A stretch of 37,390 nt of DNA from a virus: IMG/VR virus record IMGVR_UViG_3300027752_000048, positions 1 through 37,390 of that record; one strand, given 5' to 3'. Below the pieces are notes generated by a model. The model was given only the letters and a program-made list of their open reading frames with translations, was not told the origin of the DNA and did no database searches. The position numbers and the translations under genes were made by a program. Below are positions 1-37,390 of the stretch, piece after piece. The number at the start of each line of letters is the position of its first letter. Positions within the stretch are counted from its first letter, which is position 1.

Positions 1-104
1 AAATCTATCTCACTGGTCTTGCTCGCTGTTGGACTATAAGCCAGTTTTTGATCCTAAGTCAAATGCTAGCGACTAAGCCCCTTAATTGGGGCTTTTTTAT
101 TGCT
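1..104. repeat. Terminal overlap, copy 1 (identical to 36718-36821)
   Basis: These 104 bases recur exactly at 36718-36821. The match stops at base 104, a few bases before the stop codon of the gene at 112. The repeat holds most of a putative small RNA and its terminator but lacks that RNA's promoter, which is present only upstream of the second copy. I read it as the wrap-around overlap of a circular or circularly permuted genome, not as a functional direct terminal repeat, because the sequences beyond the two copies diverge completely. Confidence 0.9.
74..98 (+). terminator. Rho-independent terminator of a rightward small transcript (copy 1)
   Basis: An AAGCCCC/GGGGCTT hairpin is followed by a T-run on the plus strand only; the minus strand has no U-tract after the stem. 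No rightward protein gene lies upstream on the circle, so it most likely ends the small RNA starting near 36728 in the second copy. It also sits tail to tail with the leftward gene that ends at 112. Confidence 0.75.
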
Positions 105-111
105 TTAAAGA

Positions 112-561
112 CTAGGCTGATTTACTTGCAAACCAGCCTCTCAATGCTTTTGCGTGTTCGAGCAGTGAATCACCAGCACGTTCCATGCGCGAAGCATTTG
201 CCTCCACCTCAATTTCTGACATAACTTCTTTTCTCGCGTAGCTCTTGTCACCTTCTCGCTTAATTGGATAACGGTCTTGCAAGGTCAAACCAAAAAGATC
301 ATTACTTACACCATTAACAAAATCCTCTGCTTTTTCGACAGGATCATGTCTCATTGCAAGCCGTTGCCTGACCATTTGTTTAACGTGCATAGTCGAAGCA
401 AATTCAATCAACTGTGGCGAATGACAGTCAGGGTCAATCATATTAATAACCGCAACAGCAACAGCGTTGGTGCTAATAAAATCCACTTTTGCTTCTTCCA
501 TTGGCAATATTACTTGATCAATGAAAACATCTATTTGTGATGACAAACTATTTTTCAACAT
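112..561 (-). CDS. Hypothetical protein, variable locus allele A (149 aa)
   Basis: I do not recognise this protein. It is soluble, with an acidic N-terminal half and a basic, probably helical C-terminal half; no signal peptide or membrane segment is visible. Its ATG lies inside the last codons of the 198-aa gene upstream (14-nt overlap), so the two are probably translationally coupled. It is the last gene of the leftward operon and its TAG falls 7 bases from the shared 104-bp anchor. With its upstream partner it forms the 1.1-kb segment that is replaced by a different single gene at 36823-37284. Its position at the end of an operon in an exchangeable segment suggests optional cargo. Confidence 0.75.
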   Translation of the reverse strand: MLKNSLSSQIDVFIDQVILPMEEAKVDFISTNAVAVAVINMIDPDCHSPQLIEFASTMHVKQMVRQRLAMRHDPVEKAEDFVNGVSNDLFGLTLQDRYPIKREGDKSYARKEVMSEIEVEANASRMERAGDSLLEHAKALRGWFASKSA

Positions 562-1144
562 AATTATTTACCCATTCTTTTAGTTTAGGAATAAGGCTCA
601 ATGCCTCGTTGCTTTTCATGCCGTGTGTCCACTCATAAACAAGTGAATTTAGGCTCACATCAAACAGACCCATTTTGTCCATTCTAGAAAGTTCACCCCA
701 AATATATAGAGCGTTCTTGTCCATGCGTTTGGGTTCTGGCTCTGGTGTTGCAATAATGTGGCTTGCGCTAGGCTTAGTTCCAGGCATTGTGATGGCAGCC
801 TCAAACTCATCCTCTGGTACGTTGGCAAGTTTCTGCCATGTGCTGGATTGGTCTTTGGTGATGCCCATGTCGGATAGAGTTTTGATCTGCTTGGTCGAAT
901 CATCCGACTGAGCAGAATTAACGTGCTGGTTTCCTGTTGCCTTTTCAGTATCACGCAACATCTGCCCACACTTACGCTCTGCCCTTACTCGAATTAATGC
1001 ACACTGCCTTTCTGCTTCCATATTGTTTGCTTGCTTTGCGTAGGCCTCAAGAGCTACCGCTTTGTCACGAATATCTTTCACTTCATCTACTTTTTCACAA
1101 ATTTCAATGGCTGTGACCATCGCATCATACTTTACAAGTTCCAT
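548..1144 (-). CDS. Conserved phage protein of unknown function, allele A (198 aa)
   Basis: The sequence resembles a family common in phages and prophages, with an AVALEAYAKQANNMEAERQ helix, an RxRAERKCGQML segment (about 50-65) and the TLSDMGITKDQSSTWQKLA block with VPEDEFE (about 90-115). The family's function is not established; the charged helical N-terminus followed by a DMGITKDQSS-type segment looks nucleic-acid or partner binding. ATG 1144 is chosen because GGAG stands six bases upstream; a TTG at 1168 would add eight residues without a clear ribosome site. It overlaps the downstream 149-aa gene. It belongs to the exchangeable segment 105-1212. Confidence 0.8.
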   Translation of the reverse strand: MELVKYDAMVTAIEICEKVDEVKDIRDKAVALEAYAKQANNMEAERQCALIRVRAERKCGQMLRDTEKATGNQHVNSAQSDDSTKQIKTLSDMGITKDQSSTWQKLANVPEDEFEAAITMPGTKPSASHIIATPEPEPKRMDKNALYIWGELSRMDKMGLFDVSLNSLVYEWTHGMKSNEALSLIPKLKEWVNNYVEK

Positions 1145-1202
1145 GTTTTCTCCACGTAAATTAGTCAATCATATCTTACTGATTAGCTTAACGCTGCTGT
1201 TT

Positions 1203-1397
1203 TTATCGCTTGAGATAATATTCAGCAACCAGCTTGCCTTTTCTATCAACCATTATTGACTCTATCTGATGTCCCTTCCCTCTGAGATCAAAAATCCTAG
1301 CGGCTAAACGCAATGTTCCGAATTGCCGTACAGCTTCTAAGCTAGTTAGGCGATTACCCGTTTTTAAATGCCTTAAAATTTCGATTGATTGACTCAT
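1203..1397 (-). CDS. HTH_39-type winged-helix protein (64 aa)
   Basis: The whole protein matches the small phage helix-turn-helix family known as HTH_39: an ILRHLKTG start, SLEAVRQFGTLRLAARIFDLR as the helix-turn-helix, and a wing reading HQIESIMVDRKGK before the YYLKR end. Such proteins are probable DNA-binding regulators. The start at 1397 is fixed by AGGAGG upstream and by a TAATG overlap with the stop of the RHH gene. Its last codons lie at the boundary of the variable locus: here the protein ends YYLKR, while in the second allele (37285-37390) it ends YYLKS with its TGA inside an ATGA overlap with the next gene. Likely autoregulated or co-regulated with the RHH gene. Confidence 0.8.
   Translation of the reverse strand: MSQSIEILRHLKTGNRLTSLEAVRQFGTLRLAARIFDLRGKGHQIESIMVDRKGKLVAEYYLKR
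1213..1312. repeat. Terminal overlap, second anchor (identical to 37291-37390)
   Basis: These 100 bases, the 3' part of the HTH_39 gene, recur exactly as the last 100 bases of the window. The match begins just inside the final codons of the gene. Together with the 104-bp anchor it brackets two different sequences at the same place on the circle. The nearly equal, roughly 100-base length of both anchors suggests a graph assembler that stopped after one k-mer of shared sequence. Confidence 0.9.
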
Positions 1398-1606
1398 TAC
1401 TTTTCCTCCTGGTTTACAATTAAGTATTCGTCCCATGCGTTTTTCAGCAACTTTTGGATGTATGCAGTCATGTCCAAATGATGTGCTTTTGCGAGGATTC
1501 TCAACCGTTCTTTTTGAACATCATCTACGCGCATAATAAATTTTGGCTCTTCCGCCTTTTTCATTGCTTTATTCATTTTCCGCTGCATTTCACTAATCTC
1601 GGCCAT
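1397..1606 (-). CDS. Ribbon-helix-helix-like regulator (69 aa)
   Basis: After a charged N-terminal helix of about 22 residues, the core FIMRVDDVQKERLRILAKAH followed by MTAYIQKLLKNAWDEYL has the strand-helix-helix layout of Arc/CopG/MetJ-type DNA-binding proteins: a short alternating beta strand, a polar helix, and a hydrophobic second helix. CAGGAG precedes the ATG. It lies 59 bp downstream of the 72-aa gene and overlaps the HTH_39 gene by one base (TAATG), so the pair is co-translated. A near-perfect palindrome at 1629-1643 just upstream is a possible autoregulatory operator. Antitoxin function is not supported because no toxin-like partner is evident. Confidence 0.7.
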   Translation of the reverse strand: MAEISEMQRKMNKAMKKAEEPKFIMRVDDVQKERLRILAKAHHLDMTAYIQKLLKNAWDEYLIVNQEEK

Positions 1607-1628
1607 ACTTTTCTCCTGTTTTGCAATA

Positions 1629-1643
1629 AACTTTTAAAAAGTT
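1629..1643. promoter_or_regulatory. Palindrome upstream of the RHH gene, candidate operator
   Basis: AACTTTT-A-AAAAGTT is a 7+1+7 palindrome in the 58-bp gap upstream of the RHH gene. RHH repressors commonly bind short palindromes near their own promoters. The region is AT-rich, so a chance palindrome is possible. Confidence 0.3.
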
Positions 1644-1664
1644 GATTAAAATTTATTATCTAAA

Positions 1665-1883
1665 CTAAAACCCAGTTGCTATGCATGATAATACTTCTTT
1701 AGCCGTTCTGACTGATGGTGCTTTTTCTGATTCTACTGACAGTGCGATTATGAAGAAACGGCCACCGTTGCTGTGTACTTCATATTCTGCCCCGTCCCCT
1801 GTTGTCAATATGACTGAGGTGACGCGTGTCTCTTCTTCTAACGCTACGACTTGTGCTAGTTCTACGAGTTCTTGTGAGTTCAT
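1665..1883 (-). CDS. Hypothetical protein, first gene of the leftward regulator operon (72 aa)
   Basis: I do not recognise this small protein. It begins with MNSQELVELAQVV, continues with alternating beta-type segments (TSVILTTGDGAEYEVHSNGGRFFIIAL) and ends with a short helix. ATG 1883 is preferred because a GGAG lies nine bases upstream and because a leftward -10 (TATGAT at 1921-1926) would start transcription just upstream; longer in-frame starts at 1928-1949 would overlap that promoter. It is transcribed divergently from the rightward block and is the first protein made from that promoter, which suggests a regulatory or early role. Confidence 0.6.
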   Translation of the reverse strand: MNSQELVELAQVVALEEETRVTSVILTTGDGAEYEVHSNGGRFFIIALSVESEKAPSVRTAKEVLSCIATGF

Positions 1884-1920
1884 AATGTCGTACTCCGTTG
1901 TTGTGGTCTTGCGGAGGTTT

Positions 1921-1972
1921 ATCATAATCATGCTAATTAAGTATTGCAATCATTATTATCATCATTTAAGAT
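1921..1972. promoter_or_regulatory. Divergent promoter pair sharing one palindromic -35 hexamer
   Basis: TTGCAA at 1944-1949 reads the same on both strands. Rightward, it is followed by a 17-bp spacer and TAAGAT (1967-1972). Leftward, it is followed by a 17-bp spacer and TATGAT (plus-strand 1921-1926). Both have sigma70-type spacing, and both drive first genes with good ribosome sites (2005 rightward, 1883 leftward). If real, RNA polymerase could occupy only one direction at a time, an inherently exclusive switch. Confidence 0.5.
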
Positions 1973-2004
1973 GCAATCTCGGTTCACAAAAGAGAGTACA
2001 ACAA

Positions 2005-2181
2005 ATGGATAATCCTTTTGAAGAAAAACAACCTGGTAGCAAGTCATTGCGCCAGTTCAAACTGTCAGCAGAGTCTATTGCAGTGCTAGACCGTATTAGG
2101 AAAACAAATAAGGCAACTAATAGCGAGATAATCGAAACATTGTTATTGAAAGCTGGGCAAAACTTAGTGCGAGGAGAGTAA
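2005..2181 (+). CDS. Small ribbon-helix-helix-like protein (58 aa)
   Basis: The core QFKLSAESIAVLDRIRKTNK followed by TNSEIIETLLLKAG fits the strand-helix-helix pattern of RHH DNA-binding proteins, with a short disordered N-terminus. The ATG at 2005 follows AGAGAG at about nine bases. The frame is open far upstream, but that part is antisense to the 72-aa gene and crosses the divergent promoter, so the longer version is rejected. It is the first gene of the rightward early operon and its stop lies one base before the next ATG. It may counterbalance the leftward regulators. Confidence 0.7.
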   Translation: MDNPFEEKQPGSKSLRQFKLSAESIAVLDRIRKTNKATNSEIIETLLLKAGQNLVRGE

Positions 2182-2182
2182 A

Positions 2183-2599
2183 ATGCTTGATGCTAAAGAG
2201 TTAGCTGACCTCATATATGCCGATGGGCTTAAAAAAGACGACATTGATCTGCAAGAAATGAGCGATGCTTTGTTTTTAAAAGCCATGTTTAGCAAGAAAG
2301 TGTTGTCGCGCATTTGGATAGATGCAATGTGTGATGCTACTAGTGATCAAGAAAATAAGTTGTTTGAGGATTTTAATCGTGCAGTTGTAAATATTGATCG
2401 TCTTAAAGACTGTGACAGTGACTCGTGGGCAATGACTTTATCGAACTCAATTACTCTAACTCAAGCTCGTATTGGATGTTTAGTTATTAAACTTCTAAAG
2501 CAAGCCTGTGAGAATCATGTAAAAGAGAATGGCAAAGAAGTTCTGGAAGAAGCATTATCTTATGTAGACGACATGGAGAATGAACGTGATTACCCATAA
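2183..2599 (+). CDS. Hypothetical early protein (138 aa)
   Basis: I do not recognise this protein. It is acidic and almost entirely helical by appearance, with no membrane segment and four cysteines. GAGGAG precedes the ATG, giving one of the strongest ribosome sites of the early block. It starts one base after the stop of the RHH gene and its end overlaps the next reading frame, so it is an integral member of the recombination operon. Nothing in the sequence fixes a function. Confidence 0.7.
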   Translation: MLDAKELADLIYADGLKKDDIDLQEMSDALFLKAMFSKKVLSRIWIDAMCDATSDQENKLFEDFNRAVVNIDRLKDCDSDSWAMTLSNSITLTQARIGCLVIKLLKQACENHVKENGKEVLEEALSYVDDMENERDYP

Positions 2600-2789
2600 C
2601 AATAAAGATGGCAGTTGGGTTTGTTTTGAGCAGGGGCCGCTGCGTCCTATTGTGTCTGAAAATGACACTTTGGACGGTGCTATTAACAATCTTAATGAGA
2701 TGTTTGGCCAGCAGTACGCTCAGGCAGAATCATTAACTGCTTTATCGCTGAAAAATGATCTGCTTTATACTTGGGGGAAAAAGAAATGA
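2586..2789 (+). CDS. Small hypothetical protein, probable GTG start (67 aa)
   Basis: The product (ITHNNKDGSWVCFEQGPLRP...) looks like a compact alpha/beta protein; I do not recognise it. An ATG at 2580 is only one base from GGAGA, too close to be used efficiently, whereas GTG at 2586 stands six bases away, so I prefer GTG. The gene overlaps the preceding one by about 14 nt and its TGA overlaps the ATG of the next gene (ATGA). Confidence 0.6.
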   Translation: MITHNNKDGSWVCFEQGPLRPIVSENDTLDGAINNLNEMFGQQYAQAESLTALSLKNDLLYTWGKKK

Positions 2790-3067
2790 AGTTATTTATT
2801 ATTTTAAGATTAAATGAATATGCTAATGATGGTTACGATTTTGGTGTCATTACAGAAAATAGATGGGAAATGTATGAAAATGATGAAGACATTCGTTTAA
2901 TCACTACAATTGATATTGATATAAATGATTATTCATCATTTCTTGCTATCCAATCTGAAGTATTAGCAGCGAAGCTTATTGAAAAAGCTAAAGTTGATAT
3001 GACAATGACTCTTGAAAAAGTTAAGGATTTTCAATCTAAATTTTTGTTAATTGGAGGCAGCGAATAA
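2786..3067 (+). CDS. Hypothetical acidic early protein (93 aa)
   Basis: An acidic protein beginning MKLFIILRLNEY, with an IDIDINDYSS segment and a lysine-rich helical C-terminus. I recognise no family. ATG 2786 is supported by the run of G at 2774-2778 and by the ATGA overlap with the preceding stop; an in-frame ATG five codons earlier would sit on the ribosome site. Its TAA overlaps the ATG of the annealing-protein gene (TAATG), so translation of the two is probably coupled. Confidence 0.65.
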   Translation: MKLFIILRLNEYANDGYDFGVITENRWEMYENDEDIRLITTIDIDINDYSSFLAIQSEVLAAKLIEKAKVDMTMTLEKVKDFQSKFLLIGGSE

Positions 3068-3822
3068 TGCCACAGTCTGAATCTATTTGGGAAAACCTGA
3101 GCGCGATTGACTGCTCAAAACACGTTGACAAGAAAGGGGGTTTTGATTATCTGGCTTGGACCTGGGCATGGGCTATGGTTAAAGATCATTACCCATTAGC
3201 CAATTACCGTTTAGAACCTGACGTACACTATGCTGACGGCTCAATGGAAGTCAGGGTGACAGTCATTATCGAAGATCAAGAAGCGATTATGTGGTTGCCT
3301 GTATTGAATTTCCGCAATCAAGCCATATCAAACCCCAACTCATTTGATATTAACTCTGCCAGGATGCGATGCTTAGTCAAATGTTGCGCTGTTGGATTTG
3401 GTTTAGGTCATTACATTTATGCAGGTGAATCAGCACCATCAGCACCAGTTGAAGAAACTTTCACGCCTGCGCAACTGGCATCATTCAATATGATGGTAGC
3501 AAACGGTGACGGCTGGGCAATCAAGCGGTTTGGCAAGGCATTAAAAGATGCTAATCAGCAGCACATTATGGATGATTTATTTAACTCTGCTCCCAAAGGC
3601 CAGATAACAGCCCTCAAGAGCAAAGTAAGAGAACTGGTACAATCAGCCAACTCTGAACTTAAAACGATTGTGGCGGCCTTGCAGGAGGCCATAGCGAATA
3701 ATTCAGGTGATTCTATTGAAGAAATCTATAATGAACTTGATCCTGAGAATATAGACATAGTAAATGCTGGTATGACCGAGATTGAGCATATTCAAATGAA
3801 AAAACTGACTGAGGAGGCGTGA
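3067..3822 (+). CDS. Single-strand DNA annealing protein, Sak3/DUF1071-like (251 aa)
   Basis: The N-terminal 120 residues carry the DUF1071 (Sak3-type) signature: IWENLSAIDCSKHVDKKGG, FDYLAWTWAWAMVKDHYP, LPVLNFRNQAI, and the FDINSARMRCLVKC-x-GLGHYIYAGE block. Proteins of this family are Red-beta/RAD52-superfamily recombinases that anneal complementary single strands during phage recombination and replication. The C-terminal 120 residues are helical, variable and probably mediate SSB or partner contacts. It is two genes upstream of an SSB gene. No partner exonuclease is recognisable nearby. Its TGA overlaps the next ATG (ATGA). Confidence 0.85.
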   Translation: MPQSESIWENLSAIDCSKHVDKKGGFDYLAWTWAWAMVKDHYPLANYRLEPDVHYADGSMEVRVTVIIEDQEAIMWLPVLNFRNQAISNPNSFDINSARMRCLVKCCAVGFGLGHYIYAGESAPSAPVEETFTPAQLASFNMMVANGDGWAIKRFGKALKDANQQHIMDDLFNSAPKGQITALKSKVRELVQSANSELKTIVAALQEAIANNSGDSIEEIYNELDPENIDIVNAGMTEIEHIQMKKLTEEA

Positions 3823-4139
3823 TGACTGAATTTGATACAACAATTTTACAACCCGTTGGAAGCCAATCAAAGCCATCTCAGGAGTGGTCAGACTGGCCTG
3901 TTACTGTTGAGTATGATTTTGATGATGGAGTCACAATTTTAGGTGTTCGTGATGAAAAGCCTTTTATGACAAAACCAGAAATGAATGCGTCACATAATTA
4001 TTACCCTAAAGATTTAACAAAAGAACAAATTGGCTGGGTAGAATTAGCCTGTATCGAAAATCAAGAAAAACTTGATTATCTTAGCGAAAAACTTAATGAG
4101 CATATTAAATTCCGTAGCCAACGATTTGGAGGTGAGTAA
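3822..4139 (+). CDS. Hypothetical protein between annealing protein and SSB (105 aa)
   Basis: I do not recognise this protein. It has an acidic N-terminus (WPVTVEYDFDDGVTILGVRD) and a helical C-terminus rich in lysine and glutamate. The start at 3822 is set by GAGGAGG just upstream and by the ATGA overlap with the annealing-protein gene; a GTG at 3819 is inferior. Its TAA overlaps the SSB start (TAATG). Being locked between two single-strand DNA proteins suggests a role in the same process, but that is inference from position only. Confidence 0.65.
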   Translation: MTEFDTTILQPVGSQSKPSQEWSDWPVTVEYDFDDGVTILGVRDEKPFMTKPEMNASHNYYPKDLTKEQIGWVELACIENQEKLDYLSEKLNEHIKFRSQRFGGE

Positions 4140-4474
4140 TGAAAATAGGCATATCTATCAGTATTGATGTTACAAAAATTCTTAAAGATCGACTGTATCA
4201 GGGGAAAAAAGGCACATATTTGGATTTAACGACTTTTATTAACACAGATGAAGCTGACCAGTATGAGAATCACGGTTTTATCAGTCAGAGTCAAACCAAA
4301 GATGAACGAGAAACAGGCGCAGAGAGAACCCCAATACTGGGTAATTGCAAAGTCTTTTATACCGAAGATAGCCAAGCTAAAGCCGAGGCACATTCTCAAG
4401 GTATTGCCGAGGCTAACAAGGCATTGAATGCTAAACCTAGCGTTAACTTTAATGAAGACGATATTCCGTTTTAA
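4139..4474 (+). CDS. ssb: Phage single-stranded DNA-binding protein (111 aa)
   Basis: The protein ends in NEDDIPF, the acidic C-terminal tip by which bacterial-type SSBs recruit partner proteins. The first 80 residues (IGISISIDVTKI, GTYLDLTTFIN, LGNCKVFY) have alternating beta strands compatible with a minimal OB fold, and a Gln/Ala-rich linker precedes the tail. It is shorter than E. coli SSB, as is usual for phage versions. It is co-transcribed with the annealing protein, its functional partner in recombination. The fold assignment is weaker than the tail evidence. Confidence 0.8.
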   Translation: MKIGISISIDVTKILKDRLYQGKKGTYLDLTTFINTDEADQYENHGFISQSQTKDERETGAERTPILGNCKVFYTEDSQAKAEAHSQGIAEANKALNAKPSVNFNEDDIPF

Positions 4475-4482
4475 GGATGCCT

Positions 4483-4632
4483 ATGGATACAAAAGATGAG
4501 GAAGTGTTGGTGTATAGGGCTATTGAAGCCCTAGAAGCCATTGCCGATGCCCTTAATGAAATAAATGAACGAGAGCGTAAAAATGATGAATTTACTATTA
4601 ACCAAAAATTATTTGGAGCAGAATTTCCATGA
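4483..4632 (+). CDS. Small acidic protein (49 aa)
   Basis: The ATG at 4483 follows AAGGA and opens a 49-residue frame that looks like one long amphipathic helix rich in Glu and Ala (EEVLVYRAIEALEAIADALN). It begins 8 bases after the SSB stop and its TGA overlaps the next ATG (ATGA). Tight packing supports it as a real gene. The function is unknown; a coiled-coil adaptor or inhibitor peptide would fit the look. Confidence 0.6.
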   Translation: MDTKDEEVLVYRAIEALEAIADALNEINERERKNDEFTINQKLFGAEFP

Positions 4633-4790
4633 GTAAACAAAACGCATTATTAGCTTTGCTAGTTACCTTTGTATTTACTGCTTTTATGTGTAGCGCACAA
4701 GAAGTTAAATACTGCAAGAACGCCAAGACGGGTGAGATTGTTGTTGTCCAGGCTGGCTATCCTTGTCCTTTCCCCACTCATAAACTATAG
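4629..4790 (+). CDS. Small exported protein with signal peptide and two-Cys domain (53 aa)
   Basis: The N-terminus has a positively charged start, a hydrophobic core (ALLALLVTFVFTAFM) and a likely signal-peptidase I site at CSA-Q, followed by a 30-residue mature domain with YCKNAKTGEIVVVQAGYPCP. The two mature cysteines could form a disulphide in the periplasm. The cysteine before the cleavage site is not in a good lipobox context. The gene overlaps the preceding one by four bases. The role is unknown; an envelope-targeted early function such as superinfection exclusion is possible but unproven. Confidence 0.65.
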   Translation: MSKQNALLALLVTFVFTAFMCSAQEVKYCKNAKTGEIVVVQAGYPCPFPTHKL

Positions 4791-4800
4791 GATTATTAAA

Positions 4801-5013
4801 ATGAGCGAACCAAAATCAGCACAACAAATAATTATGGCTTCAATTGCAGCCGAAGAAGAAGGCGTAACTGTTAACTGGAAACAAACGCTATTGCTTTATC
4901 ATGATGCCGCAATTAAAGAAATTGTGCGGTTAACCGAGGAGCTAGAGCGCAGTCAAGAGGCTTGCGCTAATTTAAAACTAATAGATGAAACTGCTAGTTC
5001 TGACCCCATGTAA
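4801..5013 (+). CDS. Small coiled-coil-like protein, last gene of the early rightward block (70 aa)
   Basis: An acidic, largely helical protein (AQQIIMASIAAEEEG..., then a C-terminal helix with heptad-like Leu spacing around IVRLTEELERSQE). The ATG at 4801 follows AGGA at about nine bases. I recognise no family. Its last 20 bases overlap the 3' end of the convergent endolysin gene, and I see no terminator hairpin at the junction, so the two transcripts probably run into each other. Confidence 0.6.
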   Translation: MSEPKSAQQIIMASIAAEEEGVTVNWKQTLLLYHDAAIKEIVRLTEELERSQEACANLKLIDETASSDPM

Positions 5014-5344
5014 CTGGAGTTCCACTGCGGGAATCGATGTGGGTGAAGGTGCTGTATCTGCCCACTGACATTCCCAAATCTTCTGCGTAATTAGCAATCC
5101 TTTCTGGTTCTACCATTTTCACCTGAATGTCTGCCGCTCTACCTTTTAAATGTTGAGACTTTTCACTGCCTCCTATTGCTGCGTTATGAGCAATACATCT
5201 ACAGCCTGATGTTATCACTACTGCGGATTCAAAATGGCCCCTAATTGCCTCTAGGGCTTCCAACAGCACAGTGTCAACAGTGTCAAAGCCACAGCCACAC
5301 TTGCAAGCAAATTCAGGGCGTTTAAAGTAAGGAGATACCTTCAC
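4994..5344 (-). CDS. Endolysin, peptidase M15-like D-Ala-D-Ala carboxypeptidase/endopeptidase (116 aa)
   Basis: The protein shows the compact M15 (peptidase_M15_3) layout: SPYFKRPEFACKCGCG at the N-terminus, TSGCRC-x-HNAAIGG, the zinc-site motif SQHLKGRAADI (His and Asp ligands) and the distal THID histidine. Such enzymes cleave peptide cross-links of peptidoglycan. There is no signal peptide, so export through the neighbouring holin is expected. GTG 5344 is preferred over ATG 5350: the ATG is one base from GGAG, the GTG is seven, and GTG overlaps the upstream stop as GTGA. It is the last gene of the late operon. Confidence 0.85.
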   Translation of the reverse strand: MKVSPYFKRPEFACKCGCGFDTVDTVLLEALEAIRGHFESAVVITSGCRCIAHNAAIGGSEKSQHLKGRAADIQVKMVEPERIANYAEDLGMSVGRYSTFTHIDSRSGTPVTWGQN

Positions 5345-5763
5345 TGACATTCTCCGCTAATAAACTGCATATTCAAATCTTGTTGGTTAGAAATGTTGGC
5401 AAGCATTCTGTCTTCTAATCGGAACAACGCAGCCGAAACAGCTTGAGTGTTTGAAGCTTGGGCATAGAACAAAAAACCAAATATGCTGCCAAAGACAACA
5501 ATGACGGCAACAATAAGACTGCCAATTTGCGCCCAATTTGTTTCTTTAGGTTGACTGAAATGCGATAGCTGCTTGCTTAATCGTTGCATATTTTCAGTTT
5601 GATTAGCAAATCCTGCAACTTGCTCCCGCCCCAGGCCATCCATTCCTACTTTTAGCCCAGCAATATCAGTTCTAATTTCACCAATATCTCTGACGTTTCT
5701 TTGAGTAATATCAAAATGTCCTCCTCCGTCGTCCTTGTCAGTCATCCTACGCCCCATGTCCAC
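5341..5763 (-). CDS. Single-TM lysis-cassette protein, possibly spanin- or holin-related (140 aa)
   Basis: An N-terminal soluble, partly coiled-coil region of about 75 residues is followed by one clear membrane segment (about 77-99, IGSLIVAVIVVFGSIFGFLFYA) and a 40-residue C-terminal tail. The probable start is GTG 5763, eight bases after AGGA; an ATG at 5745 is the alternative. It sits between the three-TM holin and the endolysin and overlaps the latter. Position suggests a role in lysis or its timing. The topology (long cytoplasmic coil first) is not that of a classical i-spanin, so the exact role is open. Confidence 0.65.
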   Translation of the reverse strand: MDMGRRMTDKDDGGGHFDITQRNVRDIGEIRTDIAGLKVGMDGLGREQVAGFANQTENMQRLSKQLSHFSQPKETNWAQIGSLIVAVIVVFGSIFGFLFYAQASNTQAVSAALFRLEDRMLANISNQQDLNMQFISGECQ

Positions 5764-5792
5764 GGCTATTATCCTTTGATAATTGCAATTAT

Positions 5793-6209
5793 TTAACGAC
5801 TTACGCCTTTAGTTTTTTCATAAGTTCTCATAGCACCTAATCCTAATAAAGCAAGAACTAAGCCTGTAACTTCATTTCCATCAATTGTTGGTAATAAAGG
5901 AACAATCTCAGTAGCTCGGTCAGACAAAGTTACAATACCTATTACAATAAAGTCTTTAATAATCCAATTGTAAAGTAAAGCAATAGCACAAATCCAAAGA
6001 AGGCTGGGCCTACCTCCTGCTACAAACCAATTTGTGTTTTTAGCAGATTCAATATTTGCCTGAGCTTGCATCATGTGTGGTTGAGCCATAAGTGCCTGTA
6101 TCTTTAACGCTGCCGCTGCCCTTTCATCATCAGACGTAAATAAGCTGTCTAAACCGCCCATTACACTGTCAGCCAAGCTGCCTACATCAAAGTTTACTAT
6201 TCCACTCAT
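5793..6209 (-). CDS. Holin, GTA_holin_3TM-like (138 aa)
   Basis: After an N-terminal helical stretch with QPHMMQAQANIESAKNTNWFVAGGRPSLLWIC, the protein has hydrophobic segments around residues 68-90 and 112-126 and ends with LGLGAMRTYEKTKGV. The WFVAGxRP...W motif and the GLGxxRTxEKxKG ending are hallmarks of the three-TM holin family found in gene-transfer agents and many phages. Such holins permeabilise the inner membrane at the end of infection and release the endolysin. Its start overlaps the stop of the tail-fibre gene by four bases, placing it in the late operon. Confidence 0.85.
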   Translation of the reverse strand: MSGIVNFDVGSLADSVMGGLDSLFTSDDERAAAALKIQALMAQPHMMQAQANIESAKNTNWFVAGGRPSLLWICAIALLYNWIIKDFIVIGIVTLSDRATEIVPLLPTIDGNEVTGLVLALLGLGAMRTYEKTKGVSR

Positions 6210-7768
6210 GCTTCTAATGCTTCGATGCGAGCAGTCAGTTCTTGCACAGCCTTAATTAAAATGGGAGTAAGACCAGCATAATAAAGAGATTGAGGTTCTA
6301 TGTTTCCATCTTCATCAACGGCATCTTTTTTTCCACTAACTACGCTAGGAATAATAGTTTGCATTTCATGTGCTATAAATCCATGTTTAATTTTGTTTGT
6401 TTCTGAATCTTCTTTGTCAGTATATTCTATAGGGCGCATTAACTTGATTTTGTCTACCCCATTTTCAAGCAATCCAATTTCGTTTTTAACTCTATAATCG
6501 GAAGTGGTTCCTATAATTACTGGCCCAACGCCATCGACCCAAGCGTTTAAATTAGTTCCATTAACAGTAAAACCAATTGATTTTAATTGTAATTGATTTT
6601 TTTCCACAGATAATTGCTGATAAGCAAATCCCTGTGATGCGCTTGAAATTATACCTGTTTGACCGTTTGGATAATCATGCCAAAGAACTAAAGGCGCAAC
6701 ACATTCAACTGCATTTCCTTCAAATCTTGCAACAAGATTTTGCGGTGTAGGAGATCCTTCAGGGCCAACAGCGTTTCTTACATGAAATTCTAAAGCTCCT
6801 GCTGTTTCAAAGTTGTTGTCATATATAGAGCCTCGAATAGTTCCAAACGCAGTTGGTACTTCTTTTAAATTAGTTCCTGAAGCAAATGCTATGCTGCCTC
6901 CATTCCCAGGTCCATACGTAGGAGTTCCAACTTCTCTATTATCGGTAACCAATATTGAATGGACAGTGTTATTAGTAACAACTTGCGCTTGCTGTGGTGA
7001 AGCAACAACAAGCTGTGCATTATCTGTTCTTGTTGTTACCGTTCCTGCGTCAATTTTGTTAAACACATTAATAGAAGCTCTAGACGCTAATCCAAATTCC
7101 ATAGTTTTTGTTCTATTAAGAGCATCTAAACCAGAAATAATAGAAACAATATTTCCACCAACAACAAATTCTCCCGCCAATAAATCACTATACCAACTGT
7201 TTGCAGTAGCTGGTTCAGTTACAAGCCCTATAAATCCACTGTTTGCCGTTATTACACCTGTTACGTCCACGTTTAAATCAGAAGTAAAATTAATCCAAGG
7301 ATTTATTTGCCCTAATGATAAATTTACATTGGTTGTTGGATCAGTGTTGTCTGTGTTTAATATTGCAGTTCTTGGATCATAATATGACACAGAACGATCA
7401 ATAGGCAGTCCAATATCTAAAGTTCCTGCCACGGTTCCATTTATCTCTATAAGATTTCCAAATGTTCCACCGTCAATCCATTTCATAATAGTTGTGCCAG
7501 CAACTGTAACTTGCATATTGCTTTCACTATTAAGAAAAAACCCTGTATTAGTATCTTCTGTAAAAGTTATTGACGGAGCCAATTCTGAACCATTTGCAAA
7601 TTCTAAAGGTACATTCATCCCTCCTCGACCATTTCTTGATAAGGAATTTGTCAGCGCAGTTGCTATATCATTTAGGGTACTGTTTGCCCACTGAGTTGTT
7701 ATAGTTGTGTCCGTTACAACAGGATTTCCTGCGGGTAAAGTGTATGTTCCTGTATTATCGCGTGACAT
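6206..7768 (-). CDS. Tail fibre with C-terminal S74 intramolecular chaperone (520 aa)
   Basis: The N-terminus (SRDNTGTYTLPAGNPVVT, TTQWANSTLNDIATALTNSL) is a common virion-attachment module of short-tail phage fibres. The middle is beta-rich with Asn/Thr/Gly repeats, as in trimeric fibres. The last 100 residues are a peptidase S74 domain: TSDYRVKNEIGLL with the Ser-Lys pair, IEYTD, and HGFIAHEMQ, ending in a coiled coil (LIKAVQELTARIEALEA). S74 domains trimerise and normally cut themselves off after folding. The gene follows the large internal proteins and precedes lysis genes. Probably a receptor-binding fibre. Confidence 0.85.
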   Translation of the reverse strand: MSRDNTGTYTLPAGNPVVTDTTITTQWANSTLNDIATALTNSLSRNGRGGMNVPLEFANGSELAPSITFTEDTNTGFFLNSESNMQVTVAGTTIMKWIDGGTFGNLIEINGTVAGTLDIGLPIDRSVSYYDPRTAILNTDNTDPTTNVNLSLGQINPWINFTSDLNVDVTGVITANSGFIGLVTEPATANSWYSDLLAGEFVVGGNIVSIISGLDALNRTKTMEFGLASRASINVFNKIDAGTVTTRTDNAQLVVASPQQAQVVTNNTVHSILVTDNREVGTPTYGPGNGGSIAFASGTNLKEVPTAFGTIRGSIYDNNFETAGALEFHVRNAVGPEGSPTPQNLVARFEGNAVECVAPLVLWHDYPNGQTGIISSASQGFAYQQLSVEKNQLQLKSIGFTVNGTNLNAWVDGVGPVIIGTTSDYRVKNEIGLLENGVDKIKLMRPIEYTDKEDSETNKIKHGFIAHEMQTIIPSVVSGKKDAVDEDGNIEPQSLYYAGLTPILIKAVQELTARIEALEA

Positions 7769-7806
7769 TCGTTATTCCCCTGCGGCCTCTATAGCCATGT
7801 ATTAAA

Positions 7807-10572
7807 TTAATCTTCTGTAGAATATTCTGTTGCTTTTCCTGCGCCAACTAAAGCTATCATTATTTTTCTAGCCATTTCTGTTGAATTTTTTGCATTTACT
7901 AATTGTGCTTCATCTATGAATTTCTGAGGATCAAGAGACATATCTCTTAATGCTCTTATTAAAGCATCATACCCTTTGTCATCTTTAAGAGCATTTGCAA
8001 CAACTCTTTTTGTGGTTCCCGCTAAAATTAAACTGCTGCTACCAGTAAGTTGTAAAGCAAATGCCGCCACTACAGAAGAAGCTATTTTGTCTACTTCAGA
8101 TTCGGTTGGCTTTCTAAACGAACCATCTACTTGTTTTCTTAAATCGCTAACAACTGTCCTTAACAGCACTTCTTGCATACGATTTAATTCTTCTCCTTTT
8201 AACAGACCAGCTTGATTTAACCTATTTCTAAGATCATCAAATTTTTTCCGAGAAGCGGCATTCATTTTGCTATTGCCGTCAGTCAATACATCAGTTAATT
8301 CTTTTGCAACAGTCATCCTAAACGCATCTTTTTGCCCTGCGTCTGAAATTTCATTAAATACTTGACCAAGTTCTATAGCTTTTTTCTCAGTTTTGAACGC
8401 ATTCTTTATAAAGCTAGAAGGATCATTTTCATATCGCCCTAAAGGAGTTTGAGTTATAGCTTTTTTCTCAGCATTTGATGTTCTTTCTAATGTTTCTCTA
8501 GTTCGCTCTAAACCTTCTAAAGACTTTTGCTGATTTCCAATTTGACGTTGTTCTAAGTTTATTGCTCTAGTTAATGCTGTTTCACTGTTTCTAACAGCTC
8601 TGTCAGCTTGTTTTTCTGCTTCCACAGAATTTTTAGTTAATTCTTCTAAGGCTTTTTGTTCCTGTAATGCTTTTCTGCTGCTTTCTAATCCTGGCCTACC
8701 AAAGTTGCTTCCAGCAGCTATTTGTTGTGCTGGTGTTGCCTCGCCATAATTGCCAACAACAGCATCGGTATTCATAAGTTTTTGTTCGGCTTTATAAGGG
8801 GCGTAAGCAATCATTTCACTATCAAACAAGGATAATTCTTCAGGGTTTAACCCATCCCTAATAACTTCTTGTACACGACTTCTTAATGCAGATTGTTCAG
8901 GGCCACTAATTGCGTTATTGTCGAATGATTTTGCTGCTCTATTTGCAAAAAAGTTACGCAAAGTCATAATAGCGTTACCTGACATTTGACCGCTAAACAC
9001 TTCGTTTATATATTCATTTCTACTAAAATCTTCAGCAGTTTTGTCAGGGCGATCTATGCCTCTTGCGCGTCTAAATTCATCGGTAACCTTGTCAAAAAAG
9101 TCACCTAATTCTAATCTTGCAGTAGGAGTATCTAATGTTGCTTTTATTTGTGCGGCCAATTCATCAGGTAAAGTAAAGCCGCCTTCTTTGTTTTTGACTT
9201 CTTTAAAAGCATCAGTTTTCCAGTAATTTTGTACTGCGGCAAAACGCTCTAGCGGGTCATCCATATTTACACCGCTAGTAACTTCAGCTCGTTTTGCTTC
9301 TGGAATAGCATTTAGCGTTCGCTCTTTACCTGCTTCTCTAAAATCTGTAACGCTTTGCTGTTGGTTTATTGTCCTTTGTTGTATTTGATTTGCACGATCC
9401 TGCTGGAGCAACCGATTGGCTTCTAATTCGTCAAACTGTTGTGTTGGAGCTGTAATTGGCGCATCACGAACTTCACTTTCTTGAACGTTAATTTTGTCTA
9501 GCTCCGCATCCATTGCTTTAGTAACATCATTTGTTCTATCTTCTATTATTTTGGCGGCAGCAGTTACACTGGGGTCTAATATAGGGTTTCCTAAACTGTC
9601 AGCCGTTTCTCGCATTGGAATTCCAACACCTGAATCGTCAACTCTTAAAGGAAACGTAACATCATCTACAATTGCTTTATTTCTTTTTGCGTCTAAAACT
9701 TCTAGATCATCTATATATTTTTGAGTTTCAGCTCCCCCACCTGATTGATTTTTTAACAATTTTTCTACACGCATTATTCCAGTATCTTTTGCTACTTCTC
9801 CAAGTGTACCTATTGCCCCATCTCGCACTGCGCGGTCAACATCAATAATTAACTGATCTACAGTTTTTCCTGCTTGTTCAGCAAACAAATTTATGGCTTC
9901 TAGGTCTTGATCTGTGGCTTTTCCTTTTTTCAAAGCCAGCACAGAAGTAACAAGCCCAGTAGTTATTTCTCCTATATCACCAAAAGCATACTGGCCTAAT
10001 CCCGCTGCTGTGGCTATAGCACCAGTAATTGCTAGTGCTTTTGGTGCAAAACTTCCAGGCTGAAGCCACTCAGCCGTACTTCTTATTGCATTTGCAATTT
10101 TAGCTTGCGGGTTTTGTTTAATTTGTTCTGGAGAATATAAAGGTTGTGAAAATTCATCAACCGCAGGGCCAGCAATAGGAATTTCTTTTAAAAAATCTGT
10201 AACTTTTGGGATTTTACCTAAAATAATATTAGCAGGAGCAGGTAAATATCGGGCCGCAGAAGATATATCTTCTTCAGTAACATTATTTACTCCTGGAAGT
10301 TTATTGATTGCATACGCAGCAGCAGTTTTACTTAAGCCAGATAACATTGAAGGGGCATCAAGAGTATCGCCATACCCTGAAGGAAAGCCTCCTAAAGCGT
10401 GTCTCGCGCTGTTAGCAAGACTAACCTCGTTTTCAGGAGCTACATTATTATTTTTTGGTGTAACAGATTCGTTAAAAAGAGCTAATTCTTCTGGCGTAAG
10501 AGTGCCAAGCCTGTTATTAACGCTTTCTGGCTTTAATAATTCTAGTTCTTTTTCCGTTAAAGGAGTAGCCAT
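7807..10572 (-). CDS. Large internal virion/ejection protein (921 aa)
   Basis: The largest gene of the window. The protein has an N-terminal segment with repeated LTEKELELLKPES / LTPEELALFNES motifs, a region around 60-240 with alternating Gly/Ala-rich hydrophobic stretches (ALAITGAIATAAGLGQYAFG), and a long helical, coiled-coil and Gln/Glu-rich remainder, with another hydrophobic stretch near 835-860. This build and its place at the end of the tail genes resemble the internal ejection proteins of podoviruses that form a trans-envelope conduit. No lytic transglycosylase motif is visible. The assignment rests on context and composition. Confidence 0.65.
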   Translation of the reverse strand: MATPLTEKELELLKPESVNNRLGTLTPEELALFNESVTPKNNNVAPENEVSLANSARHALGGFPSGYGDTLDAPSMLSGLSKTAAAYAINKLPGVNNVTEEDISSAARYLPAPANIILGKIPKVTDFLKEIPIAGPAVDEFSQPLYSPEQIKQNPQAKIANAIRSTAEWLQPGSFAPKALAITGAIATAAGLGQYAFGDIGEITTGLVTSVLALKKGKATDQDLEAINLFAEQAGKTVDQLIIDVDRAVRDGAIGTLGEVAKDTGIMRVEKLLKNQSGGGAETQKYIDDLEVLDAKRNKAIVDDVTFPLRVDDSGVGIPMRETADSLGNPILDPSVTAAAKIIEDRTNDVTKAMDAELDKINVQESEVRDAPITAPTQQFDELEANRLLQQDRANQIQQRTINQQQSVTDFREAGKERTLNAIPEAKRAEVTSGVNMDDPLERFAAVQNYWKTDAFKEVKNKEGGFTLPDELAAQIKATLDTPTARLELGDFFDKVTDEFRRARGIDRPDKTAEDFSRNEYINEVFSGQMSGNAIMTLRNFFANRAAKSFDNNAISGPEQSALRSRVQEVIRDGLNPEELSLFDSEMIAYAPYKAEQKLMNTDAVVGNYGEATPAQQIAAGSNFGRPGLESSRKALQEQKALEELTKNSVEAEKQADRAVRNSETALTRAINLEQRQIGNQQKSLEGLERTRETLERTSNAEKKAITQTPLGRYENDPSSFIKNAFKTEKKAIELGQVFNEISDAGQKDAFRMTVAKELTDVLTDGNSKMNAASRKKFDDLRNRLNQAGLLKGEELNRMQEVLLRTVVSDLRKQVDGSFRKPTESEVDKIASSVVAAFALQLTGSSSLILAGTTKRVVANALKDDKGYDALIRALRDMSLDPQKFIDEAQLVNAKNSTEMARKIMIALVGAGKATEYSTED

Positions 10573-10592
10573 TTTATTTGTTCCGTATTTTA

Positions 10593-12173
10593 TTAGTAAG
10601 CTTGCGATAAGCTAAGAAGCGCTTGTTTTTCTCTAGTATCAATAGTTCCGTCTTTAAGTTTTTTTCGCAATCTTTCGTAAACTTCTTCTACAGGCAAACC
10701 GTTTTCTTCCATTTCGGTAATTCCCATAGTCATATTTCCATTATTCCTTAATGATCCTAAAATTACCTGATCGTCATATCTTTGATTCATAACTTGTTCT
10801 GCTGCTCCTAAAGCGATTGCTCCATCTTTCTCTCCGTCAGCTAATGCCATTTCATAAAGGTTATTAGCTTGCATAGTATGAAATAAAAGAGTTTTAGGCC
10901 CATCTTTTGGAGAGGGGTTTAAATCGTTAATTACATATTTACCTTCATAATCAGAAATAGGTTTCAAATTTAAATCTTTTAAATCTTGTGCAACTCCTTC
11001 TGAACTCATTCGACGTATTAATCTTTGTGTTGTTCCAATTTCTCCTCCCTCAGTAGGATCATAGCTTGTAAAATCAGTAAACATTTGAGCAACACCTAGA
11101 CCAGTAGCGTCATACAAATTGTCCCTTCTTAACAAAGAAGACGCACCAGTAATAGACTTTTCTGCGCTTAATGCGGATTCACCTGTTTCTTCTCTATCCT
11201 CTCTTTCTAATTCTCTTAAAATAACTCTTTGACCTATAAGAAATTTTCTTTCTTCTTCGCTTATGTCAGATTCTTCTCTTAATCGAGCGTTTAGTTTTGC
11301 AAGGTCTTCTCGCCCTCCTTGTCGGTATTCTTCTAAGGTCATTCGACCTTGTTGTTTTTGTTGTTCGCCTATTGCTTGGTTTGTACCTCCAGTTGTTGTA
11401 GTCTCTAATTCTATCCAATTTGAAGGTAATAACTCGCCTCTAGTACCTTTGTCTGGGCCTTCTTGTACAATGCTATAAGCTCTACCTTGAGGGCCAATAA
11501 CTGCTGCCATTATGTTACTTGAATCATTAACATCTTGAACAGTAATTCTCTCGCCTTTGTTTCTATCATCTTTTTGACCGCTTTTTGTTAAACTATTCTT
11601 TTGGACAGCAATCTCGTTTCTAAGCCGATTTTGTTCGGCAGTTTGATTAAATGTTCTATCTTCATTTCCTTGTTTTATATTAAATCTTTTATCTTCTAAA
11701 GCTAACTTGTCTAATCGAATTTCTTCTTCTGCTGCTTTTGCCAGGCCAGCTTGCTTAGTCTGATCTACGTCTAACTGTGTAGCGTTCTGCTTTGCCTGAC
11801 CTTCTAAATAGCCTCCTGTGAGCTTGTTAACTACACCCTCTAGTGTTTCACCCCAGTTAGGCTGTTGAAGCGTAGCCCAATTTCCTTGCCCTACCATTTT
11901 AGCTTCAGGCATACCCCTATCTCTTAAACTTTGAGCCATAGCTCTTTGTGAGGCGATATTAGATTCTTGACCCGCAAAAGTTTTAGCCATAGCTTCAGCA
12001 TCTATTCTGGCATCAAGATCGTTAGCAAAGGCAGAAGTTGTGCCAGCAGTCATCCCTGCTCTTGCAGTATCTGCTCCAACAGATTCAACAGTGCTTCCTC
12101 TTGGGCTATTTATTGCTCGCGCAATAGCAGCTTTCATTCTTTGTTTTTCTAATTCTCGCTCAAAAAGTGCCAC
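10593..12173 (-). CDS. Internal virion protein, helical (526 aa)
   Basis: A long, mostly helical and charged protein with a central Gln/Glu/Lys-rich coiled-coil region (about 125-200) and no membrane segments. The GTG at 12173 is used: GGAG lies seven bases upstream and the frame has no ATG nearby. It directly follows the frameshifted tail of the preceding gene, with its stop one base from this start. Between the 313-aa protein and the 921-aa protein it likely forms part of the set of internal proteins injected with the DNA. No catalytic motif is recognised. Confidence 0.6.
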   Translation of the reverse strand: MALFERELEKQRMKAAIARAINSPRGSTVESVGADTARAGMTAGTTSAFANDLDARIDAEAMAKTFAGQESNIASQRAMAQSLRDRGMPEAKMVGQGNWATLQQPNWGETLEGVVNKLTGGYLEGQAKQNATQLDVDQTKQAGLAKAAEEEIRLDKLALEDKRFNIKQGNEDRTFNQTAEQNRLRNEIAVQKNSLTKSGQKDDRNKGERITVQDVNDSSNIMAAVIGPQGRAYSIVQEGPDKGTRGELLPSNWIELETTTTGGTNQAIGEQQKQQGRMTLEEYRQGGREDLAKLNARLREESDISEEERKFLIGQRVILRELEREDREETGESALSAEKSITGASSLLRRDNLYDATGLGVAQMFTDFTSYDPTEGGEIGTTQRLIRRMSSEGVAQDLKDLNLKPISDYEGKYVINDLNPSPKDGPKTLLFHTMQANNLYEMALADGEKDGAIALGAAEQVMNQRYDDQVILGSLRNNGNMTMGITEMEENGLPVEEVYERLRKKLKDGTIDTREKQALLSLSQAY

Positions 12174-12174
12174 T

Positions 12175-12265
12175 TTAATCTCCTAGCAATGCGCCATAAT
12201 TAACGGCTTTTAATCCACCTAAATCTACAGTGAATTTTTCAAAAATTTCATCTGCCATAACACCT
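12175..12265 (-). other. Out-of-frame continuation of the 313-aa virion protein (frameshift candidate)
   Basis: Immediately after the stop of the 313-aa frame, the +1 frame reads HEGVMADEIFEKFTVDLGG and then KAVNYGALLGD before a TAA that abuts the next gene. GVMADE followed by a VNY ending is the usual C-terminal signature of this type of phage protein. The frames join if one base is dropped from a run of six U (plus-strand A-run at 12271-12276). Without the join, 90 bases of well-formed coding sequence are left untranslated. It could be programmed slippage, a genuine indel or a sequencing error. Confidence 0.6.
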
Positions 12266-13207
12266 TCATGAAAAAATAGCTTCATTAGATAAAGCTGCCC
12301 CGCCAAGAGTTGCCCCAGCACCAAGTAATGCATTCGTTGGATCACTAGCCGCCTTAGAACTGGCTTGTTGAGCTGCTGCTCCTTGATAATCAGCAGGTTG
12401 AGCGGCAGACGCTTCAGCAAAATTAGGCATCTGTGGAAGACCAACCTGATCTCCTGACATCAATGCGTTAATTTCGTTTAAGCTAAATCCACGCTGAGTC
12501 ATAGCTTCTGTCAGTTGTTGCTGACGAATCTGGTTAGCATACGCACTATTGCCCATAGCTTGACCGTAATTCTGAGCATTAGCACTTAATCTCTGACCAA
12601 AAACAGATTCAGCATTTTGCCTTCCAGCTTGATTTGCACTCCAAAGAGCTTGATTGTTTTGGTCATTAAAACCCTGAGCTTGACTTTGCACTTGAGACTG
12701 CCAAGCAGCATCTTGTGGGTTTAGACCTTGATTTCTCATTTTTAATTCTAAAGATTCTCTTTGAGATTCTTGTTGAGGCGCAATTCTTGACTGTGCTTGG
12801 TTATACGCAGCATCTTCAGCAGCCTTTCGATCACCTCCAGGACGGGTATATTGCCCCATAGGAACTTCACCCATAGGACTAAGGCCACTCCAATCCATTT
12901 GTTGACCATATTCATTGCCCATTCGATTTACAAGCATTCCAGCAACATCGCCTTTTCCAGCGGCAATAGCTTGTTGTTGGTTTAATATATACTGAAGCTC
13001 AGGGGTTAAAGATGTAGTTTGACTCCACTGAGTAACAGGTTCCCCAGTTGAAGGATCAATTACTTGGCTATTATCCCAAGTTGTACTGCCATACGGAGTA
13101 TATTGAGTGGGCCTATTAGCATAAGTTTGATCGCGAACGACCTCTCTGTTTTCTGCTCCTTGAATTTGAGCAATTTCTGCATAATCTGTATCGTCTTTTT
13201 TGCCCAT
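12266..13207 (-). CDS. Gln/Asn/Ala-rich virion protein, C-terminus frameshifted (313 aa)
   Basis: The sequence starts KKDDTDYAEIAQIQGAEN and contains YTPYGSTTWDN, then long helical stretches very rich in Gln, Asn and Ala (about 100-250), ending with a Gly/Ala-rich hydrophobic stretch (TNALLGAGATLGGAAL). Proteins of this kind lie between the nozzle gene and the internal proteins in many short-tail phages and are thought to be virion components. The frame closes at EAIFS, but a typical family C-terminus (GVMADE ... VNY) continues in the neighbouring frame at 12175-12265, so the full product is probably about 343 aa. Confidence 0.7.
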   Translation of the reverse strand: MGKKDDTDYAEIAQIQGAENREVVRDQTYANRPTQYTPYGSTTWDNSQVIDPSTGEPVTQWSQTTSLTPELQYILNQQQAIAAGKGDVAGMLVNRMGNEYGQQMDWSGLSPMGEVPMGQYTRPGGDRKAAEDAAYNQAQSRIAPQQESQRESLELKMRNQGLNPQDAAWQSQVQSQAQGFNDQNNQALWSANQAGRQNAESVFGQRLSANAQNYGQAMGNSAYANQIRQQQLTEAMTQRGFSLNEINALMSGDQVGLPQMPNFAEASAAQPADYQGAAAQQASSKAASDPTNALLGAGATLGGAALSNEAIFS

Positions 13208-13208
13208 T

Positions 13209-13877
13209 TTAATTTGCCCCTGTATTGTTAGTTGGATTAGCGTACCCGCTTACTGAAGGGTTTGCATAACCAGCAGGTGCTGCATTAGGCAAAGCATCGC
13301 TAGTGTAAATTGAATTTAATATTTTGTTAAACCAAGCTTTGTTGTCTGGAGCTAACTGTTCATCTGAAAGACCAAGCGTATATTCTTCAGGGTTAGTAAT
13401 GTTTGCCCAATCAAACATTGTAGAAGGATCGCCTTCTCCAGTAGTAGCACTCCAGTCTCTAAATTTTTGTTGATCTAATTCATTGTCAAAAGCATCTAAA
13501 CCTTTTGTGGCATTCATTATATCTAAATTGCTTGATTCATTATTAAGCCCATACCCTAAAGTATATGAAGAAGATGGCCCTCCTTCTGGAGAATCAAAAG
13601 GTGTTGTTTGTACCTCTGGAATTCCTTGCCCTCCATAAGCCCAATCCCAATTGTCTATACTAGAAACAAAAGGGGTGTTAGAAGCATTTGCTGCCGTTTC
13701 TCGAATAGCTTTTGCTTCATTAGCGTTTTGTCTGTATTCAGAATCTTGATTTATCAATGACTGAAGCTGACTTTCATAAAAACTGTTATCAGTGTCTTGA
13801 TTATTAAAAGCATTCCAGCTATTGCTTAAAAACTTTGCGTTTAAAGCTTTTTCTTCTTCTGTCATGTTAATAGCCAT
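13209..13877 (-). CDS. Hypothetical structural-module protein (222 aa)
   Basis: I do not recognise this protein. It is acidic, rich in Asn, Ser and Asp, with helical segments in the first 70 residues and a low-complexity C-terminus with a YANPSVSGYANPTNN near-repeat. It begins one base after or within the stop of the GNAT gene and ends one base before the next gene, so it is part of the virion assembly block. A minor virion component is the simplest guess. Confidence 0.6.
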   Translation of the reverse strand: MAINMTEEEKALNAKFLSNSWNAFNNQDTDNSFYESQLQSLINQDSEYRQNANEAKAIRETAANASNTPFVSSIDNWDWAYGGQGIPEVQTTPFDSPEGGPSSSYTLGYGLNNESSNLDIMNATKGLDAFDNELDQQKFRDWSATTGEGDPSTMFDWANITNPEEYTLGLSDEQLAPDNKAWFNKILNSIYTSDALPNAAPAGYANPSVSGYANPTNNTGAN

Positions 13878-14320
13878 TATGCTGTTTTCCTCTTTTCTGT
13901 TGATTCAAGAAGCCAAGGATTACTATCTTTTGAGATTCTTAAAATGATGTAATCTACTCCTTCATCATAAGCATCAGGAATCCTGGCAATTTCTTTAAAT
14001 CCTATTTTTAAATCAAAAGCATGAGCTTTTTTGTTGTTGGCTGGAACTAAACCAAGTATATAATTTCGGCCACATACAACGTGTACATGGTAAGACACTT
14101 CTGAAAGCAAACCAGCTTTTATGCAAAACGGATTATCAATTGCTATATGAACTTGGCATGAAGATTTAGTCCAATTATCCATAACAACAATTCCTAGAAT
14201 ATCTCCAGAATCATCTTTGTAGGCAACTAAACCTTGCGAATCTTCAACCTGAGTTTGCTTTGCTCTTTTTGCAATCCAATCCCATTCTTTTTGTTCTGTT
14301 AAAGGCTTAAACTTTATCAT
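13877..14320 (-). CDS. GNAT-fold N-acetyltransferase-like protein (147 aa)
   Basis: The pattern fits the GNAT fold: an N-terminal helix, LVAYKDDSGDILGIVVMDNW as strands 2-3, a central CQVHIAIDN segment, and IGF near 110 in KAHAFDLKIGFKEIARI, where GNATs typically end with a lysine-rich helix and strand. GLVPANNKKAHAFD matches the usual 'N-x-xA' acetyl-CoA region. Such small acetyltransferase-like genes recur next to the nozzle gene in podoviruses; what they modify is unknown. Its start overlaps the nozzle stop by one base. Confidence 0.7.
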   Translation of the reverse strand: MIKFKPLTEQKEWDWIAKRAKQTQVEDSQGLVAYKDDSGDILGIVVMDNWTKSSCQVHIAIDNPFCIKAGLLSEVSYHVHVVCGRNYILGLVPANNKKAHAFDLKIGFKEIARIPDAYDEGVDYIILRISKDSNPWLLESTEKRKTA

Positions 14321-16359
14321 TATAAAAAACCTCCAGAATTAAAAAGAATATCCCAACCTAATATGTTAATTCTTGTATTTGAATTGCCCTGCATACCAAC
14401 AGCAAAAGATCGCCCAAGCCCAGACGCTCCATAAGTAAATGATTTTCCTTCTAAAGAACCGTCCCATTGAGATAAATCCCAAACAGCACTATCCCAAGTA
14501 GAAAGCGTTTTAGTTTTTACAGGTGTATTATTAGAAATATACTCAGAAATATCGTAATCATAAACCGCTTTTACTGTTATAGAAGAAGAACCTGCTAACA
14601 ATCCAATGCTTCTAATAAACCCTACTCTGCTAAAATTAGAATGCCCAGCAGGGGCTTGAAAACTAGTTAACAATCTAAAATTAATTGGGGTTCCAATAAA
14701 ACCTGTTTTTCTTAAACTTACAGCTTCAAATGTTCCTTGAAAATCTGCGTTGCCCACAAGAGCCATTTGCGAATTAGCTGATGTTAAAATAAAGTTATAG
14801 TTATAAACTCCATTTCCAAAACTTGGATTTGCCATTGTTTCTGTTCCTATTGAAACAGAATGTTCTCCAGCTACATTTGTTTTTATAGAATATGAAACAA
14901 TGTATTCAACACCTATTTCAAGAGGGTCTACTAAATCAACTAAATATTGAGTTTCGGCTGTTTGAGTTCCATCGCATATAAAATCATTACCAACTACAGT
15001 CCACTCCGCTGGAACAACAACAGGACTGTTTTGAAACTTATTAGGACCAGGAAGCGTTACTCCGTCAGCAGCACCATCATAAATGTATACAACTCCGTCT
15101 TTTCCTCCCATGTAATATTCGCCAGCAAAAGAATTAGAGCCTAATATAGGCACTCCTTCCCAAAACCCCCACGCTTGAGTCTGCGTGTTCATGTTGTATT
15201 GCAAATATTTTTCTGAGCCTGACTTGGGCGTAATAATTTGAAGAAAACCATCTGAAGGGTTAATAACAATTTGCCACGCAGAAGAATTTTTTCCTGATTC
15301 AACATCTTCTCTTAAAAATCGAGTTATTTTTTTAGAAGGACTTTCTCCTGTTATAAACTCGCCTTTTAACAAAATATTTAAAGAAACAAGACCATACGTT
15401 GATAAAATATAAAGATCAGGGCCATAATCAACAGCAATTCTGCGGCTTGCTGGTGTTTCGCCAATAAAAAATATTCCTCTGGCAGCAAAAGGCGTATTTG
15501 GAGAAGCTGCTTCAGGGTCATCTCCTTGGTAAATAATAACGTCACCGCCACGACTAATAGCAACTAAATAATCGTCAATACCAATGCCGCTATCTAACGT
15601 CCAGTTATACAATCCTTGCAAATTACCGCCATGAGGCATTTTTGCGCCAAAAACAAATTTAGTTAACTGACCAGATACTGAAGCAATTGGCAGGTAATAC
15701 GCATCACTGTCATCTTCTAAAATAACCCAAATGCGCTGCTTAAAGACCATGACAAAAACAATGTCTTCAACAGGAAAAAGAGTTCTATTATCAGAACTAT
15801 CAGCAGTATACCATTCAGTATCTGCTATCCCGCCTACTGGCTGTACCCAGCCTGAAGTATTTTGAACATATTGCCACAGACCATTTAAGCCATCCGCATA
15901 AAACATATAATGTTGATTAGCATCGTTTGTAAACTCACAAGACACCCCATACCCTGCGGGATCATCATTTAAAGTCCAAGCAGCAGGAATAGCCAAAGTA
16001 GGATTTAACTCTCCTGCGTTTGTTACATCCCATATTCCTTCTGATGTAACAGCAAACAGCCTGTTAAAAGATAAGTTTCGTGAATTAGACTCAAAAGGAA
16101 GAATAGTTTTTACATCATTGTTAAGAGTAGGATCATTAACACAATTTATAGCCCATTCACGGTAACCTTTACGCAATCTCATGCCGTATTCGCTAGGCAT
16201 TAAATTGTAAGTGTAAATAGCATCTTCTGGCGGCATCATCATTAAAGAAGAAGACGCATTAATTCCTCCAATTGAAGCAGGAAAAGTATAACTAGCAACC
16301 GTTGGGCCAGAAAGCTGCATCCCATATCGGCCTAATGTAGTTTTTCTTTGGTAACTCAT
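14320..16359 (-). CDS. Tail nozzle / DNA-stabilisation-type tail protein (679 aa)
   Basis: The protein starts YQRKTTLGRYGMQLSG and carries FPASIGGINASSSLMMMPPEDA, then a beta-rich repeating pattern with many Trp and Asp (RLFAVTSEGIWDVTNAG, LYILSTYGLVSLN, MGGKDGVVYIYDGAADG), consistent with a beta-propeller-like tail nozzle such as those plugging the short tail. Proteins of this size in this position close the head after packaging. The C-terminal third has jelly-roll-like segments. It follows the adaptor gene with a 24-bp gap. No enzymatic motif is seen. Confidence 0.7.
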   Translation of the reverse strand: MSYQRKTTLGRYGMQLSGPTVASYTFPASIGGINASSSLMMMPPEDAIYTYNLMPSEYGMRLRKGYREWAINCVNDPTLNNDVKTILPFESNSRNLSFNRLFAVTSEGIWDVTNAGELNPTLAIPAAWTLNDDPAGYGVSCEFTNDANQHYMFYADGLNGLWQYVQNTSGWVQPVGGIADTEWYTADSSDNRTLFPVEDIVFVMVFKQRIWVILEDDSDAYYLPIASVSGQLTKFVFGAKMPHGGNLQGLYNWTLDSGIGIDDYLVAISRGGDVIIYQGDDPEAASPNTPFAARGIFFIGETPASRRIAVDYGPDLYILSTYGLVSLNILLKGEFITGESPSKKITRFLREDVESGKNSSAWQIVINPSDGFLQIITPKSGSEKYLQYNMNTQTQAWGFWEGVPILGSNSFAGEYYMGGKDGVVYIYDGAADGVTLPGPNKFQNSPVVVPAEWTVVGNDFICDGTQTAETQYLVDLVDPLEIGVEYIVSYSIKTNVAGEHSVSIGTETMANPSFGNGVYNYNFILTSANSQMALVGNADFQGTFEAVSLRKTGFIGTPINFRLLTSFQAPAGHSNFSRVGFIRSIGLLAGSSSITVKAVYDYDISEYISNNTPVKTKTLSTWDSAVWDLSQWDGSLEGKSFTYGASGLGRSFAVGMQGNSNTRINILGWDILFNSGGFL

Positions 16360-16383
16360 TTACAGCATTCCAAAAACTTTCAT

Positions 16384-17118
16384 CTATATTCCAAAACCAG
16401 TGTCAGTAGTGTTTCCATAAGGAGTTATATAACGCATACCTGATCGACTCCTAGAAGCACTTAATACTTGTGCGCCAGTAGCTTTGCCAATGCTGGCAGA
16501 AAACAATGTGTCAAACTCCATTGCTGCTGCTGCATAATCAAAACCTTTAGCTTGCAAGAATTTTAATTTTAAAAACTTTATAGAAAGCAAAGGATTTAAC
16601 AAACACACGTTAGTTCCAGAAGTAATAGTATCTAAAGTAGCTTCTGTTTGCCCTTCTTCTGCAAGCCAACTTCTGCTGACATATTCAAAACTAATTTCCA
16701 TTCCGTCAGGTGGAGGGTTAGGAAATAAATCTAGTTTTCCGTCTAATTGTCGAAAAGAAGCATAAATAAGTTGATTGGTTAAGTTTCGACCTTTTAAATA
16801 CGTCCATTCTTGAGCAGACAAAGGGCCGCCAAGCGGCAGCCTTCTGCTTTTATCCCAACCTGTTTGATCTATCATATAATTAAAATCGTCAGGCAAATTA
16901 TAAGAGCCAGTATCAGCAGGTGTTGTAACAATAGAATGAGTCTTTGTTAATACAGGCCAATCATTTAAATCACACAATTCCTGTCCAGATGAATTCAATA
17001 AGCCCTCTAATTGAACAAAAGTATCGCCCAAGTCTGCTACTGCATCAACGGAAGGCAATAAGCCAATTTCAACCGCAGCGCGATTAATAATGGTATTTAC
17101 ATTCAAATATCGGGCCAT
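16384..17118 (-). CDS. Head-tail adaptor/tail tubular A-like protein (244 aa)
   Basis: The N-terminus NVNTIINRAAVEIGLLPSVD, the FVQLEGLLNSSGQELCDLNDWPVL helix and the DLPDDFNYMIDQTGWDKSRRLPLGGPLSAQEW block are typical of podoviral adaptor proteins that form a dodecameric ring under the portal. A beta segment (KLDLFPNPPPDGMEISFEYVSRSW) and a C-terminal helical pair follow. It lies three bases downstream of the 200-aa gene and directly precedes the nozzle gene, the expected order for connector proteins. Confidence 0.75.
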   Translation of the reverse strand: MARYLNVNTIINRAAVEIGLLPSVDAVADLGDTFVQLEGLLNSSGQELCDLNDWPVLTKTHSIVTTPADTGSYNLPDDFNYMIDQTGWDKSRRLPLGGPLSAQEWTYLKGRNLTNQLIYASFRQLDGKLDLFPNPPPDGMEISFEYVSRSWLAEEGQTEATLDTITSGTNVCLLNPLLSIKFLKLKFLQAKGFDYAAAAMEFDTLFSASIGKATGAQVLSASRSRSGMRYITPYGNTTDTGFGI

Positions 17119-17121
17119 GCT

Positions 17122-17724
17122 TTATTCCTCTGTTAGTTTTTCTGCTTTTTTAGGACGACCGCGTTGTTTAGGTGCGATAGCATTTTCTTCAAGCATTTTT
17201 AAGCGAGCTAACAATTCAGCATTAATATCGCGTTGCTCTTTAAGAGCTTCAATTGCTAAACCTTCTTCTGCGCTTTTAAGATAAGCTTCGGCTTTTTGTC
17301 TAAGTGCATAAAATCCTCTAATATTTTTAGCGTTTGTGTCGTTAACTGAAACAAGTTCCTGAACAGTAGTAATATTAAAATACTTAAATTCTTCTACTTG
17401 CGCTGCGTTAACTCCCGCCCATTCGCTTAAAGCAGTTCCCTCTGCTTGAGGCAAAGTTTCTCTGCGATTAAATGCTTCCCAATGCCTAGGAAACCTAAGT
17501 TTATCTTTTGGTCGAACTTCTCGATATATTGCTTGGTTTCTTTGTCCAGGAAACTTAATGCTTATAAATGTCACCATTTCTTGAATAGGCAATCCAGCCT
17601 CTTTAGATTTGGCCTCGTTAGTTTTAGCTTGATTTTCAAACTTTACTAACAATGTCTCATCTCCTGCTTGAGCATTTCGATTCATTGCTTGATCTGTTGC
17701 ACCGTAATCTGCTTCTGTAATCAT
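17122..17724 (-). CDS. Conserved structural-module protein with RGRPKK tail (200 aa)
   Basis: An N-terminal half with LVKFENQAKTNEAKSKEAGLPI and a compact beta segment (MVTFISIKFPGQRNQAIYREV), a middle helical hairpin reminiscent of helix-hairpin-helix modules (AAQVEEFKYFNITTVQELVSV), then a long coiled coil (about 150-180) and a basic AT-hook-like end, RGRPKKAEK. The family occurs between capsid/spike and adaptor genes; its role is not known to me. The basic tail suggests contact with DNA in or near the connector, which is inference. AAGG precedes the ATG. Confidence 0.65.
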   Translation of the reverse strand: MITEADYGATDQAMNRNAQAGDETLLVKFENQAKTNEAKSKEAGLPIQEMVTFISIKFPGQRNQAIYREVRPKDKLRFPRHWEAFNRRETLPQAEGTALSEWAGVNAAQVEEFKYFNITTVQELVSVNDTNAKNIRGFYALRQKAEAYLKSAEEGLAIEALKEQRDINAELLARLKMLEENAIAPKQRGRPKKAEKLTEE

Positions 17725-17815
17725 AATTTTCGCCTTTTAGTTGTACCCTCTTTGGGGCTTTGTTAAGGGATTATTCCCAGTAATTTAAAATTTATTTATG
17801 TAATTAGGTTCTATA

Positions 17816-17844
17816 CATTTAATTTGTTAAATAACAAAATCATA
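17816..17844. repeat. 29-bp direct repeat, copy 1, at the 3' end of spike gene 2
   Basis: A 29-bp sequence beginning CATTTAATTTG and ending CAAAATCATA covers the stop codon of the spike gene at 17840 and is repeated exactly at 19547-19575, where it covers the stop codon of the upstream spike gene. It contains a short hairpin (TTGTTA/TAACAA). The copies bracket the whole 17840-19537 spike gene as a cassette. Confidence 0.85.
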
Positions 17845-19537
17845 ACTTAATTCTCAATTCGCCTGTTGGGGTTTGATAAGCATCACCTGTAGCTAATGAT
17901 CCCGCTGCTGCTTCATCAGCAAAAACTGGCATTCCAGGCATATTCAGCACTGTGCTGTTAATATGCAATTTTGTAACTCCACCAACATCTATATTTAAGC
18001 GATTATTCGGGCTATCCCAATATATGCGAGTGCCGTCATCTGAATCAGCAAAGCCTTTAAAATTCTGTATACTCACAAATGTCCAGTCTACTCCTCCGTC
18101 AGACTGAGTGCCGCTAGTCCATGTTGGTGGTGTACCGCCTGATGTGCCAAGGCTAGCCGCTTGGTAAATGCGTAAAGCGTTGTAGACATAATCACCTGAT
18201 GCGTAAACTGTACCACTGAGCCACTGAGGCGCGCCTTTAAGTTGCGAGCAGGTCGTGTTGAAATATATAGACTGGTCAGCTTTTAACGCGATAGCTCTGT
18301 CTATTGTGTTAGACGTAGAAAAGTCAATACCGTTGCGCCAATTACCTGTGAGCTGTAAACCTGAGTCTATTGGTTCTGAGCCGTAAGATTGACCACGCAA
18401 AAAAATCCAAGCCTGATCTTTGCCGTTGTCTGGCGCGTTCCTGCTCATATTAAACACGCAAGCCTTGCCAGTCGATGAATGACCATTATCTTCAAGGTTC
18501 ATTTCTATGTTTTGCATGACTACATTAGGCTGTGCTGTCCTTACTGTTCCAATAAGAATGCCAGAAGCAGGTACTCCGCGCATCATTAGGATGTCTGGGT
18601 CTTGTGTGTTCATAAACACATCCCAGCGTCCGACCCATGCGCCTCCCTTGCCAACGTGAGACACAATGCGCGTGTCCAGATTCCATGCTGTGCGACCACC
18701 AGTAGTAAATGAGGCCGCGTTTTTACCGCTTGCAAAATAGCCGCTAGATCGTTCACCCGATAGCTCAAAGATCGTAGTAAAGTTTCCTTCAGACTCTGGC
18801 GTAAAAGGTGGATTTCCTGCTGTATCCTCGCCAGTAATTACATACTGGTATGTGTTGGGTGTCTTAAAGTCTCCATCAAATGCCTGAACAGGGTTATTAC
18901 TTGCCCCTACATTAGCCACTGGTTCATGAATAGCGACAAACGTCTTGCCTCTTTGGGTAATTACGCCACTGTCTGTTGTCAGCATAGGCGACTGGCCTTG
19001 AGTAGCCATTGTGGGTGTTGTGGCAACACCTGTGCCGTAAACAGGCGTACTGCCATTTTCTATTGTCACCGTGCCAGTAGCGGCCACTGCGGCCTCTATT
19101 GCGGCAGTGTCGTTTGTAACACCATCACCTACAGCTCCGTACTGTTTGGCGGCAACAAACCCAGTTGTAAACAGTTGCCGCCATTGAACGCTAACGCCAT
19201 CAATAAAAGAGCCTCCGTCTGCTGTGCCTGTTCCTAAAGCAACTGCTACAAAGGTCATCAGTCCAGCATCGTTTCCAACCGCGTAATCTGAGCATTGCAC
19301 TGTATCACCGACACTATAGCCAGTAGCAAGTGCCATCTGCGCTACTGAAGGAAAAGACGCTACTATTACGTTTGTTAATGACGAGCCGTCACCAATAAAA
19401 AAATCAGCTTTAATATTTCCAGAAACTTCTAATTTTTCAGTAGGATCGGTTGTATTAATGCCTGTTTTAGACTGAGTAAAATACAATTGATCTTGATCAT
19501 TTTCGCCTATAAATACTGATGGCTTGTTAATAGACAT
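17840..19537 (-). CDS. Tail spike 2, pectate-lyase-type beta-helix entry motif (565 aa)
   Basis: The first 130 residues (SINKPSVFIGENDQDQLYFTQ, TEKLEVSGNIKADFFIGDGS, CSDYAVGNDAG, GSFIDGVSVQW) are nearly the same as those of the spike at 19571, so both use the same virion attachment module. KQYGAVGDGVTNDTAAI (about 134-150) is the classical entry into pectate-lyase-3 beta-helix spikes. The middle receptor/enzyme region is unrelated to the paralogue. A short conserved C-terminal cap (MPGMPVFADEAAAG, GDAYQTPTGELRI) is shared again. ATG 19537 is chosen to match the paralogue; GAGAG precedes it. Confidence 0.8.
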   Translation of the reverse strand: MSINKPSVFIGENDQDQLYFTQSKTGINTTDPTEKLEVSGNIKADFFIGDGSSLTNVIVASFPSVAQMALATGYSVGDTVQCSDYAVGNDAGLMTFVAVALGTGTADGGSFIDGVSVQWRQLFTTGFVAAKQYGAVGDGVTNDTAAIEAAVAATGTVTIENGSTPVYGTGVATTPTMATQGQSPMLTTDSGVITQRGKTFVAIHEPVANVGASNNPVQAFDGDFKTPNTYQYVITGEDTAGNPPFTPESEGNFTTIFELSGERSSGYFASGKNAASFTTGGRTAWNLDTRIVSHVGKGGAWVGRWDVFMNTQDPDILMMRGVPASGILIGTVRTAQPNVVMQNIEMNLEDNGHSSTGKACVFNMSRNAPDNGKDQAWIFLRGQSYGSEPIDSGLQLTGNWRNGIDFSTSNTIDRAIALKADQSIYFNTTCSQLKGAPQWLSGTVYASGDYVYNALRIYQAASLGTSGGTPPTWTSGTQSDGGVDWTFVSIQNFKGFADSDDGTRIYWDSPNNRLNIDVGGVTKLHINSTVLNMPGMPVFADEAAAGSLATGDAYQTPTGELRIKL

Positions 19538-19546
19538 ACTGTCTCT

Positions 19547-19575
19547 CATTTAATTTGTTAAATAACAAAATCATA
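19547..19575. repeat. 29-bp direct repeat, copy 2, at the 3' end of spike gene 1
   Basis: Exact copy of 17816-17844, covering the end of spike gene 1 and the leader of spike gene 2. Together with the highly similar 5' ends of the two spike genes it offers homologous sequence on both sides of the variable spike middle, suitable for gene loss, duplication or exchange. Confidence 0.85.
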
Positions 19576-21088
19576 CTCTAATCTTTAAATCTCCACCTAA
19601 TGTTTGATAAAGATCACCTTCAAGTAATCCTCCTGTTACAGCATCGGCATTATTAGCAAAAGTTGGCAGTCCTGGCATATTTTGTTGCCCAGTGTGTTCA
19701 ACTGATGAGCCGTTATAGCTTGACCAGAATAATCCTGGGTCTGGAGATACATAGCCATTTTGTGGCGTTGCTGGCGTAGCGTTGTAACAAATTCTGTGGC
19801 CTTCAGCCATGTTCAACGCACTAAAATGCAATGGTTTAGTAGGATCAACAGGATTAACAGTATTAACAAGAACTCCAGCACTGCAATCAAACGCAGCTTT
19901 GGCTGGCCCTATTGCTGTATAAATAACATCAATATCCGCATGAACTGTTGTTCCCTGACTTCGGCCCATGTAGCAAAATTGATCTGCATGATAAGCGGGT
20001 GCGCTTTGATGGCTTACATCATTCTGTCCATTAGCGTTAAGCAACACTACAATGCCACGCATTGCTACAGTCTGATAAGCGTTATCTTCTAATAAAATAT
20101 CGCCCCAGCCGTATAGCGTTACTTGATTTGACCCCGCACTAATTTGGCCATCGCCCATGCCTACATTATTGTGGTCACCAGAAAATAAATAAGGTGCTTC
20201 AACCGTTGATCTATCTGCTGGTTTTGTAACAAACGCATTTGAAGTTATATTATATGCGTCACCTTGGCCTCCGTGGTTCATTCCTAATCTAAACGAAGAT
20301 ACTCTAGTGCGCCCTTGACGCGGATCACCTGGTGCAATAGGAAGAGCAAGTTGCTTGCCCCATTGATTAATTACACGGATGTCTTGTGCTTGCCCAGTAA
20401 TTAACCCTACATAATCTCCTGGTTCAATTTGAGGGCTAGGATCATCTGCTGTTTTATTCGTCTTATTAATGTCGATATATTCTTTTTCTTGAATAGACAA
20501 TCGAGGGAACCAATTACTGGGTGCTAGAAGATCAATGACAGCCTTTGCTGACAGTCGAAAGGTACTATCGTCTCCGAAATCAAGTCTAGAATAATATGTG
20601 CCATCAGGTACTAGCCAGTTCTCGTGAGAGCTGTTCTGGATAATATTGAATACGGCTGTATTATCGGTAACTCCATCTCCAACAGCTCCGTATTGTTTAA
20701 TTGACCGTATACTAGCAGTAAACAATTGTTGCCACTGAACGCCAACTCCATCAATAAAAGCGCCACCGTCTGCTACACCTGTGCCTGTTGGTACTGCTAC
20801 AAAAAACATAACGCCCGCATCGTTTCCGACTGCGTAGTCTGAACACTTTACAACATTACCGACACTGTATTCAGTAGCAGCCGCCATTTCTGCCACTGTA
20901 GAAAAAAACTCCGATGACAAATCAGTCAATAATGAGCCATTGCCAATAAAAAAATCAGCTTTAATATTTCCAGAAACTTGCAGTTTTTCAGTAGGATTAG
21001 TTGTATTTATCCCTGTTTTAGCTTGGGTAAAATACAATTGATCTTGATTGCTGTCACCTATAAATACTGATGGTTTATTAATAGACAT
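19571..21088 (-). CDS. Tail spike 1 (505 aa)
   Basis: Residues 1-130 match the attachment module of the 565-aa spike (FIGDSNQDQLYFTQAKTG, KADFFIGNGSLLTD, GAFIDGVGVQWQQLF), and KQYGAVGDGVTDNTAVF marks the start of a probable beta-helix. The receptor region (about 165-450) is different: Gly/Asn-rich with repeated short strands. The C-terminal cap (MPGLPTFANNADAVTG, GDLYQTLGGDLKI) is again shared. Presumably binds or depolymerises a host surface glycan. No catalytic residues can be named from sequence alone. Two spikes with one anchor and two receptor domains suggest a branched or dual-specificity adsorption apparatus. Confidence 0.8.
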   Translation of the reverse strand: MSINKPSVFIGDSNQDQLYFTQAKTGINTTNPTEKLQVSGNIKADFFIGNGSLLTDLSSEFFSTVAEMAAATEYSVGNVVKCSDYAVGNDAGVMFFVAVPTGTGVADGGAFIDGVGVQWQQLFTASIRSIKQYGAVGDGVTDNTAVFNIIQNSSHENWLVPDGTYYSRLDFGDDSTFRLSAKAVIDLLAPSNWFPRLSIQEKEYIDINKTNKTADDPSPQIEPGDYVGLITGQAQDIRVINQWGKQLALPIAPGDPRQGRTRVSSFRLGMNHGGQGDAYNITSNAFVTKPADRSTVEAPYLFSGDHNNVGMGDGQISAGSNQVTLYGWGDILLEDNAYQTVAMRGIVVLLNANGQNDVSHQSAPAYHADQFCYMGRSQGTTVHADIDVIYTAIGPAKAAFDCSAGVLVNTVNPVDPTKPLHFSALNMAEGHRICYNATPATPQNGYVSPDPGLFWSSYNGSSVEHTGQQNMPGLPTFANNADAVTGGLLEGDLYQTLGGDLKIRV

Positions 21089-21149
21089 ATTGTTTCCTGA
21101 TATTTAAAATTATAAAAAAAATAAACATAATTACGCAATGCCTTTATTA

Positions 21150-21344
21150 TTAATCATCTAGCGGAAACTCAGCATACTGCTCTGGAAATTGCTCTCTATG
21201 AGCCGCTTTCATCACCTCTGGATCAGGAAATGGGCCTTCAACAACTGCATCATCTCTATAAGAGACAATCGTTATGCCTTCTTCAAGCTCAAACAATGCT
21301 GAGTTAATAATCCAATTCCCGCTAGTTTTTGTGAGTATGCTCAT
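21150..21344 (-). CDS. Small hypothetical protein after the LRR decoration gene (64 aa)
   Basis: A compact acidic protein (ILTKTSGNWIINSALFELEEGITIVSYRD... ending EQYAEFPLDD). I do not recognise it. Its ATG overlaps the stop of the LRR-containing gene by four bases, so it is translationally coupled to it. It may be a chaperone or partner of the neighbouring capsid-surface or spike proteins, but only position supports this. Confidence 0.6.
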   Translation of the reverse strand: MSILTKTSGNWIINSALFELEEGITIVSYRDDAVVEGPFPDPEVMKAAHREQFPEQYAEFPLDD

Positions 21345-22744
21345 GGTGTAACTCCGTCTTGGACAGTCCAGCCATATGTATTAATTAAATTTTGTTTTGC
21401 TGTATCTGCTGTACCGCCTAAAGTAAGAATGCTAGTTCCAAATGTTGGCGTCATAGCTGGAATGCCTGATGCTTGCGCTTCCCAGTTGACTAGCAAGTTG
21501 TCGTACTGGGCGGTAGTCATCTTACCGACAGTGAGGAAGTTGATGAGGTCGTTAGTGCTGTTAAGCCCTGTGATAGCCCAATCCTCTACGCCAACTATGC
21601 TGGTTAATACAATGCACTGTCGGAACATATTACCCATATTATTTACGAGTGATGTATTAAACGTAGATACGTCTATGCTTGTTAATCCAGAGCAATCGTA
21701 GAACATATAAGACATATTCAATACTTTTGATGTATTAAAGCTAGATACATTAATACTTGTTAATCCACTACAGCCAAAAAACATAGCGTCTGTATTTATT
21801 ACACTGGATGTATCAAAGTTCGATACGTCTAAACTAGTTAATAAAGTGCAACTGCGGAACATCTCAGACATAGTCGTTACTGCTGACGTATCTGTTGACC
21901 CCGCGGTAAACTCAGTCAGGTTAGAACATCCTTTAAAAGCAAGATCAAGCCTTGTCCAACCAACAGTACCCAGATTCAATACTTTTTTGAGCTTAGGTGC
22001 TGAAGTGCTATTGTTTAAAAAGATATTCGGAAATGTTCCTGTTATGCTAATAGTATAATCACCTGCGGTATCGTATGGATGCACAAACCCTGTAGGTGAC
22101 GTGATCGTTTCTAGTGGGCTGTTATCACCCCAGTCAACTACGGCATTGAATGTAGCACCCTGAGCAGGTATGGTAATAGACTCACCGTCGACAGTGGTAG
22201 ACCACTCCGATACAAAAGCATCAGGATTATTAGATTCACTAGTAACCCATCCTTCTTCTAGCGTATTTAAGTACGCAGACCCAGTTGTAATGGGCGTAGC
22301 TGTATACACAGGATTTCCATTAACATTTTCAGGATTGCTTCCTGTTGAAATTGCTCCAAAATAAGCAAACACGCGGTTTTGCCCGCCAGAACTTGCTGCT
22401 CCTGCTGGAGAATAAAGAGGTTGCGAAGAATCCCATGTAGTAGCTGTATTGCCAGTACGTTGAACATCAGCATAACAACCTATAGGACAAGCTGTTTGAG
22501 GGGTTCTTGCAGTTGGAGCAACATTATTTTCAGGAATTCCTTGATCTAATAGCGTCCAATTCATGCCAATGCTATTAGCACCTGTAGCTTCTGGCAAAGC
22601 ACCGCCATCGACATTAATGCCTATGCCAATGTTTTTGCCAGCACCAGGATTAACTCCGTTATACCATTCAGCATTAGGTGTTCTAGCTCTTGCTAAATCA
22701 CCTCCCTGCGAAACAGACGGATAATAAAATGTTCCGTTAGGCAT
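21341..22744 (-). CDS. Capsid-associated protein fused to PKD-like and BspA-type LRR modules (467 aa)
   Basis: Residues 1-175 are homologous to the neighbouring 176-aa protein (GIGMNWTLLDQ, ARTPQ, TATTWDSSQPLYSP, SSGG). Then comes a PKD-like beta domain (about 185-250: TFNAVVDWGDNSPLETITSP, VHPYDTAGDYTISITG). Residues about 260-375 are BspA/DUF285-type leucine-rich repeats of about 24 residues: MFRSCTLLTSLDVSNFDTSS, MFFGCSGLTSINVSSFNTSK, MFYDCSGLTSIDVSTFNTS. A C-terminal cap ends GWTVQDGVTP. Ig/PKD and LRR modules on virion surfaces typically provide weak adhesion to glycans or mucus. Its place straight after capsid suggests a head-decoration or capsid-fibre role. Confidence 0.75.
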   Translation of the reverse strand: MPNGTFYYPSVSQGGDLARARTPNAEWYNGVNPGAGKNIGIGINVDGGALPEATGANSIGMNWTLLDQGIPENNVAPTARTPQTACPIGCYADVQRTGNTATTWDSSQPLYSPAGAASSGGQNRVFAYFGAISTGSNPENVNGNPVYTATPITTGSAYLNTLEEGWVTSESNNPDAFVSEWSTTVDGESITIPAQGATFNAVVDWGDNSPLETITSPTGFVHPYDTAGDYTISITGTFPNIFLNNSTSAPKLKKVLNLGTVGWTRLDLAFKGCSNLTEFTAGSTDTSAVTTMSEMFRSCTLLTSLDVSNFDTSSVINTDAMFFGCSGLTSINVSSFNTSKVLNMSYMFYDCSGLTSIDVSTFNTSLVNNMGNMFRQCIVLTSIVGVEDWAITGLNSTNDLINFLTVGKMTTAQYDNLLVNWEAQASGIPAMTPTFGTSILTLGGTADTAKQNLINTYGWTVQDGVTP

Positions 22745-22753
22745 TTTTTTTCC

Positions 22754-23284
22754 TTATGCTGGAGGAACGACTGAAGTCCAACCTGATGTAAGATTTGCTA
22801 ATGTTGCATCACCGTCAATAACTGGATAAGCATCATCTGCTGGAGTTCCATCTGCTTCATTAGCTTGGTTGGTAGCAGTATTAATAGACATTAATGGCGA
22901 AACAGCACTGCCATTGCCATAAATTCCACCAGAACTTTCTGCTCCTTGAGTTGTATACAAAGCTTGAGTTGTATCCCATGTTGTCGCAAAATTTCCGCTT
23001 CTTGGCACAAAACCTGTTCCACCAATCATTTGTGATACTTGAGGGGTTCGCGCAACTGAAAATTGGTCAGCTAGTGTCCAGTTCATGCCAATACCGTTTA
23101 CAGGTATTGTAGGAATAGAAGGCAAAGTTCCACCAGCAACATTAATTCCAAGTCCATGAGCATTAGAAGCTCCAGCGTTACCGCCTGTTTCCCAAATTGC
23201 TTGAGTAAGATTAGGGTATTCTGCTTGCCTTGATGCAGCAGCAGTCAAATCATCAAAAAATGTAGGGCTTGCGTTATATGACAT
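22754..23284 (-). CDS. Putative capsid decoration protein, short paralogue (176 aa)
   Basis: It shares with the next gene the motifs GLGINVAGGTLPSIP, GIGMNWTLADQ, ARTPQ and FATTWDTTQALYTTQ, but lacks the PKD and LRR extension. It begins SYNASPTFFDDLTAAASRQAEYP. The ATG at 23284 is set by GGAG seven bases upstream; an ATG at 23296 would start on the terminator. As the first gene after the major capsid protein it is probably a decoration or head-completion protein. It is separated from capsid by a transcription terminator, so it is likely made at a lower level. Confidence 0.7.
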   Translation of the reverse strand: MSYNASPTFFDDLTAAASRQAEYPNLTQAIWETGGNAGASNAHGLGINVAGGTLPSIPTIPVNGIGMNWTLADQFSVARTPQVSQMIGGTGFVPRSGNFATTWDTTQALYTTQGAESSGGIYGNGSAVSPLMSINTATNQANEADGTPADDAYPVIDGDATLANLTSGWTSVVPPA

Positions 23285-23294
23285 ATATTTCTCC

Positions 23295-23347
23295 AAAAAG
23301 AGGGGTATTTAGCCCCTAAAGAACAGGAAAGGGCAGATGCCCCTTCC
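23295..23347 (-). terminator. Leftward terminator after the capsid gene, with a second hairpin upstream
   Basis: On the minus strand a hairpin with AGGGG/CCCCT arms (23301-23317) is followed by a U-run (23295-23300), and a second, longer hairpin (23326-23347, GGAAGGGGC/GCCCTTTCC with one mismatch) lies just upstream. They stand between the capsid stop and the next ribosome site. This is the usual place for an attenuating terminator that sets capsid mRNA in excess over downstream genes. Confidence 0.75.
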
Positions 23348-23362
23348 TATTCAGGCGAACAG

Positions 23363-24340
23363 TTAAGGCGTAATCATTGTCAATCGGCCTTGGAACTGCG
23401 CTCCGCTACAAGTCAAGTTGCCAGCCCATGCAAGAATTTGCACTTCAGCATCTTGGTTGGTTGCATATCGACGGTTAGGCGATAGTGGAACCATGTTGCG
23501 GCCTGAGTGTGGACGGTAATGCAGGTAGTCAGTGTTCAAGAAGAACGCTGTACCAGCAGGGCATTGATCCCCAATACCGCCATCAAGCACTACATCAGAA
23601 TCCATAAACTTAATGCTAGAAAAGCCAAGGCTACCAGATTCAGGAGTAGTAAAACGCTGTTGCGCTTGCAAAGAAGCACAATACGTACTCCATGTGCTGT
23701 TATCCACCATAATCAGGTCAGGGCGGTCTGTTCCGCGAACCTGCTGAACCCACAAGTCATTCATAAGACCTTGGATAGTGGCTGGGTCTGGATCAAGAGC
23801 TGAAGCTGACACCATTGGCCGCCAAAACTCATTACCAGCAGTAGCGCGGTTAATGCCGCCATAAATACCAGCATTTGCAGCAGCAGGAATAGCTGCATCA
23901 AGACCGTCAATTTGCTTACCGCCAGCAGAAGAGCCGTCAGAGTACAAGCCAATAGAGATCAAGTTAGACAGCGTTGATTCAGCAACTGACAAACGAGCAT
24001 CAAGCAAATCAATCATTCGCTCACGACCTGCGTTTTGCAGCATTTCAAGACCAGAAATAACAACAGGAACGGCTGCTTGCTTAATTTCAAAGGTAGCCGC
24101 ACTAATAACGTCACTTACACCAACAGGCAAAATGTCGTAACCAGAATACCAACCGCCATTGCTGTTTTCAGCAAAAGACAGTTCTTGCATGATCTGAGAA
24201 CCGCCAGAAAATGTCTTAATTTTGCCTTTTTGAGACAAACGCATAAGAATGGCGTTGTTTTGTGTAACGTTATCCGCAATAGTACGACTGCGAGATTGAA
24301 TGGTTGTAGCGAGAATGTCGCTAACATTTGGATTTGCCAT
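23363..24340 (-). CDS. Major capsid protein (325 aa)
   Basis: The N-terminus (NPNVSDILATTIQSRSRTIADNVTQNNAILMRL), the motif SGGSQIMQELSFAENSNGGWYSGYD and the C-terminal ending AWAGNLTCSGAQFQGRL are characteristic of a HK97-fold capsid family found in short-tail phages such as the BPP-1 group. Length and composition (alpha/beta, Gly/Ala-rich) agree. It follows the scaffold gene and is followed by a terminator. GGAG stands before the ATG. Its 190-nt leader contains three regularly spaced hairpins with identical loops, so its translation or mRNA stability may be specifically controlled. Confidence 0.85.
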   Translation of the reverse strand: MANPNVSDILATTIQSRSRTIADNVTQNNAILMRLSQKGKIKTFSGGSQIMQELSFAENSNGGWYSGYDILPVGVSDVISAATFEIKQAAVPVVISGLEMLQNAGRERMIDLLDARLSVAESTLSNLISIGLYSDGSSAGGKQIDGLDAAIPAAANAGIYGGINRATAGNEFWRPMVSASALDPDPATIQGLMNDLWVQQVRGTDRPDLIMVDNSTWSTYCASLQAQQRFTTPESGSLGFSSIKFMDSDVVLDGGIGDQCPAGTAFFLNTDYLHYRPHSGRNMVPLSPNRRYATNQDAEVQILAWAGNLTCSGAQFQGRLTMITP

Positions 24341-24389
24341 GTGGCTATCTCCTAAGTTAAAAGGTAATAAAGTTAATTACTTTTTATCC

Positions 24390-24464
24390 TGTCGCTTGAA
24401 TGACAAGACACTTAGAAAAACCGCTTGAATGGCCTTTCAGTTGTAAAGCCGCTTGAATGGCTTT
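24390..24464 (-). promoter_or_regulatory. Capsid leader: three hairpins with identical 8-nt loops
   Basis: In the leftward transcript, three successive hairpins each expose the loop ATTCAAGC (plus strand GCTTGAAT at 24394-24401, 24423-24430 and 24451-24458). The stems differ but still pair: AAAGCC/GGCTTT, AAAGGCC/GGTTTTT (two G-U pairs) and TGTC/GACA. The loops are 28-29 nt apart. The G-U pairs of the middle stem form only in the minus-strand RNA, the sense of the late mRNA. The element lies 50 to 125 nt upstream of the capsid start codon. A binding site for a protein or RNA that reads the loop is the simplest explanation. Confidence 0.7.
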
Positions 24465-24530
24465 TTGTTCATGTATCCCTATACAACTCTTTGCATAGCT
24501 AGAGCTGTACAGAGAATATACACCTACTGA

Positions 24531-25517
24531 CTACATCCGTCCAGCATTGTCCCAAGCAGAGTTTAAGGCCGCTTCTACGCTATTAGGTGAGCCGCCTGAC
24601 ATAGAGCCGCCTGAAGTCCCATAAATGCTAGAAGATGCTTTTTGCTTCTTTTGCACTAATTGCTGAGAATTTCGAGCAGACAGAATCTTGGCAATTTGAG
24701 GATGACCTAAACAAGCAGCATTATAGGCTTCTTCCATAGACATATTTCGGCCTCGATTTGCAGACATATCTAGCAAATCAGCCATTTCAGAACGAACATC
24801 ATTATAAAACTCATGTTGAGAACCAAAATTATTTACTTCTCCTGCAATTTGGTTTTGAGCTTGTTGTGCCTGAAACTGTTGCTGTTGTTGAAACTGCTGC
24901 ATTTGCTCTTGATAAGGAGCAACGGCTTGTTGTACTGCTTGCTGAACTTGAGACTGTTGTTGAGATTCCTGAGAAGGAGCCTCCCCTACCAGCATTGAAT
25001 CTAAAGTTCGTATATCTACACCAAATTGTTTAATAATCTGTGCAACTGCTTGAGCTTTTTGTGGGCCTGAACCCATTTGAAGCTGAGAAGCTGTTTGAAG
25101 AAGTCCTGGAAGCGTGTTTCCTGCACCTCCATTCATGGCAAACAACTGAGCATAAGGAGCCAATGATCTGTCCATAGATTCAGCGCGTTTAGCGTTAGCA
25201 CCAAACTTTTGAGCCAATCCTTCCATTCTTTGTTCGTTACGAGCTATATGTTCTTTAATTGCAGTAGGCGTATTAGCCCATTCTTCTCTGGCTTCAGGAG
25301 ACAGCCCAGCAGGAGATTGATCTAATTCGTTGACAACTGGCTCTAAGCTCTCAGTTTCAGACTGTACTTCTACTTCTGGCTCTTGTGGAGCTTCAAACGA
25401 AACTTCTTCAACTTCTTCGCTTTCAGCACTGTCCCAAGCAGCAGCTAATTCAGCATTAATATCATCTGAAGGTTCTTCGATTTCTACTTCTTCTGTTACT
25501 TCATTTTCATCAATCAT
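24531..25517 (-). CDS. Scaffolding protein (328 aa)
   Basis: The protein has a strongly acidic N-terminus (about 1-65, many Glu/Asp), a helical middle with a long Gln-rich coiled coil (about 190-235) and a shorter basic and Ser/Gly-rich C-terminus ending ALNSAWDNAGRM, which echoes AELAAAWDSAES near the N-terminus. Acidic helical composition and location directly before the capsid gene are typical of podoviral scaffolds, which guide procapsid assembly and are then released. The final basic/helical segment is where scaffolds usually bind capsid protein. Confidence 0.8.
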   Translation of the reverse strand: MIDENEVTEEVEIEEPSDDINAELAAAWDSAESEEVEEVSFEAPQEPEVEVQSETESLEPVVNELDQSPAGLSPEAREEWANTPTAIKEHIARNEQRMEGLAQKFGANAKRAESMDRSLAPYAQLFAMNGGAGNTLPGLLQTASQLQMGSGPQKAQAVAQIIKQFGVDIRTLDSMLVGEAPSQESQQQSQVQQAVQQAVAPYQEQMQQFQQQQQFQAQQAQNQIAGEVNNFGSQHEFYNDVRSEMADLLDMSANRGRNMSMEEAYNAACLGHPQIAKILSARNSQQLVQKKQKASSSIYGTSGGSMSGGSPNSVEAALNSAWDNAGRM

Positions 25518-25518
25518 T

Positions 25519-25848
25519 TTAGTTCGCCCTTTCTGCTCTAATTATAGTCTCGTAGATTTCCTGTTTACGAGCCTGTGTCTCCTGTAACGTATGCTCGCCA
25601 CTAAGGATTCGTTGTCGTTCAGCCTGTTGTTTTTTTACTGTGGCTGAATCAAATTCTGCGCTGTGTACAACATTATTCTTTGCGTTATGATTACGCAAAG
25701 ATTTAGCATCGGTAATAATGCTGCCATCTACAGGGCTGACATAGGGTTCGTGAAACCCATGTATACTATGGCTAACCGTTTGAGGACGGTAATAGCTGTC
25801 AGCAGGAACAAGTTTGTGTGTTACTGGGTCTTGTATGTAACGCGCCAT
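25519..25848 (-). CDS. Small conserved protein between portal block and scaffold (109 aa)
   Basis: The N-terminal half has ARYIQDPVTHKLVPADSYYRP and PYVSPVDGSIITDAKSLRNHN, a pattern I have seen in short proteins next to capsid/scaffold genes of podoviruses; the C-terminal half is a charged helix (VKKQQAERQRIL...). The function is not known. It ends one base before the scaffold ATG and starts nine bases after the ParB-fold gene, so it belongs to the head assembly operon. Confidence 0.65.
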   Translation of the reverse strand: MARYIQDPVTHKLVPADSYYRPQTVSHSIHGFHEPYVSPVDGSIITDAKSLRNHNAKNNVVHSAEFDSATVKKQQAERQRILSGEHTLQETQARKQEIYETIIRAERAN

Positions 25849-25857
25849 TTTAATTCC

Positions 25858-26694
25858 TTATAAAAAATCTGCAATCGCCATTACAGTTTCCATTTTTGTT
25901 GGTTCTTCATCGTATGCTATTCTTTCAAGCCACGGAGCTAAACCAGAAGGATAAACAAATTCAGCAGGAGAACCTTTTACTGCTCTTTCTCCAGCCCTTA
26001 TTGCCGCTGCTAACTGTCCTGTTCTAGCATTTTTAGGTGCTTTTATTTCACCTTCTCTTAACGCTTGCAGAGATGAAATTATTTTAGCCTCTGCCTCTTG
26101 CGGTGCTAGTGCTGCTGTTCCGAGTACGCCTGAGCCTGTTGCGCTTGCAAGATATGGGCGCAATTTTTTATTTATATCATCAAGACTAACCCCTAACCTT
26201 TTTGCTTCATCAAGAGTTGGCTTAACCATTAAAACAGGAACGGAGTTTGCCCCTGCTTGTTTTGCAGCTAAAGCCCTGTGCCTTCCTTCTTGACTTAATC
26301 GTTTGCCTCTTGTGTAATCAAGAGTAAGCGTCGGAAATTGTTCACCTGCTCGCATTTTTTCTGCATAATCCGAAACCTTTGCTGGGTCAACACCATTCAT
26401 AACATCGCTAGAAAACTCTTGGTCAACAAGTGACATATATTCATCTGGCGACATTTCAGTCATAGCCGACTCTAAGCCTTTTTGCTCCCTAAAATAATCG
26501 CGTTTGTAATTATCTCCCTCTAAACTTTTTATTAGATCGTCGTAAAAAGGCATATCTGTAGTTGTTTTGTCAAAAAAAGCATTCTCACTTTCTGCCGCCC
26601 TTTGCTTTGCCGCTGCCCTTTCTGCTGCTCTTTTTGCAGTAGATTCAGGGACTCCTTCCCTAATTAATTTAGCTAATAGGCTTGCTGTTGCCAC
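25858..26694 (-). CDS. ParB/Srx-fold domain protein in the head module (278 aa)
   Basis: After an Ala/Arg-rich N-terminal helix, residues about 102-160 carry a ParB-like N-terminal domain: VSDYAEKMRAGEQFPTLTLD, then LSQEGRHRALAAKQAG and SVPVLMV. In this superfamily the G-R-H-R motif binds nucleotide or DNA ends. A Gly/Ala-rich hydrophobic stretch (GSGVLGTAALAPQEAEA) follows, then a C-terminal helical domain. It lies between portal and scaffold, not beside a ParA or replication gene, so classical plasmid partition is unlikely; a capsid-borne or packaging-linked enzyme is more plausible. Start and stop are tightly fitted to the neighbours. Confidence 0.75.
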   Translation of the reverse strand: MATASLLAKLIREGVPESTAKRAAERAAAKQRAAESENAFFDKTTTDMPFYDDLIKSLEGDNYKRDYFREQKGLESAMTEMSPDEYMSLVDQEFSSDVMNGVDPAKVSDYAEKMRAGEQFPTLTLDYTRGKRLSQEGRHRALAAKQAGANSVPVLMVKPTLDEAKRLGVSLDDINKKLRPYLASATGSGVLGTAALAPQEAEAKIISSLQALREGEIKAPKNARTGQLAAAIRAGERAVKGSPAEFVYPSGLAPWLERIAYDEEPTKMETVMAIADFL

Positions 26695-26696
26695 TG

Positions 26697-28907
26697 CTAG
26701 TTTGCTCTATTTCTATTTTGAGCATTAATCTCACTCATTTTAAGATTATGCTTATAAGTTTCAGATTCAATGTCATATTCATGGTTTACTTCTTGAGAAG
26801 CAATATCAAAACGAGCTTGAGCTTCCTCTACCGTAATATTGGCATTCATAGTTGCTTGTATCTCGGCTAAAGACGATTCCATTTCTCTGGCTATTTCCAT
26901 TAACCTTATTTGAGACTGAGATTCAGCAATTGTCTGATCTTTCTCGGCATCAACCTGCATTTTGTAAATCTCGCCTTGAATTTTGGCTTGATGGGTCTGC
27001 ATATCAGCTTGTGCTTTAGTCTGAATTTTAACCAGTTCAGCTTGTTGTTTTTGTTGCGCTCCTTGCAACTTTATTTGTTCAATTTGCATTCTCAATTCTT
27101 CTGGGCTTGGCTCTTTAGGCTTATCACCGCCTTGAGGTGCTTTCTTAGCTTTATCAATAGCTTGATCTAAAGTGCCTTCCAGATACTCTGCGCCTTTATA
27201 GGCAGCAAGGCTCCACTTCATCAGTTCCATTAAAATAGGCAATGATCCTGGAATAGCTTCTGCCGCCCCAGAGGCTGCTTGAATGTATTGAGACATAGCC
27301 ATAATGTACTCTGACCGTTCTGATTGCATTTGAGCGTAATCAATCATTGCAATAGATTCAGGACGAATATTTACGCGCCAATTCACTTCTTTGCTTTGCA
27401 TTAAATCAATAGCAGGGGCTACTAATGGTTTATCGAACTCAGGCAAAAACCCTGCGTTTGATTGAGAGACAATACTTTCTTTGCTGTAATGTTTAGAAAT
27501 AACTTCCGCTTTAAGACCTTCAAGATCAGCCGCAAACCGAGCAAAATCTTCTTGCAAAGCTTGAATCCCAATACTGCCCATCTTGGCTTTAATGGCTTGA
27601 GTGCCGCCAGAAGTATACTGGTCAGTATTGCCGCCACGCATAATGTCGCTCATGCCTGTTATTTCATACAATTGCTCTGTTTTGGCTTGCTGTACAGCCT
27701 GTAAAGTCTGAATAACGCCTACAATTTCTTGAACAGGAAACCATTGTATTACACCCTGTAAACCGCCTTTCTCAGCAAACATAGCCCAGTTATCTACAGG
27801 TATAAGATCGTTTTCTATGCCTTCTTTAAGCATACGCCCAGCAGAATCTCCAGCAGACTTGTCATATACGCCTACTACTTTAATAGCGCGAGTAATTGTA
27901 GCTATACGACTTTGAAGTTCATCAATTTCATTGTACAAATCTTGAGCAAAAAGAAAATCTGCTTTAGGGACAAACATTGTTGTCGTTGGGTTTGCAAGCA
28001 TAGGACGGGGCATAGGCCAAAAACCAGACAATCCAAGAGGGTCATCTTGCATATCAAGGATCAAATCAGCTCCTTGAGAGTACCAATACACCTTTTTATT
28101 CTTTTTTTCCCAAATTTCCCAAATTTCAGCCTTTTGGATGTTGTCTTTTTGCTCCGAATCGCTGCTGCCAGAGAATTTGTCATCTCCACTGCTTGTTTGG
28201 TGCTTATATTCAATATCTTTAGCTATGTCTGCGCCAAATCGCTCGCTAACCTCTGATTTTGTCATCCAACTGCGAAATCCCCACCAAGGAATCTCTTTCC
28301 ACGTTCTGCCCCAGCCCCAACATACGTCTTGCCAGTGAATGTAGTCTATACAAGCTTTTTCATGGTCTAAAACTTCTATTTCTTCCATTTCCATTGTTTG
28401 AGGGTTTAAAACTTGTTCTCTTTTGGTTTTCATGTGATAACGGACGCGAGCAGTACCCATTCCTGGCAACAATCTGTCTTGAAGTGACGCTTTTAAAATA
28501 GTAGATAAGTCTTCTCCGCTAGGCTCTATGTCAGATTGAAGAATACGCTGAAACATAAGGGCAGCTACGCGAGCAATATCATCATCGGGATCAGAATGCT
28601 CACGACTTACATCAATTTGAGGGGTATTGCCGTAAAGCATCGCCATTGTTGTGCTAATGTTCTTGTGAAAGAGGTTAAGAGTAGCTCCTCCTCTAGAATC
28701 ATCGTAAGCCCCTTGCATATTGCCTTGACGCTCATCAAGATAACGCTCCACAACTTGAACGCCTTGTTTTTTATATCGTCTTAATCGTTTTTCACAGGCA
28801 TCCATTTCTTTTTGCCAATGTTGATGCCATTGCGTTGGAGACTTCTCTTTTTTAAGAGGAGTCATCTCAACAACAGTTGTTTCTTCTATATCAATATCAA
28901 TATCCAC
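26697..28907 (-). CDS. Portal protein (736 aa)
   Basis: A large protein with motifs of podoviral portals: NLFHKNISTTMAMLYGNTPQ, LPGMGTARVRYHM, DYIHWQDVCWGWGRTWKEI, FLFAQDLYNEIDELQSRIATI and YEITGMSDIMRG, followed by a long C-terminal Gln/Glu-rich coiled coil (about 600-736) compatible with a barrel. It forms the dodecameric DNA gate at one vertex. The GTG at 28907 is chosen because AAGGA lies seven bases upstream and it begins VDIDIDIEE; the longer frame would run 47 bases into the preceding gene. Confidence 0.85.
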   Translation of the reverse strand: MDIDIDIEETTVVEMTPLKKEKSPTQWHQHWQKEMDACEKRLRRYKKQGVQVVERYLDERQGNMQGAYDDSRGGATLNLFHKNISTTMAMLYGNTPQIDVSREHSDPDDDIARVAALMFQRILQSDIEPSGEDLSTILKASLQDRLLPGMGTARVRYHMKTKREQVLNPQTMEMEEIEVLDHEKACIDYIHWQDVCWGWGRTWKEIPWWGFRSWMTKSEVSERFGADIAKDIEYKHQTSSGDDKFSGSSDSEQKDNIQKAEIWEIWEKKNKKVYWYSQGADLILDMQDDPLGLSGFWPMPRPMLANPTTTMFVPKADFLFAQDLYNEIDELQSRIATITRAIKVVGVYDKSAGDSAGRMLKEGIENDLIPVDNWAMFAEKGGLQGVIQWFPVQEIVGVIQTLQAVQQAKTEQLYEITGMSDIMRGGNTDQYTSGGTQAIKAKMGSIGIQALQEDFARFAADLEGLKAEVISKHYSKESIVSQSNAGFLPEFDKPLVAPAIDLMQSKEVNWRVNIRPESIAMIDYAQMQSERSEYIMAMSQYIQAASGAAEAIPGSLPILMELMKWSLAAYKGAEYLEGTLDQAIDKAKKAPQGGDKPKEPSPEELRMQIEQIKLQGAQQKQQAELVKIQTKAQADMQTHQAKIQGEIYKMQVDAEKDQTIAESQSQIRLMEIAREMESSLAEIQATMNANITVEEAQARFDIASQEVNHEYDIESETYKHNLKMSEINAQNRNRAN

Positions 28908-29322
28908 TAGGTAGTCCTTGTGGCTGATTAGTTTGAGGAACACTTGCTGACATTGTTGCTCTTGGCATTATTGATTGAGGCGCAGAATTCATAGTAGAAC
29001 CTGTCATTGGCGGCCCTGAAGGCCCAGACTGTGCTTGCGGCATTCCTTGTTGACGCATTGCTTGTGCTTGCATCATTTGAGCTTTCATTGGATCAACTAA
29101 AGGTGGCTGCTCATACGGCTGTGGTGGCATCTGCCCCATTTGAGATGGTCCAGGCATCATGCTTCCATCAGGCATCATGTGCATAGGCGGCTCGCCCATT
29201 GGAGGCTGCTGAGGTGGCGGCTGCATAGGTGGCTGCATAGGTGGCTGCTGAAGTGGCTGCATGGGTGGCTGCATGGGCGGTTGGCCCATTGGAGGCATTC
29301 CTTGTGGGGGCATTCCTTTCAT
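28897..29322 (-). CDS. Low-complexity Pro/Met/Gln-rich protein (141 aa)
   Basis: Almost the whole chain is built from Pro, Met, Gln and Gly, with tandem PPMQ-type repeats in residues 10-45 and many MPP or QPP steps after that; there is hardly any hydrophobic core, so the protein should be disordered. It has AGGA seven bases before the ATG and sits between terminase and portal, overlapping the portal start by 11 bases. The repeat is also visible in the DNA (29190-29285). It could be a flexible linker or clamp in the packaging machinery or a virion-filling protein; no homologous function is known to me. Confidence 0.65.
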   Translation of the reverse strand: MKGMPPQGMPPMGQPPMQPPMQPLQQPPMQPPMQPPPQQPPMGEPPMHMMPDGSMMPGPSQMGQMPPQPYEQPPLVDPMKAQMMQAQAMRQQGMPQAQSGPSGPPMTGSTMNSAPQSIMPRATMSASVPQTNQPQGLPSGY

Positions 29323-29392
29323 AGCATTATCCTATTGGTTAAATTTTAATCGTATCTTACAATTTACAGTCTGTCTATGTTGCAGCATTGCA

Positions 29393-30742
29393 CTAAATGC
29401 GGATAATTGAGCTTTTCCAGTCATCATTATTTTTAGATTTCCATAAGTCATCTAATGTGTACTCAGGGTTTTTAATCAAAGGAACATTTTCTTCTTCATT
29501 TTTTACAGCTTTCTTAACAACTTCAGTAACTAAAGAAAAATATCTAAAACTGTCAGAGCCGTTAGAAGCCCAGTCATGCAAAGGAGAATTAGCATATTGT
29601 TGAGTTTTTTCGTTAAAAGATCGCCTATAGGCTCGCAACGCTTCAACTCCGCCATGACAGGTAGCTTTATTGATTCTGCATTTAGGCATAATAAGCCTAG
29701 CAGCATCAATGCCATGCTGAACCGCTAATTTAGGAACAACTTTACAAGGATAGCCTTCTTGTAAGAATTGCTCGACTGTAGACCTTCCTGTTTGCAAAGA
29801 CTTGGCTTTAGCATCATGAGGTAGCCAAATGTCAGCATATTCATAAGGCTTATCTTTAAGCATCGTAAAATAAAACTCTAACGGTTGGCTGTCATGTTCT
29901 TCGTAGTCAATAAGGATAGGGCCATCAGGTGTAATCTGCCAAAACCAGAACGCTGTAGAGTCTGAAAAGCCTAAGTCAGCACTGACATGGACAGTCTCTA
30001 CTGGGTCATACAAGAATTCCCCTATTTTGCCGTCAGATTCCATTTTGGCAATAATATCTGAGTAATACGATCCCTGAACAGCCGCTTCAAACGAGCATTC
30101 CATTTCTTGTTGATATTGGGCATCGCTCATTTCAGCCCTAGCTTCTCTTAAAGAATCTTCGTCAAGAAGCCCTGACTCACTAGCTTTGAGGGTCATGTGA
30201 TACCAGTTAGGTTCTGCTCTGGCTCTTTGAACCATCTGATAGAAGTGGTTTTTTCCTTTGGGTGTTCCAATAAACACAGCCCAACCTTTTCTGTCCAAGA
30301 GGGTTGGTAGGACAACCTCGCCCCACAAAGACGGTCTACAGTCACCGTACTCATCCAGAACAATGCCGTCAAAGTACAATCCCCTAAGAGCATCAGGGTT
30401 ATCAGCACCGTAAAGAGTAATTGTTGAGCCGTTGTGTAGTGTCACCCTAAGATCAGATTCTCTGGGAGGGCCACGCCTAATACCTTCTGTAAATTCTTTT
30501 AAGTATTCCCAGGCTACTTCTTTAGCTTGTTGTCGATAAGGGCCGCAGTAGGCAAACTTTGCGCGGGTCTTTGTTGTATAGAGGGCGCGGATAACCAGTT
30601 CACCAATACAGGAGACTGTCTTGCCAGCCCTTCTGTGGCAGACCATTGCGCTGAATCGGGTGTTGCGACCATGAAACGGCAGAAACTGTTCGCGGGGTTC
30701 ATAGGTTAAATGAAACTCAGAACTTGTTTCATGTGGATTCAA
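29393..30742 (-). CDS. Terminase large subunit (449 aa)
   Basis: Walker A CHRRAGKT at 35-42 and Walker B IVLDE at 127-131 define the packaging ATPase. The coupling segment FIGTPKGKNHFY (about 156) follows. The RNase H-like nuclease starts with VSADLGFSDSTAF (about 250) and includes further acidic residues toward the C-terminus (PLHDWASNGSDSFRYF). The layout matches Terminase_6-type enzymes. The only usable start is TTG 30742: an in-frame stop lies five codons upstream and AAGGGG stands eight bases before it. It is coupled to the small basic gene whose stop is one base upstream. Confidence 0.92.
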   Translation of the reverse strand: MNPHETSSEFHLTYEPREQFLPFHGRNTRFSAMVCHRRAGKTVSCIGELVIRALYTTKTRAKFAYCGPYRQQAKEVAWEYLKEFTEGIRRGPPRESDLRVTLHNGSTITLYGADNPDALRGLYFDGIVLDEYGDCRPSLWGEVVLPTLLDRKGWAVFIGTPKGKNHFYQMVQRARAEPNWYHMTLKASESGLLDEDSLREARAEMSDAQYQQEMECSFEAAVQGSYYSDIIAKMESDGKIGEFLYDPVETVHVSADLGFSDSTAFWFWQITPDGPILIDYEEHDSQPLEFYFTMLKDKPYEYADIWLPHDAKAKSLQTGRSTVEQFLQEGYPCKVVPKLAVQHGIDAARLIMPKCRINKATCHGGVEALRAYRRSFNEKTQQYANSPLHDWASNGSDSFRYFSLVTEVVKKAVKNEEENVPLIKNPEYTLDDLWKSKNNDDWKSSIIRI

Positions 30743-30743
30743 A

Positions 30744-30893
30744 CTAGTAACCCCTTATTGCTTGGGCCTGTTGCTTTTGTCGGTTAATGGCAGCTCTTTG
30801 GCCGCGCTGGGGTAAAGACTGTTTTTTATCTGATTTCTTAGCAGGTTTATTAGTATTAGAATAAACGCGTTGCTTTTGACTCTTAAAAGGCAT
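30744..30893 (-). CDS. Small very basic protein upstream of TerL (49 aa)
   Basis: A 49-residue frame, PFKSQKQRVYSNTNKPAKKS then QRGQRAAINRQKQQAQAIRGY, made mainly of Lys, Arg, Gln and Asn. The ATG comes two bases after the preceding stop and its TAG is one base from the TTG of the terminase, so it fills the gap exactly. The 3' end contains the terminase ribosome site. Basic peptides before terminase may bind DNA or the terminase, but no family assignment is possible. Confidence 0.6.
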   Translation of the reverse strand: MPFKSQKQRVYSNTNKPAKKSDKKQSLPQRGQRAAINRQKQQAQAIRGY

Positions 30894-30895
30894 AA

Positions 30896-31210
30896 CTAGC
30901 GCGACTTAGCCACAGCAAGAATCTGTAGGACAATGGTTGGCACAATAAAGAACTGAGTAATGTGGCCTAGTATATACGCCCAATCCTTACCAAAAACAGA
31001 TTCCTTTGTTAATACGGGAAACAGATACCGCAAATTCTCAACGTCCATATTTGTGTAGCTATGGCCTACTTGTGCAATGCACCACAACAGCCGAGTACCG
31101 CACTGCCCATTGCCTTCAGTAGTAACGTAATCTTTCTTGGCAATCTCTAGTCTTTCTTTATATGCATCTATTTTATGGTACGTATTCATTTTATGTGATC
31201 TCTTATCCAT
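30896..31210 (-). CDS. Hypothetical protein with C-terminal membrane segment (104 aa)
   Basis: A charged N-terminal half (YKERLEIAKKDYVTTEGNGQ) is followed by one likely membrane helix near the C-terminus (about 78-98, YILGHITQFFIVPTIVLQILAV). The start at 31210 overlaps the preceding stop; ATG 31189 (NTYHKIDAYK) is an alternative with AGAGA upstream. It is unusual to find a membrane protein between the terminase subunits. The function is unknown. Confidence 0.6.
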   Translation of the reverse strand: MDKRSHKMNTYHKIDAYKERLEIAKKDYVTTEGNGQCGTRLLWCIAQVGHSYTNMDVENLRYLFPVLTKESVFGKDWAYILGHITQFFIVPTIVLQILAVAKSR

Positions 31211-31655
31211 CTAGTCCTGATCGAGGCAAGTCATTACTAATGCGTATGTTAACGTCTCCAACCAAACCCTGAGTGGGTTGTAGATTAGGAACCATTTTAA
31301 CAAGGTGATTAAGATATTTGCTGGGGTTTTCTCTAGCCCACTCTAATATCCAGTCTTCACCGCCTAGTCGCATAAAAACATTAGAGTAAACACCCATGAG
31401 AGGGTGCTGAGAATGCAGAGAGTTAATGACAAGCTGATTAGCAGATGAGTCAACATTTGCACGTTTATCTCCTTCTTCTCGCGCTTCTTCTTCCGCTAAA
31501 GCAATGTTTGTTTTTCTGTATTCTCGAATAGAATCATGGACAAACTCAGTGTAATCACCACCACTGGCTTCCATTAACTCACAAGTGAAATCAAATAATT
31601 TAAGACTCTCTGGCCTTTCCTCATAATGATCGTATGTATCGCCTACCCTGTCCAT
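31203..31655 (-). CDS. Putative terminase small subunit (150 aa)
   Basis: It is the first gene of the late leftward operon, three genes upstream of TerL. The N-terminal half is acidic and helical (LKLFDFTCELMEASGGDYTEFV, then a charged helix). The C-terminal half has GGEDWILEWARENPSKYLNHLVKMVPNLQPTQG and ends with NDLPRSGLDG, the pattern of small terminase-associated proteins in related phages. No classical helix-turn-helix is obvious, so the assignment is mainly positional. Transcription is likely from the promoter at 31720-31748. Confidence 0.6.
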   Translation of the reverse strand: MDRVGDTYDHYEERPESLKLFDFTCELMEASGGDYTEFVHDSIREYRKTNIALAEEEAREEGDKRANVDSSANQLVINSLHSQHPLMGVYSNVFMRLGGEDWILEWARENPSKYLNHLVKMVPNLQPTQGLVGDVNIRISNDLPRSGLDG

Positions 31656-31719
31656 ACAAAACCTTCAGTTATCAAATAATAAAGTCAGCTCTAAGCCGCA
31701 AAAGACAACGAAGTGAATC

Positions 31720-31748
31720 TTTATATAGCAAAATTGCACAGAAGTCAA
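31720..31748 (-). promoter_or_regulatory. Late leftward promoter
   Basis: On the minus strand TTGACT (plus 31743-31748), a 17-bp spacer and TATAAA (plus 31720-31725) form a good sigma70 promoter. Transcription would start about 60 bases upstream of the putative small terminase gene and could read the entire late block. The 17-bp repeat array begins about 125 bp upstream and could act as its activator or repressor binding region. Confidence 0.6.
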
Positions 31749-31873
31749 AACGCTATCTGGAGAATACCGAAAAGTCTAATAGAGAAAATGACGGGAAAAA
31801 ATAATGAAAAATATATGGATGAGGGTTTATATAAATATAACAACTCGTTTCAGAAAGACCCCGACCCCTTCTG

Positions 31874-32009
31874 TCGCCAAAAGCTACATGTCGCCAGGAG
31901 CTACACGTAGTCATCGGTTACATGTCGCCAGGAGCTACATGTCGTCAGATGCTACACGTCGTCAAAAGCTACACGTAGTCAGGTTAGACATGTCGTCATA
32001 AGCTACAGA
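31874..32009. repeat. Array of eight 17-bp direct repeats (iteron-like)
   Basis: Eight units of exactly 17 bp follow one another without gaps, consensus TCGTCARRAGCTACAYG. Positions 1 T, 3 G, 5 C, 6 A and 13-15 ACA are invariant. Units 3 and 7 are the most divergent and both start TAGTCA, so units 1-4 and 5-8 look like two copies of a 68-bp block; units 1, 2 and 4 have C at position 4 while units 5, 6 and 8 have T. Seventeen is not a codon multiple and the units are not palindromes. Flanking DNA on both sides is AT-rich. This is the architecture of an iteron origin or a multi-site operator. Confidence 0.85.
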
Positions 32010-32106
32010 TGGCAATACAAGCGGGAATGACCAGGGGTGATGGATTGCAACCAAACCGACTTGATTCTAGCTTGAGCTATTATCACAATTATTCGCCTAT
32101 ATATAG

Positions 32107-32135
32107 TTGCATTACAATAATGATAGTATTATAGT
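32107..32135 (+). promoter_or_regulatory. Rightward promoter of the cargo block
   Basis: TTGCAT (32107-32112), a 17-bp spacer and TATAGT (32130-32135) lie in very AT-rich DNA about 45 bp upstream of the first rightward gene. The repeat array ends about 100 bp further upstream, so the array stands between this promoter and the leftward late promoter. Confidence 0.5.
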
Positions 32136-32180
32136 GATTACCAGGCGCTGGCCTTTCCAGTGATATTCGAGGTTTTGACA

Positions 32181-32417
32181 ATGAAAAGTATCACAGTACA
32201 TAACGGACTAGTTTCGGACCTGAAACGCTTAGACAGTAGCATAAACGGCAACCCTAGATTCCAGTTTGTAATTGACGGTTATAAAGTAGTAACTGGAGTC
32301 GATTCTATGCATGGCTATTCAATCCAGAACCTGGAAGGCAAGCATTGCCGAGCTGAATTGGGCGTTCATTACGGCCGAACAACATTGAATGCAATTAGGG
32401 AGGCGAAAGCGCAATGA
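32181..32417 (+). CDS. Small conserved hypothetical protein (78 aa)
   Basis: A small beta-rich protein: KSITVHNGLVSDLKRLDSS, GNPRFQFVIDGYKVVTGVDS, HGYSIQNLEGK, YGRTTLNAIREA. The 'GNPR(F/Y)xFxxDGYxxxTGVDSxHGYSI' type of sequence looks like a compact fold family seen on mobile elements, but I cannot give a function. ATG 32181 is chosen because GAGG stands eight bases upstream. It is the first gene after the repeat array and the promoter at 32107, so it is likely expressed early. Its stop overlaps the next ATG. Confidence 0.65.
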   Translation: MKSITVHNGLVSDLKRLDSSINGNPRFQFVIDGYKVVTGVDSMHGYSIQNLEGKHCRAELGVHYGRTTLNAIREAKAQ

Positions 32418-32602
32418 ACATGAAAAATTTATATGATTTCATCGATGATATTATCGACAACAGTGTAAAACCTATAGGCATTCACTATGCTATAGAGTAT
32501 TCGCTAAAATATTGCATGACGCTTTCGACTTATAGCGCGCGCCAACAATTACGACAACACTTATACAATAGACAAGTAAATAGGAATCAAAAAAATGACT
32601 AA
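32414..32602 (+). CDS. Small hypothetical protein (62 aa)
   Basis: A helical protein (NLYDFIDDIIDNSVKPIGIHY...) with a basic, Gln/Asn/Arg-rich C-terminus. I do not recognise it. GGGAGG precedes the ATG, which overlaps the previous stop (ATGA). Its own last codons overlap the start of the 31-residue membrane protein. The tightly packed string of tiny genes is typical of phage early host-takeover blocks. Confidence 0.6.
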   Translation: MNMKNLYDFIDDIIDNSVKPIGIHYAIEYSLKYCMTLSTYSARQQLRQHLYNRQVNRNQKND

Positions 32603-32690
32603 TAAAACATTAGAGATATTAGCAGGTCTTGGGGTTATGATTTTGACTGTATTTTTGGTCGTCATCATGTTTTATGGGGCGACATCATGA
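32595..32690 (+). CDS. Single-TM micro-protein (31 aa)
   Basis: The ATG follows AGGA and opens a 31-residue frame that is almost entirely one membrane helix (LEILAGLGVMILTVFLVVIMFYG) with a short polar N-terminus. It overlaps the previous gene by eight bases and the next by four (ATGA). Coupling on both sides supports expression. The role is unknown; membrane micro-proteins of phages often act in exclusion or lysis control. Confidence 0.55.
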   Translation: MTNKTLEILAGLGVMILTVFLVVIMFYGATS

Positions 32691-32875
32691 TCAGTTACCC
32701 TGAATCCTGGCATAAAGCCGAACAATCGAAATGCGCAAAAGCTACAGACATTAGCTTGCGTTTTATTATCCAGGATTGTCGCGCAGCTTTGGCCGCTAAT
32801 CCTGGCAACCCAAAAGCTGGTCAATATATGGACACTATCCACTATTGTTATCAGGAATTGAAAAAACGCGAATAG
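32687..32875 (+). CDS. Small hypothetical protein with two or three Cys (62 aa)
   Basis: A helical protein beginning ISYPESWHKAEQSKCAKATD and ending YCYQELKKRE. No family recognised. It is the last gene of the first rightward cassette: a strong terminator follows 20 bases after its stop. Confidence 0.6.
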   Translation: MISYPESWHKAEQSKCAKATDISLRFIIQDCRAALAANPGNPKAGQYMDTIHYCYQELKKRE

Positions 32876-32894
32876 TAGTATTCAAGCATTCTAT

Positions 32895-32918
32895 AGCCCG
32901 CCATTGTGCGGGCTTTTT
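32895..32918 (+). terminator. Terminator of the first rightward cassette
   Basis: AGCCCGC, a 6-nt loop, GCGGGCT and five T form a strong rho-independent terminator. It is followed by AGGTAG and a small CGGC/GCCG hairpin. The 15-mer GGGCTTTTTAGGTAG at its end recurs at the terminator at 34023-34043. Confidence 0.85.
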
Positions 32919-32976
32919 AGGTAGCGGCAAGCCGATTGATATTGTTAGACACATCAACCACTAGGAGCACGACAGT

Positions 32977-33102
32977 ATGAGCAATCTACCCGAGCCAACA
33001 CAATCGCAAGGTGATTTATGGGATCGATACTGCGTTTACGTAGCATGCGTACAAGGCAGCGGCGAGCACGTTAAATCTTTCGAGGAGTGGTTAGAATCAT
33101 GA
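32977..33102 (+). CDS. Small acidic protein upstream of the GP88-like gene (41 aa)
   Basis: A 41-residue frame from ATG 32977, after an AGGAG at 32963-32967: SNLPEPTQSQGDLWDRYCVY then ACVQGSGEHVKSFEEWLES. It is acidic with two Cys and ends in an ATGA overlap with the GP88-like gene, suggesting a coupled partner or leader. No family recognised. Confidence 0.55.
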   Translation: MSNLPEPTQSQGDLWDRYCVYVACVQGSGEHVKSFEEWLES

Positions 33103-33980
33103 AAATTCAAACACTGGCAAACATCACGCAAGCTATTGGATCGCAAGACTATAAGAAAGCTATAATGGCAATCGATAGCGCACTAATAGGCGAGCACGGC
33201 GCACACTGGCATCGCGATTTCAAAAAGCTTAAAACCTTCCTATTAGATGATAACAGAGCGCCTCTATTTACTATCATCCGAAAGGAAAGCGGCGAGGGTA
33301 AACTTGGCAAGGGCTTTCTATCGTTTTCAGTGTTGCCCGACATTACATGTCCTGGCGCTGGCGATTGCCTGCAGTATTGCTATTCCTTCAAAGCACATCG
33401 ATATCCTGCAGCATACTCAAGGCGAGCCCAAAACACTGTATTAATGCAAACAAAAGCTGGGCGCGCTCAAATCATTGCCGCCATTGATCACTTGGCATCA
33501 AAGCGTACAGGTAACATCGATTTTCGCTTGTATGTCGATGGCGATTTTAGCAGTGGCGGTGACGTAGCGTTCTGGATGACACTGTTAAAAGAGAATGCAT
33601 GGCTTCAAACCTATGGCTACAGTAAATCCTTTCTTGAGCTACTAGGCTATGACGCGGCGCACAATTGGCCTGCTAATTATCTGTTAAACCTATCAGAAGG
33701 TCACAAGCACAATCAGTCTATTGTGGACCTGGTAAGCGCCCTACCAATTTGTCGCGGTTCTTTCGGCGCGATCCTTACAATTGGAAAGCACAAGCCAACA
33801 CAATGGAAAACAAGCGCCTACCGAAAGGACATTCTAGCGCAACACAAGGCCAAGACTGGACGCAAAGCTTTCGTATGTGGTGGTAGGTGCGGCGCTTGTA
33901 TTACTCGCCAGGGTATTAACATGCATGCATGTGGTGACCGTCAATTTGACAATGTCGACATTATTATCGCGGTCCACTAG
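33099..33980 (+). CDS. GP88-like cysteine-rich phage protein (293 aa)
   Basis: FLSFSVLPDITCPGAGDCLQ with C84, C90 and C94, then YCYSFKAHRYPAAYSRRAQN, resembles the N-terminal signature of the mycobacteriophage Gp88-type family, and the C-terminal CGGRCGACI ... HACGDRQ matches its second Cys cluster. The central region (NIDFRLYVDGDFSSGGDVAF, then SKSFLELLGY) has the strand/helix alternation of a TIM-barrel, so a metal- or Fe-S-binding enzyme, possibly radical-SAM-related, is conceivable. The family's function is unknown to me. ATG 33099 overlaps the 41-aa gene. It is followed by a strong terminator, so the pair forms a self-contained cassette. Confidence 0.65.
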   Translation: MKIQTLANITQAIGSQDYKKAIMAIDSALIGEHGAHWHRDFKKLKTFLLDDNRAPLFTIIRKESGEGKLGKGFLSFSVLPDITCPGAGDCLQYCYSFKAHRYPAAYSRRAQNTVLMQTKAGRAQIIAAIDHLASKRTGNIDFRLYVDGDFSSGGDVAFWMTLLKENAWLQTYGYSKSFLELLGYDAAHNWPANYLLNLSEGHKHNQSIVDLVSALPICRGSFGAILTIGKHKPTQWKTSAYRKDILAQHKAKTGRKAFVCGGRCGACITRQGINMHACGDRQFDNVDIIIAVH

Positions 33981-34022
33981 AAGCGTATACACTGTTTTAA
34001 GTGTACTCAATAGCACTATAGC

Positions 34023-34043
34023 GCCCCTTCACTGGGGCTTTTT
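34023..34043 (+). terminator. Terminator of the GP88 cassette
   Basis: GCCCC, a 6-nt loop, GGGGC and five T form a rho-independent terminator. A second hairpin (TACACT/AGTGTA, 33988-34005) lies just upstream, and a third (AACGGCA/TGCCGTT, about 34056-34073) follows. It shares the 15-mer GGGCTTTTTAGGTAG with the terminator at 32895-32918. Confidence 0.85.
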
Positions 34044-34110
34044 AGGTAGTACCGAACGGCACGGTTTGCCGTTAAATAGGAATCATTAAACAGAATAGGG
34101 GCATATGATC

Positions 34111-34314
34111 ATGATTTTTGATTACTCAAGCAAAAAAGACTTAAAGGCCAATATAGGCAAGCCATTAAAATATCAAGAAACTAGCCTTTTTGGGGCGCAA
34201 TATCTGGATAATGGCACATTGTATGGTTCTAACCGTCCGCATATGACTGGGCATAAACGCGAATTTTTTGCGAATGTCGTAATGAAAAATGGGCTAATTG
34301 AAAAGGTAGGTTAA
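34111..34314 (+). CDS. Small conserved hypothetical protein (67 aa)
   Basis: A compact basic protein: IFDYSSKKDLKANIGKPLKY, then ETSLFGAQYLDNGTLYGSNR and REFFANVVMKNGLIEKVG. The 'FDYSSKKDLK' start and 'NGxLxGxNRPH' segment look like a family of small proteins carried on mobile elements; the function is unknown. ATG 34111 is preferred over 34105 because GGGG lies nine bases upstream rather than three. First gene of the third rightward cassette. Confidence 0.6.
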   Translation: MIFDYSSKKDLKANIGKPLKYQETSLFGAQYLDNGTLYGSNRPHMTGHKREFFANVVMKNGLIEKVG

Positions 34315-34318
34315 AATC

Positions 34319-34450
34319 ATGGATATAAACAAAGAAACTTCTACAGTAAAACTCTCGGCTGCTGACATTATTGTAGACGCAATGCTAGCAGGCAAGATCA
34401 CTAAAACTGAAGCTATTGTACTTCTTAAGGCGATTGGTTTTTCTAAGTAA
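34319..34450 (+). CDS. Small helical protein (43 aa)
   Basis: ATG 34319 lies four bases after the preceding stop. The 43-residue frame DINKETSTVKLSAADIIVDA then MLAGKITKTEAIVLLKAIGF looks like a small two-helix domain. A clear ribosome site is the AGG at 34307-34309. It is tightly spaced in the cassette. No family recognised. Confidence 0.5.
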   Translation: MDINKETSTVKLSAADIIVDAMLAGKITKTEAIVLLKAIGFSK

Positions 34451-34478
34451 ATATTAGACGTTAAAAGGAAAAACAATT

Positions 34479-34637
34479 ATGCAAATCAAAAAAACAATGC
34501 TGCACCTATCAATTGAGATGCAGCAAAAGAACAATTATGTTAGGGCTAGCTACCCTGGCAAGCTATCTGACTGGATTAAATCCACATTAGATGATGAAGT
34601 GGCACGGTTGAAGGCTCAGGTAGTCAATAAGCTGTGA
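34479..34637 (+). CDS. Small hypothetical protein (52 aa)
   Basis: AAAGGA stands about eight bases before ATG 34479. The product QIKKTMLHLSIEMQQKNNYV then RASYPGKLSDWIKSTLDDEV ends in a helix with VARLKAQVVNKL. Its TGA overlaps the GTG start of the next gene (GTGA). Function unknown. Confidence 0.55.
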   Translation: MQIKKTMLHLSIEMQQKNNYVRASYPGKLSDWIKSTLDDEVARLKAQVVNKL

Positions 34638-34867
34638 AAAATTATTTGCTACAGCCCATTTTAGCCCAAATAACAAAGTTACGGGCTAGAATGGGCGACA
34701 ACACATCGCCAGCCGCTGAAATAGTGGCAGGACGTTACGCTAATGGCTCAAAAATCAGGGCCAGCGTACATAATAGGCGTATTTTACGTTTAATAAACTT
34801 AGAAAAACGTGCATCAATTCTATTGACTGAGGATTTTGAGCGATTTATTGCTAAAACTGGATTTTAA
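34634..34867 (+). CDS. Hypothetical basic protein, GTG start (77 aa)
   Basis: The product is basic (KNYLLQPILAQITKLRARMG, then GRYANGSKIRASVHNRRILR) with a short helical end. The start codon is GTG, overlapping the stop of the preceding gene. Its stop overlaps the convergent HNH gene by four bases, with no terminator visible at the junction. A nucleic-acid-binding role is possible from its charge only. Confidence 0.6.
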   Translation: MKNYLLQPILAQITKLRARMGDNTSPAAEIVAGRYANGSKIRASVHNRRILRLINLEKRASILLTEDFERFIAKTGF

Positions 34868-35265
34868 TTATAACTGACTAGATCGGTAGAATTTTCGCGC
34901 ACCATTCGCCTGTATTCCTCCCTATAATGCTTGGCAATTTCTAACCGTATTGGCTTAGTTGTTTTAAAAATGGCGCGTTTCTTTTCGCGTAGTATATCAA
35001 GCCTGCCCTCCCCAAATTCAGCTAATAGCCAATCATTAAAATCTAACGGATTTTCGGTAAATTTTCTGTGGCATCCTGAGCATAAACAACAACAATTTTC
35101 CACGCACCAGCGCGTACTTTTATTGGAACGGCCTACAATGTGACAGCATTCCAGACCCTGCACTAGACCCGCAAACCCTCGATGACAATGTTCACATTGA
35201 TAGCCAGCAGCATGACGAATGCAATCTGAAAACCATTTATCTGCACTATCGCGTTTAATTGCCAT
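34864..35265 (-). CDS. HNH-type zinc-finger endonuclease-like protein (133 aa)
   Basis: The sequence has a treble-clef layout: YQCEHCHRGF, LECCHIVGRSN, CLCSGCHRKFTENPLDFNDW, where the first CxxC and the later CxxC would bind zinc and CCH plus the Asn/His positions form the HNH active site. The C-terminus is basic and helical (AKHYREEYRRMVREN). Related small HNH proteins in phage replication regions resemble NinG-type nucleases. It is the last gene of the leftward replication-accessory operon, one base after the stop of a probable overlapping small gene. Confidence 0.75.
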   Translation of the reverse strand: MAIKRDSADKWFSDCIRHAAGYQCEHCHRGFAGLVQGLECCHIVGRSNKSTRWCVENCCCLCSGCHRKFTENPLDFNDWLLAEFGEGRLDILREKKRAIFKTTKPIRLEIAKHYREEYRRMVRENSTDLVSYN

Positions 35266-35266
35266 T

Positions 35267-35398
35267 TTATGTCCCGTTAGCTAAAAACACCGCTTTAGCA
35301 AATCCTTGAGGGGCTGCACTGCGAATATTAGCACGTTCAGGACCAGGGGATTGATTTTGATTCTCTCGGCAAATCAGGCAAAACCACTTGTAACTCAC
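35267..35398 (-). CDS. Possible overlapping small two-Cys protein, GTG start (43 aa)
   Basis: A frame from GTG 35398 reads SYKWFCLICRENQNQS then PGPERANIRSAAPQGFAKAV and LANGT before a TAA one base from the HNH start. The CLIC pair, the reasonable composition and the exact fit to the next ATG support coding; the first 62 bases overlap the preceding gene in another frame. No strong ribosome site is seen before the GTG. It fills the otherwise unexplained 71-bp gap. Confidence 0.4.
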   Translation of the reverse strand: MSYKWFCLICRENQNQSPGPERANIRSAAPQGFAKAVFLANGT

Positions 35399-35660
35399 TG
35401 GCTGCCCATTTCTGTAAGCCAGTTACCACTACATCAATATCATTATTATCCATATTTTCCGTAGAATTGAGTGCTGAAACGGCTTGTAAACAGGGTTTGA
35501 ATACATTTTCTTTAAATCCTGCCGCGGTCCAGGTGAAAATAATGGCTTCCCGTTCACTCAATTTTTTCAGTGCTACAGCCTGATCCACGCCTGATTGATT
35601 CAATAAATCCGCCACCATCTCGAACCAACTGTGTAGACTTCCACGTTGTGACTTTGTCAT
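35337..35660 (-). CDS. Conserved replication-region phage protein (107 aa)
   Basis: It opens TKSQRGSLHSWFEMVADLLN, matching a family of short phage proteins that begin MTKxQRxxLHxWFxxxAxxLN and occur beside replication or Holliday-junction genes; the middle (FTWTAAGFKENVFKPCLQAV) and the DIDVVVTGLQKW segment fit the same family. The precise function is not known to me. Its ATG overlaps the stop of the 52-aa gene (ATGA). Confidence 0.65.
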   Translation of the reverse strand: MTKSQRGSLHSWFEMVADLLNQSGVDQAVALKKLSEREAIIFTWTAAGFKENVFKPCLQAVSALNSTENMDNNDIDVVVTGLQKWAASELQVVLPDLPRESKSIPWS

Positions 35661-35815
35661 ACACGCCTCCAGTTTATCCGTACATGGCTCTTAATTAACC
35701 CCTCCCAATCTGATGGGGCAGAGTTTAAAATCGCGCTAGTGCGCTCCCTGACGTTTTTACGCCCTTTTAAGGCTAATATCTGGGCCGCATAATGTCTAGG
35801 CCGTTTATTCACCAT
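35657..35815 (-). CDS. Small RPRHYA-type phage protein (52 aa)
   Basis: The frame VNKRPRHYAAQILALKGRKN then VRERTSAILNSAPSDWEGLI and KSHVRINWRRV is basic and helical. 'KRPRHYAxQIxAL ... H(V)' is a pattern of short phage proteins in replication operons; the role is unknown. It overlaps the preceding gene by seven bases and the following one by four. Confidence 0.65.
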   Translation of the reverse strand: MVNKRPRHYAAQILALKGRKNVRERTSAILNSAPSDWEGLIKSHVRINWRRV

Positions 35816-36060
35816 TTTTTGCTTAACCACTTCTTGGCAGGTGTTTTATATATATATCGAGTCACTGTGCCTTGCGCAGAATTATTCTCAATTTTAGTCA
35901 ATAAATTACGTTCGCACATATCTCGAAGCAATCCAGTTGTGTCCGATGCGTTAATTCCAATTAAGCTGCTAGCCGTTGCCGCTGAAAATGGACTTTTTGA
36001 CTGACAGCATTCGCTCTCCAAAATTTTAGCGATTCTTTTTTCTCGACGCTCACAAGTCAT
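35809..36060 (-). CDS. Winged-helix-like small protein (83 aa)
   Basis: The product (REKRIAKILESECCQSKSPF, then ATASSLIGINASDTTGLLRD, then NLLTKIENNSAQGTVTRYIY) follows the helix-helix-recognition helix-beta wing pattern of a winged helix-turn-helix. It could be a transcriptional regulator or a replication adaptor. Its ATG overlaps the stop of the preceding gene (ATGA). No specific family can be named. Confidence 0.6.
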   Translation of the reverse strand: MTCERREKRIAKILESECCQSKSPFSAATASSLIGINASDTTGLLRDMCERNLLTKIENNSAQGTVTRYIYKTPAKKWLSKKW

Positions 36061-36428
36061 GTGTACCGCACCCCGTTTTCAAAACATTGCCCATATTTCT
36101 CAATAAAATGTTTACGCATTTCAATATCGCCTATGAAATTGTGGCTAAGGTCGTCCAGGCTAGTCATGTCACGGGTTGCCAGAGTTGCGCTCTGCTTTTT
36201 TTCAGGCGAAAAAGGTGATTTACCGCCATTTTGTTGCGCTCTTGATAGCCAACTATTACAAAATTGACCCATTTTAGTTTTACGCTTGGCAGGATTGGCA
36301 TCACACCAGCCAGCCATTGCATTTAACTCTTGATAAACGTCAACATTCGGATATAAAGACTGCCACTTGAGTATCTGCGCAGTATCAGGCTCCCAATAAC
36401 TTCCGTCCTTTCTGATTATTGCTGTCAT
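36057..36428 (-). CDS. Putative replication accessory protein, DnaT/replisome-C-terminal-like (123 aa)
   Basis: Residues 1-65 (KDGSYWEPDTAQILKWQSLY, NVDVYQELNAMAGWCDANPA, KRKTKMGQFCNSWLSRAQ) match a module often found at the C-terminus of phage replication initiator/DnaT-like proteins, 'LYPxVDVxxELxxMxxWxxANPxKRKTxxGxxxFxxxWLxR'. The remainder is variable and charged. Here the module stands alone without an initiator domain. GGAG precedes the ATG. It is the first gene of the leftward block at 36.4 kb. Confidence 0.65.
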   Translation of the reverse strand: MTAIIRKDGSYWEPDTAQILKWQSLYPNVDVYQELNAMAGWCDANPAKRKTKMGQFCNSWLSRAQQNGGKSPFSPEKKQSATLATRDMTSLDDLSHNFIGDIEMRKHFIEKYGQCFENGVRYT

Positions 36429-36690
36429 TTAATTCTCCACAGTTCGTCTAATGAGGGCTATTGTTGCCCTATAGTATAATTCGCTTAGTCCAATATCATC
36501 CAGTAATCAGCAACCATTTTAAGCTGGTAAGACTCGCCCCATACTACTGGCAACAATCCGCTGTTTATCCCGCCCTCATAGGTCGGATGATAATTCTGGC
36601 TTTATTACGCGGCTGCACCATGAGACAGCACTGTTTAAACAGGCGTGACTGTGGCGAGAATGAACAGTAAGAGAGGTAAAAACTATCAGA
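36429..36690. other. Gene-free segment upstream of the leftward replication block
   Basis: No convincing gene. On the minus strand TATACT (plus 36473-36478) could be a -10 for the gene starting at 36428, but I see no good -35; an AGGGC/GCCCT hairpin (36454-36470) would stand at the very 5' end of that mRNA. The stretch 36500-36660 seems more GC-rich than its surroundings and holds two overlapping opposite open frames without good starts: rightward (LAPYYWQQSAVYPALIGRMI) and leftward (NSGLLPVVWGESYQLKMVAD). Their meaning is unclear; a gene remnant or a structured RNA are both possible. Confidence 0.4.
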
Positions 36691-36721
36691 CTTGCAATGT
36701 TGATAGTCTTAGGTGTAAAAT
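36682..36721 (+). promoter_or_regulatory. Promoter and operator-like palindrome of the small RNA
   Basis: TTGCAA (36692-36697), an 18-bp spacer and TAAAAT (36716-36721) form a rightward sigma70-type promoter. Arms ACTATCA (36682-36688) and TGATAGT (36701-36707) are perfect inverted repeats whose centre coincides exactly with the centre of TTGCAA. A repressor bound there would cover the -35 box. Confidence 0.55.
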
Positions 36722-36821
36722 CTATCTCACTGGTCTTGCTCGCTGTTGGACTATAAGCCAGTTTTTGATCCTAAGTCAAATGCTAGCGACTAAGCCCCTT
36801 AATTGGGGCTTTTTTATTGCT
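36718..36821. repeat. Terminal overlap, copy 2 (identical to 1-104)
   Basis: Exact copy of bases 1-104, after which the sequence diverges from that following base 104. It marks the left border of the variable locus and contains the small RNA body and terminator. The upstream promoter and operator exist only here because the window starts inside the repeat. Confidence 0.9.
36728..36817 (+). ncRNA. Putative phage small RNA of about 90 nt
   Basis: Transcription from the promoter at 36692-36721 would start near 36728 and end at the terminator (36791-36815, AAGCCCC/GGGGCTT plus T-run). Between them there is no reading frame with a ribosome site, but there are short complementary segments, for example CTGG near the start with CCAG about 25 nt on, and GGACT with AGTC. 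The RNA is convergent to whichever cargo gene occupies the variable locus. It is invariant between the two alleles. Confidence 0.5.
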
Positions 36822-36822
36822 G

Positions 36823-37284
36823 TTATTTTGGTGCTGTGTACTCCATCAAAAGTTTAAATTTTACAACAGGTATTTCATAGAGCTGCTCTGCCCTGTCACT
36901 TTCCCTCTCCTTTGTTTTGCGCGTCTGCTCAACAACATTATAGCCTTCTCGCAGCTTGCACCACATCAAGCCTGTATCTTTCCAAAGCACTATCAAAACG
37001 GGAGGTATCTTCATATAATTGCCCCACTTTATTAGTTTGTCGATTTTGATTTTACTAATTGTCAAAGCATCGTACCGACCTATTGAAGTAGTGGGCCTGT
37101 GCCTGAATTCTACGATAGCTGCGACAACTTGCAAATTGTTAATCTGCTCGGAAAAAATAAAATCGAAAGGTGAGTATTCATCCCGCATATTAATTGCAGT
37201 TAGATTAAAATAACTGCTTATGCAATAAGAAACGTCTTGCTCTATTTTTTTTGCTGCATCAAAGTCACGATTATTGTTAATCAT
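36823..37284 (-). CDS. PD-(D/E)xK-like nuclease candidate, variable locus allele B (153 aa)
   Basis: The order FDFIFSEQ ... VVAAIVEFRHRP ... KIDKLIKWGN followed by IPPVLIVLWKD is that of a restriction-endonuclease-like fold: Asp in FDFIF, Glu in VEFRHR two residues before an Arg in place of the usual Lys, and a helix plus hydrophobic strand after it. This is suggestive only. The ATG overlaps the TGA of the allele-B HTH_39 gene (ATGA), and the TAA is two bases from the 104-bp anchor, so this gene exactly replaces the two genes of allele A. It may be a defence, anti-competitor or DNA-processing function. Confidence 0.55.
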   Translation of the reverse strand: MINNNRDFDAAKKIEQDVSYCISSYFNLTAINMRDEYSPFDFIFSEQINNLQVVAAIVEFRHRPTTSIGRYDALTISKIKIDKLIKWGNYMKIPPVLIVLWKDTGLMWCKLREGYNVVEQTRKTKERESDRAEQLYEIPVVKFKLLMEYTAPK

Positions 37285-37390
37285 GATTTTAGATAATATT
37301 CAGCAACCAGCTTGCCTTTTCTATCAACCATTATTGACTCTATCTGATGTCCCTTCCCTCTGAGATCAAAAATCCTAGCGGCTAAACGCA
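37285..37390 (-). CDS. HTH_39 gene, 3' part, allele B (partial)
   Basis: The last 106 bases encode the C-terminal part of the HTH_39 winged-helix protein of 1203-1397, identical over 1213-1312, with the final codons changed so that it ends YYLKS and its stop TGA overlaps the next start. The window ends within the gene. It is not a second gene copy but the wrap-around of the circle. Confidence 0.8.
37291..37390. repeat. Terminal overlap, second anchor (identical to 1213-1312)
   Basis: The last 100 bases equal 1213-1312. The match ends only because the window ends. It is the right border of the variable locus. Confidence 0.9.

Follow-up and report, generated by a model that had tools for sequence, protein, structure and literature searches.

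In tailed phages the capsid protein is needed far above the other structural proteins and in the right ratio to scaffold, and to our knowledge little is known about how its amount is set at the level of the mRNA. Small RNA hairpins with a conserved loop and a freer stem lie beside a capsid-related gene in the coat-protein operators of MS2 and PP7. The lambdoid put and nut antitermination RNAs consist of paired hairpins with conserved unpaired bases just past the promoter, and act on RNA polymerase in early transcripts. The gp43 and gp32 genes of T4 have autogenous translational operators, in which a leader hairpin or pseudoknot is located 40-67 nt upstream of the start codon; in the gp43 operator, conserved loop bases are recognised (PMC3014915). 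The pan motif and other candidates for tandem protein-binding hairpins are simple conserved hairpins of the 5' leader, suggestive of a dimeric protein (PMC2864571).

The stretch of viral DNA analyzed here (the window) is 37,390 nucleotides long (IMG/VR record IMGVR_UViG_3300027752_000048, positions 1 to 37,390) and encodes a capsid protein of the Mx8/BUCT555 type. Its capsid leader (minus strand, mRNA sense) carries three hairpins with the loop ATTCAAGC, 50-125 nt upstream of the capsid gene. The leader is a real conserved RNA element and is best read as a capsid translational switch with exchangeable recognition hairpins. As in the T4 operators, a hairpin in a phage mRNA leader is predicted to control translation of one gene, but here three hairpins stand in tandem, a hairpin arm is the anti-Shine-Dalgarno (anti-SD) sequence, the gene is that of the major capsid protein, and close relatives differ by exchange of the hairpin type with the product nearly unchanged. 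The small hairpin, conserved loop, freer stem and capsid-related gene are shared with the MS2 and PP7 operators, whereas this phage has a double-stranded DNA genome, its hairpin type is not tied to the capsid protein, and stabilization of hairpin 2 would expose the SD rather than mask it. Translational riboswitches likewise have two exclusive folds, one masking the SD, and a recognition hairpin with a shared arm; unlike them, this leader has no visible small-molecule pocket, and its repeated identical loops suggest a protein. A small-molecule riboswitch was rejected, as no Rfam family reached gathering score and the conserved part is the 8-nt loop only. Simple conserved tandem hairpins in a 5' leader are also the form of pan, although there is no sequence relation, the genes differ, and no anti-SD role is described for pan (PMC2864571). 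The conserved unpaired bases of hairpins that follow closely on a (putative) promoter recall put and nut; the coevolving partner here, in contrast, is the SD of the next gene.

The 8-nt loop was identical in all three hairpins (minus-strand sites 24458-24451, 24430-24423 and 24401-24394; spacings of 28 and 29 nt), each on its own paired stem (Table 1). An earlier note, made by reading the sequence, had described this arrangement, and it was confirmed. When the whole window was scanned for hairpins with the same loop and a stem of at least 6 bp, the capsid-leader triple was the only triple on the mRNA strand, while no triple and no nearby pair of same-loop hairpins arose in 60 shuffles of the full sequence that preserved its dinucleotides. 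The loop 8-mer by itself is not rare (6 copies in the window vs. 2.86 expected); the tandem same-loop arrangement is real and not a product of chance. The extent given in the earlier note, 24390-24464, had the site right but fell short of the third hairpin, which reaches 24385. No Rfam family was matched at gathering score in the window or in the loci of 15 relatives, and a tRNA-like element was sought and not found. A leader-peptide ORF across hairpin 1 (M-N-K-K-P-F-K-R-L-Y-N in the window, read by eye) was not retained, since its start codon is missing from L003 and L004.

Table 1. Features of the capsid transcription unit in the window and of the genes next to it.
Feature	Position	Strand	Basis or remark
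Two terminator-like hairpins immediately 3' of capsid gene	23301..23347	-	Several relatives also have hairpins here
Major capsid protein gene, 325 aa	23363..24340	-	phrog_9953 major head protein, E 3.6e-109
SD region ACTTAGGAGATAGCC, anti-SD target	24343..24357	-	Complementarity to anti-SD
Hairpin 3	24385..24410	-	TGTCTTGTC-ATTCAAGC-GACAGGATA, 9 bp, two G-U; covariance model 30.3 bits
Anti-SD GGTTTTTCTAAGTG	24409..24422	-	3' arm of hairpin 2 and following bases; best SD complement of the leader in 13/13 leaders tested
Hairpin 2 (switch hairpin)	24415..24438	-	GAAAGGCC-ATTCAAGC-GGTTTTTC, 8 bp, two G-U; covariance model 31.4 bits
Hairpin 1	24445..24464	-	AAAGCC-ATTCAAGC-GGCTTT, 6 bp stem; covariance model 33.3 bits
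Possible 5'-terminal hairpin CTCTGTACAG...TTGTATAGGG	24477..24514	-	Direct sequence reading; window clade only
Putative -10-like hexamer TATATT	24515..24520	-	Consensus match
-35-like hexamer TGGACG, in last codons of scaffold gene	24538..24543	-	Consensus match only
Probable scaffold protein of 328 aa, predicted as mainly long helices	24531..25517	-	Position directly upstream; helical model; no PHROG
109-aa protein between portal and scaffold (Mx8 p46 position)	25519..25848	-	No Pfam or PHROG hit

A sigma-70-like promoter (consensus match) lies over the scaffold stop codon, from which the capsid transcript would be expected to start at about 24510-24514. The same spacing, TGGACG-17 nt-TATATT/TACATT, was found by eye in L237, L238 and L239. 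The promoter and terminator matches would agree with a capsid transcription unit served by a separate promoter, leader and terminator.

For comparison, 127 distinct capsid leaders were gathered from capsid searches and pattern scans of a viral contig collection. Leaders bearing ANUCAMGC hairpins were designated type A (14/127, the window and 13 further distinct leaders). The loop consensus was A-N-U-C-A-M-G-C, usually closed by a Y-G pair (C-G or U-G). Over 37 distinct related hairpins, paired cells reached 84% vs. 62.5% in shuffles, double-change cells numbered 74 vs. 22.9, and the covariation score was 0.67 vs. 0.26, with no slid register near it. The structural covariation and the capsid-leader position proposed in the earlier note thus held in the 13 further leaders. 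So did the conserved loop, but the proposal that the stems serve for pairing only did not stand for hairpin 2, whose 3' arm is also the anti-SD. At the paired positions G-U outnumbered A-C by 33 to 15, which supports the mRNA strand as the RNA sense; G-U pairs in the middle stem had suggested this strand before, although hairpin 3 contains them too.

The type-A element was confined to capsid leaders. A covariance model run on 408 kb (the window and related records) gave 21 matches at E<0.03, all in capsid leaders, and the next score was 14.6 bits. When 2.9 million viral contigs were scanned for three loops in tandem, 13 contigs had the copies in stems, and in 13/13 of these a capsid gene followed on the same strand, immediately downstream or past one inserted ORF; the other 49 contigs had neither stems nor a downstream capsid gene. 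A two-copy scan added 56 new loci, where the stem-bearing sites off capsid leaders were one repeat common to L192 and L232 only; one of the loci, L190, is the L006 leader with the capsid gene beyond the fragment end. Spread of the element to other genes was not seen in the records covered by the pattern scan and the covariance model. Among prophages of named hosts in a genome collection, five distant loci were retrieved, and type-A hairpins were seen by eye in 0/5. The leader of L011 is separated from the capsid gene by an inserted ORF (distance 394 nt); this insert (L160:1732-2052) encodes 106 aa, includes CxxC and histidine motifs that look HNH-like by eye, and had no Pfam hit.

The 3' arm of hairpin 2 differs from those of its neighbors in what else it can pair with. 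Averaged across 14 leaders, the predicted duplex between the SD region and the 18 nt that follow loop 2 had an energy of -16.7 kcal/mol, vs. -6.8 kcal/mol and -6.2 kcal/mol for the matching sites after loops 1 and 3. The anti-SD site was unbeaten by any outside 20-mer of the same leader in 13/13 leaders tested (L238 was excluded because an inserted ORF displaces its hairpins), and it co-varied with the SD class (mean of -16.2 kcal/mol within its own class, -10.5 with the other). Because this arm is both anti-SD and part of hairpin 2, hairpin 2 and masking of the SD are mutually exclusive. Two marks of a translational leader switch were found here, namely an anti-SD that is complementary to the SD and coevolves with it, and pairing of this anti-SD in an exclusive alternative hairpin. 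The predicted probability of SD-leader pairing was 0.55 in type A vs. 0.23 in dinucleotide shuffles, and 0.68 vs. 0.36 in 112 other relatives. For the window alone it was 0.15, no higher than in shuffles, so the case for a switch rests on comparison across relatives. Constrained folding gave two near-balanced states, of which the masked state was in most leaders the more stable, by 1-5 kcal/mol (window, 2.5 kcal/mol; 8 and 12 kcal/mol in two leaders). L237 slightly favored the ON state, and in L375 the anti-SD was not used in the constrained OFF fold. In the window, hairpins 1 and 3 were predicted to persist in both states. By comparison across relatives, the two-fold design predicted for the leader is well supported.

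We consider it probable, from sequence comparison and folding models, that the capsid mRNA 5' leader is a translational switch in which a loop-binding factor stabilizes hairpin 2 and so enables capsid translation. The masked fold, with anti-SD and SD paired, would be the OFF state, and hairpin 2, which is transcribed first, would be the anti-masking (ON) fold. A factor that recognizes the loops of the tandem hairpins would stabilize hairpin 2, and capsid translation would be switched or held on; the direction of control (ON by binding) is one that we infer from energy models. The order of transcription could also serve a switch that needs no ligand, in which hairpin 2 forms ahead of the SD and leaves it free until the mRNA rearranges into the masked fold, so that capsid would be made in a timed burst. 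The two folds are close in energy, and control of SD access by metastable hairpins in leaders is established in other systems (PMC6733600), but a ligand-free switch leaves unexplained why the same loop is kept across phages in hairpins 1 and 3, which are poor SD pairers, and we regard it as unlikely.

Other roles for 5' hairpins were weighed against the same pairing data. Protection of a plentiful mRNA, its hairpin loops being kept so as to attract or avoid a ribonuclease, would suit the place of hairpin 1 near the expected 5' end and the abundance that capsid mRNA must have; yet stability requires neither a loop sequence conserved three times nor coevolution of anti-SD and SD, which makes such a role quite improbable. 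Little can be said either for nascent-RNA antitermination of the put or nut kind, by which the polymerase would be made to read through the post-capsid terminators. The hairpins do begin near the putative promoter, and strong terminator-like hairpins lie 3' of the capsid gene in several relatives, but the coevolution of anti-SD and SD is left unexplained and the records have the hairpins at no other place, so that we give this reading little credence. Transcription attenuation, suggested in the earlier note, was rejected as unsupported because the leader contains no terminator-like site on the mRNA strand.

Leaders without the type-A loop, which the earlier note had named as counting against its reading, occur in more distant relatives and in L007, but there a different recognition hairpin takes its place and the layout is similar. 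Of the 113 non-type-A leaders, about half have a recognition hairpin of another kind, formed by an outer stem, an internal loop with CCA opposite A, and an inner stem. It was represented by 54 distinct copies with many pair types, at 0.55 per leader vs. 0.04 in shuffles, and by 0 copies in type A. The CCA-over-A hairpin, whose internal loop is asymmetric, was seen in L069, L170, L364, L288, L291 and about 50 others, sometimes in tandem and with covarying stems, and had no Rfam match in the loci scanned. The L007 leader has UCGC-type loops (by eye). In the six nearest non-type-A relatives (L246=L007, L255, L244, L245, L331 and L326), the best SD complement was again clearly ahead of the next site, and it started at or just past a leader hairpin's 3' arm. 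Over all CCA/A copies the relation to an anti-SD was weaker (28% in the top tenth), as would be expected if only a single copy in each leader acts as the switch. Predicted SD masking, together with a recognition hairpin next to the anti-SD, recurs in relatives that have a different hairpin. The ANUCAMGC hairpin and the CCA/A internal-loop hairpin are apparently two compact undescribed RNA recognition elements; the type-A element was not reported in the literature searched, with subscription journals mostly outside coverage. A compact leader of this predicted two-state design recurs, with lineage-specific recognition hairpins, among many environmental members of the Mx8/BUCT555 capsid family.

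The DNA of L007 and L009 is ~94% identical across the capsid gene and across 4.8 kb preceding the leader, and their leaders cannot be aligned (UCGC hairpins in L007, type A in L009), although each has an anti-SD to the same SD sequence. On the capsid tree, type-A leaders were scattered. The swap and the scatter together indicate that the hairpin type is a module, independent of the capsid protein, and the leader has the look of an RNA switch that can be exchanged and that would set the amount of capsid made. With at least one clean leader swap between near-identical phages, the switch is directly testable. The same data bear on feedback by the capsid protein, raised in the earlier note, in which this protein would bind the loops and repress its own mRNA as the coat proteins of single-stranded RNA phages do. 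An element found in the capsid leader only, with repeated sites that suit a multimer, would agree with this, but the operator type did not follow the cognate protein: the capsid proteins of L007 and L009 share 97.8% identity, with unrelated hairpins in their leaders, and type-A leaders do not cluster on the capsid tree. Binding that stabilizes hairpin 2 would, moreover, free the SD and not hide it. Capsid feedback was left unsupported because near-identical capsid proteins go with unrelated leader hairpins, and we judge it highly improbable. The gene or genes just downstream of the capsid gene, probably encoding virion surface proteins, were also exchanged (L007 6065-6665 vs. L009 6057-6919). 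Such a gene was rejected as partner of the leader because the window has a different combination, so that it does not track leader type.

The factor sensed by the proposed translational switch is most likely a protein, since several equal sites suit a multimer, and probably not the capsid protein. A small gene exclusive to type-A phages, as for a dedicated regulator, was looked for and none was seen. Between L007 and L009, residue differences were 35/343 in the scaffold and 18/113 in the 109-113-residue protein before it; both exceeded those of portal (9/728), capsid (7/321) and terminase (4/448). Scaffold residue 113 was F/Y in type A and mostly H/N otherwise, with one exception, L022; L020 was counted as type A by eye for this test because of its UUCACGC-like loop. 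Across L007/L009 it was the sole homogeneous column tracking leader type among 2839 columns of nine proteins, a post hoc observation, and the mean signal across all scaffold differences was weak. No solved structure was matched to the scaffold protein by sequence or fold, and its model consists of long helices. The scaffold protein may thus be taken as the best single lead for a leader-binding factor, though a weak one. More tentatively, and with rather less than even confidence, an exchangeable protein-sensing switch might match capsid synthesis to how much scaffold, or some other assembly factor, is available, with its hairpins swapped as modules between near-identical phages and the sensing protein co-adapting; we hold this to be doubtful, if conceivable.

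Several other features of the window were recorded. A 12-nt tandem repeat (GGCTGCATAGGT) occupies 29197-29318, inside or beside the ORF at 28897-29322, and a 17/34-nt tandem repeat array, possibly non-coding, lies at 31873-32007. By Pfam, 3067-3822 encodes a Sak-type single-strand annealing protein and 33087-33980 a protein of the GP88 family. The 467-aa protein encoded at 21341-22744 contains a repeated segment, NTSxVxxMSxMFxxCxxLTS, and among the compared phages occurred in the closest relatives only.

Follow-up and report, generated by a model that had tools for sequence, protein, structure and literature searches.

The locus described here raises the question of whether two unrelated pieces of DNA, found between the same flanks at opposite ends of one viral contig, occupy two places in a genome or are two variants of a single place. 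The window analysed is the whole of IMG/VR virus record IMGVR_UViG_3300027752_000048 (37,390 bases).

The flanks, the inserts and their genes

We compared the window with itself by string comparison. Results from this showed two direct repeats, a left one of 104 bp and a right one of 100 bp that reaches the contig end, both exact and maximal. Between them lies unrelated DNA, allele A at the start of the contig and allele B at its end:

1..104, no strand: left flank copy 1, terminator region, identical to 36718-36821 by string comparison
105..1212, minus strand: allele A insert, 1,108 bp, two genes, from string comparison and ORFs
1213..1312, no strand: right flank copy 1, 3' end of the HTH_39 gene, identical to 37291-37390
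36718..36821, no strand: left flank copy 2, identical to 1-104 by string comparison
36822..37290, minus strand: allele B insert, 469 bp, one gene, from string comparison and ORFs
37291..37390, no strand: right flank copy 2, up to the contig end, identical to 1213-1312

These data agree with the original prediction of equal flanks around unrelated interiors, and neither repeat can be extended. The flanks are the top two direct repeats by length in the window; the four remaining exact repeats of at least 20 bp are about 21-37 bp long and lie elsewhere. When 36718-37390 was used as a query against its own record, the search returned itself and the flanks and nothing more. Two exact matches of about 100 bp that bound one position are not due to chance. 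The circles implied by them are 36,717 bp with A and 36,078 bp with B. Allele A has a G+C content of 42% and allele B one of 38%, compared with 41% for the whole window. No near relative at the DNA level was found in the phage collection for window positions 1-8000 or 33000-37390, and a 38-base flank pattern matched no second IMG/VR record in a search that may omit near-identical records. Separately, exact direct repeats of about 22-37 bp occur within 17816-21048, around the tail-fibre-like genes at 17840-19549 and 19571-21088 and the preceding gene, suggesting related or recombining fibre genes.

The slot genes and both of their neighbours are all on the minus strand. The genes and signals in and around the slot, together with two genes used below, are:

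112..561, minus strand: A149, allele A gene 2, 149 aa, without a family match
548..1144, minus strand: A198, allele A gene 1, 198 aa, residues 6-119 matching phrog_33995
1203..1436, minus strand: HTH_39 winged-helix gene, right border of the slot (PF14090, E 1e-13)
1397..1606, minus strand: ribbon-helix-helix-like small gene upstream of HTH_39, from weak profile matches below cut-off
3067..3822, strand not given: Sak-like annealing protein gene
34864..35265, minus strand: NinG-like gene (phrog_5034), query for finding relatives
36057..36428, minus strand: O-like replication-region gene, 123 aa, first beyond the slot, with homologues directly behind HTH_39 in many phages
36792..36811, plus strand: intrinsic terminator, a hairpin and then a T-run, left border of the slot, with a similar hairpin directly behind the HTH_39 stop of the relative L004
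36823..37284, minus strand: allele B gene, 153 aa, PDDEXK_14 (PF24579 match), with an ATGA overlap with HTH_39

The HTH_39 gene scored 51.4 bits against PF14090, for which the cut-off is 21.3. Alleles A and B both end no more than about 12 bp from the terminator T-run, and the gene at 36057-36428 lies about 390 bp beyond the slot; its position points to an O-like function. Pasteurella phage Pmp11 has a lambda-like order of a CII-like gene, an HTH_39-matching gene, an O-like gene and a helicase gene. On the other side of the slot, the gene at 1397-1606 is 90% identical in L004. This gene and a divergent small gene at 2005-2181, both kept in L004, flank an apparent early control region. The gene at 33087-33980 matches PF17338 'Gene product 88' (E 3e-19).

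It had been proposed that the swaps leave stop/start overlaps intact. This holds for B, where the start codon and the HTH_39 stop overlap as ATGA, but not for A, where a short gap separates the HTH_39 stop (1203-1205) from the A198 start (ATG at 1144; TTG at 1168 is also possible). Allele B alters the last residue of the HTH_39 protein, which ends in YYLKS* with B versus YYLKR* with A.

Within allele A, A198 and A149 overlap by 14 bp. The match of A198 to phrog_33995, a family of unknown function, has an E-value of 3e-12, and searches with A198 returned a single partial match (43%) in viral contigs plus three weak hits in phages. None of Pfam, PHROGs, PADLOC and NCBIfam gave a match for A149, and searches of phages and viral contigs found no relatives of it. 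Residues 13-144 of the 153 in the allele B protein match PF24579 (PDDEXK_14), described as 'phage putative PDDEXK endonuclease', at 27.8 bits versus a Pfam cut-off of 25 (E 3.3e-6). The protein carries SPFDFIF...AIVEFRHR which, if so aligned, would give E-x-R rather than E-x-K. Sequence search found no solved-structure relative of B, and searches of phages and viral contigs found no relatives. The PF24579 profile gave 0 matches in 14 related records, as did its control, which makes this count uninformative. The structure models of A149 (made without an alignment, pLDDT 44) and of B (from the single sequence, pLDDT 38) were kept out of fold searches. Defence-system models matched none of A149, A198 and B.

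The same junction in related phages

L004 is a locus on a 19,874 bp contig (G001; IMG/VR 3300025071_000078) that is 73-93% identical to the window across matched stretches; a scan with p107 returned solely this contig. It contains, in unbroken order, the counterpart of window 29.5-35.7 kb, the terminator, the HTH_39 gene and the Sak-like gene at about 3.5 kb, the last two within its match to window 1.2-3.6 kb; therefore, the two ends of the window are adjacent in a relative. The shared flanks at both ends and this synteny across them support the idea that the genome is circular, as had been predicted. In L004 the HTH_39 stop leads immediately into the hairpin, and the slot is empty (CTGAAGCGATAA AAAAGCCCCTTACGGGGCTTAG). 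BLAST placed window positions 36789-36821 and 37288-37390 side by side there (G001 18059-18089 and 18089-18191). As judged from its sequence, L004 is the empty-site allele of the slot. Past the hairpin, the replication genes of L004 (they encode an HTH_36 protein and a possible relative of lambda P) differ from those of the window, so that exchange occurs on a larger scale too and not in the slot alone.

Protein searches with the O-like and NinG-like genes gave 55 loci, in 29 of which an HTH_39 match and an O-like gene occur together. We distinguish group 1 (L012-L042) and group 2 (L052-L062). In group 2, HTH_39 is joined directly to O in L055 and L058, and the junction is filled in L057 (59 aa), L061 (96 aa), L053 (about 95 aa) and L052 (two genes, 97 and about 70 aa). 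When pairs from this group were compared, both flanks were 82-97% identical and the HTH_39/O junction was the sole large break within the approximately 3.3 kb compared. About 20 loci of group 1 have HTH_39 and the O-like gene next to each other, and some of these loci share a contig or lie on nearly identical contigs. In L035 an N6/N4 DNA methyltransferase sits precisely between the two, and its flanks match L012 at 95% and 91% identity; in L031 and L033 a 112-aa gene replaces HTH_39. Group 1 has further variable junctions that receive genes (at about -205 and +370 relative to O), so the HTH_39/O slot is one of several. A C5-cytosine methyltransferase (L019/L036) and a second N6/N4 methyltransferase (L011) lie just before the O-like or HTH_39-like gene. 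DNA-modification genes (methyltransferases, Mom) occur both in the slot and beside it. The Mom-family gene (PF25680) is in group 1, at 3083-3655 of L040, directly upstream of an HTH_39-like gene.

No relatives of the A or B cargo were found at the HTH_39/O site in other phages, and two scans of bacterial genomes (with an O-like alignment and with NinG) confirmed no relatives. Accessory genes are thus repeatedly found at the HTH_39/O junction, a slot with a regulator gene on one side and an O-like replication gene on the other. The view of the locus as a hypervariable cargo slot is borne out by the empty site of L004 versus A versus B and by variable filling in two more distant groups, where related phages have empty sites and other small genes or a methyltransferase. 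We are doubtful about a stronger version, in which the junction would be a dedicated, actively exchanged counter-defence slot (for DNA modification, nucleases and small inhibitors) that is common to several distant phage groups and has alternative cargoes side by side in single populations.

How both alleles came to lie on one contig

The window very probably derives from a circularly closing lambdoid-type phage of which the A and B variants of one accessory slot were assembled together. The genome would be circularly closing or circularly permuted and about 36-37 kb, with a slot that extends from the HTH_39 stop codon to the terminator hairpin, before the O-like gene. Two variants would co-exist, A with two genes of unknown function and B with a putative nuclease of the PD-(D/E)XK family. 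The contig would start in one branch of an assembly bubble, round the circular genome and end in the other branch. Strain and mosaic variants of phages are known to produce bubbles and branching paths in assembly graphs (Phables, PMC10563150). The likeness is that mosaic variants of one phage branch the graph; the difference is that here both branches lie within one linear contig, at its ends (PMC10563150). The window flanks are similar but unequal in length (104 versus 100 bp), so that a particular assembler k-mer cannot be named.

A second contig ends in a comparable way. G007 (IMGVR_UViG_3300021375_000106, 31,439 bp) has the HTH_39/O locus at both ends, at 1-521 and 30919-31439 (L018 1-521 and L017 5850-6370). 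The two copies are 94.4% identical over 521 bp and their first 80 bases are identical. This suggests that virus collections hold more such allele-pair contigs. With G007 likewise ending in two divergent copies of the locus, the prediction that the assembly walked both branches of a population bubble is the best-supported reading. A and B would then have co-existed in one sample; that a duplication on one molecule or a chimera placed them on this contig is much less likely.

Read literally, the deposited contig would have A and B on the same DNA, either linear or integrated, with the flank duplicated, for example through partial tandem duplication or dimerisation of two variants. This is very improbable. 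Such a duplication would need both of its limits to coincide with the contig ends, about 100 bp beyond the variable part, and the relative has a simple circular order with a single slot. Moreover, between the repeats we recognised one terminase, one portal, one Sak-like and one NinG-like gene, which is one genome's worth.

A misassembly is also a highly unlikely source. Only about 100 bp ties each contig end to shared sequence, and the ends could come from two phages that have only the flank in common, one of them otherwise unlike the rest. However, both alleles are in the correct register and orientation, B even overlapping HTH_39 by ATGA, and the same junction varies between close relatives elsewhere. 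What separates a chimera of this kind from the assembly of two slot variants is solely the degree of similarity between the A and B genomes beyond the slot.

A pair of cleanly bordered alleles might also be expected from a programmed cassette switch, in which site-specific recombination swaps A and B within one lineage. We find this scarcely credible, since the genome has no further copy of a flank or cassette elsewhere, the flanks are merely a gene 3' end and a terminator, and no recombinase was recognised among the slot-adjacent genes. Identical terminal redundancy as in pac phages was rejected because the end regions are non-identical, and programmed inversion because A and B are unrelated and co-oriented and inverted sites are absent.

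Under the reading of two slot variants assembled together, the variants would probably arise by recombination in or near the conserved flanks, as in other lambdoid phages, and the Sak-like protein is encoded at 3067-3822. Selection would keep only joins that leave the flanking genes and the operon intact. When strain variants of a circular genome are assembled, a two-ended contig of this type is a standard result.

Expression, known systems and meaning

A strict moron is cargo with its own promoter and terminator that is expressed from the prophage. For the cargo here, the ATGA overlap of B with HTH_39 suggests expression with an operon; B looks like a probable member of the early operon. No promoter above chance level was found at allele B. 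The cargo is probably expressed with the early operon.

The slot had also been predicted to be bounded by the terminator of a small RNA, and one candidate is:

36692..36815, plus strand: possible OOP-like antisense small RNA, weak, with a promoter-like TTGCAA-18-TAAAAT and the terminator

The terminator part of this prediction stands. The hairpin and T-run are clear in the sequence and similar in L004. The small-RNA part is weaker. The promoter-like element at 36692-36721 is a 9/12 match, and the candidate RNA would run about 90-100 nt to the hairpin, antisense to the operon. The region folds more stably than shuffled sequences (z -3.1, a value that includes the terminator hairpin). Because promoter-like matches show no excess over shuffled sequence and no Rfam family matched, we treat an OOP-like small RNA ending at this terminator as a lead only. 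As a comparison, lambda OOP RNA lies between cII and O, and 52 bases of oop overlap cII (PMC5869508). The candidate is like OOP in its position between regulator and O, in being on the opposite strand and in having a hairpin terminator on the regulator side; by contrast, its terminator is behind cargo, its promoter is weak and the transcript is a putative one (PMC5869508).

P2-like phages and their P4-like satellites have hotspots of antiviral genes which, as seen here, combine a fixed locus in related phages with variable cargo (PMC9122126). Compared with the hotspots of those P2/P4 elements, the slot is at another position and A149, A198 and B have no match to defence models (PMC9122126).

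It is a reasonable inference that the cargo has a role in conflict with host restriction; it would probably serve phage-host conflict over DNA, through modification or nuclease functions. The mode of exchange, the expression and the function of the cargo are all put forward here as probable.

Lambdoid phages show mosaic gene exchange and carry morons in the early region between the regulator and O. The locus is like lambdoid mosaicism in that accessory genes are exchanged at gene boundaries between regulator and replication genes and in that a Sak-like protein is present. It differs in that the slot is bordered by an HTH_39 protein and the A and B cargo has no named relatives. The biology is standard phage mosaicism at a newly delineated site. 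Any DNA that separates the HTH_39 stop from the O-like gene is likely to be cargo, which gives a defined place to search for small phage accessory genes of unknown function. In addition, a virus record that lacks simple identical end repeats can nonetheless represent a complete circle with one locus present as two alleles. Natural allele pairs could therefore be harvested from existing records.
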